Position numbers and translations under genes: made by a program. Below, piece after piece: positions 1 to 64,000 of a stretch of 64,000 nucleotides of DNA. Under the pieces are notes generated by a model that made no database searches, was not told the DNA's origin, and saw only the letters and a program-made list of their open reading frames with translations. The DNA lies in the NCBI GenBank assembly GCA_950295325.1, contig OX485804.1, forward strand, positions 20,648,001-20,712,000, written 5' to 3'. Positions within the stretch are counted from its first letter, which is position 1; each line of letters opens with the position of its first letter. This DNA comes from Polytrichum commune. Its lineage: Eukaryota > Streptophyta > Polytrichopsida > Polytrichales > Polytrichaceae.

Positions 1-87
1 CCGAGAGGACGGACTCTGGACATTTATGCATTTTCATTGGTCTAAACGCTTCTCCTCTTGAAGTTTGGCCATAGTGTGAACCGGCCC
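1..87. mobile_element. Right end of a PIF/Harbinger-type MITE, cut by window edge
   Basis: These 87 bases match 10202-10288, the right end of the complete MITE at 9731-10288, with about four differences. The piece ends in GGCCATAGTGTGAACCGGCCC followed by TAA at 88-90, the expected 3-bp target duplication of PIF/Harbinger elements. The left end lies outside the window. No coding capacity is visible. Confidence 0.7.
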
Positions 88-1395
88 TAAGAGCGCCTTC
101 CCATTTAAGTTACCACATGTGATGAACCCTTTGACATCGAACCCTCTTCGTGAGGAATTTTGATAGTGTGTTTTCAGATAATGTTGGCGGGTGAGGAAAA
201 TCCAACATACATCAATGGACCAAGTGATTATGTCTAGTATAGCCTAACGTGGGTCTCTCCATGTCCACAAAGCATATTTGAGCTACATATGTCCATTTTA
301 AAACTAATTATGTCCATAGTGACCTTTTTAAGTATTCAATTGTATTTAGAATGCATTTTTTAAATTGGTGGAATACCTTCGTGTCATTCAAGATAACGCC
401 CGTGTCTAAGTATCGGCATGAATGTGAGTCCGTTGGCCTAATGTTGATCACATGTTTTGTGATGCAATACAAGGTGTTGTGCCCCCTTTGGGAGGTGGGC
501 TCTTGGGGTGCAAAAGTAATCCCATTTTATGGGGGACGGGGGATGGGCATTTGTTTGTTGTCTAGTTTCTTTTTGTTTAGGACAAGGTACGTAAGGCATT
601 TGATGGTATTTTGGTTTATGTTTTTCATGAGAGTTTTAATGATGGACTTTGGGATTTCAAGTTGGCAAGTTTGTTGATGGAATGTTCATGTATGGCCCCT
701 CTCACTCCGGTTGTGATGGTGATGAGGGGGTTGGTTTGCCATCCCTGGTTTTGTATGGTGTTGATTAGTGAGTCATATTTGGTGTGTTTATGTGTGAGGG
801 CTTGGTCAGGGAATATGTCATGATAGTATGTGAATTCAATCAATTGGACTGTGAGTTTGGAGGAGGGTGTTATAGGTGTTTGTATTTGATTTGGAGCCTC
901 GATTATGCACAAGATGTTTGGTCTTAATTTGGCTTGGGATTAGCAGGTCGTTTGTGTACATGTGCATTTAAGGAGCCATTCCGGAATTGTTTGTTCGGGT
1001 AGTGTGTTATTCAGGTGGCATGCATTGGTCAGTGTGAAGAACCGGGTGTTTTTGGGAGTTTGCAATGTATGGATGATGAGGTGTACCACTTTGTTGTGTC
1101 GAGCGATTCTTAGGCCTTTTAACTATGTTGAAAGGAGGTGGGGCCATGTGTCACTGTCATTGTGTTGACACAACGTGCATTGGGGTTTTGATGTGTGAGG
1201 GGCCAAAATATATTCTTCCTATGGTTACCCATGTGTTGGGTATCTAAATTTTAACGTTTGGGTGATTTGGGTGTTTGTCACATTTTCATTTTTCCAAAAG
1301 TGGGAGGACAATTTTTGATTTATTTGGGTGTTTGATAGCCACTTGTTCATGTAGGGGAATTTGGTTTTGGCCGTCTCAATTTCACAGTTTTTGTG

Positions 1396-1941
1396 TTATT
1401 TTGTTACAAATGTGTGAAGATTACGGATGGCTCCATCATGTGTGGTTGTAAGGCAACTTGCCAGCCAATAGGGAGTAGTGTGTGCTATGTGTATATGTGG
1501 GGTGGAGGTTGGTATTCCTATAACTGTGCGTTTGTTGGCTAGTGTGTCAGTTATTTCATTTCCAGTAATGATTGGGTGTGCTTGTACTTTATGTATGTGA
1601 ACTGTGTGTGTGGGGTCCAATGTATTTGGCGTACAATGGATGCTATTGATAGTTTGTTGGGGGTGGTGGTGTTGTGATGTCGGGTGATGTATGTGGTTAT
1701 TAATCAGGTATATGCTTAAGCTATCTGTAAATATGTGCATGTCTAGTTGGGTGGTTTGTATGGTTTTGATGGCAAGTAGTATTGCGTTAAGTTTGGCGCA
1801 TAAGATATTTTGGTAGCCTGGGAATATTTCTGCTATTGAGATGTTGTTGTTGGGGTTGTAGACTCCTGATCCTATTGTTTTTCCATTTATTTGTCCTTTG
1901 GCATTTTTGATGGGTGGGATGAAAGAGCCATCCGTGCACAT
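1396..1941 (-). pseudogene. RNase H domain of the reverse-oriented LINE
   Basis: This 181-codon open stretch shows the RNase H1 fold signatures in order. TDGS near residue 3 carries the first catalytic Asp. The stretch CAKLNAILLAI has Lys where the catalytic Glu of the usual AEL motif is expected. FTDSL near residue 92 carries the next Asp. VQAH...GNEITDTLANK near residues 118-137 carries the His and the last Asp. RNase H removes RNA from the RNA/DNA hybrid during target-primed reverse transcription. The lost Glu, and stops on either side, indicate an inactive relic. It is the part of the LINE best preserved as an open frame. Confidence 0.8.
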
Positions 1942-3260
1942 GCATTGTTGCGGGTGGTATTTAAGGGGATGAATGTGGTAGTATTTGGCTAGTAGGGGTG
2001 TTATTTAAGTGTTTATTGGGGTGGGGGTACGGTGTTTGCTTTGGGGGTATCTCTCCATGCTTTGGAGATCTTTACGTGGTATATCGTAGGGATGGGTTTA
2101 ATGGGGTATGTGTCTATGTGTGTGTTAGTTGTGTTATGTAGGACTTGTTGGAGTGCATGTGGGGTTTGTAAGTTTGTTGTGGGGTGTACTTGGTTATGTA
2201 TGCATATTATTGATGTCAAGGCAATTTCTATGCGTTTGTAGTATTTATGCCATTCGGGTTTGGGGTCATAATTTATAGCGTGGGGTGGGATGGTCGCTAG
2301 GATGTGTATGTTTGCATTTGTTGTGATTGGGAGTTGTTGTGTTGTCCAGCCATTGTGGTTGACAATTAGTATGGTAACTGTGTGTGTGTCTTATTTGGCT
2401 GCCATTCTAGCCCAATGGTATGGTTTCCATGGTTGTCTTGTAGTCTATGGGACGTGCTAGGCCTATTCCATTCCACCTGGAGGATTTTGTGTGTCCTAGG
2501 GAGCCGAATATTATATCCCGGTTGTGAGGTGAATTATATTGCGTGAGTTGGGTGGGGCATGTAAGTGGGGAGGTGTAAAGTGTATCTATTAATAACATGT
2601 TGATGTCCGGGTGTAGTGTGTGGTGGTTGTTATTGGGGTGTATGTTTTTTGGTTTTTATTTAGGGAATATGGTTATGTATCTTTGTACTAGCCATAGTAT
2701 TTCAGTTTTGAAGTCTTGCAGTGGGGGTTGTAGGAAGTTAGTTAGGTGTGGGAGGTTATTGTGGGAGTATTGGTTCCATAGCCACATGAGTCTTTCGGTA
2801 GTGATGGTGGCTATGTGGTTTTTGTTGTAGCTTGTATTTTTATGGTTGGTTTATTTACAAAGATGTCTTTATCCGGGTTACATTCTTGTGTAGATATTTT
2901 GAGGTTGGTGATTTTTAGGGAAAAGTGTATGAATTTGTTGTCTTTTGTTGGAGTGTAGTTGAGGTATGTAGCATAGGTTTGGGTGGTTTTTGGTTTTAGA
3001 GTTTTTTAGTGATATTGTGTGACGAGGAGTAGATTGTGGTGTAGAAGTATGGTGTTTGGGTGTAGGAAGTCTTCTTATGTGCGCCATTGTTGTATGATAC
3101 CTCCCGTGGTTTGCCATTGGCATAGATATGTCTTTTTTTTATGGTATGTGCTCCCCATTTTATTTTATTTTTTGTGGTAGTTTTTTTGTTGATGATGGCA
3201 TGGATTGGTTGTCCTAGGATGGGCTGTGGCGAGGTGCTTGAATTATGTATATTGTTTAGG

Positions 3261-3625
3261 TGAGGCACCACGGGCCTTGGCTTGGTGGTTAGGGCTCATG
3301 ACCCCCAATGAGGAGGTTGTGGGTTCTATTCCCCATGCCGGCGTGGTGCTCACCACCTTAGTCCACCCAACTATGCTGGGGGGTCCTTGGACCTTGTTGT
3401 ATGGGTACCTCAAAGCCCTTTGGGGGGATACCATGTCCGGTATCTTCAAGGCACTAGTGGCTAGCTAGGAACTAGTACGGTGTGTCACTATAGTGCCCAT
3501 CCTCGAAAGGGGAGAGTAGTATTGCCCCAATGTCCCCTTGTCCGGTGGGCATCGGGTCATTGACATTACGAACGGACACTTTATTCATGCTGGCCCCTTC
3601 ACAAGGACCGGAGTTTCTATCTATC
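3261..3625 (+). mobile_element. tRNA-derived SINE inserted in the LINE
   Basis: A tRNA-like head carries an A-box-like TGGCTTGGTGG (3278-3288) and a B-box-like GGTTCTATTCC (3322-3332), about 33 bases apart as in tRNA genes, so RNA polymerase III transcription from the plus strand is plausible. The body continues to a 3' segment (about 3480-3615) ending GGACCGGAGTTT plus a short TCTATCTATCT tail. A 9-bp direct repeat TTGTTTAGG (3252-3260 and 3626-3634) flanks it, which fits a target-site duplication. The 3' segment is homologous to the 3' end of the LINE at 12810-14053. No cloverleaf tRNA can be folded, so this is not a tRNA gene. Confidence 0.82.
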
Positions 3626-3957
3626 TTGTTTAGGGGTGTTCGCGGTGTTGTTTGTGACTAGTCTCCATGGGGTGTGGGTGTTGTTGTGCATCTTTGATGA
3701 CTTTGGGCATGTGTTTGTGTGTGGTTCGGAACTCTTCAGGGTTAGTATGGTTTTAGTTTCTTTGTTTTGGATTTGTGGTAGCATTGTGATACCATATGTA
3801 CATAGGTTGTCAAGATAATGCTGGGATCTTGTCTTTGCATTGTCCGTTAGGTTGGCGTATATTGGGTTGGATCTCCATACTAGTTCAAGTGGGGTCTTTG
3901 TGATGGGGTATGTGCGGTTAGTCGTGGTAGTGTGTATTTCATATTCTCTTTCCAATA

Positions 3958-4589
3958 CCGTAGCACCATAGTTGGTTCGTGCAAAAATAATTCCCAAAAA
4001 AAAAACCAAAAAAAAATTGGAAATTCTGAACCCAGTCAAATGAATAAGTGAAAATTTATATTAGGGGAAAACTAATTAATGGAAATTTTGGACTTCTTCT
4101 AAGCTCCAACCACGTCAATGCGCCATAAGAGGTTGCATGCTAACGCGTTAATGGCTCAACACCCTACTCACTCAAAGCGGCAAACTCTCTTTCTATATCC
4201 ATCTCCCTCTCCTCCTTGTTAATAGGCATTAAAGCAAAATCAACTCGTTGTTGTTTTGGTGCCATTTATAACACTGTTCTCACACATGTCAAAGTGCAAG
4301 TACGTACAAAAGACCTAACACATGCACTATGCAAAGACAAACAAGAGCCACACTAAATAAGCTTAACGTGGATATTTAGGTTTAAGGCCAAGAAGCCGCC
4401 ACAAATGAATGAAAAAAACAAATACCTACTTCCAATATTACTATACCTTACCAAAAAAACGAATTAAATATTTTTAAATCATAGGATTGATGAAATTTCA
4501 TAAATTATGTTTTTAGTTGACAAACCTTTATTTTCAAAAAATAAATAAATATTCGTTTTGAGGTGCATGACCCAACTATGGTGCTACGG
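3958..4589. mobile_element. 632-bp MITE with 26-bp TIRs and TA target duplication
   Basis: The two ends are inverted copies: CCGTAGCACCATAGTTGG starts at 3958 and its reverse complement ends at 4589. They match at 24 of the first 26 positions and are flanked by TA (3956-3957, 4590-4591). The interior is AT-rich with no ORF. The element interrupts the reverse-strand LINE. Joining the LINE sequence on either side with one TA kept restores its reading frame, confirming the boundaries. TA duplications are typical of Tc1/mariner-type MITEs; this TIR is not the Stowaway CTCCCTCC type, so the family is left open. Confidence 0.85.
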
Positions 4590-5439
4590 TAGGAAGAGTG
4601 TTATGGCAATGGGTGATCTTGTGCATGCTTGTTGTTTAAGTTTGGGGAGGTGTAGTGAACAACCGTACTTGGCCAATATAAATTTGGCTAGTCCTTGGTA
4701 GATGGTGCCTAGTTGTCTTGGGTCGTTGAGGGCTTGTATTAGTTATTGACCTATGCATTTAATATAGTATGAGAGGAGCGAAGTCATGTCTATGCCACAT
4801 TCATCGTGTGGGAGGTGTTTGAGGATATTTGTTGTGTTTTTGGGTATGTTGCATATTTCTTTGGTGAGTTTGCTATTTATTTTGTCTAGTTTTTTAATGT
4901 TGGTTTGGAGTATGGGATTGCGTAGTAACCGTTGCAATGCGTGGTTTTATGACTGTGCTTAAGATTTTAAGTTTTTGTTTGAGGCTTGCTAGGGAGAGGG
5001 TTAGTAGTTGACTATGTTGTTTGGCTTTTTGTAACGTGATATCTTTTTGTAGCTTTCATTTGAGTGATGGCATTAGGTGGATGCCAAGATATGTGTACTA
5101 TGGTTTGTTTTGTGTGAGGGTGGGGAAGTTTTTTGATTTGTATGTGATATTTTTTGATTGGATGTATGCTTTGAAGGTGTTTCGTTTGAGTTTGGATTTA
5201 TTGGGGTAGCCTGTGATGGCACATTTGAATAGGTTGAGGTTCATGTGTGACCATTATGCGAATTTTTGGAATTTGGAGATGCGACTAAAAATTAATATAT
5301 AAATTAATCTTCACAACATGGAGAACAACTGATCCTAATTCACCCATAGTGCTCATTTTGTAGGAATGCTAAATTATGGGGTTGATGTGAAGGTGGATGG
5401 CCAATTTTTTCAAAGTAATCCCACATAGAGTTTGATACA

Positions 5440-5640
5440 TATATATTATAACATCCATACTATGACATCAATTATATGACACCTTGACTACATAACGCAT
5501 TTCTAGTTGACCAAACTTTCTAGTGTTTACCTCCATACTATGATTACAATGCTCATAATATGACATTCTTCAGATCCAGTTTTTTATATGACACAAGTAA
5601 TTAACGTGCATAAATGGTCGGATTCACATGTCTTTCAAGG
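5440..5640. repeat. Dispersed repeat, 5'-end fragment of the pogo-like element
   Basis: This stretch is a diverged copy of 11690-11850: both contain ATGACACCTTGA, then ACCAAACTTTCTAGTGTT, then a series of ATGAC/ACGAC-rich lines. In the longer copy this sequence lies at the left end of a decayed pogo/CENP-B-type transposon. No coding sequence is present here. Confidence 0.55.
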
Positions 5641-5872
5641 TGAATATGTGATTAGTACAATAATTTGAAACATGCACGGAAACCTTGGGGAACGTTGTGC
5701 ACATTAGAGAACCCACAAATGGTGTTCAATATACTAAAATAAGGAGTGATGTGAAGGCTAGTGACGTGAAGGCCAAGTTTTCTAAACACCCTATATAGAG
5801 TTTGATGCTTAATTTGCATAAGTGATGGGACCCACATACATTTCAAGGTTCATATGTCATTAGTACATTGAA

Positions 5873-6595
5873 ACAAGTACGTGAACCTTAAGGAATGTCA
5901 TAAGTATTGGGAAACAAGTAGGGGAACTGTAGAGAACGTTGCAAGCATTGGGGAACATTGTGGGAAGGCTGAGCACACCGGGGAACCCACAAGAGGCGTT
6001 CCATGTGCTAAATTAGTACTTTGAAACAAGCAGGGGAACCGTATGGAACGTCGTAAGTATTAGGAAACATGTAGGGGAACCGTAGAGAATATTGCAAGCG
6101 TTGAGGAACATTATGGGAAGGCTGAGCACACCAGGGAGCCCACAAGAGGCGTTCCATTTGCTAAATTAGTACTTTGAAACAAGCAAAGGAACCATAGAGA
6201 ACATGCAAGCATTGGGGAACATTATGGGAAGTCTGAGCACACCAGGGAACCCACAAGAGGCGTTCCATTTGCTAAATTAATACTTTGAAACAAGCAAGGG
6301 AACCTTAGAGAACGTCATAAGTATTGGGAAACGTGCAGGGGAACTCTAGAGAACGTTGCAAGCATTGGGGAACATTATGGGATGGCTGAGCACACTGGGG
6401 AACCCACAAGAGGCGTTCCATTTGCTAAATTAGTACTTTGCAACAAGCAGGGGAACCTTAGGGAACGTCGTAAGTATTGGGAAACATGTAGGGGAACCAT
6501 AGAGAACGTTGCAAGCATTGGGGAACATTATGGGAAGGCTGAGCACACTGGGGAACCCACAAGAGGCGTTCCATTTGCTAAATCAAGGGTGGTTC
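5873..6595. repeat. Minisatellite, 153-bp unit, about 4.7 copies
   Basis: The motif AAGAGGCGTTCCA recurs with its GAGGCGTT at 5993, 6146, 6257, 6410 and 6563, giving spacings of 153, 111, 153 and 153. The short spacing is one unit lacking 42 bp. Each unit contains smaller GGGGAAC-type sub-repeats. A weakly similar stretch from about 5650 looks like an older copy. Open frames here arise from the repeat and are not genes. Confidence 0.9.
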
Positions 6596-7071
6596 TGTGA
6601 AGGCGGGCGGCCAAAAACTCTAACACACCTCCACATAATAGAATGCGATATATATACACACGCCTACGTGTTTTTATATTGCCAGGTGGCTTTATTTGGG
6701 GGTGGTCCAGGCTTTCCTAGCAATAAAGATTAAACAAAGGGGTCAATCAGTCTGTAGAAGGCCCCATTTTTGGGTGGGCGTTGGCTGTCCCTTCAATAAA
6801 TGACGTTAGCTAATTGACATCCACCGAAAACAGTGAGTTAATATTTGAACCCTTTGATTCGGATCTTAAGTTAGAATGTTGGGCCAGCATAATTAATTAA
6901 CTGCAACGGCTTTGTCAACCTGTACACAGTCCCTATTGTAGCCTACTGTAGCCTTAGTATTTCACTGGGTTTCCCTGGCGACTTAATTTAGTGGCGCTAA
7001 CTCCAAGAATTACATCTAATGAAGACCGCATTTGGATTACTGAATAGTACACTGAATGTTATTGTGTTTTA

Positions 7072-7613
7072 GGGCCGTTTTACACCTAGAGTCTAGAGGC
7101 CGGGCCAATTCATTGTGTAAGAGGCTTGAAATTTTCACTTGTGATTGGTCAAAAGGCTGAAATCGGTCCCAACCCCTTTACACCTAGAGGTTGGGCCGAT
7201 TTGGTGGTATGATTTTCTTGTTAAAAAAATACATGTTCTGACATGGCCCGAGCTCGTTGAATTAGGTGCACCAAAAATGGAAGGCCAATTTTTGGCCTCG
7301 GGGTCAATGTCATATTTCAATAATAATAAAATAAAATAAAATAAAAATTGTTTTTCAACAATCCAGAGCCGTTGGATTTTGTGGAAATCTAAGCGACTCT
7401 ATGCTAGATTACGCTGGATTTGTTGGATTATACTAGATTTATTGAATTGGCATGGCTTCTTTACCCTAAGGCCTTTACATATGGGAAAATTGGCCCCCGT
7501 TATAATCTTATTGTAATGTGTAGTTGAAGTCGCCCTCCAACCCAAAAGGGGCTGAAATTTCATGCAATCGCCCTTAAGGGGAATTGGCCCAACCTCTAGG
7601 TGTAAAGCGGCCC
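7072..7613. mobile_element. PIF/Harbinger-type MITE (542 bp)
   Basis: The ends are inverted: GGGCCGTTTTACACCTAGAG at the left and the complement of GGGCCGCTTTACACCTAGAG at the right. TTA is duplicated at 7069-7071 and 7614-7616. The host sequence around it (acatctaatg... on the left, tgtcaccaactacacca on the right) recurs uninterrupted at about 8155-8230, with a single TTA at 8207-8209, which acts as an empty site. No transposase is encoded. Confidence 0.85.
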
Positions 7614-7650
7614 TTAGTGTCACCAACTACACCAAATATTATTGCATCTA

Positions 7651-8153
7651 GGGCCACTTCAAACACGAGCCAAGAGCCGTGACCATGAAATTGTGAGAGC
7701 CCAAAAGAAAGTGTCCAAAGGTTGTCTCAACACACCTACAAAATCATGTAGTGTGGTCACGGACACTCAAGTGTAGTGTGAAGTCATATGTGACTGGGCC
7801 CTTAACCAAATGCTATTTCAATGGATTTCTATTCATGCGGGTCCTCACACATGATAAATTAGAATAAACCAACGGTTGTGAGCGTTCATAATGCCATCAT
7901 ATCCCGGTTTTGTGTTGAGACCTACCTCCAAGAGGTGGTTTTTGATAATAGTCCAATTGACCATGAAACATGAACCATTGGATGCCATGTAGGAATCCAT
8001 GTGGACTTTACATCCATCTTGCATTTACGTACTTTGTTGGTCCCTCAAGCGTAATGTGAAGCGAACTTGGACCACCGGCTCCACCTTTTCCACCAATGAG
8101 AGTGCTTGAAGTACAAAGGTCACGGGCTCTCAGTCTCGTGTGTGAAGTGGCCC
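7651..8153. mobile_element. PIF/Harbinger-type MITE (503 bp)
   Basis: The left end is GGGCCACTTCAAACACGAG and the right end is the complement of GGGCCACTTCACACACGAG. The right flank is TTA (8154-8156) and the left flank CTA (7648-7650), a target duplication with one change. The interior is related to the MITE at 30083-30669 (shared CCTCCAAGAGGTGG core). Non-coding. Confidence 0.75.
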
Positions 8154-8264
8154 TTACATCTAATGAAATGATTTGGATTACTTAGTAGTACGCTATATAT
8201 TGTATTTTAGTGTCACCAACTACACCAGGTATTTCATTTAGTGCCACCAATTCTATTTCAATTT

Positions 8265-9260
8265 GACTTGCTCAGTATCAACTGTAAACCGCCCGTGTAG
8301 TGTCACCAACAATAAATGTAACCTAACATGATTTGGCATTCCTTGTAAATGTTTTGGGCATTATAGATTTAGAGTGTTGTAGTTACTGTCACTCACTAAG
8401 TTATGTTTCATCCAAAGTTTAATCATTCATAACAAAACTTCATTGCAAAAATGGTAGAATGCAAATACACCCAACTATCAATAGACGGACTAAAAGTGAG
8501 TTGGGATAGTAATACTTGGAAACTTCTTCATAAGAAGTGTCATTGTAAATGTCAATGTCATGCATGAAAATTGAACATGTCGTAGATTACTAGTAATTTG
8601 ACTGAGTCCCAATAAGCCATGGCGAAATGCCCATGCTATACGCATGATCGAGCAATGCTTCATTGGTAGTTAGGTTAGTGAGCAGTGTGAGTGAGCAATC
8701 TTCTCGAAACGCTCCCTGCTCTCCGACTTCATGCACGTGAGTTGGTTCTTGGAGGCGAGATGAATAAAGGAGAGAGTGAGTTCATTGAATAGGTGAGAGT
8801 TGAGTGAGAGACGCGAACATGATGTAGTGTGGACTATGTTTAGCGTAATCGAGTGAGTGAAGATATTATGAGAATGATATTTTGTTCAATTTTGGCCCAT
8901 GTATGTAAATGATTTCTATGGAAAGGTCAAGAGTTGAGGATGCTAATGAAAGGTGTTTGAGTTTATGTAAAGTCTTGAGTGTTATTGCGCTTAGTGCGTA
9001 AGCAATCCCGGCAAATTTTTACGGTATTTCATTACCACAATGACATAAAATACCATATGGCATCTAGTATTTGTCTTGCTCAATACTAATCGTAAACTGC
9101 CCCCACGTGGTGTCACCAACACTAACAAGTGTAAACCTAACATAACTTGTCATTCCGTGTTGGGCAATATGGATTGTTACAATGATGTTATTATTGTCAC
9201 TTACTAAGTGATTTTTCATCCATATTTCAATCATCCATGACAACGTTTCATTAAAAAAAT
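8265..9260 (+). repeat. Two direct copies of a dispersed repeat
   Basis: 8265-8450 and 9070-9260 are diverged direct copies: both run GCTCA.TA....GTAAAC.GCC, then GTGTCACCAACA, then AACCTAACAT, then TCACTNACTAAGT and TTTCATCCA. A third copy lies in reverse at 62985-63160. The DNA between the two copies shows nothing recognisable. No coding sequence is supported. Confidence 0.6.
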
Positions 9261-9730
9261 TGTTAGGGTGCCAAACATACCAAGTTGGGATGAGAGTACG
9301 TATAGACATATTCAAAAGAAGTGTTGTTCAAAAAGTTACCATAGTGGTATGAAATACTATATGATACTAAATATAGAATGGAACACAACCATTTAGTTGA
9401 ATAATGTTATGAGTGACATAACCAATTTCCTCAAAATTTTCGGAGCTCACATGACTATCTTATTCATTATCAAAGCGAAGATTGCCATTCTCATTAAATG
9501 GTCATACAACCCCCCGACTACATAAATAAATTGTTGACTATTGACCATGCTAGAAAGGTTAGGATATTTGGAGCACGTAGTCCAATCTCTTTTAAACATA
9601 AGTCTTTTGGATGTCCATTCTTGGATTCACAACTGTATAGTATGTATTGCAACACATCACAATACATGTGAGATATTTGAGAGCTCTTTGGCATAAAACT
9701 TTAGTTCTTTTGTGAAGTTGTGAGCATTTA

Positions 9731-10288
9731 GGGCCGCTTCACACTATGGCCGTCCAAGTCGAGAGGCCGTGGGATTGAGTGGCCAAACTTTGTTGAGGGT
9801 CCAAATAAATGAGTTGAAAATAGTCAATAAAATATAGTAAGTGGAGCCTTTGGCCGGGCATAGTGTGAAGCCTCCAAAGGCTAAGCCCAAACTCCTAACC
9901 TTTGGCCATGAACTCCCACGGCCTCTCGACTTGGACAGCCATAGTGTGAAGCCTCCAAAGGCCGAGCCCAAAGTCCAAACCCAAAGGAGCATCCCACTTT
10001 ATTCCTTGCTCAAAATAACCCCTCCAATCTAATGGTCAAGATCTTGTCAATGATTGATATTTGAAGTTTGGGTCGAGCATTTTGCTCGACCCAAACTTTG
10101 CTCGAGAGGCCGATTTCTTGGCGCCATAACTTCCTAAAAGTGTTGCCACCTAGGCTCTTTTGGAGGCGACGTCCTTTGGACTTCAGTCTCTAGTGTGAAG
10201 GCCGAGAGGAAGGACTTTGGACATTTATGCATTTTCATTGGTCCAAACGCTTCTCCTCTCGAAGTTTGGCCATAGTGTGAACCGGCCC
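9731..10288. mobile_element. PIF/Harbinger-type MITE (558 bp)
   Basis: The left end GGGCCGCTTCACACTATGGCC (from 9731) and right end GGCCATAGTGTGAACCGGCCC (to 10288) are inverted, with TTA duplicated at 9728-9730 and 10289-10291. Subterminal copies of CATAGTGTGAAGCCTCCAAAGG occur inside in direct orientation at about 9858 and 9938. A truncated relative forms the first 87 bases of the window. The TIR resembles that of the coding Harbinger element at 57048-60490. Confidence 0.87.
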
Positions 10289-10648
10289 TTAGTTTTGGAC
10301 ACCAAAATGGAAATGCATTTAAAAGGAGATCCCTTGAACCGCTTGGGAGTCCGTTTTGGATGAAACACATATAGTAAAACAATAATCATGAACCTTATTT
10401 GGAATTTGGCATTCAAGCAAAAGTCATTACAAGGATTCAAGAATCATATTTGAATTGTATCTACTATACATATTTTCAATTGTTAAGAGATCATTTCCGT
10501 TGACCTTTCAAACCATTTAACCAGAGATTCCTTCAATAAAAGTAACTACATCTCAAAATTTTACTCAAAGTCACCTGATCGTTGAATTGCATAAAAGTAT
10601 GAGGTTTGAAACTTTGGTGGGAAAGTTAAGCCAAAATGTTCCTTCTTA

Positions 10649-11042
10649 GAGCATCCTCAGTCGGTCTAGGTAAAGCTCACTGCAAACCAAGACCTATCTT
10701 GCTTAAAATGCTCAAAATTTAGAGGGAGTGCACCAAATCTTGCTTAAAAATGGAAAGATCCTCCCACACTCCCTCTAAATGTCAAAAATTTGGAGGGAGT
10801 GTGGGAGGATCTTTCCATTTTTAAGCAAGATTTGGTGCACTCCCTCTAAATTTTGAAAATGTGGTGTTTTCAATGAGGGATTTCACCTACGTCAAATTTT
10901 TACAATTCTTTTTTCTTGAGAAATATCTCACGTTTATTTAGGTGTGCTTCTAATGATGGTAATTTCAGTTTCTAATTTTAGGTCAGTCAAAAGATAGGTT
11001 TTGGTTTGCAGTGAGCTTTACCTAGACTGACTGAGGATGCTC
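10649..11042. mobile_element. Tourist-like foldback MITE (394 bp)
   Basis: TIRs of about 52 bp begin GAGCATCCTCAGTC and match at all but two positions between 10649 and 11042. TTA is duplicated at 10646-10648 and 11043-11045. Inside lies a second near-perfect inverted repeat: about 68-nt arms at 10713-10780 and 10791-10858 with a loop of roughly 10 nt. Almost the whole RNA would fold into one long hairpin, a plausible small-RNA source. Non-coding. Confidence 0.9.
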
Positions 11043-12809
11043 TTACTCCACAATAAATATGACAACATTTATTAAGAAAAAAATTAAATGAGGGGCTGCA
11101 ACCACTTCAAGAAAGTCCAAGAAGAAAAGGAAAGAAAAGAACGATTAAAATACGCTTAGATTTGAAAATAATATTTTGAATACCGAGTTATGAAAATGTG
11201 TAGAATATTTTGAAGTTCACATTATGCACGATAACTTAGTAGAGTTCCTTGGGGTGATGAGAACTTTAGCGGGGCCAATAGTGGACCCCTTGGAAGTATT
11301 AAAAAAAACTGATGATTAATAGGAAGGTGATGAGTACACTAAAAAGGATATTTAGTGCTTGATACACTAAATACGAATGCATACACTAAATGTCAATAAC
11401 CCTGTGAAAGTAGGTACCATTAAATGTAAACTCAAACACTAAATATCAACTATGGTAATATGTGGAAGTTACATGTGTTGAATTTAGTGTCAATAAGGAT
11501 ATGAGAACCATGTTTCATAGGAAGGGAGGTGGCAGTAGGGAAGGTAGCGACACATTTATGTTTAACACTAATTGTTAAGAAATTGAAAATCAATAGTGAG
11601 CAGAGTAGGGTGATAACAACATTAAATATAATCAAACACTAAATATCCTTTTTAGTGTAGTGATACAATCTAGCCTTGATAATATGACACTTGATAACAT
11701 GACACCTTGATTATACGACGCATTTCCCATCGACCAAACTTTCTAGTGTTATTTTACCTTGATATTACGACTACAACGCTTGTAATACAACATATTGTAG
11801 GCTTGACTTGTCATATAATCGAGGTAATCAATGCGCGCATAAGGTGGGATGCACACTAGGATTTACCTTGGGATCAGGGAGTACATGGTAAATTCATCAC
11901 TAGGTTAACTTAATTTAACTCACGTTCATTGTTTTAAGCCTTGGTTTCAAAACACACATTACACTTTTGAGTCTTTGGGTTTGGGTGAAGGTTAAAGGGT
12001 TTAGGAAATTCTAGATTTGCAAACTAGAGTTTTGAAGTTGTTGAATTCTCTTCTCGATTTAGAAATTTGTCCTCATGCTTGAACTCACATCTCTTTAGTG
12101 TCACGCACCTCTCCATGAGGAGTGCCCGAATCACCATGGGCACAAGGGGGACCCCGGAGTGACACCTGGGACTTGTGCCGCCATTGGTGAGGGGGCCCAA
12201 ATGATCCTAGTGTGGGTGAGGGCCCTGATTGTTAAGAACGCCTCCCATCCAGGGAGACTAGGAGTCACAAGGTTAAGGCCGTGTATTATGAGTAGCTTAT
12301 GGCATCCAAATTCTAGAATGCTAAAAAACATCTCAATTGGAGGTGTGAGCTTGGAGATATGACAATTTCAGTGGGGCGCAGTCCAGGGACAACACTCTAG
12401 GACAACAGTGACCTGGGAGTGGCGCCATGGACTGCCTAGGTTTGAACAACCATATCTTCCTCAATACTTCTTGAATGAAGCAAATGAGGGGTTCATTTGC
12501 ATTTATGTGAAGAGCAGATGTTGATAGAGTGGTCGCTTAATAGCATCAAAGATGATGAGAAGAAGTTATGGTGGTCTAAAGTTGCTAGGGGCTTCTAGCC
12601 CCAACGGCTAAGGGAAAATGTCTATTTGGCCCCAACCCTTAAGAGAGAGACAAAAGGTTTCTTGACGGAGGGGTAGGGACCTTGCTCAAAGTCCTAAAGG
12701 CTTGTACGGGTGAGGCGGCTTTGCTGACCGACCCCACCTAGAGCATACTTGGCAACTATGTTTATGGTTGTTGTAGTGTTGCTTTGGCCACACAATGATC
12801 AACTCAAGA

Positions 12810-14053
12810 ACACGCACACCCTACACCATACTTCCTTCAAAAAGATTGGTGGCACTCAATGCAAGAAACGCCTGACAAAGGCCCCATCAGACACCTTGGC
12901 AAATACATCCTTAAACATGACAAAAAACATAACCTTGAAATCATAGCCACTCAAACCCACCAATTGCACAAATGGCTTGATAACAAAGACATTGACAAAA
13001 CACTCTCAAATGATTTATGGAATAGCCATGTCATCACTGATAAACAAAAAACATGTCTAGTAAAATTTAGAACCGGGCAATATATGGGGCATGCTCGGAA
13101 ACAACTTTTCTTCGGTAGGGACGCATACCCATCCCATACATGCCCCATCTGCAACTCCCTAGAAGCAGACACATGGTTACATGTACTCCTTAAATGCAAA
13201 CAACAACACATCCATGCATTAATAACAAACCGACATAACAAAGCAGTGTGGGAAATACGTAAACTCCTCATCTCAAACAAAATCTCAAGGCACTACATAC
13301 TCATGAACGCAGGAACACACAATGAAATACCCCAAGAAAACACAGTTCCAACATGGTTACTACCATGTACATGTGGTACCCAGAGATGCCATTGCAACGC
13401 TAGATTCAAACCAGACATACTATGCGTCCTAGGTCATCCATATAACCATCCACCACCAGACGCCCCTACACCATAAATTACTATCCAATGTATAGAATTC
13501 AAATATTGCAATGACATGTTTACTGCTGAAACTAGAGAAAGGAAAACCACAAAATATCAACCACTCATTAACAACATCATAGCAAGGGGATGGAACACCG
13601 CTCCACTCATAGTACTAGCAGCAGGTGCCAGAGCCACCACTCATATCCCCTCGATGAAAGAACTAGAAACAAAGCTTGAACTTCCACCCACACAAATTCG
13701 GAACACATTTAAACAAATCAACTTAATCGCCATACAATACGCACACTTAATACTAGTCCATAAAAGACGAATAGAAAATAGACAACCTATCACAAACATA
13801 CAAAACCACACATAAGATAAATAATAAAGTTAAAATAATGATAATAATAGATGACAATAAGAACAATAATGATAATATATTACCGGTTCTCCGGTAAAAC
13901 AATTGTCACTAACATAGTGTCTACTCCCTGCAAAGGGTGAAGTAGTATTACACCCAACGCCATTACCCTGGGGTATGGCCAAGGGTGTTCTACGAACAGA
14001 CACTTTATTCACTCCGGCCCCTTAAAGGGGACCGGAGTTCTTCTTCTTCTTCT
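12810..14053 (+). mobile_element. 5'-truncated LINE insertion with perfect 14-bp target duplication
   Basis: TGATCAACTCAAGA is present at both borders (12796-12809 and 14054-14067). The LTR copy at 55758-56738 carries the same sequence once, so it shows the empty site. The insert contains the last part of a LINE ORF2 (12811-13815), an AAT-rich stretch (13816-13873), a 3' segment (about 13895-14040) ending GGACCGGAGTT, and a (TTC)n tail. The start lies within the end of the RNase H region, typical of aborted reverse transcription. The 3' segment is shared with the SINE at 3261-3625. Confidence 0.9.
12811..13815 (+). pseudogene. LINE ORF2 C-terminal fragment
   Basis: The frame is open from the insertion point to a stop at 13474-13476, then continues in the same frame to 13815. 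So a single TAA breaks an otherwise intact 3' ORF2 fragment. It contains the CCHC-like knuckle CPICNSLEADTWLHVLLKC (about residues 111-129 from 12811), typical of the region after RT/RNase H in LINEs, and a tail (about 13516-13815) homologous to the reverse LINE's 625-912. With no RT or endonuclease it cannot move by itself. The good preservation suggests a fairly recent insertion. Confidence 0.85.
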
Positions 14054-14509
14054 TGATCAACTCAAGAGTGGAATTCCATGGATGGAAGTCCACATCTAAT
14101 CATTGCCTACCTACTAAGGGGAGAGTCCCGAATGTATGTGTAGGAGGGTTTGGTGACCAAGCTATGAGCTTGGAAATATGCAATTCAGGGAGTTAACCAT
14201 GCATGTGCATGGGATGTGCAGGCTAGCGCTCGTGGCATTTGCTAAAGTTGGGTACCGGTCAAGATAAGTTAAGGAAAGCTAGAAAGGGTTGTGACATTTC
14301 AACTGGAAATTTCAATCCTTGTTAACTTATTTACCTAGATTTGCCCTTGCCACTCTTAAATTTCTTGGTTCAAGAGGTGTCGGTAATCTTCAGTGGTGGA
14401 TGCTTTTCATTTTGGTTATAATTTCAACAATCTTGGTGTTGATTACCATGCATGTATACAAAACAATTTGCGCACAATTTGGTATGCATTGACCTCATCC
14501 GCATTGGTT

Positions 14510-15012
14510 ATGGCATTGGAAGATGTTTACAATATGGATGAGATTAGTTAACTTTATTGTGCCCTACCAAATAAGTCACCAAGGCAAGGACAAGTTCTTG
14601 GGCGCATAATTCCAAAGGACCGTACCACTCTTGTTCTTGTTGTAAACATGACAAACATTGATGAGTTGAACCTGTGGATATTTACAAATCTCTACGCCCA
14701 AGATGCTTTGGAAGGTGGTTGCCAACAAATTGTGTGTGATGGTTTGCACACCAAATGGCCTAGATGACATTATATGTATTTGAGAGTTGGATGACGAGCC
14801 TCAATATACATTTCAAATCTCAGAAGCAGAAGGTATTTTTAATTATGAACAATACTGCTACTCATTCCCTTAAGCATGTTGGTAGGGGTGAATCATTTGG
14901 TTTTTCAAACTTACACCTTAACAATATTACTATTGCTTTCTTACCACCTAATGTTACATATGTGGCACAACCCTTGGATCATGGAATAATTGCTTCATTC
15001 GGTTCAATATAA
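14510..15012 (+). pseudogene. pogo/CENP-B-type (DDE_1) transposase fragment
   Basis: Three blocks in order match the DDE_1 transposase core. YNMDE at about 14528-14542 has the first catalytic Asp. A block with GRIIPKDRTTLVLVVN (about 14600-14648) follows. Then comes a long block (14764-15012) with NNTATHS in place of the usual DNAxxH, FLPPNVT, and QPLDHGII carrying the last Asp. The second catalytic Asp has become Asn and several stops occur between blocks, so the enzyme is dead. The N-terminal DNA-binding half is not recognisable. A related but worse-preserved copy is at 29140-29300. Confidence 0.75.
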
Positions 15013-15360
15013 GAAATTCTTTTTGAAATGGGTTCTCTCTTAGTTGAAGAAAATAATGCCTAATGTAAGGCATCCTATTGTGTGGTGCTCTCAAGTGTGG
15101 AGAGAGATGAATCCCCAAATCATATGAAATAGTTGAAGGATGTCCAAGATTTTACTTGTAGACTAGAGTGCCAATTTTGCCATGAATTTTGCGGTGAATG
15201 TGAGAAATCGAGAATGAAAGAAACAACAAATTAATTAGCAAGTCTCATTTCCTCTTTGAATCTTGGAAGTGAAGAAATTCTTATCCAAGACTATGTGCAA
15301 TGGCAAGAGAGGAAATTGTCGATGCAAAGTACATCATAGCTAAGTTGGTGGATTTGGCAC

Positions 15361-16376
15361 CAATGATCGGGGAGATCCGGCAACTAGTTGTAAATTAGCC
15401 GAGTGAAATTGCAAAATTACCGATTTTTTGGGGGAGATTTCGGCCGTATAACTGAGTTAAATATGAAGAGTATAGGAAATCAACTGACCAATATGAGATA
15501 ATGTAGGAAATTTCACCCCTTAGGCTTAGAAAATGGCGGAAATGAGTTGGGTCTCCCGAGGATATAGGCGGATATTGGCTGGTCTCCCAAGGGTATGGGT
15601 GGATATTGAATGAGGGAGGTTCTCAGCCGTGTAGGTCACAGGAAACTTAATGATGCTTTTGCTTCATTATTGCATTTCATTGTTGACGGCTAGCGTTTAG
15701 AATGTATTATGAGTGTGTCTATGTAAGATCTTTGTGGTGATCTTGATAATGTACTAATGGAAGCCATAGCTTTATGAAGGAACTCTACAAAGTTTAGATG
15801 GTTGTTTTCACATCCACTAAGATACCTTTCAGGGCATTTTCCTCTTGAAGGTGAAAGATGATATTGTTGATTTTGACTCTAACAGTTGGTGAATTTCATT
15901 TTTGTATATAGTATAGTATGTTAGGTTAGTCTTTTATCATGTTGTGGCCTCAAATCTAATATGATGTTTTAAGACCTACGTATGATAGAAGAGTTTATCC
16001 ATGGCCATCAACCAGTTGATGGCTTATTTTAGGTTCAACTCATGCTACGGATAAATTATTGATCATTCTTGTTGGATGTTGATATCATTACATATTATTG
16101 TTGTATGCTGATATGTTCTTTGGACATTGTTGTTGAATGGTGTATGTTGTTTGTAGATATAATTGGAAAACCAACTTACTTATCAATGCCCGAGTTTTTG
16201 GCCGGTTGTCATTAGAATGAAGAGGAAATTAACCGGCACTTGAAAGAAAATATAGGATATTGGCTGATCCAAATTAATGACAACAAGTTTGCAACCGATC
16301 AAATCCTAAAAAAAACGGTAGAAATTATGAAGGGATGGATTTTAGCTGGTTGAGCTCAAAAATCTCCCGAACCCTG
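15361..16376. mobile_element. hAT-like non-autonomous element (1016 bp)
   Basis: An 8-bp direct repeat TTTGGCAC flanks it (15353-15360, 16377-16384), the length typical of hAT elements. The ends are weakly inverted: CAATGATCGGGGAGAT at the left and the complement of CAGGGTTCGGGAGATT at the right. The related pogo copy at about 29625-29650 runs straight through this point (GATTTGGCAtggGATAGAG), giving an empty site. Nothing coding is seen inside. Confidence 0.8.
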
Positions 16377-16384
16377 TTTGGCAC

Positions 16385-16905
16385 GGGGTAGAGAAATCCA
16401 TTTGGGTTTACCTTTGAATGAAAAGCCAATGGAGGGGAATGATGTGATTGACCAACCAACACCAACAATCAAGCTTCCTAAAGCCCGTGCGTATGCCCAA
16501 TTACTATCAAATTCTGCAATGGAGCATCCTTCACTGTTTGCAATTGTAGATGTGATGAACATGCAGTCTCTCATGGATAATTGAACAAGATGTCAATTCC
16601 AAACATCACCAAACATCATTTGAAGACAATAAAATCTCAATATTCTCATAGTGAGACATATGATGAAGACATCATCATGGGACTAATTTTTTGGTAAACT
16701 CCATATTGTGTGACGTTGTGCCCTTATTTTCTGAATAAAAATGTTCTTTCACACTTATGTATCTCTTTTGTGTATGCAAAAAGACATTTTACCTTGAAAT
16801 AGGCCATTTCCTTGAAAAACCTCAATAATACGACATTTAAGACCAAAATGTCATATTATGCAAAACACGACACTTTCTTGCACAACCAAACGTGTCATAT
16901 TAAAG
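16385..16905 (+). repeat. 3' part of pogo-like element, copy 1
   Basis: 16385-16760 aligns with 29640-30000 in the second copy (shared GAATGAAAAGCCAATG, GGGGAATGATGTG, ATCATCATGGGACTA). In one frame 16378-16584 is open for 68 codons and may be the C-terminal transposase tail, but I cannot assign it. The right terminus with GTGTCATATTA follows at about 16890. Confidence 0.5.
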
Positions 16906-16959
16906 GGGGGAAACAATAGTCTAAGAATAAAATTGGCAAGTAGAATATCTTGCCTCCCT

Positions 16960-17245
16960 CCACGCCTTCCTTCCTTCCTTGCTTGCTTGTAAGTGTTTTC
17001 TCCTCTCACTCTCCACCATTTTAACTTGGGTCTTCTTTTGGCCTCATACACATTGTGTTCAAGTAAAGCAACCCCGTGTACATCAGAGCCCAACATTTTT
17101 CCTTTAAATTGCACCCATACCCAGACCATGCCCATCAGCAACGACCTATGCCCACCCATGTCCACCCATAGCATGACATGTGCGCACCCATGCCCACACA
17201 TAGCATGACATGTGCCCACCCATGCCCACCCATGCTATTTAAATT
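16960..17245. repeat. Low-complexity CTTCC and CCCACCCATG repeats
   Basis: A short CCTTCCTTCC/TTGCTTGC run (about 16963-16990) is followed, at 17110-17240, by repeated CATGCCCACCCATG and ATAGCATGACATGTGC units. The CCCACCCATGCCC motif is the same as in the 41-bp minisatellite at 17555-17720. No gene is supported. Confidence 0.6.
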
Positions 17246-17286
17246 GCGCCCATGTATTCAAAAATTGTGTAATGTGTATTACCCGC

Positions 17287-17530
17287 CTACACCAAGTCTT
17301 GGTTGGATTGGACAAATAAAAGATCGTTCACTATCATTGGCTTCAACCCGGAGCGCTTCTTGGTTAGCGTATTCCCTGCATCTGAGAAATTTGACTCCGT
17401 TTTGGAGTTGGATGCAGGGATGCACAAAACCGAACACGCCACGTGCGACCACTCGTGCGACATGATGGGGAATGTGGGGACTCCTTTCAGCTTCCACCAC
17501 AAGAGAATATTGAATTTAGCAGTGGTATCC
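17287..17530 (-). pseudogene. hAT transposase C-terminal dimerisation domain remnant
   Basis: On the minus strand this encodes the hallmark C-terminal hAT block: LLWWK, FPIMS, then CIPASNSKTESNFSDAGNTL, then KRSGLKP and a final LLFVQSN. The Ser/Glu/Phe-Ser cluster (xSxxxE..FS.aG) matches the family's conserved dimerisation domain. The reading frame is open for 190 codons (17859-17287), but its N-terminal two thirds are minisatellite sequence rather than transposase. The RNase-H-like catalytic core is absent, so it is a relic, possibly a source for nearby hAT-type insertions only in evolutionary terms. Confidence 0.8.
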
Positions 17531-17554
17531 AATATGCTTTGCTTTAGCCCATGC

Positions 17555-17720
17555 TCACCCATGAACAATAACATTGTAGCCATGCCCACCCATGCCCAGC
17601 CATGAACAACAATATCGTAGCCATGCCCAACCATGCCCAGCCATGAACAACAATATTGCAGCCATGCCCACCCATGCCCAGCCATGAACAATAATATCGC
17701 ACCCATGCCCACCCAAAACC
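17555..17720. repeat. Minisatellite, 41-bp unit, about 4 copies
   Basis: ATGAACAA begins at 17561, 17602, 17643 and 17684, giving an exact 41-bp period. Each unit also holds TAGCCATGCCCACCCATGC. Because 41 is not a multiple of three the units read in shifting frames, yet all frames on the minus strand stay open and give Trp/Gly/His-rich peptides. These are not genes. Confidence 0.92.
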
Positions 17721-17989
17721 CATGGGCATGGGCATGGATATGGGCACCCAATGTAGGGCTCTGGTGTACATACAATAAAACAATGAAGCAACCAAGGACC
17801 ATATTTAAAGACATGCAATTGCTGCATATCACAAGAAATACTGCAACCGTGGCTCTCATTGTCCAATGCGTATTTGAGATCGGTTTTAGTGGTCATGATT
17901 GTCTTAGGAGTGCACAATGTCTAAGAGGCCCCTATCCAATTATCCAACCCTTATCCCTAGGTTCCATACCTCATTGACCGATTGCTTTT

Positions 17990-19555
17990 ATTCGTTCTTG
18001 CTCTCTAGTTTCTAAATTTTTAAGGGGCTCCCTGCAATAATGACCCTGAGTGGAAAAAGGCCCACCCTCGATGATTACACACCCAAAGACTATAGAGTCT
18101 TGCTCTTTGAGCTATGCCCTACACCAATCTTATGGAGGTAAAAGGGGTCTAGTAAAAACATGTGCTCGATATGTGTGTGGTTTGACTCGTCTCAATTGGG
18201 TCCATATAGGTTATGTTTATTGGAGATGCTTATTTTGGAGTAGAAATTACCTTAAGATTTCTTAATATAATCCAATGGTATTGTAAGGGGGGATGGGTGC
18301 GAATTTTAACCCTCCAATATGTAGAGCCATGTATTTGAGAGCAAAACCATTATTGGTTCTATAGATTCATAAATTCACATGTTTTCGACTGTGTGTGTAT
18401 GAGAGAAAGAGAGAGACGCATGGGTAGTCGGACCCACCAAGAAAATTAAGGATCGGTCCATCAAGCTATCTTACTTGTACATTGATATGTACATTGATAT
18501 GTACAATTAGGTTGCCTTCACAAATACATTGTCTCTTCTCTCATGCAACTCACGTAAGGTGAGAATTAGAGAACATAAGCTTATAACTTTATTTATTGAT
18601 ACGTATAGCAACCACACAAAAAAGAAAAAGTTGTTGAAAGCTAAATACACTTAGAGCATGTTCACATGTTATCAACACACACCCCTAAAAACCCTTACCG
18701 CCAATTTACAAGGGTTTTCTAACACAAGTGGTTCCCATACGTTCTCCACATCACTACTTTGAGGGGTCTAAAGCCTTCTGCCCCTCCAAATATTCAACTT
18801 TTAAAAGGGTAGGTTCCAATTCCTTAATAAGGGAACCAACTATCAATACCTTGCATTCATCAACGAAATAAAGTCATAAGTCAACTATTTCTATATAAAG
18901 CCTCATGCATTGTAAGATATCAACTTTGATCATGGGACTTATAATTTATGAAACTCATATAGAGTGAATATGTGGAACATATAACAAGAGTATTCCCCTC
19001 TAAAGTGTTACCCTATTTAGCACCCCTTTGTGTTTGCGTTTGGTGTACAACGTGCAATCATGCCCTTAGATAAAAAGCTGATATGAAACTTTTATCAATT
19101 CAATTTTTGAGGAGTACATGTGACATTATCATTTAAAAAGTGAACCCTCTTGGTACTACATTGGTTGGGAGCCAATCACACAAATATTGTGCCAACAATA
19201 ACTCAAATTTCATTGTCTTTTGTACTCATAATGAAGATGGGTTTCCTGCATCTCTATGTGCACAATGAAGTCCAACATGTTTCATTCTCATTTCCTTCAG
19301 CCATCAAGTTGGTCAACAGAGACTTATACCACCTGAACCAAGTCCAGTGTAAGGGGATAGTTTTGGGCATAATTGGTCGAGATCCAAGCGCTTCCAAGTC
19401 CAACAGGTTACATGTTGTGATCATTCAGGTTTCCTTTATTAATTTGAGGGTATTATTCCATAGATTCCTCTAAAATGATCGGTAATTATCCTGAAGTCTT
19501 GAACTTCATCCGGTTCATCTGTAATTAGCAGTTGGTTCACCCTGTTCATTAATTG
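17990..19555. other. Intergenic, no gene seen
   Basis: AT-rich sequence with no convincing ORF, splice pattern or transposon end. Small local repeats exist, such as a duplicated TACATTGATATG at about 18480-18505. The 107-codon open frame at 19150-19473 has no recognisable domain and is not called. Confidence 0.5.
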
Positions 19556-19559
19556 GGTC

Positions 19560-20850
19560 TCTCTAACTGGTTCCAAATCTCTTTACCAATACTGCCAAGC
19601 ACAAGACTCTGTTGAAGCATGACCTTTATGAGTAATATTGACAGTCTATCATATTAGAATATCATGCAAAAGCAAAAGGAGATGGCAGAAACCATGCTTC
19701 CCTATCTTAACTTACATGATGTCACAATCTCGTGCAATTAAATTCTTCTATGAAGACCAAGTAAGGTAGCGACAACTTAAGCCAAGAAGTTAAGGTAATT
19801 GGCATACACGTGGTAGTTGTATGAACCCCCAAAAGAATCCCAGGTAGAAGAAAAGAGGCAAGGTGTACTGCTAAGTTTTTAATTCTTTTTCTCCCCCCAA
19901 TATTGAAGTATATACGAAATTTTGAAGTGCAAACTTGAGTGTTACCCAAAATCATGAAGGAGGGGGCCTGATGTTCACATGGGCAACATTCTCATAATGA
20001 ATATGTACTCATTATGCAAGATTTTGAGGGTGTTAATTTTGGGGCTTGTGTTTGTTTAGGGTGCTCCTACCTTGCAAGTTCCACATCTAGAAGATGAAAG
20101 CCAAAATGCCACCTTTTTATGGAAACATGCTGCCTCACACTTCAGATCGGAGCTTTTAAGGTGTCCAAAGTGTTCCTCAATGTCGTGCTGGTAAATGAGA
20201 CGATCCTCAATCAACTAGTACTGCCAAACATAAGACTCCTGTTGTGGCATCATCGTAATTAACTAATATTGACAGATAATCATGAGAATTATGAAAGAGC
20301 AGAAGGTGGTGGCAGAAACCGTGCTACCTAGTCTTACGCAGTCTCTTGCGATTCGAGTCTCTTGGAGAGACCAAAAGTATGAATTTCACATCTGGAAGAT
20401 GAAAGGCAAATGCGACCTTTTTTTTAATTGTGGATGGGTCTCGGGTTGGTAACATGCTCAAACTTGACATCGGAACTTTCAAGGTGTCCATATTGTTTCA
20501 TCAATGTGGTGCTGGCAAGGATCAAATCCCTAAACAACCAATGCCGCCAGAGACAAGAATCATAGAAACATTATGCCAAAAGCACAAGGAGATGGGCAGA
20601 AACCATGCTACCTAACCTCACCCATGATCTGTCGCAATTTGACTCTCTTGTAAAAGATCGCATACGTGTTTCCCATGTAGAAGAAGTAAACCAAATGCTA
20701 CCCTTTTTAATGGATAAGCCTCGACCTGATAACATGCTCAAACTTAAGGTCGGAACTTTCAAGGTGTCCACATTTCTTCCATCAATGTTGTGCTGGCAAG
20801 AAGCAGCAATGCCAACGGCCTTATTTACATGGACCATGGTCAAGCGGCAC
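19560..20850 (+). repeat. Degenerate tandem repeat of about 280-325 bp, about 4 units
   Basis: CGGA(A/G)CTTT(C/T)(A)AAGGTGTCCA recurs at about 20147, 20472 and 20750. GGCAGAAACC(A/G)TGCT(A/T)CC recurs at about 19685, 20310 and 20592. Together they define three to four decayed units of a tandem repeat. Short ORFs inside differ between units and look accidental. Function unknown. Confidence 0.7.
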
Positions 20851-21550
20851 TAGATTCCCGAAGTCTACCTACCTACTCTCGATTGTACATGTTTCCTTTG
20901 ACCACAGTAAAAGGGCATACCTCAGGCTTGGTTTTGCCTACAATCTCTTTAAGTTCCAATTAGAAATAGTGCGCAGCATAGACGTAAGTCCAATCCAACA
21001 AGCACTTGGGGTCACCTCTACTTGTATCTCTTGTTCAATTGTAAACAAAATCTCTTCTTACAAATGCGTCTTGATGAACTCATGTATGAGAAAGAATCTG
21101 TACCTGTTTTTGAATACTCGCCATGTTATAGTAACAAAGGAATCGCCTGAACAATCAAGAATTTGCTACTCTCAATCTTCTGCGAATAGCAAACCCATCA
21201 TGTTGGTGCTGTTTGATTGGATGACCCGAGCTCCGAGAAGCCACTGAAATCGCAGAGGAGTAGAGCGCACCCATACTCCAGGACAAGATCAATAAACATT
21301 TTGTGCATATTGCTCAAGCAAAGCCGACAATTGTTCCAGCCTGTACTCCACCGCCGGCCATTTCGAGAGCTAGTAATGTGCTCTCTCAAAGAGCTCACTC
21401 AAAATATGTAACAAGTAATTGGGTCCATGCCGTCCAGACCCATTGGTATGAATTTGGGTGTAGGGTTTTGAAACTTTGGGAACGGTGATGGCCTCAGCGT
21501 CCATGCTGCATTATAAAATAGATTTCAACAACGTGTCGCACTTCTGAAAC

Positions 21551-23599
21551 TCACGTGTTGCTCTCGAAGAGTTCATGCCAGACATCCATGAAGACATCAA
21601 CGATGACTTCATGGTATTCAGACTCGTTGAGGGCGAGGTAGCACTGCAAAAGCTCCTCCAAATCGCTTGTCTCATGAATGTCTTGGTCAACTATCATCTC
21701 AATCATAGACTCCCGAAAATCATTGTATGGATCATATGAGCTTTCCACCACCACAGCTACACTGTCCTTGACGACACCCTGACTTTGCTTCGGACTTTGC
21801 CTCGGACCCCCTGAGATAGAAGCTTCAGGAGAAGAAGCCACGATATAATCCGGTGCCGAAGCCGCTTGCTTCAATTTCCGTTGCTTACTCCGCCTTCGTG
21901 TCTCGTTGAACTTCTTCTTCCTGTTGCCCACCACCTCATCATAGCGCATTTGTGGAGGGTCAAACATGTTGATGTCCTCCCGTTGGGGATGGTTGGTCCT
22001 CTCTTCGCTATTTCCTGCTGGAGAACGCTTCTTCGAAGTCTCCTTCTCGACAGATCGCTTCCCCTTTCGAGCCCTGGTAGGAGACATGCTGGAATTACAA
22101 TCGAATTGTATAGCGCGACGTGTCGATTCAATCTCATGTTGTTGCTCATCCCTTGCTTGCTTAGCTTCTTTGGCGATATGTGCGGTGATACAATGCAAGT
22201 CCTTGCTATGATCATCCAAAAAGTCTGAGGATCGCGAATCTTCGATCTTCAGAGTACAAAAATCGATTGCCCATACCTTCGTGGACGATTCGAGGAAGCT
22301 CTCGAACACAGGGGAGTTATGAAGTTCGACTTGTGGACTGTTATACCTTATATCCTCTTCCTCAGTGAGCCTCTTCAAGTTGTATTGATCCAATGCTTTG
22401 TCCAAGGATGCTAATACCTTCTTCGTCTCTTCTTCCCTTCTCTTCTCTAATTGTCGTTGCTCTCTGGACACCTCTGCCGCAAGAACCTTGGCTCGCAACA
22501 AGCTTTGGCTGTCCGAAATGTTGCCATTATCGGTGAAATCTCCACTGTAAGGGATTAATGCACTCTCAATCTCTGGAGTAATCCATGACCTCCTGTCCAT
22601 GATCAACCCCCCGGATTCACTGCTACTACCGAAAGAGGAAAACGATGAGCTCCAAGGGGGAGCTGGAGTTGGATCCTCGAAGAGATCGTCATCTGTCTCC
22701 TGGAGGGTCATCATCGGAGCATCGTCACTTTCGGAGACGTCGGTGAAACGATTGCCGAGAGTCTGGGGTTTCAGATAGTCACTGGGAGAAATCTTAGGAT
22801 CATCAACAAGCCACTTCACAACTTCACCGTCGGTCAATTCCACGCTCCACGTATCTGGATTGTCTCCTGACCACGACTCAAACTTCCTTGCCCTCCAGGA
22901 ATTAGCCTCCGCTTCCCGAACTCTGTCTTCCCCTGTTTCAAGCCCGGTAAGTATATCCAATTCTATCATTTTTGCATCGTTTCCCAAATCCGTGCTCACA
23001 TGTTGTGTGCGCCGACGATTCCTTCGGGAAGCGCTGCCGCAACCTGCAAGGAACCAAGCCCTCAAGGTGGTGTGCATATCATTTTTTCGAAAAGATACGA
23101 GCTCCGAATTGCCCTCATTGGTTATTGTCTTCACTCCTGCCACATTGCACAGATTCTTCAACGAAGAAAGGGCAGATCGATAAGCATTCCTGGAGAATAT
23201 GGAAGTTGTGGTGTTACTCCCTGGAATTGTAGTATTTCTCGTCACACCCTGGAGCGTAAAGCCATTCCTCTCTGACGCAAAGAGATCGTCCCCCGGACTT
23301 CTGGGAGTGCAGCAAAGGAATTGTTGCTCATCAATTGCATTAGAAGAGCTCCCTGGAGCTCTGAGACGAGTGAAGAAACTCTCTCGATTCTTGTACACAT
23401 TCTCCACTACCTTGAGAAGGAATGGCGCCGAGTCTGCACCGTCGTTCACGGGTGGTGAAGTGTCAACTATAGCCACCTCCAAGCTAGACTGTCTTGATTT
23501 TCTTCGTATGGACCTCTTGAGCTTGGAAAACCACGGAGTAGGCAGAGCTTTACTGAAGAGCCCTGCTTTTGGCTTCTCAGTGTCCTCCATAGTCACCAA
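21551..23599 (-). CDS. OFP: OVATE family protein (putative transcriptional repressor)
   Basis: A single uninterrupted frame of 682 codons. The last 60 residues (about 621-680) form the OVATE domain, with DPYNDFRESM, then DLEELLQCYLALN, then EYHEVIVDVFMDVW, matching the family closely. OVATE proteins act in the nucleus as plant growth repressors, usually through TALE/KNOX-BELL homeodomain and other partners; that role is family knowledge. Upstream is a long, low-similarity region with a basic N-terminal patch (KLKRSIRRKSRQ), a predicted coiled-coil-like EQRQLEKRREEETKK stretch, and basic clusters near the end of this region (KGKRSVEKETSKKR, RRRSKQRKLK) that may be nuclear signals. It is much longer than most flowering-plant members. 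The start is ATG at 23599; a second Met three codons on (MEDTEKP) is equally possible. No intron is needed, as usual for the family. The plus-strand ORFs here are shadows. Confidence 0.93.
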   Translation of the reverse strand: MVTMEDTEKPKAGLFSKALPTPWFSKLKRSIRRKSRQSSLEVAIVDTSPPVNDGADSAPFLLKVVENVYKNRESFFTRLRAPGSSSNAIDEQQFLCCTPRSPGDDLFASERNGFTLQGVTRNTTIPGSNTTTSIFSRNAYRSALSSLKNLCNVAGVKTITNEGNSELVSFRKNDMHTTLRAWFLAGCGSASRRNRRRTQHVSTDLGNDAKMIELDILTGLETGEDRVREAEANSWRARKFESWSGDNPDTWSVELTDGEVVKWLVDDPKISPSDYLKPQTLGNRFTDVSESDDAPMMTLQETDDDLFEDPTPAPPWSSSFSSFGSSSESGGLIMDRRSWITPEIESALIPYSGDFTDNGNISDSQSLLRAKVLAAEVSREQRQLEKRREEETKKVLASLDKALDQYNLKRLTEEEDIRYNSPQVELHNSPVFESFLESSTKVWAIDFCTLKIEDSRSSDFLDDHSKDLHCITAHIAKEAKQARDEQQHEIESTRRAIQFDCNSSMSPTRARKGKRSVEKETSKKRSPAGNSEERTNHPQREDINMFDPPQMRYDEVVGNRKKKFNETRRRSKQRKLKQAASAPDYIVASSPEASISGGPRQSPKQSQGVVKDSVAVVVESSYDPYNDFRESMIEMIVDQDIHETSDLEELLQCYLALNESEYHEVIVDVFMDVWHELFESNT

Positions 23600-25015
23600 G
23601 AAATAGATATGATTTCTAATGAGACATTACAGTATCACGTAGCTTCACACTACCAAGATACCATCAGAGCAGGAATCGTTCACCGCTCCACCATTACGCT
23701 GCCAGGTGATGACACGGGTTGAATCCACGGAGTGCTGAGACTACAAGGATTTGGAAGTGATGTCAAAACTCTTCTGGAGTTGAAACACCTGGAGCCACAT
23801 CATTCAAAACATAACACACCTTATTAGGACATATCTCAACCAAAGATTATGTGACAGGAGGGCAGATCGCATGATTTCGGAATTTGGCGACACATGGAGA
23901 CATGCTTCGAAATAGAAGTGGTCATAGAAGTAGTCACAAAGGTGGAGGTAGGATCGAATTTCAACCTTTGACTGTTTGAAGATGATTCTTGAAGAGCGAT
24001 GGATGCCTAGATTTTCAATGGGGCAACATTCTGTACATGGATGTGTGCGACGACAGATTGAAAATGCAGTAATTGCAGAATATGCCTCGATATTATGTAG
24101 AGATAAGTGGGACCGACATGTTTCTCACGGGGAAGATACACATTCCCAAATTGCCCCGGCCAAGGGGTTTTCCAATGTCGAAGTCGGTAGGCGACCATCG
24201 CTTCTCCTGCTTTCCACCTTGCTATGCGCCTTAATAACCATCCTGTGTACAAAACAATGATGTTAGGATAAGAATTCTCTTGGAGGGTAGGGCAGAACAC
24301 CGGCCTTGCTCTTCAACACGCAGGCAAGCATCATCCGAATTCAAGGCGGTTGCTAACCTTTCCATAAAGAACCATGATTAAGGACTCCCTGTTCCCTGAA
24401 CCAGCTGCAGCCTCTACAATCAAAGAAGAAGCACCCTGAAGGCAGACGAAAGTTGTATGTATCTGTCCCTCACTCTTAAAATCCTCCTATCCATATACCG
24501 CAGGCATTCTCAACCTTCCGCCGGTTCGCAAAACACGAATTTACCACCTGGAAATAATGAACCTAGATGATTTCTGCGTGAACACGCCCCTCCTCTTCTC
24601 TGTTCTCCACGACACTCCCACTCGCTCACTATATTCTTTCTCTTGCTTCTGTAACTAGAAAAATAAACCTGCAGAAGAAAAACACGCCGTCAGAAATGAG
24701 TATGAGGGCTTTTTTTTGGTTGCACATAGGGTAACATGACTATATATAATTGCCATTGAAGGAATATTTATCGAAAACCACATATCTACCTACCAACTAC
24801 AAGCCTGTTGATGCCTTAGGTTTGTATGCTTCATTAGATGAAGCAATATGATGACCAGAGATCCACAGTAGGACAGTAAGAAAAATCTAATTTCTCTCTT
24901 CGACTATGACCGGACACAAGCTGTAGAAGAATAACATGAAGACTGGAGAGTTCAGACTGTGACTTACGAAGGATCAACCAACCCAGAATCCCATTGAATT
25001 GTCAGGTATTGCAAC
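23600..25015. promoter_or_regulatory. Upstream region of the OVATE gene, no separate gene seen
   Basis: This is the 5' flank and probable 5' UTR of the minus-strand OVATE gene. I see no coding exon with a recognisable domain and no clear transposon ends. A TATATATAA-like run occurs at about 24741-24748, but too far away and too common in AT-rich DNA to be called a TATA box. Confidence 0.35.
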
Positions 25016-25019
25016 ATGC

Positions 25020-25450
25020 ACGACTCTAGCGATAGGGCACTTGCCTCTTGTAATCATAAAAACTCGAGAAATTCGCGAACTGCACATCGCAAATCCTAAA
25101 ATGTCCGACTAATCTCGCGCAGAAGGCCGGTGAAAGTTTAGAGAAATTGATTATCCAGCACGAATCTAGCGATAGGATGCCTCTACTTTGTTGGCTATTG
25201 CATTGATCCACAAATGACAAAAATCTTCGATATACACACCGCAAATCCTACAATGCCGCAGTTATCTTTTACAGAAAGGCCTTACATAAGCTTAGAGACA
25301 TAAGTTTTCATCCATGAATCTAGAGATAGGCCACCTCTACATTGTTGGCTATTGTAGTTATCTGAAATTGAGAATTTTTTTGAATTACACACTGCAGATC
25401 CTACAATGTCGCACTATTTTCGCGCAAAGGTCGTGCGAAAGCAAGAGTAT
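25020..25450. repeat. Decayed tandem repeat, about 145-bp unit, 3 copies
   Basis: TCTAG(C/A)GATAGG occurs at about 25026, 25165 and 25319. It is followed each time by TTG.CTATTG.. or a relative, GAATT/ATACACAC.GCA.ATCCTA.AATGTC, and CGCGC or TTTTACAGAAAGGCC. Spacing is about 140 and 154 bp. It lies upstream of the OVATE gene. Confidence 0.75.
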
Positions 25451-27700
25451 TGGATCGCAGATTTATCACACATGAGGTTGTACTTGCCATCACTGCAAAA
25501 ATGAAGACATGCCAACATGGAATTCAGCAGATCATATGTTGCACAACCTACCTTTGAAATATCTGCCGCTTCAAATGAGCTAAATCCACCTTCTGTCCTA
25601 TGACCACATTAAAGTCCACCTCGCAGACTTTGTGCAACATCTTGGCGAAACTCAATCTCAACGATCACGGTTCGCAAGCTCCCTGACTTCGTATACCCAG
25701 CATTTACCGAGAGTGCGATGGTGGTTTCTGCAGTGAGGCTTACTAGGGTTTTAAGTTTTAGCGAGTTGGAGCTTAACGCCTTTGAGGTTTGCGTTCACCA
25801 CCTAGGCAGGCTCCCCTGGGTTCCTTATCCCATAGGTTCAGCAAGAATGAGATTCTCCCAGTCCCAAGCTCCAAAATCGAAGGCTCACCTCCAGTCCAAA
25901 ATTACTTCTCGTCCTGTATGCCCACATATCCAGATCTCCAAGAACGTCCAGTTACAACTCAAAGCAATCGCGACGGCGAAGCTCGCTTATCTCATATCCC
26001 TTAAAAAAGAACCTGTAAATTGTCTTGATGAAAAGTTCAGGCATCATTCCTGATCCATAAAGGAAGTGATTCGCAGCTCCATTCTCACCTTAGATCTTGC
26101 TTCAACCCAAGAAGCATAGATCTCCATGTTCAGCGACAACGATTCCTCGAGTGCAAGTCAGACTCCGCAAATACAATGAACTACGCAGGTGACATCGATC
26201 TGCGTGTCTTCCTTGCAACTAACTGATCACAGACTCAAATGCAAATGATCTCGGACCTTCCGACACAGAACTAACGGAGATCTACATTTCTAAGTTGGTG
26301 AAAGTCAGAAACTGGTCACGAACTTCAGTTCCACTAACTTAAAGAGTGCCGACTGGGCGGAGAACTCACAAAGACGCTTCCCCCTCAAATTCCTCACGTT
26401 CCTTCCAGGTCTGATGATGTTCCAAATTCTGAATTCTCTCATCGGCTCTGCAACACCACCACCGCAGAAGTGCGAATATCGTATCATCGATCCGAGGACA
26501 TCGCAGACGGGGGAAAGGAAACCAAACTTCAAACCCACCAAACCCACCTTGGGCTTGGCGGCTTCAACTTTAAATCTGACAATTACACAAACATGATCTC
26601 CCAAAGTATTATTTTTATTACTTACACGCAATCAAGTAAGTGAGTCTGGATCACTCGTCCGATCGAATGTCTGTCCAAATAGTAAAGATTCTTGTCCACT
26701 ATTGCACTGAGATCTTGCGTCATTCACTCGATCAGTGCACGGCCAGGATGTAAATAAAGGTCCGGGGCCCTAATTCGGTTACTCACTCATCCTAAATGGA
26801 CACCTATATTTGAATGGTGTGTGGAGAGATGGGGTTTAAGAACGGACACCAAAAAGACGTGTGTTTGAAAGATCTTGGACTACGTGCTCAAAATATGTTA
26901 ATTTTTGAGTTTCGATAGTGTACATAATAATGGACAAGATAGTGGGCAGACTTATATGATCATTAAATGGGAGATATGAGATATAATCTTCACTTTCAAG
27001 ACAATAGAGTTAAAAAAAATTGTTATTCTTGAATGGGACTTTTGGTCAAGAGTTGATTGGTTTGCACAACACTTTCCATGTGTGGGTAAGTTTCATGTAA
27101 ATCTCATACTAACTGTGTAGTTCACATTATCCTACGAGATGTTAATATATTTATTAAGGTATGGCATGGTCCTATTATGGTGGACGCTTTCAACTCCACG
27201 TACAATTTTGACTGTTGGATCAATTTGTGGATTGTCTCATCTAGTTACCAATGAATGCATATCATGTAGATTTTGTGGCCTTGAGTTTCATAAACAAAGT
27301 TGAGATGCAAAATTAGTTGTAAAAGGTCAAAAATTTGGCAAAGATTCTCTTTCTCTTCAATTGATCGCATAGTTCCTTTCATTTATGGTGTCCAATATTG
27401 AACTTAATATGTTGCATGTATTTTGAACACATTGTCACACACATATGCTTTTTCTTTTGCTTCAAAATGGCATTCTCTGTTGATAGATTATTTAACACCT
27501 CACAAAGCATCTTAGTAGTCCCATGTCAGGCTTGGGAAAGCAACTAGGAGAAGACTCAAAAATACCTTGCCAACTTTAATGTACACAATGTCATACTTTC
27601 GTTCATGAACCAAAGATTGGATTGAGTAACATGAACCGAAGACCACAAGCCACATTGGCACGAGCCTACAACTCCCTCACAACACAATTGGAGGCACAAC
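25451..27700. other. Intergenic, no gene seen
   Basis: Several short ORFs (for example 25718-26053, 26305-26631) show no domain and no consistent splice context. The stretch 25550-26600 is less AT-rich than the surrounding transposon DNA and could hold an untranslated first exon of the OVATE gene or a decayed gene, but nothing supports a call. Confidence 0.4.
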
Positions 27701-27843
27701 TTGTTGCACCTCCAATACGACATTTTTAGGCCCAAATTTTTCATATAATAGAGGTAAATAATGTGCATATGTGATGGGACACACTATATGATTTGCCTTG
27801 GGATTGGTGAGTTGTTCCAAGTCTAATTTAATTCATTGGTGCG

Positions 27844-27873
27844 TTAACTTAACTTAACTTAACTTAACTTAAC
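27844..27873. repeat. (TTAAC)n microsatellite
   Basis: Six near-perfect copies of a 5-bp unit (TTAAC), just before the insertion at 27879. The matching position in copy 1 has only two units (GGTTAACTTAATTTAAC). Confidence 0.85.
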
Positions 27874-28139
27874 GCAAGCTCGGGGGGTGCACTGTACTAA
27901 ACATGTACGAGTATACGTGAGTGCACAGGAGGGGTATTGATTTGGACCTTGCCGTATTACGTATACATATGGTATACATGTTATAATTTATAGTTACGTA
28001 CATATATAGAAGGCCTTTAAAAAGTATACAATAATTGTACTTGTATGGTACTGTTACTATACTACATATCATAAGTTTTCATATTGGATGAAATTATGAT
28101 TAACTAGGATTAACGATTTTCATTAGCAACCTTATAGGG

Positions 28140-28492
28140 CAGGAATGCTATCTTGTGAGCGGTGAGCGGTGAGCAGTGAGCCGTGAGCAGAAAATTTGAA
28201 TTTTTATTCTTCAAATTTTTGAATTTTTTTCAAATGGCCCAATTTAAATAGTCATCATCTAGACATTAAAGTGGTTAATAAGGGTTTAGGGGGTTTAGAG
28301 TTTAGGGTTTTAGGGTTTTAGGGTTTAGGGTTTAGGGGTTTAGGGGTTTAGGGTTTAGAGTCCTACTTGGTGTAAGAATTAAGTCAAATATTCTGATTTT
28401 TTTTTTAAAAATCAATTTTTTTTAAAAAAATTCAAATTTTCTGCTCACCACTCGCCGCTCACTGCTCACCGCTCACAAGATAGCGTCACTGC
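28140..28492. mobile_element. Foldback MITE carrying interstitial telomere-type repeats
   Basis: The ends contain GCTATCTTGTGAGCGGTGAGC in inverted orientation (about 28148-28168 and 28464-28485). A 9-bp direct repeat CTTATAGGG flanks it (28131-28139, 28493-28501), which fits a Mutator-type target duplication. hAT cannot be excluded because the ends read CAG...CTG. GTGAGC sub-repeats sit in both arms. The middle holds a run of degenerate TTTAGGG units (28282-28358). Confidence 0.82.
28282..28358 (+). repeat. Degenerate (TTTAGGG)n, plant telomere-type repeat
   Basis: About ten units of TTTAGGG with length variation (GGGTTTAGGG, GGGTTTTAGGG, GGGGTTTAG). It is interstitial, wholly inside the MITE at 28140-28492, not a chromosome end. 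Confidence 0.9.
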
Positions 28493-28566
28493 CTTATAGG
28501 GTAGTATGAACCATGTACAAGGTGTCGAGGTAATATCGGGGAAAGAGGCAGTATTAGGGTTTTGAA

Positions 28567-28782
28567 ATGATTCGTTCAGCTCAAAGTAACAAGGAGATTG
28601 GTTTATGTTGGTATCAAAAAGGGGCTAATAACAAGTGGACATATGATCTTACTAATCATTTGAGGGTAGACTTAGAGACAATAATTGCATTGGCTATAAT
28701 GACATATATTGGTGAATCAAATGTTTATGAGTTACATCCGGGAGATGAAAAAGTTTTCAACGACTTTGTTGATGATAGCTAG
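28567..28782 (+). CDS. Small ORF of unknown function in the unclassified TIR element
   Basis: 71 codons, start MIRSAQSNKEIGLCWYQKG and acidic end HPGDEKVFNDFVDDS. The composition looks protein-like, but no domain is recognised and no ribosomal or splice context decides the start. It lies just to the right of the nested MITE and inside the TIR element at 27879-29025, so it may be a remnant of that element's own gene. It could equally be chance. Confidence 0.25.
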   Translation: MIRSAQSNKEIGLCWYQKGANNKWTYDLTNHLRVDLETIIALAIMTYIGESNVYELHPGDEKVFNDFVDDS

Positions 28783-30082
28783 GATATTTTGTTATACATA
28801 TTATAGGGGTTGATTATTGTTCAAAAGTATATTTGTATACTTATGTTAATGACTATATATGAATGGATGTTTTTTTGTGTATACATATTGTCACTTGTAT
28901 ATTTATTGTTGCAATTGTATGTGTATTACTTCATTTCACAAAAAATAACTTGTATATAGGGGGTTTTTAGAGTATGCAGTGAACGCACGTGATTCTAGGT
29001 TTTAATGACAGGTGCACCCCCCGAGAACGCAAGTTGATTGTTTTAAACCTTGGTTCCAAACATTGCGCTTTGGAATCTTTGGGATTTGGGTGGAGGTTGA
29101 AGAGTTTAGGGATTACAAAATTTGAGATTGATCTTTAGATCCAAGATGCAATGAGCATTTTATTTTAGCAATATTACTCTTGTTTTCTTACCACCTAATG
29201 TTACAAGTGTGGTACAACTCTTGGACTGGGGAATAATTAATTGTTTTTTTCAAAGTTAAGTATAAGAATAAGCTTTTGGAATGAGTTAGCTCTCAATTTG
29301 ATTCTACCACTCAATATACTTGAGGAAAACAATGCCTAATGTAAGACGTGATATTATGTGAAGCTTTGAGTCAAGTGTGGAGTGAGATAAATCCATGAAT
29401 CATTCCAAACATTGGGTGGATGTCCAAGATTTTACTTACAAAGTGTATTGCCAATTCTACCACAGATGATGGATGTGAGAAAATATATAATGAAAATAAC
29501 AACAAATGAATTCAAACAAATCTCATTTCATCTTTGAATCTTGGAAGTGAAGAGATGCTTATTGAAGAATATGTGTAGTTGGCAAGGGAGGAAATTGTTG
29601 ATGCAGAGTACAACATGGCTGAGTTGGTGGATTTGGCATGGGATAGAGAAGTCCATTTGGGTTCATACTTGAATGAAAAGCCAATGAAGGGGAATGATGT
29701 GGATAACTAGCTAGCACCAATAGTCAAGATTCTTCAAGCCTGTGATTATGCCCAACTACTATCAATTTTTACAGTGGAGGCATTCTTCCAAAGTTTTTGT
29801 AGATGTGATGAACATGCAATCCTTTACGGATAAACTGAACAAGATTTCCCGACATCAACCAACATCATTAGAACAATAGATTCTAACTTTATAGTGTGTG
29901 ATATGATGAAGACATCATCATGGGACTATATGTATCTTCTTAAATCCATATTGTTGTGAGCATATTTCTCCAATAAAATGATTCTTTCATACTTATGTAT
30001 CTTCATTGTGCATACAAAATGGCAATTTACATTGAAATAGACCACTTTCTTGGAAAATCTTGAGAATATGATATTGGGATAA

Positions 30083-30669
30083 GGGCCACTTCACACATGA
30101 GCCCAAAGCCATGACCTTGTAATGGTGAGGACCCTTGACTCTCATCCAAAGGCCGTACCATGGGTGTTGGGATAGCCATTTTATGTAGTCTTGGGCCCTC
30201 AAGCATAGTGTGAAGTGAGAATGAACCATGTTGCGGGACCATTGCATGTTTTTTTGGCGGAAAAAGAGGGGAGGATTTGGTTTAATATAATATGTCTCAT
30301 ACTTTATCAATTTAAGAGAATTACTTGGTGGCATTTGTTTGTCTTGGAATCCACTATGAAATTTGCCCTACAGTTTGTATTGAAATTTGTCTTGCTGGAA
30401 AAATATATATTAAAAAAGTAATGGTCTCCCGGAATTTGCGTCAGACCCACCTCCAAGAGGTGGGTCTGACGCAAATTCCGGTAGACCATGCACCCTTATC
30501 CACAACCTGCCATGTAGGACTCCATGTAGACTTTTCATCCACGAACTTTTCTTTGGGACTTTAGGCCTTCACCTCCTAGTGTGAAGTGAACTTGAACAAT
30601 GTCCGCCTTTTTCGACCAATGAGAGCTCTTACATTGCCATGATCAAGGGCCTTGTGTGTGAAGTAACCC
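30083..30669. mobile_element. PIF/Harbinger-type MITE with internal hairpin (587 bp)
   Basis: The left end GGGCCACTTCACACATGAG and right end (complement GGGTTACTTCACACACAAG) are inverted, with TAA at both borders (30080-30082, 30670-30672). At its centre, 30423-30487, is an almost perfect hairpin with about 30-nt arms around CCTCCAAGAGG. It is related to the MITE at 7651-8153. It interrupts the right end of pogo copy 2. Confidence 0.82.
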
Positions 30670-30974
30670 TAATATGACACTTTCTTGCATGGCCAATCGT
30701 GTCATATCAAAGAGCAAGAACAATGGGCTCGTTTTTCTCGTTTTTTGTTTTGTTTTTTTTGTTCCTTCTTATTTTGCTATGGAGTTGAATTCCAGCGGCA
30801 CATTGTCCAATTTAATGCTCAAAAGCTGGCATCCAGGCCATTCCAGAAAGTGTAAATTCAAGAAAAGGGCACCCTGACTCGCATGGAAAGAATAGACTCC
30901 TCCACTTTACTGCCAAACTCCTGCAATGAACTTTACAACATGGCGAGCATATTTGAAGGACCTCCCTTAATTTA

Positions 30975-31690
30975 TACTTAATTAGAGCTTAACTTAAGTT
31001 GAGGGCTGGAGCTTGCAATGACAGGGAGTTGACAGGACTCCATTTAAAGCTCTGACTAGTGTTTAGAGAGCTCCACCAATACATATTCTTGAAACTCCTC
31101 AATATGTAGTTTAAAGCAAGTGTGAAGTGGCCATGCGAGTCAAAGTGAGATATTAAGAGCCCGGAGGTTGCAGCAGAGAGCTTGAAGAAAACTTCAAGAG
31201 GTCTTCTCAAATTGGCGCATGTTTGTTCATTCAAACCCACCTTACATATGTCAAGCTTTCAACTCGAGCGCTTGAACATTTTACCGGGCTTCCAACGTTT
31301 AGATGGCGCCTTGATGGATCCCGTGTGGAATGACTACCGTAACCTAAATTAATTCAATTTTGACTGGCTCTTGATCAACATCTTAAGCTATGGTCCTGAT
31401 AATCCAAAGTACGAATTTTGAGAATTACAAATATTTTGTGGGTCTTAAGCCTAAATGGGCTTTCGCACACATTAGTCAGGTTGTCATGAATGCTCCTTTC
31501 TTCAATATCACTCCATGCTTGATATCTCACTTTGAGCATGGCCACTTTACACTTGCTCAAAGAATTGAGGGCTTGAAGATGAATTACTCCAAATAGTTTG
31601 AGCTTTGGATGAAAGCTTGTCAAACCCAAGAATCAAACTTCAAAAATTGCAAGTTCAAGTTCTCAATCTAAACTTGACTACATATATAAA
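30975..31690. repeat. Probable foldback element
   Basis: 31093-31160 and 31517-31575 are diverged inverted copies (GCAAGTGTGAAGTGGCCATGC versus GCATGGCCACTTTACACTTGC, with AGTGAGATAT/ATATCTCACT beyond). Outer parts are weakly inverted too (GCTTGCAATGACA near 31010 and TTGCAAGTTC near 31660). The GTGTGAAGTGGCC motif recalls Harbinger-type MITEs, but borders and a target duplication were not resolved. Confidence 0.5.
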
Positions 31691-31699
31691 AATAAGCCT

Positions 31700-32810
31700 T
31701 AGGGGACATCCTTTGGACTATTACTCAAGTTTGAACTAAACATGCAACTTTTAGGGAACTAATGCTTGGAGGTGATAATGTTTCATCCAAAGCTCAAATT
31801 AAACCTCTTGAAAGCTCTCAATGGTATGAACAAGTGTTGTCAAAAGGATTTGAGTGAACAAGCATGCGGAAGAGACTCCCGGACTGACAAATGAGAGGGC
31901 TCATTTCTTCAAAGAGAGGGAATCATCATTATACACAAGTGTACCTTTCACCCATCCATTTTTAAAACTTTACCCCGTATAGGTTTGTGGTTGATTCATC
32001 TCAAATTACTTGGACTAGACCAAGTCCGGGTCTGTACAACTAATTATAATGTCAAACAAAGTTAAAATAAGAAAACTCCAAGATGCATATTATTTTAGGG
32101 CTTTTATATTGAATGAATGAGAGGTGCGCTTGTATGCAATAATTCTCCATCTCCCCTTTCTTCTGGCTCTCAACGTCTGTAGTGTAAAGGAGGCCCTTAA
32201 ACCGTGCCAAGCTTATACCTAAATCTACATGCCATGCTTTATACTTCAAGTTTGGTATAGGTGTGTAAAGTTTACTTAAGGTGGAGGCTGCTTAAACCAA
32301 CACTTTAAGCTACGGCACGTACATATGGCTATGTGGTTGATTTTAAAATAAAAAACAATACAAAAATTCATAGTAGCCTTTAAGCTATACATAGGTATAA
32401 TGAACAAGAGAAACATTTTTAGCCTCAATTGAGTATTTTATGAATATTCAAAGTCAAAACCACTAGTTTTCTTAAACCGATCCTTAGGCCCCATGTATGA
32501 CTACGTTGCATATGATGAGAACTCCCACCTTCATTGCCTCAAACCAACACAACATAGTTGGGTACTAGACCTAAGCTAGTTCAAAGCCCAACATGGGCCA
32601 CCTCCATGATCCCACTTGGTTCAATCGTGGAACCGGCCCCTTACATCCTGGACACCAACCCACTTGATGCCCAAAACCAACCTCCTTGGCTTTATGGGCC
32701 TATCCTCCTTGGCAATGTGGGTTTGCATTGTCACCCGCACCCCCCTCGTGAATGAAATGGCTAGAATAGGCATTGACAAGCCACCCTTAAGCCATCTTGA
32801 ATCAACCTGA
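31700..32810. other. Intergenic, no gene seen
   Basis: No recognisable coding sequence. A TAGTGTAAAGGAGGCCCTTA string at 32180-32200 resembles a right end of the Harbinger-type MITEs, but I could not find its partner. Confidence 0.4.
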
Positions 32811-32819
32811 GATAGATAG

Positions 32820-33025
32820 ACATGCCACACCGAGGGGTCCAGCCGAGGCCCAACCAGCCCGGTTGGTGCGCCCCCCCCCCAGACTATAGGCTAGCCATCC
32901 TGGCGGGAAGTCAGGGGCCTTTGGGACGCTTGGATGGTCAGCCTATAGTCCCGGAAGGGGGGGGGTGGCGCACCAGCCGAGTTGGCTAGGCCTCGATTGG
33001 ACCCCCCGGTGTGGCTGGCCTAAGA
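32820..33025. repeat. GC-rich foldback repeat
   Basis: Left arm (about 32825-32920) and right arm (about 32935-33020) are inverted: CCACACCGAGGGGTCC pairs with GGACCCCCCGGTGTGG, TTGGTGCGCC with GGCGCACCAG, and GACTATAGGCTAGCCATCC with GGATGGTCAGCCTATAGTC. Homopolymer C and G runs sit at matching places in the arms. It stands out from AT-rich surroundings. A shorter relative, with CCACACCAGGGGGTCTA and TAGACCCCCCAGTGTGG facing each other, is at 33108-33160. Family not identified. Confidence 0.75.
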
Positions 33026-33199
33026 GTGGAGCCCATTACCTATCCTATATGGAGATAATGGAGGTTGGTTTGCAATGGCACCTAAACTCATCACTCGTAC
33101 TAGGGCCACACCAGGGGGTCTAATCGATGTTGGATGGTAGACCCCCCAGTGTGGCTAGCATCTGTGGGGCCGGGTACTCCTTTTTCCATGGGGAAAGGT

Positions 33200-33980
33200 T
33201 TAAGGTAGTAGAGTGTTGGTGACGGGAGGCATTTATAGGTGTTTCTTTTGGGTGGGGTGTTGGTTTTAGCACCATCTACCTTATTGTTGATCAATGACAC
33301 ATTGGATGAATGAGAACCCTACACTAAAAGGGGGGGGGCTAATAATGTGTGTGGGAAATTAATGAAGGTAATATTAAATTTCTTCACGCTATGAGATAAG
33401 TGCCACCAAAAGATCTAGGAAGCATTGTTTATCCCGGCACTATTCGTTGAAGCATTATTCATAACAACACTATTCACTAAAAACACAAGCACTATTCACA
33501 ATATTCATATTATTCATGCCAACATCAATTTCTTATTATTATCTAAGTTTCTTCCCATAAAGGTAAGACAGTGGAGGCCCCTATCAGATGCCAAATATAG
33601 TAATGTACCTCAACCATAAGAATGAGTAATGTCATGTTGGTAGCATGTGGTTGCATATAACCACACTACAAACACCTTAGAGCACACATCGATTTCCTCA
33701 AAATCTATGATAAATGAACATATATTCATGAATTTAGTATCACTCAATAACAATTTCAAACCTCACTAGTTTGAGATTTGGCTAACTAGTGTGTGTTTTG
33801 GGAATCAGTACCACATGCACTAATTGGTATAATAAGTGGAGTGTGGTTTGTAGTAGTTGAGTGAGTCTTGAAGCATCCTGATGAAGTACATTAGTTTTTT
33901 TTTGTCCATGCCACTTCTAGATGGATAATTACTCCATTTACTCAAATCATCGGGTTTGTTGACTCTCCAGACACAATTTT
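33200..33980. other. Intergenic, no gene seen
   Basis: No supported ORF. It contains a G run (33329-33337) and AT-rich filler with ATTCATAACAACACTATTCACTA-type local repetition around 33430-33520. Confidence 0.4.
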
Positions 33981-33984
33981 CATT

Positions 33985-34333
33985 GGCCCGGGCTAGATCA
34001 CATCTTCACTCGGCTAGGCCTTGCCCCTCCCACGCCTCCTTCACTGCCCGCACCTGCGTGGGAACTCCTCCTCATTGGGAACCAATGTGACAATACCCAG
34101 TCAAAATAACAAATATTCAAGTTGACATCACTTTCATTTTTTCCAATTTAATTGATTGAGTTCCTTCACATGCCAAAGGAACTTCATGGCTTAAGTGACC
34201 GGGTATTGTCACATTGGTTCCCAGCGAGGAAGAGTTCCCACACAGGTGTGGGCAAGAAGACCGTGCAATAAACGAGGCGTGGGATGTGCGGGGCCCAGCA
34301 TAATGAAGATGTGATCTAGCTCGGGACGTTCTC
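33985..34333. repeat. Foldback element (about 350 bp)
   Basis: Arms at 33985-34108 and 34190-34333 are inverted. CCCGGGCTAGATCACATCTTCA pairs with TGAAGATGTGATCTAGCTCGGG, and GGGAACCAATGTGACAATACCC pairs with GGGTATTGTCACATTGGTTCCC. The inner arm ends are well matched and the middle less so. No target duplication was resolved and nothing is coded. Confidence 0.8.
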
Positions 34334-34339
34334 ACCCCA

Positions 34340-35109
34340 AATTTATTATTAGTCTCCCTTTATTGAACTCGTATTGGAAATATACATATTCTTTATTTAT
34401 TTGAGATATATGTACATGCATCTATTGTGAGTCGTGTGTACGTAACTCCAAGAAAGACATGTCATGAATTTTGAATATCTGATATTTTTAGTGCTTTTTT
34501 AGGTGGATTGCTTGAGAAGTAATAAGAGTGACTCCGGTGGATGTGTTTGAACTTGTAGATGTGTTGATTATGTTTTTAGTACTATCTAAGGTGTGGGTGT
34601 CTTAAGTGGTCACTTGTCTTATGTGGTGCCCTATTTATTTATTTATTTGTTTTTAGGTGAGAAAACATACTAATTTCAACAAATTCACCTGCATATATGT
34701 ATCATGTGAGGCACACATTGACTTCATCTCAATCTATAGAACATTTCATTCAACAAGCACAATCTTGGTGAATGAGGCACATCAAAAGGTGTTGAGTTTA
34801 ATATAAAGGGGAACGGATTAAGTAGGCAAGGTGATTTATTATGTTTTTCATTTCCTTAAGTGATTACATAAACCCTCATGATTAAATTGATAATTAAACG
34901 TAGGATGGTGAATATATTTTGTGCACGTAGTCCAATCTCATCATAATACATGTGTCTTTTTTATGTCCATTATTTATCACAAATGTTGTTATATATGCCT
35001 CAAATACAAACATCCGATTAAGAAGACAATGGCCACGTAGGGTTTAGTGCACATCTTGGAGATGCAATGAGCTAGTTTGTAATGATTTCAATCACAATGA
35101 AATCCATCT
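34340..35109. other. Intergenic, no gene seen
   Basis: AT-rich, with no ORF of note and no clear element ends. A (TTTA)n-like run lies at 34628-34647. Confidence 0.4.
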
Positions 35110-35112
35110 AAG

Positions 35113-35827
35113 GGTATGTTTACACGAGAGCCATTAGGCTATGGCTCTTGAGCATCCTTCAATTCTCATTGGTTAAGAGTGTCACATGCCCCTGCTTTAG
35201 GTTTACACGAGGGCAGTTTTGGACCACAACCCGTAACATTTTAAGTGGATGAAAAATCTACTTGGAATCCCACATGGCAAATAAGAATATTGTTGACCGT
35301 AATTGTAGGGACTTTTTTTTAGGGCGGTTCTTGAAGGTAGGTTGCGTGGAATGTGCAACTAGCCTTGGGGGACAACGCATGACAACTTATTAGAAATTAC
35401 ATATTCCAATGTTATTGATGTTTAATCTTCAATATGACTACTTGAGCTATTGCACAAGGTTGCTTTATGTGTAATTATTGTACATTAAATTTTAATTGTT
35501 CAAAAAATGTTTACTATGTGATATTTTTTCTATTGTGCAGTATACAAAGCCGATTGTTCTAATTTACAACCTATAAATAGATATCGAATGCTCATCTTAT
35601 TGAATTATAATATAAAAATACATAAATAATGTTACAAACACTTTCATTCTCTCTCTCCTCCATGATGCATTCTCATATCTAATTGAAATATTATGAGATG
35701 TTTTTTACGATCTCCAAAAGACTTTTGGCTATAGTCCACAAACTTTTCTATGACCTCATCTACTAGAAAACGGGGGTACCATGGTCATTTAAGAGCTATG
35801 GCCTAATGTTTTTAATGTAAACATGCC
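35113..35827. mobile_element. PIF/Harbinger-type MITE (715 bp)
   Basis: The left end GGGTATGTTTACACGAGAGC and right end (complement GGCATGTTTACATTAAAAAC) are inverted, both continuing into CATTAGGC and ATGGCTCT. TAA is duplicated at 35110-35112 and 35828-35830. Non-coding interior. Confidence 0.78.
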
Positions 35828-36370
35828 TAATACAAACACCTCATTCATAAAAGGTTGTTATACATGACTGCCATCGGTGAGAGGGTTATGTAGTTTCAAA
35901 TGCAATATTATGTTTGGTTAAATAATGTTGAGTATCTTGATTGAGTTGTGGGAGAACTTGAACACAAGGCCCTCCACGAAGCCATCCAATGAGCCATGAA
36001 ATCTCAAACTGATCTCAAATCAAACGTGGATTCATTCTGAATGTGGGGAATATCCGGGAATAGTTGAACAAGCGTGTGTATATGAATAATGTTATGATAA
36101 CTCTTGATGGTGGAATATGATTGTAAACAATTATACTACATTCTTCCATATTTACATGTGCATAAGATTATTTAGCTTCACAATCAAATTCCACTCCTAA
36201 GAACAACATCACAAAGTCCATTCAAGCTGCAAAATAAGGGCCTGACAATGTAATTCCGGTGATTGACGAGGGGAGTATTGACTCATACCAAACAAAGGTG
36301 TAAGTTGAAATAAGACAACATGAACGGTTTGTTGCCGATGAGCTATACTATATTGGGTCGTAGATGCCAC

Positions 36371-36767
36371 CAATGTTCAAGATTGAAGCCCTCATATGAA
36401 TTTCATTTCGAAGGGCTCTCAAATTTCAACCCTTTAGTTGAAGGGTTGGTTCAAATCCAAGACGTCAATCCAATAATATAGAATTGAAATACAAAACTCA
36501 TATATAAACTTGTGCATGAATTATAAGGTACATGTTTTCAGTACAATGTGAAGAATTAAGAATCAACTATCTAACTGAGTCTACTTCTTGTAGTGACAAT
36601 GCCCTACGCTTGTTGGTTCTTGTGGCGGGCATATTACATTGAGGACTTCAAGTGACGTCTTCATTTTCAATTTGGGGTTGCATTTTGAAAGGTTGTTTCG
36701 CGAGAGGTATACTTTGAAGGGCCAAATCGCATTTGAAGGGCACTGAAGACTTCAATCTTGAACATTG
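36371..36767. mobile_element. hAT-type MITE (397 bp)
   Basis: An 8-bp target duplication GATGCCAC (36363-36370, 36768-36775) encloses an element beginning CAATGTTCAAGATTGAAG and ending in its exact inverse CTTCAATCTTGAACATTG. The CA...TG ends with 8-bp duplication fit the hAT superfamily. Inner arms are weakly inverted too. No ORF. Confidence 0.88.
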
Positions 36768-36775
36768 GATGCCAC

Positions 36776-38030
36776 ACAACTGGTTGTATAGAAGCTTGAA
36801 CACATCACAAGGTTTTTAGCTTGAATATGCAAGCGTAGGCATCCCATTAAAAATTGTCCGATAATCTACCCTGACATATTCCCGAGCCCACTGAAACTCC
36901 CATTGACGTTGAATCATGCTATGTGTGAGGGGCTGATCACACCGGCTAGTTTCGACATTATTCATCGGCATCTCTGACTGTAATAGTGTGAAAAGTGATG
37001 GATCAACATCTAATTTTGAACATAATCCCCAGCAATTTCACGGTTGGAACCGGACGGAAAGTTTAGCATGATCGGGGCATGAAAATCCAAAAGTAGATCA
37101 GTCATCATGTGCCAACGTCTAATCAAAGGGTAGGTCCAACAACAAAGGGACAATAAACCTATGTCTTTCATCTGAGGAACTTTACACAGGCTGCAATTAA
37201 AAGGGCAAATGGAGGACGACGGACTGCTTTTAAGTTGTTGCATATAATTAGTTGGTGATGACTCAGTTTGAAAAGTAAAGTTTGTTGGTAGCGCCCTCGA
37301 TTTGTAATGAATTACCTATAAACATAAGTTGCTTTTAAGTTTTAGAGGACTAGTTTAGTCCTAAAACACTCTAAATCTGAACATGGGATGACGATCTACA
37401 CCCACCCACTTTGAAAAATAAAGTGAGTTTTTATTGATAAGGCAAGCACGTCTTAAACGCACACATTTCTCTCTGCACCCACTTCTGGAAGGATATGATA
37501 CATGCAATTAGTGCAAAATGATTAGCAAATCCAAGTTCTGCCCATAACCGCTTCCTGAGTCATAGTTTTGGAGCTCGTATGAGTATGCTATTCATTGTCA
37601 AAGTAACCATATAGGTCCCCTTCATTATGTTGGGTATTGCGTCTAGAATTATTAATAGATTATGAATACATAGTCCAATCTTTTTACAACACCTCTCTTT
37701 GTGGTTTCCGACTTAGATTCATATCCAATCATACACCAACTCGCATATAGATGTTCGCTTAAGATCAAACGCCAAATTAGACACATCTGTAATATATGAT
37801 CTATTGAGAACAAGTCCAATGCGAGTTGCATTTGAGGAAGCCAATAACTCAACTCACCTACAAAAAAAAAAAAAGTTTTTGTAGGAATTGATCCATCATC
37901 GTAACATTACTAGGGTAGATGGTGCTAAATTTGTCACTTTAAGCGCTCAACATACATATTGTGACTATATTAAGAAGTTTCAAATGGATAATGTTAGCAT
38001 TTGATAGGGGATTCCAACAGACCATAATAT
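36776..38030. other. Intergenic, no gene seen
   Basis: Short ORFs at 37010-37243 and 37652-37852 lack any recognised domain. A poly-A run is at 37861-37874. Confidence 0.4.
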
Positions 38031-38036
38031 GTCTTA

Positions 38037-38349
38037 GGACCACTTTACATGAGAAGTCAAGGCCAAAGTGGGGCTCTAACATGTGTAAATCCTTGTTCGT
38101 GATTGGTGTTATCTGTTGAACCAGCCCCAAGGCCTCTACAGACAAAATCTATATGTTAATGCACATTATATATGTGTACATTATATGTTAATGCACTAAA
38201 GACAAAATCTAACATGGCCCCAAGAGAGAGAATTGGGTTGGACCAAACGGAACCCCGATTTGCTTCCTTGGTGCTGCTTGGCCCAAATCAATATCTTGTG
38301 TGAATTGGCTTCAGTTTTGAAGGCCTCAATCCCTCGTGTAAAGCAGACC
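38037..38349. mobile_element. PIF/Harbinger-type MITE (313 bp)
   Basis: The left end GGACCACTTTACATGAG and the right end (complement GGTCTGCTTTACACGAGG) are inverted and related to the other MITEs. TTA occurs at 38034-38036 and 38350-38352. The last 20 bases, GTGTAAAGCAGACCTTACCA, are repeated immediately after the element as a short tandem duplication. Confidence 0.72.
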
Positions 38350-38359
38350 TTACCAGTGT

Positions 38360-39470
38360 AAAGCAGACCTTACCAGAATGTGAGGAAATATGCATTCTTT
38401 TGCAGTCCAGGAAGCGAGGTAGTAAGGAAGATGTAGGTGTAGAGTCAGGTGCTGTGTAAATCACTGTGTAATTACAATGGAGAGCGAGGGGTCATCATCA
38501 CCTACATGTAGTGAGAATTGGTTGCCATCTCTTTCAGTTGATAGAATTCACTATTGTCTGTGACCCTCAATTCATAGAAATGCAGTAGCTACAATAAATT
38601 ATCAACCCACACCCACAATAAAAAGGACAATATACAGTACTAATACTATTTCCAGAGCACAGGATCACAATTTAATCAATTAAATTGATATGATTTAGCA
38701 GGGCAAGCCATCATGCCAACAAGTAACAAAAAATGGTTCAATGTTATCTATCTCTCCAGTTACACCTGACCACACGGATGACATGTTCAACCGCAATTAT
38801 ATGCAGACTTACGTCAAAGATAAAGCCATTACAATTATGCTCAAGAAACTGCACTAATCATGAAACCCGCAAACTTCACACAATAGTGCAAAACTCAAAT
38901 TACTCGAGGAGGGATGCACTTTTCAATTCAAACACAAGAATGCAAGCACAAAAAAGGATCAATAACTTAAAGCACCTTGAACATCTGATAGTCTCCAAGA
39001 GTGATGAATCCCTTTTGATAACCTAGAGCAGCATATATATAACATGCAAGACTTTGCATGTGAGGTACAACGAGATAGATTAAATTAGAAATTGCAAAAG
39101 GTCAATCCACCCTTTGACAAATACAAACTCCATTAGAGATTGCTCCCTTCCTGGCTATGCATCCATCCTCTTCAATATACAGAAGTAAAAACTTCTCTAT
39201 CTAGACCAAGAAATATGCTGAGAAATATCTTACAAACTAAAACCTGACCAGAGGAGCTTGAATACAGAGGCCAGCAGGCTTCACTCCAGTTCATGTACCC
39301 ACAGCACCTGATGTACAGTTAACATCCATGGATTTCACACCTCCACAGAGACAGGGCCATTATCAATATCATTGTTGAAGAATTGAGCTACACCTCGTGA
39401 ATAATAAAGTAAGATGGCAGTTTCTGTCACAAAAAGTAACTACCTAAGAAGTGCTTGACAAGTACGACTA
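38360..39470 (-). other. 3' flank and probable 3' UTR of the IST1-like gene
   Basis: No coding sequence is recognised. The last few hundred bases before 39470 probably include the 3' UTR of the minus-strand gene; no single polyadenylation signal can be chosen. Confidence 0.4.
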
Positions 39471-42400
39471 CTACCGCCTCATTTTTAAAGCCTCGAAACG
39501 TGCGGTTAAATCATCCTCATCAACTTTCTTGGAGGGTTCAGTGACGAATAGCAAAGAAGCTTTGGATGCACTTGAGAAAGGTAAAGCATCATAATGATTG
39601 TCATATCCAGATGTGGGTGGTAGAGACCCTAATCGAGAAGGCTCCTGGGAGGACCTACCCACTGATCCTTCTTCATCAAACAAAGGTGAACTTTCTCGTT
39701 CTCGGCTGCGACTATGGCTGAGGTTAAATTTTGCCGAATCACCGGCATAAAAAGGCTGGTCAAATGACGGATATACTTCTCCTGACCCTGTATTCTCCTC
39801 TTCATGCCCCCCATCCATGGGGCTCTTACCAATAGGGTCGTCCATTGAATCAAAGGCGCTGTAACGAACTGTAGGCCCTTCCCTGTTTATGTCAAATATG
39901 TCATACCTTTCAGTGTCCCCTTTAGAAATCCATTTCAGGCCGCCACCTCTTCCACTAGGAGTACTGTCACCACTGGTCGACCGATTTTCACGTTCTTGTT
40001 TTCGAGAGCCTGAATATGCCGGGCTATCCACTTCTTTTGCAATGTCATCAAACAATGGCTTGCCGCGCTCATTGACAGTGTCGAAATCAAGTTTGGCTCC
40101 CTTCAACCTAAACTTTGGCTCCTCTTGTGACCCTTGAGCTCCATTGTGCTTGTATGCAGTCTGGCCCTTTGGTTTTGTACCGCCAGCTCCCCTGCCACGA
40201 GGCACATCATACTCTTCAACTTCACTATCGCTATTATCACTGTCAAAAGCTGGTTCTGGCTTTGCCTTTCCCTGATGTCTGCTCTGAGAAGTCTCTCTGT
40301 TAATCACAGGGAGATTGCCACCATTCTCATCGTCACTCCCCAAATCCGTGTCACTGCTGTCCCTCGAGTTCTGCCTTTCCATCTCCTTGGCTTCCCTGGA
40401 TCCATGATCCTTGTGTTTTCTCGCCAGCTCAGCTGCAGCACGTGCTGCAGCCACTGCACGATCAGCAGAATCAGCAGCTGCTTTTGCTGCAGATGCAACA
40501 TCTACGTAACCTGTATTATTTTCTTCTCTCCTCGCCTGTGTGTCCTTTTTTGTATCCAGATTTGCAGCTGAATTGATCCCATACTTGGCGAGGTCATCAT
40601 CATTTCTATTATTGCTAAGTGGTAACACCTTTGAGACAGGGACCGAGGGTAAAGGAACCTCGGGTCCTGCAGAAGGATGGGTTTTTTGAGATGGAGCAAA
40701 CTCCTTCTCCTCGTCCTCGCTTACATAATCAGGTGATGAGATCCCAACTTGCAAAGGACTCATGTGTATCTCAGAAGTTGATGGGGGGTGTGCATCTTTG
40801 GCGGACATGTCAGCAGGCAGTTCTGACTTGGCAGGTGTGGTAAGTGGCATCTCATGGGCGCCAATGAAATGATTTGGTCCATCCTGTGGCAAAAGCATGG
40901 AAGTGACTAGAGTAAGCATGAGTTGAGGAACAACAACCAAGAACAATGAAGGAAAATGACTACATGAACCACCTGGAATGGATATAAGGCAGCATCAACT
41001 GACATGCAAAAAAGTTGCAGTATTATCATAACTCACAAATAAATATCACTCCTACCCAGCTACCAACACAACATGCACTACTTCAAGAAGATAAGCATTG
41101 TACACAAGATATGGTTCACAATATAGAAGACAAATAGACTTCCAAGTCAAAGAGGAGTCCACTCACAAGTAAATCTTCGTGAGTTTTTAAGAGTTCTGCT
41201 TCAGATTCAGTAGCATCCCAGTCTACATCATGCTCAGTTGCAATCTCTTTCATCAGCTTCAGCTTCACATCCCCAGGTGGAGCACGTACAGAGAGCTTCT
41301 CTATTATCTGGAAGTTCATTACATCACAAAACAGTTCCTTTTGCTGAGTTGATGCCACATATATTAGCCCTGACGTAGAGGACCCTAACAAGGGAGGTCA
41401 ACTGGTTCAATTCTAGTGAGACTCTCTCTTTCCAGTTTAGACTGCAATAAGCTGCAAACAGGAGTGCCCCAGGCAGCTCAATTGTGTGGCAGAATACAAA
41501 AGCCCAGGATGGTGAATCATATGCAGTTTGTATTAAAATGTGCTGTTTAACACACAAAGCCCAAAATATGTTGCATGTTACTTATTGCATGAATGGGTTG
41601 ACGATGGTCACTCCATTGTACACTTCCCTGAAATAGAATAAAGTCAAGGTTGAAAGTAAGAAACAGATGATGATGATGTGGAACTTTGATTTTCTTCAAA
41701 TGCTACGTAAGGGGTATCAAAGGAGTTAAAGACCTACCCGGCGGTTGACCCCACAATCAGGCCGAAGCTCAGCTGCTGCTGCTGCAAATTCTTTGCCATA
41801 TTTGGCAGCAAAGAGTTGACGGATTTGTAAGAGCTCAGGTAAGTCAGAACACCGTGGAGAGGCAAATATCAAGCTTGAAATGGCTTCCTTCAGGTCTAAA
41901 GGACAGTTTCTGCAACCCATGAAGCCACAACTAAATACTTGTATCAACATTCACTGGAACAGAGACCTTATCCTAGTTGGAACTTGTGCAAAGCAAGAAA
42001 TAGCAAGATGGAAGCAGGTCTTGTGTGGTCGGCTTCATAGGACATCTTCAATTCTTAGTCACAGAGGGTATTAACCCTCACCCCACCTGCATTGATCATA
42101 TGATTATAAATTTGATATATATTGTAACGAACAGGAAGATACAGTGATTTAGTTACCCAGCAATAAATTGGTAACCAATAGAGAAAAAAGATAACCATGG
42201 GAGGAGAGAAGGTATGAGAAAAGAAAGATTATTGATCTGATTCACACACCAATTTGTGAATGGTTTCCAATTTGTCAGAGATTTGCACATACCAGAATAG
42301 TAGTTAATGATGTGACCGGATCAATTAAATACAATATTGAATAACATCATGCAGCATCTGCACAAACAACTACTTCCCAAGCCATCCAACTACATGGCCA

Positions 42401-43804
42401 CTTCCCCTCAAGTCAAACAAGACAAATATTCATGCTATTTAGATGTGTCTGTGTAATGTGAACAAACTTGGAAAGTGTTGAAATTGCTTACTTCTGAGAT
42501 TCTATTATGGGTAGTCGAACAGCCACAAGTTCGCAGAAGAGCTCAAGTATGTCATATGCTGCTAATATATTCTGCTCCCTAATAATATGCTCTACCTGGA
42601 CACCATGCACATTATCCAGCAAATCGGTCAATCAAAGATTTAAAATCCCTTCACAGAGACATGCATCTCTCAAGGGCCAAGTTTAATGCAATATGGAAAA
42701 GAGAGGAAGGCAAGCCTCTATACCACTTCCACTCTACCTGGAAATGATAAAGAAACAAGGACAAAGTTCAACTTACTCGAATGCGGGCACTTGGCTCCTG
42801 ACCAGTGGTCAGCAGCTGTGCAATATCCTTGCGTAGCTGCTTGATCTGAATGTCTCTTTTGTTGCGGAGTAGCTTTATGCGTGCCATTGCTAGCTTCAAC
42901 AAGGTCTTGCTGCAAAGTTTCCAAAACATATTTTACAGTGTTAAAAGACTGAAATCATGTGACTCTCAAACACCATACTATCATTTTAACATCACACATA
43001 TATATAAAGTACCTGTGACAATTTTGCAAAAAAGAGCCACTTTTACTGTGACAATGAAGAGAGGGAAATAACCAAAACACACATCGAATAATGTGAAGCC
43101 AGATTGTTCTAAGAACAAACAAGCACAAAGATCTTCCCAAAGGTTGCTAACATCCTGTTTCTCCTTTATAAAGGGAAACAGGGCTCAGGAACTCAAAAAA
43201 TGATATCAGAGATAGCAGTCAGCTATACTAGCACATTTCCACACTGTACTGTGATTAGTAAATCATGTGACTATCTCAGACCTGCAAAACTTTGTTTGAT
43301 GACTGAAACATCAATACTGATAAGTCACCTCAAGTTATTCAATTCCAAACCCAGACAGTTCTCATAAGTAGTTACCAGGAGAAAGAAATGGATAACTGAC
43401 TACACATACTATTTCTTCTATGAAAATAATCAGGAATGTATCTAGTTTAGGTCCTCCTTGACACAAATTCAACCAACCCTACCCTAGCATTGCAAGATTT
43501 AAGAATGCAGGTTATTTCCCACCTGTATTTTTGCTTAATTGAAAATTAAATAGAGCACCGTATTTTCCAATTTGATCAATTACATGATTCCAGGCTGAAC
43601 TTTTCTGACGTCACTAGTAAGGACAGAACAATGTTAAGGCTCCAGACCATCCCTACTGTAACCAACGAAAGTGAGAAGCCCAGCTAACACCGATCACCAG
43701 ATATTATAGCTAAACATTTTCACATCAAAAAAAGCAAGGTCTAACTAACATAGAGGGAGCTTGAGCAATCACCATCTTGAGGCCTTGAAGCCCTTTCCAA
43801 GCAT
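39471..43804 (-). CDS. ISTL: IST1-like ESCRT-III regulator, six coding exons, 664 aa
   Basis: Coding exons on the minus strand are 43804-43773, 42909-42777, 42595-42492, 41909-41738, 41307-41167 and 40883-39471, all with GT-AG borders and matching phases. The first 195 or so residues form the IST1 domain: MLGKGFKASR, KLAMARIKLLRNKRDIQIKQ, RIRVEHIIREQN, CPLDLKEAISSLIFASPRC, FAAKYGKEFAAAAAELRPDC and a WDATESE end. IST1 proteins bind ESCRT-III (CHMP1) and regulate the VPS4 ATPase in multivesicular-body sorting at endosomes. The remaining 470 residues, in the last exon, are mostly low-complexity and charged, with an Ala-rich stretch. The extreme C-terminus DDLTARFEALKMRR matches a MIM1 motif (LxxRxxxLK), the usual handle for MIT domains of VPS4/LIP5. 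The Met at 43804 is chosen because it splices in phase and gives the family N-terminus. Plus-strand ORFs in the last exon are shadows. Confidence 0.93.
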
Positions 43805-44024
43805 TACATCCCACATCGTGGAAATCTCCAGCAGCTACTCTTTGCTACTGAGTACCTGCCGTTGCACCTTCCCAATTCTATACACGGTCCCACCTGCGGA
43901 GCACCACCAAAGGGATTTAAGCTTCTTGACCAACCAATAGCCATTGCAAAATTCTTGACTGATGATGTATTAAGAACTCACAAACCTCACAACATCACAG
44001 CCTCGTAATAAACAAACCTGACAT

Positions 44025-44390
44025 GTCCAACCAACATAGGTCGAATATTTAATGGCAATTTCCCCATCATGTGACACGTAGAACTGAAAGAAGTCTAGCT
44101 TCACATGGAATGGCAATCCCATCAGCACCAATTCTGATGTCGCCCCTATTTCAGCTCAGTTGTACCGATCCTGGTACAACATCATGGCCTCATGGTAAAG
44201 AAACTTGAAGGTGTCCCACTAACATAGGTCAAGAATTTAGTGGCAATTCCACCATCAGGCGAAACGTAGAACTGAAAGAAGCCTAGGTATACATGAAATG
44301 GCAATCTGAGCAACACCTATGTGATGTCGCCCCTACGTCAGCTCAGTTGGACCAATTCTGAAACTACGAAAAAAGGGACTTGAAATTGTC
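44025..44390. repeat. Tandem duplication, about 186-bp unit, 5' of the IST1-like gene
   Basis: 44030-44165 and 44216-44350 are diverged direct copies: AACATAGGTC, TTTA(A/G)TGGCAATT, ACGTAGAACTGAAAGAAG, ATGTCGCCCCTA and TCAGCTCAGTTG(T/G)ACC recur in order. It lies in the 5' flank or a 5' UTR intron of the minus-strand gene. Non-coding. Confidence 0.75.
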
Positions 44391-44767
44391 TTGACAGAGG
44401 ACCAACAGTAAGGTTACATTAGTCAGATCAACAAACCCAATTAGACGTAATTAGCCACCTTCGCCAACTTCTCTGAACCAACAGAGTATACCTTATGCCG
44501 ATGGTTACAAGCTCAAACTCCACACAAACAAGAGTATGAAACCTCGACACTTCTATTCCATCCTCTTTCGATAGCTCCCTATGTAACTCATCATGCCTAG
44601 AAGCCCACCTCCTACACCCTAACAATATCTTCTAAAAAAATCCACATCTGCATCTGAAAGTGCAAACAAATCCTACGCATCGGAGGCTCTTGCACAAGAT
44701 TTTGGACCAAAATACGGATGATATCATATAAAGTGGTTGGTATGTTCTCCCACCTCAAACAATACAG

Positions 44768-44773
44768 GAGCTC

Positions 44774-44808
<35 letters not shown>
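44768..44808. repeat. (CTC)n microsatellite with C run
   Basis: About ten CTC triplets followed by nine or more C. The apparent poly-Glu reading on the minus strand and poly-Ser reading on the plus strand come only from this repeat. Confidence 0.9.
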
Positions 44809-44819
44809 TTTGGCCTCTG

Positions 44820-45180
44820 CCTTTCGTCTCTTTGAAGCCAATTCTCCACCAAAACCTGCTACGAAAAAACTCTGTGGGTGCCCCTCGCTTCCTATATCTC
44901 ACGAGGGCGGAGAAATCCGAATGAATCCAGGAGAAACACGGGGCGATGCGTGCGTCACCGACGCTCCCTCATTGCCGTGCTCTGCAGTTCATAGGGCATC
45001 CTGGAAGCTCCCGGAGAGCGAGAGAGGGGGAGAGAGGGAGAGAGACCAAGTTCCCACGTTCCCCACATCCGTTCCCGTGGTCGATCGTGTTCTTATTCGT
45101 CCGTACGTTGCTCCCATTAGGATCTCGTTCGCGTTCCCTATGCCCCTCTCTTTACTATGTACGCTTTTGAGTTGACCTGG
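44820..45180 (-). promoter_or_regulatory. Putative promoter/5' UTR region of the IST1-like gene
   Basis: This stretch is GC-rich relative to its surroundings and contains a GAGAGAGG run (45016-45048), which reads CT-rich on the minus strand. Such CT-rich 5' leaders are common in plant genes. The position upstream of the first coding exon fits a transcription start here, with an intron in the 5' UTR. This is inference; no TATA box is obvious. Confidence 0.35.
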
Positions 45181-46190
45181 CTAAATTCTGGAAGGACTGG
45201 AATCTATGTTATGGCTTGACTCACGGACACATCTGGTAGATGTGGGTATCCACATAGAACCTGTACCTGATGGGTAGAGTTTACCATCAGATGTTCACCG
45301 ACCTCGTGCGAATGTTGTGTATATGAGCTTTTAGATGGACTGTGTCAAACTTTTAGGCTCATGTGTATTAAGGGGAAAGTTTCGTGGCAACCACATACAC
45401 TAGGGTGTAAGGTTAGATGGTGCTAACACCGTCATTTAAACCCTTAATTTCCCAAGCCTATGCAAGGGTTGTTTTGTGTGCATTTCACTCAATGTTGGTT
45501 AAGGAATTTTCACGGACAAGTTTTGAGGTTAAAATGAGATTTGTTGGTAAGCTTTTGAAACATGGGAGATGAGTTATGACGAGGGTAAAAATGGCCATGA
45601 ACAACCCATTGAGTTAATAGATCATAACAGTTAAAGGAAGTGATGCACAAGAGATTGTCGTGTTTTATCCCCCAAAAAAGACCTTTGACCAATCAAATAC
45701 ACCTGGAAAATAAGCGGAATGCTTGTGCGATCCACTAGATGGGAACAACTCAATAGTTGAGCGTCTTCACAAGGTGTGTGCAATTTTGAAGAATACCATG
45801 GATTCTTCAAGAGTTGGATGATCATGAATGATTGCCATCCATACACAACCCCGGTAAAGTGTAGAATGGTGTGAAAAGATTGAGAAGGTCAATGATAAAT
45901 ACGGTCATTAGTGTGACAAACACTAATTTCTCTAACATGTCATAATTTTCTTTAAACAATTGCTTTTACTGTGATATTAACTATAATATTGGATCAAAAT
46001 GACTATAGAAGATAGATTATTTCATTAAGTAAGTTAGCATACACACTCAAATGGTTCCACATGTCTCCACATGCCAAAAAGTGAAATTCAGGTTATTTGA
46101 TTATTTGACGTTATATTAGTAACTTGGAGGTACAAGTGAACATAATAAGTCACTCTATTCAAAAGGTCAAGCTAATAAACCTATTTGATG
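45181..46190. other. Intergenic, no gene seen
   Basis: No convincing coding sequence or element ends. Confidence 0.4.
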
Positions 46191-46199
46191 TACCCCCAA

Positions 46200-47380
46200 A
46201 GATCATATTTATTATGGCATCAAAATCGACACGCCTTGTTAATTAGAGTGGTCTTCATGACTTGTCATATAGTTGCACCAAGTGTCCTTCGACACCCTCT
46301 CTAGTTGTCACCCAGTGATTGCAAGACAATCAATGTGGGATGATGATGAATAATATGTAGTGTGGGCCACACAAATAAGATACTTGGTGCAAGTAGGACC
46401 TCCAATCATGAACCAACAAGGATGCACCATGTTAGCAAGTGGAGTTTGTGATGAAGAATGTGAAAAATAAGCATGGATGCGACAAGGATGAGATGGTAGA
46501 TGGGTGTGGCATTGATTGATTGATTGTTCTAAACATACAAACTCTAAACTTCATGATTTCAACCTCCTTAATGTTGCTCCTTCTCTTATATCCCAAAAAC
46601 CCTAGGGAATGGATGTTCTCAATTTAAATCTCACTCCTTGGCTATCATGTTTCCCTCCCATATATCACGAGTTTTGACATACAATAAACCATCAAAGAAT
46701 TCAAACTGCATGTTCGCATGCATCACATCGTCATTATTGCAATGTTGCCTTTGCGTTATTCCATAATTGCCACATGCTACACTAATTCTTTTTTTAGCAC
46801 TCATCCATGTCAACACCACACAATATCTTAATAAAATGTGCACTTTGGTTGCCACAAGCATGATATTATGGAGTTTAAAGCATATATGCCACACTAAACA
46901 TATGATGTACTGTAAAATTAGGACATATTATTACTAAGCAACCCTCTCCTGCTCTCTTTACAAATTGAGAAAGCATGAATCGTGTAGGAATAACCCCCAT
47001 TTTATGATGGGACTGTCAACATTCTCTCCTCTTTCATGTTGTGCATTGTAGTTATTCCTGCATGATTCTTGCATTTTCAATTTGGAAAAGAGAGGCTTAG
47101 TGGAGGGTTGCATAATAATGTTATGGATTGGTGTGGTATGTTAATTCAAGTGGTCAATTCATGTAGCACCAAGTGTCATATGATACTGTCTCTAGTTGTC
47201 ACCCAATGATCGTAGACAAGTAAGGTGGGTCACACTAAATAAGGCGTTTAGTGTGGCAACCTTGTCCGGACTAATGAGGACGCGCCACGTGGGCGAGCGG
47301 GTGCTTGACGAAGAATATGAGAAGAGGCTTAGATGCGAGCAAGGATGAGAGGATGGATGGATGAGATCATTCATTCATTC
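46200..47380. repeat. Two direct copies of a dispersed repeat plus a third family
   Basis: 46275-46530 and 47160-47375 are diverged direct copies (GCACCAAGTGTC, TCTCTAGTTGTCACCCA.TGAT, GAAGAATNTGA, AAGGATGAGA). Between them, 46640-46890 has a reverse-orientation relative at 63500-63730 (ACTTTGGTTGCCACAAGC, TGTTCGCATGCATCACAT). No coding sequence. Confidence 0.6.
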
Positions 47381-47497
47381 GTTGCTAGGTGGAGGGAGGA
47401 ACTTATAGCTTGTGGATATGGAGGAAAGGAAATGAAATGGTGGCCGCTCTGCAGGCTCTGATCTGATTCAATTGTCGTTGCAGCGACAGCAGTAGCT

Positions 47498-50448
47498 ATG
47501 GCGACGATCCGAATGGCAATGTCGTGTCCAACATTGTCCTCCTCTTCATCCGCTTTCCAGGTGCTCACATCTTACCCTGCACTTGAATTCCCCTCAAGCC
47601 TGGCGATTTTAGATTTTCTGTCAATCTCCTTGCTCCTCGTTAGTTTAACAATGACCCGTTACGGTCCGGCTCATTGATGTGTCAATTCGGGCAGATTATG
47701 AGGGTTTTGTGACTTTTTCCAAGTACGAGGAGAGAACGTTTGTCAAAATGTTTATCATTTGTTTCTGAGGCAATTCGGTAGGCCGGAGCATGCAAATTGT
47801 TTGAATTAGAATCCGACCGAACCTTTGTCGTCGTTGTCCACAAGTTGAATGTATCCGGTATATTTCAACAGACAGTTGGGTCGAAGTGTTTTAAACCTCA
47901 ATTTCCAATTCTCACAAATTCTTTAGTTTGGTTATAGTACATGCTACATTGAAGTTCTCCAAGTACGAGGAGGAAAACGTTTGTCAAAACGTGTCTCACG
48001 TGTTTTTGAGGCCAATTCGGTAAGTCGAAGCATGTGACTTGTTTCAATTAGAATCCGAACAACCCTCTGTCGTCATTGTGTCCAAGTAGCATGTACCTGA
48101 TACATTTCAACAGGCAATTGGATAGAAGGGGTGAACCTCAATTCAAATTCTAACGAAATGTTTAGTCTGGTTATAGTGCTGCGGCCGACTTAGTTGTGTG
48201 CAGTATATACAGTGTAATCGTGAAGCTGAATTTCAGGGTATGAAGTTGTACACCTAGGGCGAATTGTCCGTCGTTTACTCTGAATTTATCTTTTAGAATT
48301 CCTTGAGGATTGGTTCAGAGCCGTGATCACGGAAAGTTTTTTTTTATCGATGGAGGAATCAATCTTTGAATGGAATTGGACTTAGATTTATCCCTCAAGT
48401 ACTCCACAAGGTATCAAGAGGTAATCGACTACATTGCGAATCCAAACAGTCTCGTAGGCTCGCGACGTGCATTGCACATGCCATTCAATGCTGCTGGGTT
48501 GGGGTGGTGATAGTTTTTGGATGTTGAGAATGCTGCAAGGTGGTAGAGGCACCAGTTAAGTGTTGATCCCCTGACCATGACCACTGGGGATTATTAACAT
48601 GATTCCTCTGACGGGGAGGTTGATAGGACAGACAGGTTGCTCATCAACACGCGAGCTCGCATCCGAAGCGCATCGCCTTTGCTCCTCTGTCGCCAAGTCA
48701 TCAGCAGTGGGTCATGGAAATGAGAAGCTGAACAAGGGAGCTTTGCAAATTAGGGCTGCCAAGGGGCCTCCCAAGCAAGGGAGGGGCTCCAGTTCTAAGA
48801 AAGCGGCTGCCGAGGGCATCCGACAGCGCATGCGAGGAGACACTGATCTCGAAGGATGGACACAGGTCAATCCAACAAAGTCCACTGCATTCCATTTCTG
48901 TAAATTCCATTTGTTGGATTCCATTTACAGTGGAATGTAAAGGAATGCTCATGCAGTCGTTGTCTTTCGGCTTTTTTTTCCTAGCTTCTATATAATTGCC
49001 AACAAAGTCCACTGCATTCCATTTCTTAGGGTTTCTACGTGACTGTCTTAGGAATGCCTAGCTATGGTCCCACTGTAACCAAGCGAGAACTTAAAACTTG
49101 ACTTGAGGTTCATGCAGTTGCTTGCTCTTGGCACCTCCATGGCTTAGTAAATAACTACCACAATCAGAATTTTTCACAGTCGCGAATTACTGCTCTACAG
49201 TACCCCGGAGAGGAAGAGTCAACCAAGCAATGACTGTTTTTCATGACATGACTTTTAAATCCTAGACGAAGACCCCTCTCCACCGATCCATGTACGTAGC
49301 TTCTTAATCATTATATCACAGGAAGGGCAGGTGCTGACTTTAGATTAGCTTCTGAAGGGGATGGCATTTTGGTGCAGGTTTTGACAGAAGAAGAGCTTCC
49401 AGAGGGCAAGAACAAGGCTATTATACATCAGAATGCAGGGTATGCTTCCCTTTGCAAACAAATTCATTTCATTTAAATCAATCAGATTTGTGGAATTGAG
49501 TCTTCATTGTTTAAGTGTGTTGGAATGATATTTTCAGGAGTTTGCGGAGGGGAAAACATCACATGGGTGTGTTGTCGGAAAGTTATTCTGCTCAAAGTTA
49601 AACAGAGTGTTGTCGCTTGTTTTGGTTGGAGCATAGATATGTGATCGTGAAAAGGGATACAAGGATATATACTGTTGAAGCCAATTGCACTTCTTGCAAA
49701 TTTCCGATGATTGAAGGCAAGGTACAGCAGCTTTCATTAAACCCTAGATAAAACCTGCCCTTGTTATTGGACATATAAATAGACGATTTTCAAGATTGAC
49801 ATGTATATTCATAATCTTCGTTGTGGACTGGTTGTGACGAAATTGATTGGCTTACTTGCTAAAGCTAGAGGAGCAGAGAAAAGTGAGAACTGATTCCCGA
49901 GGGCATTCGTATAAATTGTCTTGTGAACCGTACACAGGTTAGTGAAATGAAGGAAGAGGTCGAGGGTGAGGCAATGGGTTTGAGGATAGAATGTCCACTC
50001 TGTCACACCAAATTTTCCCTGGAGGATGGGAAGGTGGTCGAGTTTTGCCCAAAGGATGGCCCAGTTGCATGGGCAGTTGGGCTTTTGAAAGAGAAATCTC
50101 CCGCAGTCCAAGCTAAGGTATATTGCCCAAACTCACAATTTCATTTTGGTGAATTCAAGTTTGACTTCTTTACATCATTATGGTCAAGTTTAGACGCATT
50201 ACGTGCCATCTCCTCATAAATGCAAACCTGTTCAGATACCTTTGAAATATTAGGTCCTCCACGAAACTTGGGATGGAGATGTCGGTTAGTGGTTCTGAGG
50301 TATAAAGCTCAAGAGTTAAATTATCCGGACATGTCCAGTAGGTGGAGATTGTAAAGCTTTTAAGTTGCCCTTTCTGCAGGTGTATCCCACCCGCATTTCG
50401 AAAGCAGGTCGAGTATATGTTCGTTATGGACCGGGAGGCCTTGCTTAA
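47498..50448 (+). CDS. Plastid-targeted Rieske-like [2Fe-2S] domain protein, six exons, 230 aa
   Basis: Exons 47498-47560, 48632-48865, 49378-49439, 49637-49721, 49938-50117 and 50380-50448 join in phase with GT-AG borders. The N-terminus is Ser/Ala/Thr-rich with few acidic residues (MATIRMAMSCPTLSSSSSAF), as expected for a chloroplast transit peptide. It is followed by a basic linker, then WTQVLTEEELPEGKNKAII, the usual entry to a Rieske fold. The cluster region is unusual. The first pair is NCTSC where classical Rieske proteins have CxH. The second is ECPLCHTKFSLEDG where the classical form is CPxHGxxFxLxxG. So one ligand His appears replaced by Cys and the second pair has an extra Cys before its His. 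The end is VYPTRISKAGRVYVRYG. Role is not known to me; redox or structural work in plastids is inferred. The acceptor of exon 2 (48631) is the least certain border. Confidence 0.82.
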
Positions 50449-50799
50449 TGACATCCCTCACATGCATTCTTAGAATCATCAAGGGTTTTTTGTTTGTTTT
50501 GTGGAAATGAGTTTTTCGTTCAAGGGCTGGACATAGGATGCCGATTACACGATCAGGATCATCCTTGCTTTCTTGAGCTACATTTGTGAAGGATTGGTTG
50601 GTTATTTGAAGACAGCTCTGTACTTTCCTTTTTTGTCAGGTCACCAAGCCTGTACAATCACCTTATCAACTTCGCGAATGAGGTCAATTTGTTGCTCAGT
50701 TTTATAGCACATGCTGCTGCTGTTTCTTGAAGAAGATTCTTTATATATATTGTATTTCATGAGTCTCGGAATTGCTATATTTGATCTTCTATATGCGAG

Positions 50800-51720
50800 G
50801 GTGCTAGATTAGCACTCATCAGCTGCGACCAGAAGTGTGTTGTGGTGTTCTGAGTGCCTGAGATTCTTGACAACGTATCTATTCCCAGTCCTTCCAACTC
50901 TGCTGTGTTGAGAAAGAAGGTTATGGAATTGCCTGTCAATAAGCATAATTGAAGTCTCTTCTCCTGATTTGCTTACTAGGGAATATGTGCACATGATCCG
51001 GTTACAAGGATCCCTGCGTGATGAGAAATTTATCAGTCATTAGGTCGGCTTGTCACCTTACCAGAAATTCCACCAGCACCAGGATAACTGTTGATCAATG
51101 GCAGGCGAGGTGCCAGGAAGGTCAAGACTCGAGACTCGAGAGTTGGTGGGACCCCACCAGAAACTCTCCTCGAGGCATGGGTACCGCAGTTTCTTTCCTC
51201 GAAACTACAACATTATGAATCTGGACTCTGAATCCTGATAGTGACATTCAGAAATTGAGCCCTGTGAAATCACTTGACCATTGATACCAGAATTATGCTC
51301 ACCGCAGTAGATAGCTGTCCAGAGGTCTTTATCAGAGCACTTTCTGCTGGCGGAGTAGTTTTCTATACCAGAATGGGAACCTAGATATAAAGATACAACT
51401 GCCTCACTCGTTGTACCAATCACTTGGACATCTATACCAGAATTATGCTCACCGCAGTAGATAGCTGTACCAGAGGTCTTTACCAGAACACTTTCAGTTG
51501 ACGGAGTAGTTTTCTATACCAGAGTGGGAACCTAGATATAAATTTGACTAGAAGAGATATATATATTTGTAGTAGATGTGGCTTGAGGGTAGGAATTTAA
51601 GGTAAATGTTATCTGTTGAAGAGGTGTTGATTGCTGAAGCAAAACCGACTCCCTCCACAGTTTTGTTCTGTATTTACAGAGTCAGTTTCGCCCATCTTCC
51701 GTGTGTTATAATATCGATTT
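50800..51720 (+). promoter_or_regulatory. 5' flank of the trihelix gene
   Basis: This separates the end of the Rieske-like gene from the trihelix start. It holds a 150-bp tandem duplication (51271-51545) and a TATATATAT stretch at about 51560-51567 that could serve as a TATA region for the downstream gene. No coding sequence is seen. Confidence 0.4.
51271..51545. repeat. Tandem duplication, 150-bp unit
   Basis: ACCAGAATTATGCTCACCGCAG starts at 51286 and again at 51436. The following TAGATAGCTGT, CAGAGGTCTTTA, GGAGTAGTTTTCTATACCAGA and GGGAACCTAGATATAAA recur in the same order with few changes. The duplication is recent and lies 200-470 bp upstream of the trihelix start codon. Confidence 0.93.
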
Positions 51721-51740
51721 TTCCAATACAAGTGTATGCC

Positions 51741-53333
51741 ATGAGTACTCTTGGGGACGGAGGGTTGCATGGCACTCATATGCCAGGGCTCAACCAAGAG
51801 AGAACTGGAAAGAAACGACAACGATCTGTGAAATGGAGCGAGGCTGAAACAATTCGACTGCTCGAGTGCTTGAGAGTTCGAGTACAGAAGAGGGAAAGGG
51901 GGGAGCAGTGTGCGAAGGGCTCCGCTAAGTGGGAGGAGATTGCGAAGGAGCTCCAAGACAGCAACTTCGAGTTTAGGTTGGGGAAGCATGTCGCTGAGAA
52001 GTGGGATACTCTTCGTCGAGTTTACCTTTGCGTGGAAGAGCATTTGAGATACGACGGGGATTTTTCAAGGGCTTTCCGGGAGAGCAGAGAAGCTTTCAAA
52101 TTCGTGCCTGCAGAGTATACCCAGAGGTGGCACGATTTGGCCGCGGTTTGTATTCCCACGCAAAAGGAGAACCCAAACAAGAAGCACAAAAAGAATGGAG
52201 CACAACCCTCGTTGAAGAATATTGCTGTTCACCAAGATCCTACGGATTTGAATCCAGCTTCGGTCGTGCAATTATCTGGAATTGCCTTGGCATGTGATAA
52301 ACTAATCAGAAGTGTGGACTTGAAGCTATTTCCTGCAGCCAAATCAAGCCCTTGTGATGAGAGGGAGGAACCAGATAATATTGTGACAGCCTTGCACTCT
52401 TTGGTCACAGCAGTTAAGACACAAGCCAAATTCGTGAGTTCAGGTTTTTCATCAAATATGCTCTTACCTTTCCCAATTTACATGTGGCAGGCATTCAATT
52501 GCCTGAAGTTCTGCAAATATGTCTGTCTCACGTTTTGAAAACGATGCTTTGTTTTACTGGATTGTGCATGAATCGAATTGCATTAACAGATTTTCTATCT
52601 ATTGATTCCCATTACTTCACTGCACAGATTCATATCTTCTGGAAATTCGCAAGCGTGACTGGAAATTGGTCGAGGATCTTGCTTCTTCTTTGTCTGAAAA
52701 GCACCATTGCAGTCCGTTGCCAAGACCTAGGTGGGTGTCAGCTTAACCTTTGACATTACATGTGATTCTGAGCAGCAGTCTCCCACACAATTCCCTTGTT
52801 CTGTGATAGGTAAGGATAGATCATGGCAGAAGAAGCTGTTGCACTAATTGTGAAGCTTGTGTTCCAGAAATATCGACCATGTACATGAGGAGCCTGTGGG
52901 GGGCAACCCGCCAGATTGGGCAAACGCCGCTGAAGGAAATCTTGTCTCAGGTAATTCCTCACGGGCAGGCATCCCAGACTACTTTTTATGAGGAACTCAG
53001 AACATCACTTCACGGGTGTGTCTAATATTTGCACCATTTTGGTGTCGATGCAGGGGAGCAAGAAGCTATTGATGTCGAGAAAGAGCTTTTGCAACTGCTG
53101 TCAAATCGAACTAAAATGCCCGTTCAGCCAATTGATAGGTGGGTCAGCTTAATCTTTGACATTGCGGTTGATTTTAAGCAGCAGTCTTCAACACAATTTC
53201 ACTTGTTCTGCTATATGGACTAGGTAGTGGGTGAGAGGAGCTATGATGCCGAAAATAGCAGGGGGTCATCATAGTTCCTCGAACCTAACTACTGGACACA
53301 GCCGGCACTTACATGCCCCGAGCCGCTTTTGAG
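51741..53333 (+). CDS. Trihelix (Myb/SANT-like) DNA-binding protein, multi-exon
   Basis: Exon 1 starts at ATG 51741 (MSTLGDGG) and carries a trihelix-type DNA-binding domain with its three spaced tryptophans at residues 32 (VKWSEAE), 64 (AKWEEIA) and 88 (EKWDTLRRVY). A Lys-rich stretch (NKKHKKN) may be a nuclear signal. Exon 1 ends at 52430-52440. Downstream exons 52628-52730, 52868-52950 and 53054-53138 join in phase and encode SYLLEIRKRDWKLVEDLASS, NIDHVHEEP..DWANAAEGN and EQEAIDVEKELLQLLSNR. A GTGAGT donor after exon 1 would put exon 2 out of phase; a donor 4 bases later fits, so that border is uncertain. The last exon is also uncertain (one possibility runs to a stop near 53333). An upstream in-frame Met at 51606 would add 45 hydrophobic residues and is less likely. 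Family members bind GT-type elements in nuclear promoters. The target is unknown. Confidence 0.75.
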
Positions 53334-53688
53334 CAACTTCTTTCTTGCGACTCATCCATGATCGCTGTGAATCTATGAACGTTCCAGGAAGAATGTCTTT
53401 AGGAAGTTGTTGAAGTGTAAATTTTATTGAGGTTGCAGGATGTAGAATCATTGCCATTGAGATTCGAATCAGTGTAATTGTGATTGTGCTTGCCGGGCAG
53501 TTTCTTGGTGCTAGTTTCTTAGATCCTGGTTCTCGAGAGACCTTGATTGCAATTTGGTGGCAATTGTTTGCCTAGTGAGTGGATTTGATGAGGAAGTATT
53601 TCTCTAGTAGTAAATCTTGTAGACTTGTTGATCAGTCACGAGAAGTGATTCTTCATCGCATGGCACAAGGGGTACATCTGGCATTTTC

Positions 53689-54213
53689 TTGAACCCTTAC
53701 TGCGTTGTTATCAACAGAAATTATCGCGCAATTGCTCCTTGTGTTGATCCTGCTAATGATGTGCCCTCATTTGAGCTAATAATATCTCCAGTCAAGAAAC
53801 AACAGCCTGTGGGAAAGACAACTAATTGGAAGAGAAACCTTCTTGATGTTTCAATAGCTGTTGTGAAAGATGTTTCCACATATGAAGCACTTGGCAGTGA
53901 AGAATGTATTGAGGGAAAAACAGTTGCGAAGTTAACTTGTGATACTAACACAGTGCAACCAGTGGATTTGATGCATGTTTCAACTATGATTTCATGCACA
54001 CGGGTTTCCAAGAAAGCGAAGAAGAGCCTTGCTCATATGATGGACGTGTCACCTATGATTTCATGCACAGTGTTTCAAAGAAAGACTTCGGGCCTTCCTC
54101 ATACGACCATGATAATTGCTTCATTGGAAGAGTTCCATGATTTTGAGAGAAGTGTGTCAAATAGCACATTTCATTTTACTCTCTGCAATCCCAATATGAT
54201 GGGCCTTCAGTAG
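53689..54213 (+). CDS. ORF of unknown function, 174 codons
   Basis: An open frame with ordinary amino-acid composition and no recognised domain. It contains a short internal duplication: (V/M)DLMHVSTMISCTRVSKKAK and MMDVSPMISCTVFQRKTSG. It lies about 350 bp after the last plausible trihelix exon on the same strand, so it could be a further exon of that gene or a decayed separate gene. No splice border is obvious at its edges. The antisense 96-codon ORF is a shadow. Confidence 0.35.
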   Translation: MNPYCVVINRNYRAIAPCVDPANDVPSFELIISPVKKQQPVGKTTNWKRNLLDVSIAVVKDVSTYEALGSEECIEGKTVAKLTCDTNTVQPVDLMHVSTMISCTRVSKKAKKSLAHMMDVSPMISCTVFQRKTSGLPHTTMIIASLEEFHDFERSVSNSTFHFTLCNPNMMGLQ

Positions 54214-54487
54214 GTTGATTCTAATGATTGGCGAGATAATGATTTTGGGATGGCCTTGATTAAGAGCCATGCTCCTTTGTATTGATATTTTTTTGTTGTC
54301 AAAGGCAATACCTCCAATAAAATCAAGAAGCTGATGCTCAACAATTTTGATCAGAATTCTATGAATTGACCTGAAGTGTGTGAGATTCTTGCGGATTCAA
54401 TGTTTCTCCATTGGTTGAGGATTTGATGCCTCTGAATTGTTGATTTGTGTACATTTTCCTTTTGCTTAATCTCTAGCATATATCAGT

Positions 54488-54766
54488 ATGTACAACTTTT
54501 TTTTTGCTACCCTACCTGTTCTTATTTTTCGACCCCTACCTTCAAATGGAAAATCAAGAAAAAACATAGTAATTCATGTGCCCTGGACGAATGCTGTGCT
54601 CTTTGTGCCTTATCAGCATAAACAATACAAGTTTGAAGTTAATTTAGAAGGGGATAAGGAAGTGATTCTAGATTTGCAATTTTTTGAAGGAAGGTATAAT
54701 ACATCCAAATTTCAGTGGGATATTTACAAACTAGAAATTCATCGAAGTGATACAAAATCACATTAG
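54488..54766 (+). CDS. ORF of unknown function, 92 codons
   Basis: A short frame with a hydrophobic start (MYNFFFATLPVLIF) and a polar remainder. The alternation in VLFVPYQHKQYKFEVNLEGD looks like beta-strand sequence. No domain is recognised. It may be a partial exon or a transposon remnant, and a chance ORF in AT-rich DNA is possible. Confidence 0.25.
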   Translation: MYNFFFATLPVLIFRPLPSNGKSRKNIVIHVPWTNAVLFVPYQHKQYKFEVNLEGDKEVILDLQFFEGRYNTSKFQWDIYKLEIHRSDTKSH

Positions 54767-55389
54767 ATGTTTATTTGATAATGTATGAGTTAAATGATGT
54801 TTCATCTGTCTATTTAGGCAGGAGACCTTCAATCATCCACGTAGTATGATAGGTGGGGTGTGGATTGCATTGGGTAGATGTAATGAAGGTTGATAATGTT
54901 GGATATATTGGGGCTGCTGAGAGCTAATGGGAAGGTTGGATTATGGCGAGTGGCATGTCAGTGCCGGCTATGTAAGCTTGTTCCTTGGTGTTGTAGATCT
55001 TCCATTGTTAACATGAAAGGTGAATGTAGATTAAGATTGATGGAAATACTAATCATGTAATATTGTCCTTTGAACAAAATTTTGTCAATTTTGAACCTTT
55101 TGCAATTAGTGATTCCATAGAGAATCACCCGTAAAATTTCATGAGGTTTAGGTTACTCAACAGATTTTCACAATGGCAATGTGAGGATGTTCTTGAGATT
55201 TGACAACAAAATGCAATTACTTAATAGTGTCTTGCGGAATGAGCACAAGCAGATGGTTAAGAGCCAATTGGTAATCCAAGTTAATCATGTGATTATGAAC
55301 GCTCACAACACTGCAGATGTATAACGTTGTCATGACATGAAGGATTCTTGGTTCTCCGATGTCTAAGTCTTGTGAAACAATGTCACCAC

Positions 55390-55690
55390 CAAAGATGGTA
55401 GAAGAAGTTATTGCACTAATTGTGTAGCTTGTGTTCCATAATTACTGATCATGCACATGAGGAGTTTGTAAGGGGCAACCTGTTAAATTGGCCAAACACA
55501 GTTGAAGCGAATCTTGTCTTGGGTAATTAACTCATGAGCATGCATCCAAACTGTTGATAGAGGAACTCAAAACATCACTTCACAGGCGTGTCTAATATTA
55601 GCATCATTTTGGTGTTGATGCATAGGAGCAAGAAGCTCTTCATATCAACAAAGAGCATATGCAAGTGTTGCCAACTCTAACTAAATACTT
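55390..55690 (+). pseudogene. Decayed copy of trihelix-gene exons 3-4 and the intron between
   Basis: This stretch aligns with about 52810-53115 of the trihelix gene, introns included. TTGCACTAATTGTG.AGCTTGTGTTCCA precedes exon 3, then CATGAGGAG and a CTTGTCT..G boundary at the donor GTAATT. The intron carries GAGGAACTCA.AACATCACTTCAC, followed by TGTTGATGCA.AGGAGCAAGAAGCT for exon 4. Both splice acceptors are altered (CATAATT and CATAGG) and an in-frame TAA appears. A genomic duplicate, not a retrocopy, because introns are retained. Confidence 0.85.
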
Positions 55691-55757
55691 TGGGGAGACC
55701 ACTTTTCAAATATAATGATATTATAACATCTGTAAAAAGTCTGTTTGTGAGGCCATG

Positions 55758-56738
55758 TGTTGTGCACCTTTCCATGAGGAGTGCCCGCAACACCATGGGT
55801 ACAAGGGGACCTTGGAGTGACACCCGGGACTTGTGGCGCCATAGGTGAGAGGGCCCAAGTGATCCTAATATGGGTGAGGGCTAGGGCGTTGAGAACACCT
55901 CCTAGGAATCACAAGGGTAAAGCCATGAGCATTGGATGGCTTATGGCGTCCAAATTCTAGAATGCTCAAGAACTCCCTAATCAAAGGTGTGAGCTAGGAT
56001 ATATGGCAATTTGAGTGGGGCGTTGCCTAGGGACAACGCCCAACACACCAAGGGGCGCTGTGGTGGGATAACAGTGACCTTGGAGTGGTGCCCAAGACTG
56101 CCAAGGTTAGAATAACCATAACTCTCGCAATTATTGCCCGAATGGGGCAAATGAGGAGTTTATCAACATCTACACGAAGAGTGGATGTCGATGAACTAGT
56201 CGCTTGATAGAATCGGAGATCGGAGAACAAAGTTATGAAGGTTTGAAGCTGTTGGGGGGCTCCAACCCCAATGGCTAAGGGAAAACGTCTACCTAGCCCT
56301 TACTCTTAGGAGAGAAACAAAAGGTTACTTGACATTGGGGTAGGGGCCTTGTCCAAAGTCCTAGAGGTTTGTATGGGAAGACGGCTTTGTTGACCGCCCA
56401 CTGCAAAACAACACGGCTTCCATGGGCGTTAGCCCAGTGTGAGGGCAAAGTTGCCAAGTATGCTTCAAGTTGTTGTAGTGTTGCTTCAACAACGCAATGA
56501 TCAACTCAAGATTGGATGGACATGAATGGAAGTCTGCACTTAACCATTGGCTACCTACTAAGGGGAGAATCCCAAATGCATGTGTAGGAAGGTTTGGTAA
56601 TCAAGTTATTAGCTTAGAAGTTGGTATGGGGAGCTGATCATGCGTGTGTGTGGGATGTATGGGGTTGGCGCTCGTGACACTTGCTTGAGTTGCAAAACGG
56701 TGAAGATAAATTAAGGGGAGCTAACAAGGGTCGCAACA
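55758..56738 (+). mobile_element. Probable solo LTR, copy 2, uninterrupted (981 bp)
   Basis: Starts TGTTGTGCACC and ends GGTCGCAACA. Homologous to 12099-14296 (minus its LINE) and, in reverse, to 61989-62973. It includes one TGATCAACTCAAGA, the LINE target site duplicated in copy 1. No retrotransposon genes adjoin it. No clear 5-bp duplication is visible (CCATG before, CTAGG after). Confidence 0.68.
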
Positions 56739-57044
56739 CTAGGCAATGTGTTTTGATATGAACACTTGGACATATGTAGTATGAGTTTTTGTTCTCATAT
56801 GGTTGGTTCATGTTTGTGCTTTACATGTTTATTGACTATCCCATTGTACCAATTGTTTCCTCGTCACTTGGTAGATCTAAATTCTTTTTTTGAAAATTTA
56901 GGATAGTTCCAGTGTTTTTAGTGTTTTATGCATGTGGCAAAATTCAAGCCCTCGTCGCCGTAGACACTTCGATCTTTTCAATATCTTTCTCTTTTTATCC
57001 CTTTCAGAGTCGGTGTCTATGGGTAGGCATGGAAGGAACGCTAC
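56739..57044. other. Intergenic between LTR and Harbinger element
   Basis: No gene or element end recognised. Confidence 0.4.
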
Positions 57045-57377
57045 TAAGGGGCGGTTTACACTATGGACCATGAAGTCGTCCCACGTAAGAGGCCTATTTT
57101 GCGTGGGACGACTTCCATGGTCCGAGTTACTAAAATATTAGTTTTCATGGTTCATGGGCCCTTCACTAGGTGTAAACCGAATGTGGACCATGAAGAATGA
57201 CCATGCACCAAAAAGTGGAGGTGCTGATTTTTTTAATAATAAAAAAAAAAGGCAATTTTTGGAAAAAGTCAAGTTTGACCATTCTCTTCACTTCTATTGA
57301 CTTCTCTTCTCTTCACTTCTTTTCTCTTCATTTGTTTTGTAGTTTTCGCTTGCTTGAACCTAAAATTTCAGCAAGCA

Positions 57378-58763
57378 ATGGAGGAGAGGAGGAGGACATT
57401 TGTTTTGCTTTTAGGATTGTACATGTTTTTGTACATGCTCGTAAAGCATGTGGTAGACATTCAAGCGCTGATTTTGCAAGGAGAATGGGAGAAGTTAGCA
57501 ATTTTGAGCTTGGTTTATGAGAATATGGGATATAGAGAGAGGAGTATATGGAGTCAAGAACGGATGATTGGATTCGTAGACCGCTTATTGTTGGGTTCGT
57601 GGACGGAGAATTAATTTAGAAAGCGAACTCGAGTGACACACAATACATTTAGATTTTTGTATGAGAGGTTAGGTCCGTATTTGAAAAAAAAATACTCAAT
57701 TTAGGGTTACGGTGCCGGTGCAAGATAGGATAGCAATATCATTGCATCGGTTGGGAAGTGGTGATGGATTGCAAACTATAGGCAACTTGTATGGAGTGCA
57801 CAAAAGTACATTATCAATAGTAGTGAAGGAGTTTTGTAAAGCGGTTAGAAAACATCTACAACCAGTTTTTGTACAAACTCCGAGCGAATCACAGTTTAGG
57901 GTTTTAGCTTCGAGGTTTGAAAAATTACACGGCATTTCTTATATTATAGGTGCAATAGATGGATCACATATTCCTGTTTCAGCCCCTCTAATTGGCGGAC
58001 AAAATTATTACTGCAGAAAGTCATTTCATTCAACAATTCTGCAAGGAATAGTCGGACCAGATTGTATGTTTTGGGATTATGAGTTTGGGTGGGCAAGAAG
58101 TCTTCACGACTAGAGCGTATTTCAAGTTACGAGAATCGGACGTAGATGTATAGAAGGTAAATTTTAGCCGTACAAACTTATAGGGGATGCGGCATATCCG
58201 GTTCGGCCATGGATGTATTGTCCTTTTAAGGACGGGAAAATAACATTATTCGGGAAGGAGGCTAATTGGAATTTCATTCAATCTTTAACTAGGATGTGTA
58301 TAGAGAGGGCATTTGGGATATTGAAAGGTATGTGAAGGGTGATAATGAAGTGATGCGAAGTGTCTTTGCGGAATATGCCGGATATTGTAGCCACTTGTAT
58401 AGTGTTGCACAATTTTTACATTGTGAACAAAGAATGCATAGAAAAAGATTGGATAGTGGAGGCAGAAAATAAATTGACTAGAAGGATTGGTGAGGGAGAA
58501 ATACGAGAAAGTAGTGAATTACGGGGCGAAAGGGCTGGAATTGCTGAAGTGAAGAGGAGGATGTTAGCCATTGAAGATGCTCCAATTGCAGATGAAGTAA
58601 ATGATGAAGAAAAAAAAATTTATTAAAAAAAAACGAGAAGGCAAATGACCTTCTGCGGGAAGTCACAGTTATGCATAAATTGATGGCAGAAAGTTTGTGG
58701 CAATACAAATTCAGGCAGAAATCAACTATAGTAGACAGTGATAGTGATAGTAATAGTAGTTAG
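57378..58763 (+). pseudogene. Harbinger DDE transposase (ORF2), inactivated
   Basis: Reading from MEERRRTFVLLLGLYMFLYM, the sequence follows a Harbinger transposase. The helix-turn-helix segment is TIGNLYGVHKSTLSIVVKEF. The first catalytic Asp is in GAIDGSHIPV (about 57950). YYCRKSFHS and LQGIVGPDCMFWDYEFGWARSLHD give the second. CIERAFGILKG (about 58303) holds the catalytic Glu, and VATCIVLHNF follows. So all three catalytic residues remain. It is broken by TAA at 57612-57614, a frameshift in the A-run near 57683-57692, TAG at 58111-58113, TAG near 58168, TGA and TGA between 58333 and 58353, and a frameshift or stop near 58613-58633. A last in-phase tail with DSDSDSNSS may end at 58763. It would cut and paste the element together with the Myb-like partner; it cannot now. 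Confidence 0.88.
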
Positions 58764-60006
58764 AATTTTTTTAGGAGGGCAGCAAAATTTATGTCCATGT
58801 TCTTCAAAATATTTGTGTATTCCTGGAATGAAGAAAGAAGAGCCCCTGAATTACCAACAATCTGTTCTAGCAAAAGTTCTATCTTCTCTTGAGTTTTCTT
58901 CTTCTTGTCTTGTATGGAAGTTATTGTTGACTTTGGTCTTGTAGCAGTTGTTGTCTGAGATGGAGGAGTAGATGAAATGAAATCTTCAAGAGTTGTTTCT
59001 GTAGCACTTGCTGGAATCTGGTTGCGTACACTTGCAGTGTTGCCATGTCATTCATCCATTTCAGTGAACGACCTGCATTTTTTATTTCTGTCTACACCTG
59101 AAATTTCATTAGTCATTTTATCAATTATGTAATCAGTTAGAATGGATTTGTATTTTTTCTTACAGGACAACCAAGACTTGTTGAACCCTTTGATTGCAGC
59201 TACCAGCCGAATTTGCAGTTTGAACCATGCGTTAACACCTGTAAAAATGCAATTAAATATGTCAAAAAAAAATATCAAATTGAAATGTGAAAACTAGGTA
59301 AGTAAGTGATGTATATGAACGAAGTAATCGAAAGTAATGTCGAATTAATTGGATTGGAGTAGTGGTAGGTGAGTGAGGGACGTAAGGCTTTGATCGAAAG
59401 TGAGCCGGATTTTATTCCCCTTGCGCGCGAGGCACCCGTAAATCGCGGAATCCCGAATGTCAAGGCCTTCTACTGCCCATCATACGGCATCATACAAAAT
59501 ATTCAAGGTTTTCAAGGTTTTAGTTTTTGCTCAAATAAATTATACTTCTTTGAAAATTTACCTTATTTGTTTGCCGATTGTGCAAACTCTTCTTTCATTT
59601 CTCCTCGAATAGCAATGAGCTGATGAACCTCAAAGTCCTTCCACTTCACTCTTCCCGTTTCCTCTTCATCTGATTCTCCAACTTCTATAACATCCGCTTT
59701 CGTCACCTTCTTTGATCTTTCTTTTGTTGTGCGTCCCCTCTTCTTTCCAACCATTCCTTTTTTTCATACTTCTTCCTTGTCTTCAAAAATTCCAACTTCA
59801 ATAGTGGAAAAAAGAAGATGAGGAGGAGGAGGAGGAGGAAATGCACTCAAAGAAGATAGAAGCAAACTAGATCTCTGTAGCATTTCTGAAATTGAATAAT
59901 GAGGTCTGAAAATTGGAGCTGCCATTTCTTGCATCCACTCAGAAATTTGTGACCACTCTCCTTGTGACTCTCTTTGTGATCCCCCATCACCGCCATAACC
60001 TTCCAT
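58760..60006 (-). pseudogene. Harbinger Myb/SANT-like DNA-binding protein (ORF1), inactivated
   Basis: Two exons on the minus strand, 60006-59562 and 59238-58760, joined by a GT-AG intron in matching phase, give about 307 codons. The first exon has a Pro-rich stretch and a basic region (KKRGRTTKERSKK). It then enters the Myb-like domain (GRVKWKDFEVHQLIAIRGEM). The second exon continues it (SWLSCKKKYKSILTDYIIDK) and ends in a Lys/Glu-rich coil (KKKKTQEKIELLLEQI). Three in-frame stops break it: TGA near 59765, TAA just before the donor (59563-59565), and TGA at 59048-59050. In active relatives this protein binds the TIRs and brings the transposase to the nucleus. Confidence 0.85.
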
Positions 60007-60493
60007 TTTCTACCTCAAAAATATCACACACTACTAGTTGAAGTACACCAAAACAGTGATGAAACGAACAAATACAAACGATTCATTTCTTGCAAAAAAA
60101 ATGGGCCTTTTCTACTATGCTTTCAATCATAACAAAAATATGTATTTATAATATTACAACCTTCTAACTGTAGCTAAAGAAAATCATTAATTAATTCGAA
60201 AAAAAAATCATTAAAAATAATAATAAATCATTAAAACGGCATTTTTCTGACATGGGCCCTTGCTGTTTTTCCCAGACCACCTCTTTTGCTTGTCCCAACG
60301 AAAAATCCGTTGGACCATGGCAGTGGATAGAGTAGGCTTAAAAAAAAAAATTGTGGACCTCAACTTCCGTGGTCACTCTGCCATTTTTTCCTTGGTGTAA
60401 ACCCAAGTCGTCCCGGGATGACTTCAACGTCCAATCACATCGCTTAGACGGCCGTGGGACGACTTCATGGTCCATAGTGTAAACCGCCCCTAA

Positions 60494-61488
60494 GAAACTC
60501 AACAAAGCATCATTAATGACTAAAAGCATATACTCCAGAGAAACACATGACGAATCCATGAAACATTACACGGATTATCGTAGGCAATGGTTGGATTATC
60601 ATAATGAGGTTGAGCCCACATAGGGTCAAGACATATTATTTAAGCCATAGATGTGTAGGCTAGATGCTTGAACTGTAGATGGAGTCAAGGTGACAAGTGG
60701 GCATTGAGGGAATCAATTCTTGCCACAATATTTCCAAGAGTCTGGAGCCCTAGTGGATTTTATTTTTAAAAGTTGAACTCAAATCAATTGTTGTGTAATG
60801 TTATAAGGTTTTGTTCATGACACAACATGTTGTAAAGTTTATGGCTCCCTATATTGGTCTCAAATGTTTGGTTAGAGCTTGGAGGTGGATGATAGGTCGC
60901 TTCCACGGCTCATCATCCACTCTCATCTCAATGGGCTCCACATATTGGTCACACTCTCAAAAACTACGAACCCACCTGGTTTTGTGAGCCAGCTTGCCTC
61001 GGCACTCTCTATATGTAGGTCGAGCAATGTCACATGGGCAACATATTTTAGAAAAACATCCCAAGCAGTGGTTCCCTTCCTTGCCCACCTCTCTCCCCAT
61101 TTCTCTTTCCTCACCCACCCGATGTTTAGAACATGGATTATTTCTTCTCTCCATGTATACAAAGGGAACAAATTTGGAGAGTGTTTCTAGCCCCATTCAA
61201 CTGGCAATAATGATATAATTTGTAGACTTCAAGTTGATAGAAGGGATTGGCTCCTCTTGTCACCGTGCTAGGAAGTTTCAAGATGTTGTGAGGTTCAGCT
61301 ATTGCAATAAACTACACAACTTCGTCAAGCTAGAAGGTTGGACTATCCTGCAGATCATCCAGAGACCAAAGTTTCAGCTATGACATCGATAGTAGGCTTG
61401 ACTAATGAATGAACAAATGATAAACAAAAAACGCTAAAAGTGTACAGATCTCAGCATGGACAACAGAATCCAGGAAGTAGGACAATCA
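60494..61488. other. Intergenic, no gene seen
   Basis: The overlapping ORFs at 60879-61218 exist on both strands and in several frames, without domains; this pattern is chance openness, not a gene. Confidence 0.4.
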
Positions 61489-61492
61489 TTTT

Positions 61493-61507
61493 GGGACGGA
61501 GGGAGTA
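61493..61507. repeat. Isolated Stowaway-type TIR
   Basis: GGGACGGAGGGAGTA, preceded by ATTTT, is the typical right end of a Stowaway MITE including the TA target. No matching CTCCCTCC left end is found within several hundred bases upstream, so the element is truncated or too diverged. Confidence 0.5.
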
Positions 61508-61559
61508 TATCTCTAAGTTAGTGGTCTCTATTTTAAGTCAAAACAATCAGCCTAGTGGT

Positions 61560-61750
61560 CATGGTACAACTGCGTACATAAATGTCTTGCCTTTGGACCA
61601 TGATGAACTTTGATCATTAGATATGAAGCAAGAGTTTAAGGCATATGTCAAGAAAGTAGTAGTTGGTGATGAAAGCTTGACCAAGAGAATGGAACTAAGA
61701 AGATGTCTACACAATGCCCTAGATAAACTGAGAGAGTTGCAATATGAGTG
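61560..61750 (+). other. Possible coding relic
   Basis: One frame reads as protein-like sequence, with AYINVLPLDHDEL, then a stop, then LDMKQEFKAYVKKVV and KRMELRRCLHNALDKLRELQYE. No domain is recognised. The single stop and lack of borders suggest a decayed gene or transposon piece. Confidence 0.25.
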
Positions 61751-61988
61751 ATCCTAGGGCCATATATGTCCCTGATTAAGATTAGGCTAACAGTTAGGAG
61801 AGGTGTTCCTTTTCAGAAAAATTAACTACACTAAATATTGTAGTTAGTGTCATATGGATTTGATGCCATTCTGGTAACTTTTCTAATGACAAATTTTGTG
61901 AATAAGTTTTCAAATACTATCAATTCAACTTACAACTTTGTAAAGAAATACGTCCAAAATCTAGTGTATTTTGCATCCCAACAATTCT

Positions 61989-62973
61989 TGCTGCAACCCT
62001 TGCTAGGGCCCCTTAGCTATCTTGGTCATTTCTCAATTTTAGCAAGGGTCATGAGCGCTAACCCTTCGCATTCCACCCATGCGAATGGTTAGTTCCCCAT
62101 ACCTCGGACCTCTTTAGCTCATAGGTGGCCAGGGTATCAACTCTCCTACACTTGCATTCAAAGTCTCCCTTTATTTGGTAACCAATGGTTAGATGTGGAC
62201 TTCCATCCATGAAAGTCCAACCTTAAGTTGATCATCGCGTTGCCAGAGCAACACTACAACAACCCGAACCATACTAGGCAACTTTGCCCCCACGTTGGGT
62301 GAATGCCCGTGGAGGCCATGCCATTCGGCCTCAGGTGGGTTCGGTCGGCCACGCCCCCTCACCCATATAAGCCTTTAGGACTTTGGACAGGGCCCCTACC
62401 CACCGTCAAGAAACCTTTTGTCTCTCTCCCAAGGGTTTGAGCCAAGTAGACATTTTCTCTTAGCCACTGGGGCTAGAAACCCCCAACATCTTTAGACCAT
62501 CATAACTTCTTCCTGTGATCTTTGATGTATCAAGCAACTACTTTATTGACATCTACTCTTTGCGAAAATGTTGATGGACCCCTCACTTGGTTCATTCAGG
62601 AAAGTATTGAGGAAGTTATGGTTGTTCAAACCTTGGAAGTCATGGGCGCCACTCCTAGGTCACTTCTATCCCAGGGCGTTGTCCCTAGGCACCACCCCAC
62701 TCAAATTGCCATATCTCCTAACCCACACCTCCGATTGAGGTGTTCTTGAGCATTCTAGAATCCCAACGCCATAAGCTACTCACAGCCATGGCCTTACCCT
62801 CGTGACTCCTAGTCTCCGTGGGTGAGAGGCGTTCCCAACGCCCAGGGCCCTCACCCACACTAGGATCACTTGGGCCCTCTCATCAATGGCATCACAAGTC
62901 CCGGGTGTCACTCCATGCCCCCCCCCTTGTGCCCATAGTGTTTCGGGCACTCCTCATGGAGAGGTGTGCAACA
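61989..62973 (-). mobile_element. Probable solo LTR, copy 3, reverse orientation (985 bp)
   Basis: On the minus strand it starts TGTTGCACACC (at 62973) and ends GGGTTGCAGCA (at 61989). Flanking pentamers ATTCT (61984-61988) and ATTCC (62974-62978) look like a 5-bp target duplication with one change. It is homologous to 55758-56738 throughout. No internal region or second LTR adjoins it. Confidence 0.72.
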
Positions 62974-62984
62974 ATTCCATAATA

Positions 62985-63165
62985 TAATAGTGTCATGGAT
63001 GATAGAAATTTGGATGAAAAATCACTTAGTAAGTGACAATAATTGCGACATTGTAAATCTATAATGCCCAAGTTTATTTTCACAAAGGAATGACAATTAA
63101 TGTTAGGTTTACATTTTGTCTTGGTGGCACCACACAGGTTGTTTACAATTGAGCAAGACAATTAG
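62985..63165 (-). repeat. Dispersed repeat, reverse copy
   Basis: Reverse-orientation relative of 8265-8450 and 9070-9260: TTTGGATGAAAAATCACTTAGTAAGTGACAATAA, TTAGGTTTACA, GGTGGCACCA and TTGAGCAAGAC match in order on the complement. Non-coding. Confidence 0.6.
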
Positions 63166-64000
63166 AATAGGTGACACTAAACACAATATTGAGTGTAGAC
63201 CACCCAAAGGGTGGCCTCCAAACAATGTGCTAGGTTTAGTTTAGTCCATGCCCAGTGAACGAAAGCTTAGATTTCTTACATTTTGCACATAAAAGTTTTC
63301 CATTCTCCCAATTGAGGATTGTTGGTGCAGACTAAACACCTAGGTTACCATGACACCGCAGCCAGCATTGTGTGCTTTGGTGTGTTAAACACGAATGAAA
63401 TGCAAAAAGTAGCTTGTTGCATAAACCTACCACTTCGCAAGGCTGTTGTAAATCGGTGCACCCCAATTTTGCCCCAGACTTGAGAACACTCTAAGCTTCA
63501 TATCATCACGCTTGTGGCAACCAAAGTGCACATGATATTAAGGAGTTCTATAGTGTTAACATAAATGCGTGATAAAAAAGAATTGGTGAAGCATGTGACA
63601 TTATAAAATAACACAAAGTCGACGTTGCAATAATTACAATGATGACAATGTGATGCATGCGAGCATGTGCTTTGAATTTTTTGGTGTATTATTTTAATGT
63701 CAAAACCCATGATATATGGAAGGAAAACGTGACAATAAGGAGTAAGATTTTATTTAAGAACATTTGCTCCCTAGGGTTTCAGGATATAAGAGAAGGGGTG
63801 ACATTAAGGATGTTGATATGACCTACTTTTGCATGGATGCAGAAATGATCAAATTGTCAGTTCTGTTGGAAGCCTTCAAACTTGGGCAGACAACACCTGT
63901 TTTCATATCAAGAGGTCGATTCGAATCGATCCATGGAAAGTTTCTGAAATCCAGTCCCTAAGTTCCTCAATGTTGGTAACCCAGGATCGCCATGCGAATT
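63166..64000. repeat. Dispersed repeat (63500-63730) and unassigned sequence to window end
   Basis: 63500-63730 is an inverted relative of 46640-46890. The 65-codon ORF at 63764-63961 has no recognised domain. Nothing else can be supported up to the window edge. Confidence 0.5.

Follow-up and report, generated by a model that had tools for sequence, protein, structure and literature searches.

A SINE and a 5′-truncated LINE (LINE-1) share their 3′ ends in the window, the whole 64-kb stretch of DNA analysed here. The last ~130–190 nt of the SINE (3261–3617) align with the 3′ end of LINE-1 (12810–14053), and the SINE and a LINE lineage very probably constitute a stringent-type SINE/LINE pair, in which the LINE protein would recognise the tail and copy the SINE in trans. 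The donor of the SINE tail is a relative of LINE-1 and not the LINE-1 copy itself, since the latter is 5′-truncated and has an in-frame stop. A preliminary description of this DNA held that both partners could be named from 64 kb. This goes too far: LINE-1 is truncated, carries a stop and has a tail differing from that of the SINE at many positions, so that it counts as the partner's relative rather than the established partner, while the SINE cannot serve as a named family partner, one copy not making a family. Features are collected in Table 1.

Table 1. Position and character of the SINE, LINE-1, LINE-2 and their parts
Feature	Position	Strand	Evidence or description
SINE, 357 bp	3261–3617	+	antisense insertion within LINE-2; ends from target duplication and end of tail homology
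SINE left target-site duplication	3244–3260	.	TATGTATATTGTTTAGG; 15/17 with right copy
SINE right target-site duplication	3618–3634	.	TATCTATCTTGTTTAGG; first bases may be (TATC) tail
Pol III-like boxes	3278–3332	+	weak A box from 3278; B box GGTTCTATTCC at 3322–3332
LINE-like 3′ tail of SINE	3427–3617	+	well-aligned core 3490–3617; alignments
SINE equivalent of closed RNA core	3492–3580	+	P1 AGUGCCC/GGACACU (C-A mismatch), UCCUC-GAAA-GGGGA
LINE-1, 5′-truncated non-LTR element, 1244 bp	12810–14053	+	exact duplication and two paralogous empty sites
LINE-1 left target-site duplication	12796–12809	.	TGATCAACTCAAGA
LINE-1 right target-site duplication	14054–14067	.	TGATCAACTCAAGA
Paralogous empty site, host-repeat copy B	56442–56619	+	TGATCAACTCAAGA motif once, exact
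Paralogous empty site, host-repeat copy C	62164–62320	-	TGATCAACTCAAGA motif once, 12/14 letters
LINE-1 C-terminal coding part	12811–13812	+	one in-frame stop, TAA 13474–13476
CCHC motif, C-x2-C-x9-H-x4-C	13141–13197	+	read from LINE-1 translation
Putative restriction-like endonuclease	13231–13641	+	RHNK..., KPDIL, IEFKY, K..TKY motifs; partly conserved in LINE-2
LINE-1 structured 3′ tail	13880–14040	+	P0 hairpin, P1 AGUGUCU/AGACACU, CCCU-GCAA-AGGG, ACACCC/GGGUGU, P5 14011–14038
Terminal CTT repeats of LINE-1	14039–14053	+	sequence
LINE-2, decayed relative	393–5250	-	split by SINE, perhaps other DNA; outer limits approximate; upstream part by eye
LINE-2 CCHC/RLE-like region	667–1485	-	5 in-frame stops, one at expected last C of CCHC
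LINE-2 RNase H domain	1399–2004	-	PF00075, E 1.3e-8
Candidate LINE-2 tail	393–504	-	P1 GAGCCC/GGACUC, CCUCC-CAAA-GGGGG, inner helix AUCACA/UGUGAU, terminal hairpin

The shared 3′ tail

Local alignment of 3470–3630 with 13895–14053 gave a score of 348, which none of 2000 dinucleotide shuffles reached (mean 107.9, standard deviation 15.5, maximum 190). This bears out the preliminary description, which had proposed that the SINE tail aligns with the 3′ end of LINE-1 and had suggested an alignment of the two ends as a check. The four sequence blocks that it listed as common to the two tails were all located in both elements, with their order kept. When whole elements were aligned, 130 of 154 aligned positions were identical (gaps excluded) over a span that starts at 3427 and 13871 and stops at 3615 and 14039, at the terminal repeats; with gaps included, the identity of the tails in BLAST is 110/156. 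The 19-base pattern CGAAC(A/G)GACACTTTATTCA matches the window only at 3569–3587 and 13993–14011 when up to three mismatches are allowed, and two such matches were seen in 0 of 100 shuffles. No part other than the tail was found to be common to the SINE and LINE-1. Neither element ends in poly(A), and their terminal repeats differ, being (CTT)n in LINE-1 and TATC-like in the SINE.

Tail patterns were also sought in sequence collections, which are viral and prokaryotic and so little informative. A 20-base pattern had no matches in viral_contigs; the single match of a 19-base pattern in genome_contigs lies on a Bacillus contig and was taken as chance.

The ends of LINE-1

The target duplication of LINE-1 is exact over 14 bp. 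The repeat hosting the element has two other copies in the window, at 55764–56731 (+) and 61994–62966 (-), both without a LINE at that place, and the single-motif empty sites in these two copies fix the LINE-1 insertion at 12810–14053. Given the duplication and the two empty sites around LINE-1, this element truly ends in the shared piece, which is its own and not a SINE fragment alongside. The earlier claim that the piece forms the genuine 3′ end of the SINE as well as of the LINE is thus upheld by the target duplications, the LINE-1 empty sites and an alignment that reaches the terminal repeats.

A truncated SINE next to the LINE, which the preliminary description had named as the arrangement that would overturn its proposal, failed the empty-site test: it is ruled out by the single duplication and the two empty sites bracketing 12810–14053. 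It is likewise very improbable that a separate SINE fragment landed at or beside the end of LINE-1, the LINE family having no tail of its own. Such an event would suit the finding that the SINE and LINE-1 have only the tail in common, but one duplication and two empty sites enclose the whole of the LINE together with its tail, and a weak tail match is present at the end of LINE-2 also. Moreover, LINE-1 shows no sign of an inner insertion, as 13840–13925 and 14034–14080 have no 7- to 12-mer in common.

The SINE and its head

The 17-bp target duplication of the SINE is identical at 15 positions, and none of 3000 random pairs from the window was as similar. With its two mismatches, this duplication sets the end of the SINE at 3617 in place of 3625, the position given previously. 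The (TATC)2 at this end may belong either to the tail or to the duplication.

At the head of the element, the B box has one mismatch and the A box four mismatches to the long consensus. At the thresholds used, the two boxes occur together nowhere else on either strand. No tRNA was called at the head by ARAGORN or Rfam; a search of 3200–3700 with Rfam produced three sub-threshold matches, none of them a tRNA, and nothing in the window reached the gathering score. A decayed SINE head can fail tRNA detection by either program. As neither calls a tRNA, it is the Pol III-like boxes that speak for the tRNA origin given in the earlier description, and this origin is putative.

BLAST and a covariance model of the tail found one copy of the SINE in the 64-kb window and no second. 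This single copy would be natural if the SINE-like element were a one-off chimera, a tRNA-like transcript having been joined to a LINE tail in one reverse transcription. That origin is unlikely: the element matches an ordinary SINE in its size, boxes, tail and target duplication, and a window of 64 kb may well contain just one copy of such an element. It also overlaps with the stringent-type pair that we favour, in that the LINE enzyme would have made use of the tail in either case.

Coding regions of LINE-1 and LINE-2

LINE-1 seems to carry a restriction-like endonuclease (RLE), as judged from its translation: RHNK, KPDIL, IEFKY and K..TKY were read as a PD-(D/E)XK-like pattern. Pfam found nothing in two pieces of the LINE-1 protein, and no significant profile or PDB match was obtained for the putative endonuclease. 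A two-row profile matched the R2 structures 8gh6/8ibw at E 2.2, with two HaeIII methylase chains ranking higher (E 1); the R2 match vanished with a longer alignment and in a single-sequence search, and was dropped. A structure model of the LINE-1 protein was discarded for its mean pLDDT of 32.3. Three scans of viral_contigs with the LINE proteins picked up 23, 7 and 7 stretches by pattern, none of which was confirmed, a result of little weight for a viral collection.

LINE-2, the decayed relative into which the SINE is inserted, matches LINE-1 in the region 667–1485 with 34% identity over 284 columns (tblastn, E 9.8e-47 with composition correction off), and has PN at the position of the LINE-1 PD. 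Its upstream part is decayed and incomplete. Pfam found nothing in 500–1400 or 4300–5300 (three frames each), and no RT domain was seen on the minus strand of 4300–5300. A 9-base A/T-rich match was all that could be found by way of a target duplication, and is not convincing. The stretch 500–3250 is strongly asymmetric between strands, with a GC skew of about +0.4 to +0.6 and an AT skew of about -0.3 to -0.4, in agreement with an antisense LINE-2 whose coding strand is rich in A and C. Some 600 bp past the approximate 5′ limit of the element, tandem-like repeats at 5859–6575 have spacings of 153, 111 and 153 and identities of 65–91%.

The putative restriction-like endonuclease of LINE-1 and the RNase H domain of LINE-2 together fit a Dualen/RandI-like layout, as that clade is described (PMC4640811, PMC3636483). 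RNase H is found here in LINE-2 only (PF00075), LINE-1 starting downstream of where it would lie, and the domain is reported for other clades as well as for Dualen/RandI (PMC4640811). An additional APE endonuclease is a further mark of the Dualen/RandI clade; LINE-1 lacks its 5′ part, and little of the corresponding upstream part survives in LINE-2.

RNA structure of the tails

In the tail of LINE-1, a closing helix, P1, encloses the hairpin CCCU-GCAA-AGGG together with a long inner hairpin, and a strong terminal hairpin comes after it. Its fold (13895–14041) has an energy of -57.3 kcal/mol and z = -5.08, and 0 of 500 shuffles were as stable. The SINE core also pairs GU/AC and GUA/UAC inside, and has a long inner hairpin. 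A layout like that of LINE-1 is the minimum-energy fold of the SINE for 3490–3590 and 3470–3630 but is absent from that of 3470–3618 and of 3424–3617, so that the fold favoured by the SINE depends on the stretch folded. Its folding energy is ordinary (z = -1.00 for 3490–3590 and +0.18 for 3470–3617).

The capacity of the SINE to form this core was assessed by permutation. In 3490–3590, the 77 positions identical to LINE-1 were fixed and the other 24 letters permuted to give 2000 variants. The closing, inner and hairpin pairs were jointly matched in 15 of these, and in 6 when the long inner hairpin was included; singly, the closing helix was matched in 508, the hairpin in 340, the inner pairs in 40 and the long hairpin in 49. 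The consensus fold of the two sequences is marginal, 48/1000 and 64/1000 column shuffles being as good, and covariation between them does not rise above shuffles (125/500). Of 58 cells, 89.7% pair in the named structure compared with 29–53% when it is slid, the structure being itself derived from the same sequences; for P5, 83.3% are paired over its 12 pairs in a two-sequence count. A predicted fold of the tail, which the preliminary description had said would add weight, is thus stable in LINE-1 and one that the SINE can adopt, but in the SINE it is context-dependent and the covariation and consensus results are marginal.

These results bear on another reading, by which the tail is a product of common descent that no longer acts as a signal, the SINE being copied by another LINE by way of its terminal repeats (relaxed recognition). 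The difference between (CTT)n and TATC-like repeats, and the modest support for the SINE fold, would agree with this. Nevertheless, we think it quite unlikely: the SINE and LINE-1 agree best in mutually pairing blocks (AGTG/CACT and GTAGTA/TACGAAC), as well as in the TTTATTCA linker and the terminal hairpin, and a poly(A) end is missing from both elements.

A candidate tail in LINE-2

The SINE and LINE-1 tails were used to build a covariance model, with which the window was searched under default filters, matches being kept up to E 10. Five were returned: the two source tails, two reverse-strand echoes in the LINE-1 tail and 393–504 (-), the last with 9.5 bits and E 0.54 over the window. This is the site at which the 3′ end of LINE-2 is expected. 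Over the 231 bases of 330–560 the E-value is 0.0019, for a region chosen because of LINE-2 and compared beforehand, both by eye and by alignment. In plain alignment the candidate is at chance level against LINE-1 (220/2000 shuffles), while against the SINE the figure is 2/2000. Its folding energy has z = -1.51, and P1 is absent from the minimum-energy fold, although forcing it costs only about 0.5 kcal/mol.

Across the three tails, which come from the one SINE and two LINE copies available, pairing was counted by hand in a structure-fitted alignment. P1 has standard pairs in 18 of its 21 cells, and the five outermost pairs of P5 have them in 14 of 15 (the other P5 pairs being left out). Both-sided changes occur at pairs 3 and 7 of P1 and pair 3 of P5 in the same count. 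The match at the end of LINE-2 is weak, and we regard it as suggestive.

Other features of the window

The repeat that hosts LINE-1 forms one family with three copies in the window, at 12099–14291 (split by LINE-1), 55758–56731 and 61994–62973. A 691-codon frame at 21554–23626 (-) has an Ovate domain (PF04844, E 1.7e-25). In one study, OVATE proteins are reported for the 13 land plants that it covered but not for chlorophytes (PMC4814488), so the DNA probably comes from a land plant or a near relative, though it may also come from a streptophyte alga. A frame with a Myb/SANT-like domain lies at 51606–52535 (+) (PF13837, E 3.6e-10).

Other mobile or repeated sequences are also visible. A hAT dimerisation domain is found at 17290–17892 (-) (PF05699, E 2.6e-15), its frame also holding a 41-bp tandem repeat at 17549–17712, and a DDE_1 transposase fragment at 14764–15009 (+) (PF03184, E 2.6e-10). 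Stretches between 14918 and 16837 recur at 29165–30075. The near-perfect palindrome at 10712–10856, with 69-nt arms that are 99% complementary and 7 nt apart, is nested in a second inverted repeat (10648–10700/10991–11043) and is perhaps a foldback element. Copies of 91 nt at 1–91 and 10202–10292, 95% identical, end in a motif like CCATAGTGTGAACCGGCCCTAAG, with similar ends, seen by eye, at 57044–57085 and 60453–60494; these suggest a MITE family.

Proposed mechanism and significance

In the proposed pair, RNA polymerase III would transcribe the SINE from its tRNA-like head, and the last ~130–190 nt of the transcript would be a copy of the structured tail at the 3′ end of a LINE lineage. The folded tail, with its closing helix, tetraloop hairpin, terminal hairpin and CTT-like end, would be recognised by the LINE protein, which would then nick the target and start copying at that site (target-primed reverse transcription). 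The SINE RNA would then be copied in trans as if it were the LINE's own, and so be mobilised.

The putative LINE enzyme family looks unusual for plants. A 2022 review gives land plants L1 and RTE LINEs only (PMC9033089), a 2015 survey places Dualen/RandI in green algae only (PMC4438587) and, according to a 2025 paper, LINE/Dualen is reported in cryptophytes (PMC12747079). Among the matches listed in a search of titles and abstract starts in the open-access literature, which is weak evidence, there was no Dualen/RandI or RLE-type SINE/LINE pair in land plants. An RLE-type pair may be new for the land-plant line. It is possible, as a tentative proposal, that a land plant or close streptophyte has an RLE Dualen-like LINE lineage whose 3′ recognition RNA is multi-helix and deeply conserved, and that this lineage is parasitised by a tRNA-derived SINE. 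If confirmed genome-wide, the present case would add an RLE-type SINE/LINE pair for the land-plant line. The tail would then also be a compact, testable RNA signal for template choice by the LINE enzyme.

Comparison with known systems

In the eel, the shared tail of UnaL2 and its SINE partner, UnaSINE1, lets the LINE enzyme copy the SINE, as is proposed here. UnaL2 differs in being an L2-clade animal LINE, and function is shown by assay there and predicted from sequence here; UnaL2 and the eel experiments are cited in PMC3747384. R2 is of the RLE type, as LINE-1 seems to be, its proteins being described as having a CCHC motif and an RLE, and its structured 3′ RNA as binding the LINE protein subunit responsible for the first cut and for priming (PMC6895275). 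The R2 target is 28S rDNA, whereas LINE-1 sits in a dispersed repeat of the window, and the two are likened by their features and not by sequence kinship.

Shared-tail SINE/LINE pairs are already well known. PMC3747384 tabulates those of tRNA-derived SINEs with RandI in Chlamydomonas and pairs with L1 or RTE in flowering plants. Among the latter, maize ZmSINE2 and ZmSINE3 with LINE1-1_ZM, and tobacco TS with RTE-1_Stu, likewise have a common 3′ end, and a stem-loop is proposed in a plant L1 tail (PMC3747384). These have L1 or RTE partners, in contrast to the LINE with a putative restriction-like endonuclease considered here. In Chlamydomonas, SINEX-5 and SINEX-6 with RandI-5 are tRNA-derived SINEs whose 3′ end matches a Dualen/RandI LINE, the kind of pair suspected here, and SINEX-1, SINEX-2 and SINEX-4, of unknown head, are tabulated with RandI-2 or RandI-3, SINEX-2 ending in (CTTT)n (PMC3747384). 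As compared by description, the pairs of SINEX-5 and SINEX-6 with RandI-5 belong to a chlorophyte alga and have (ATT)n ends, while the elements described here have CTT and TATC-like ends and lie beside an OVATE gene.
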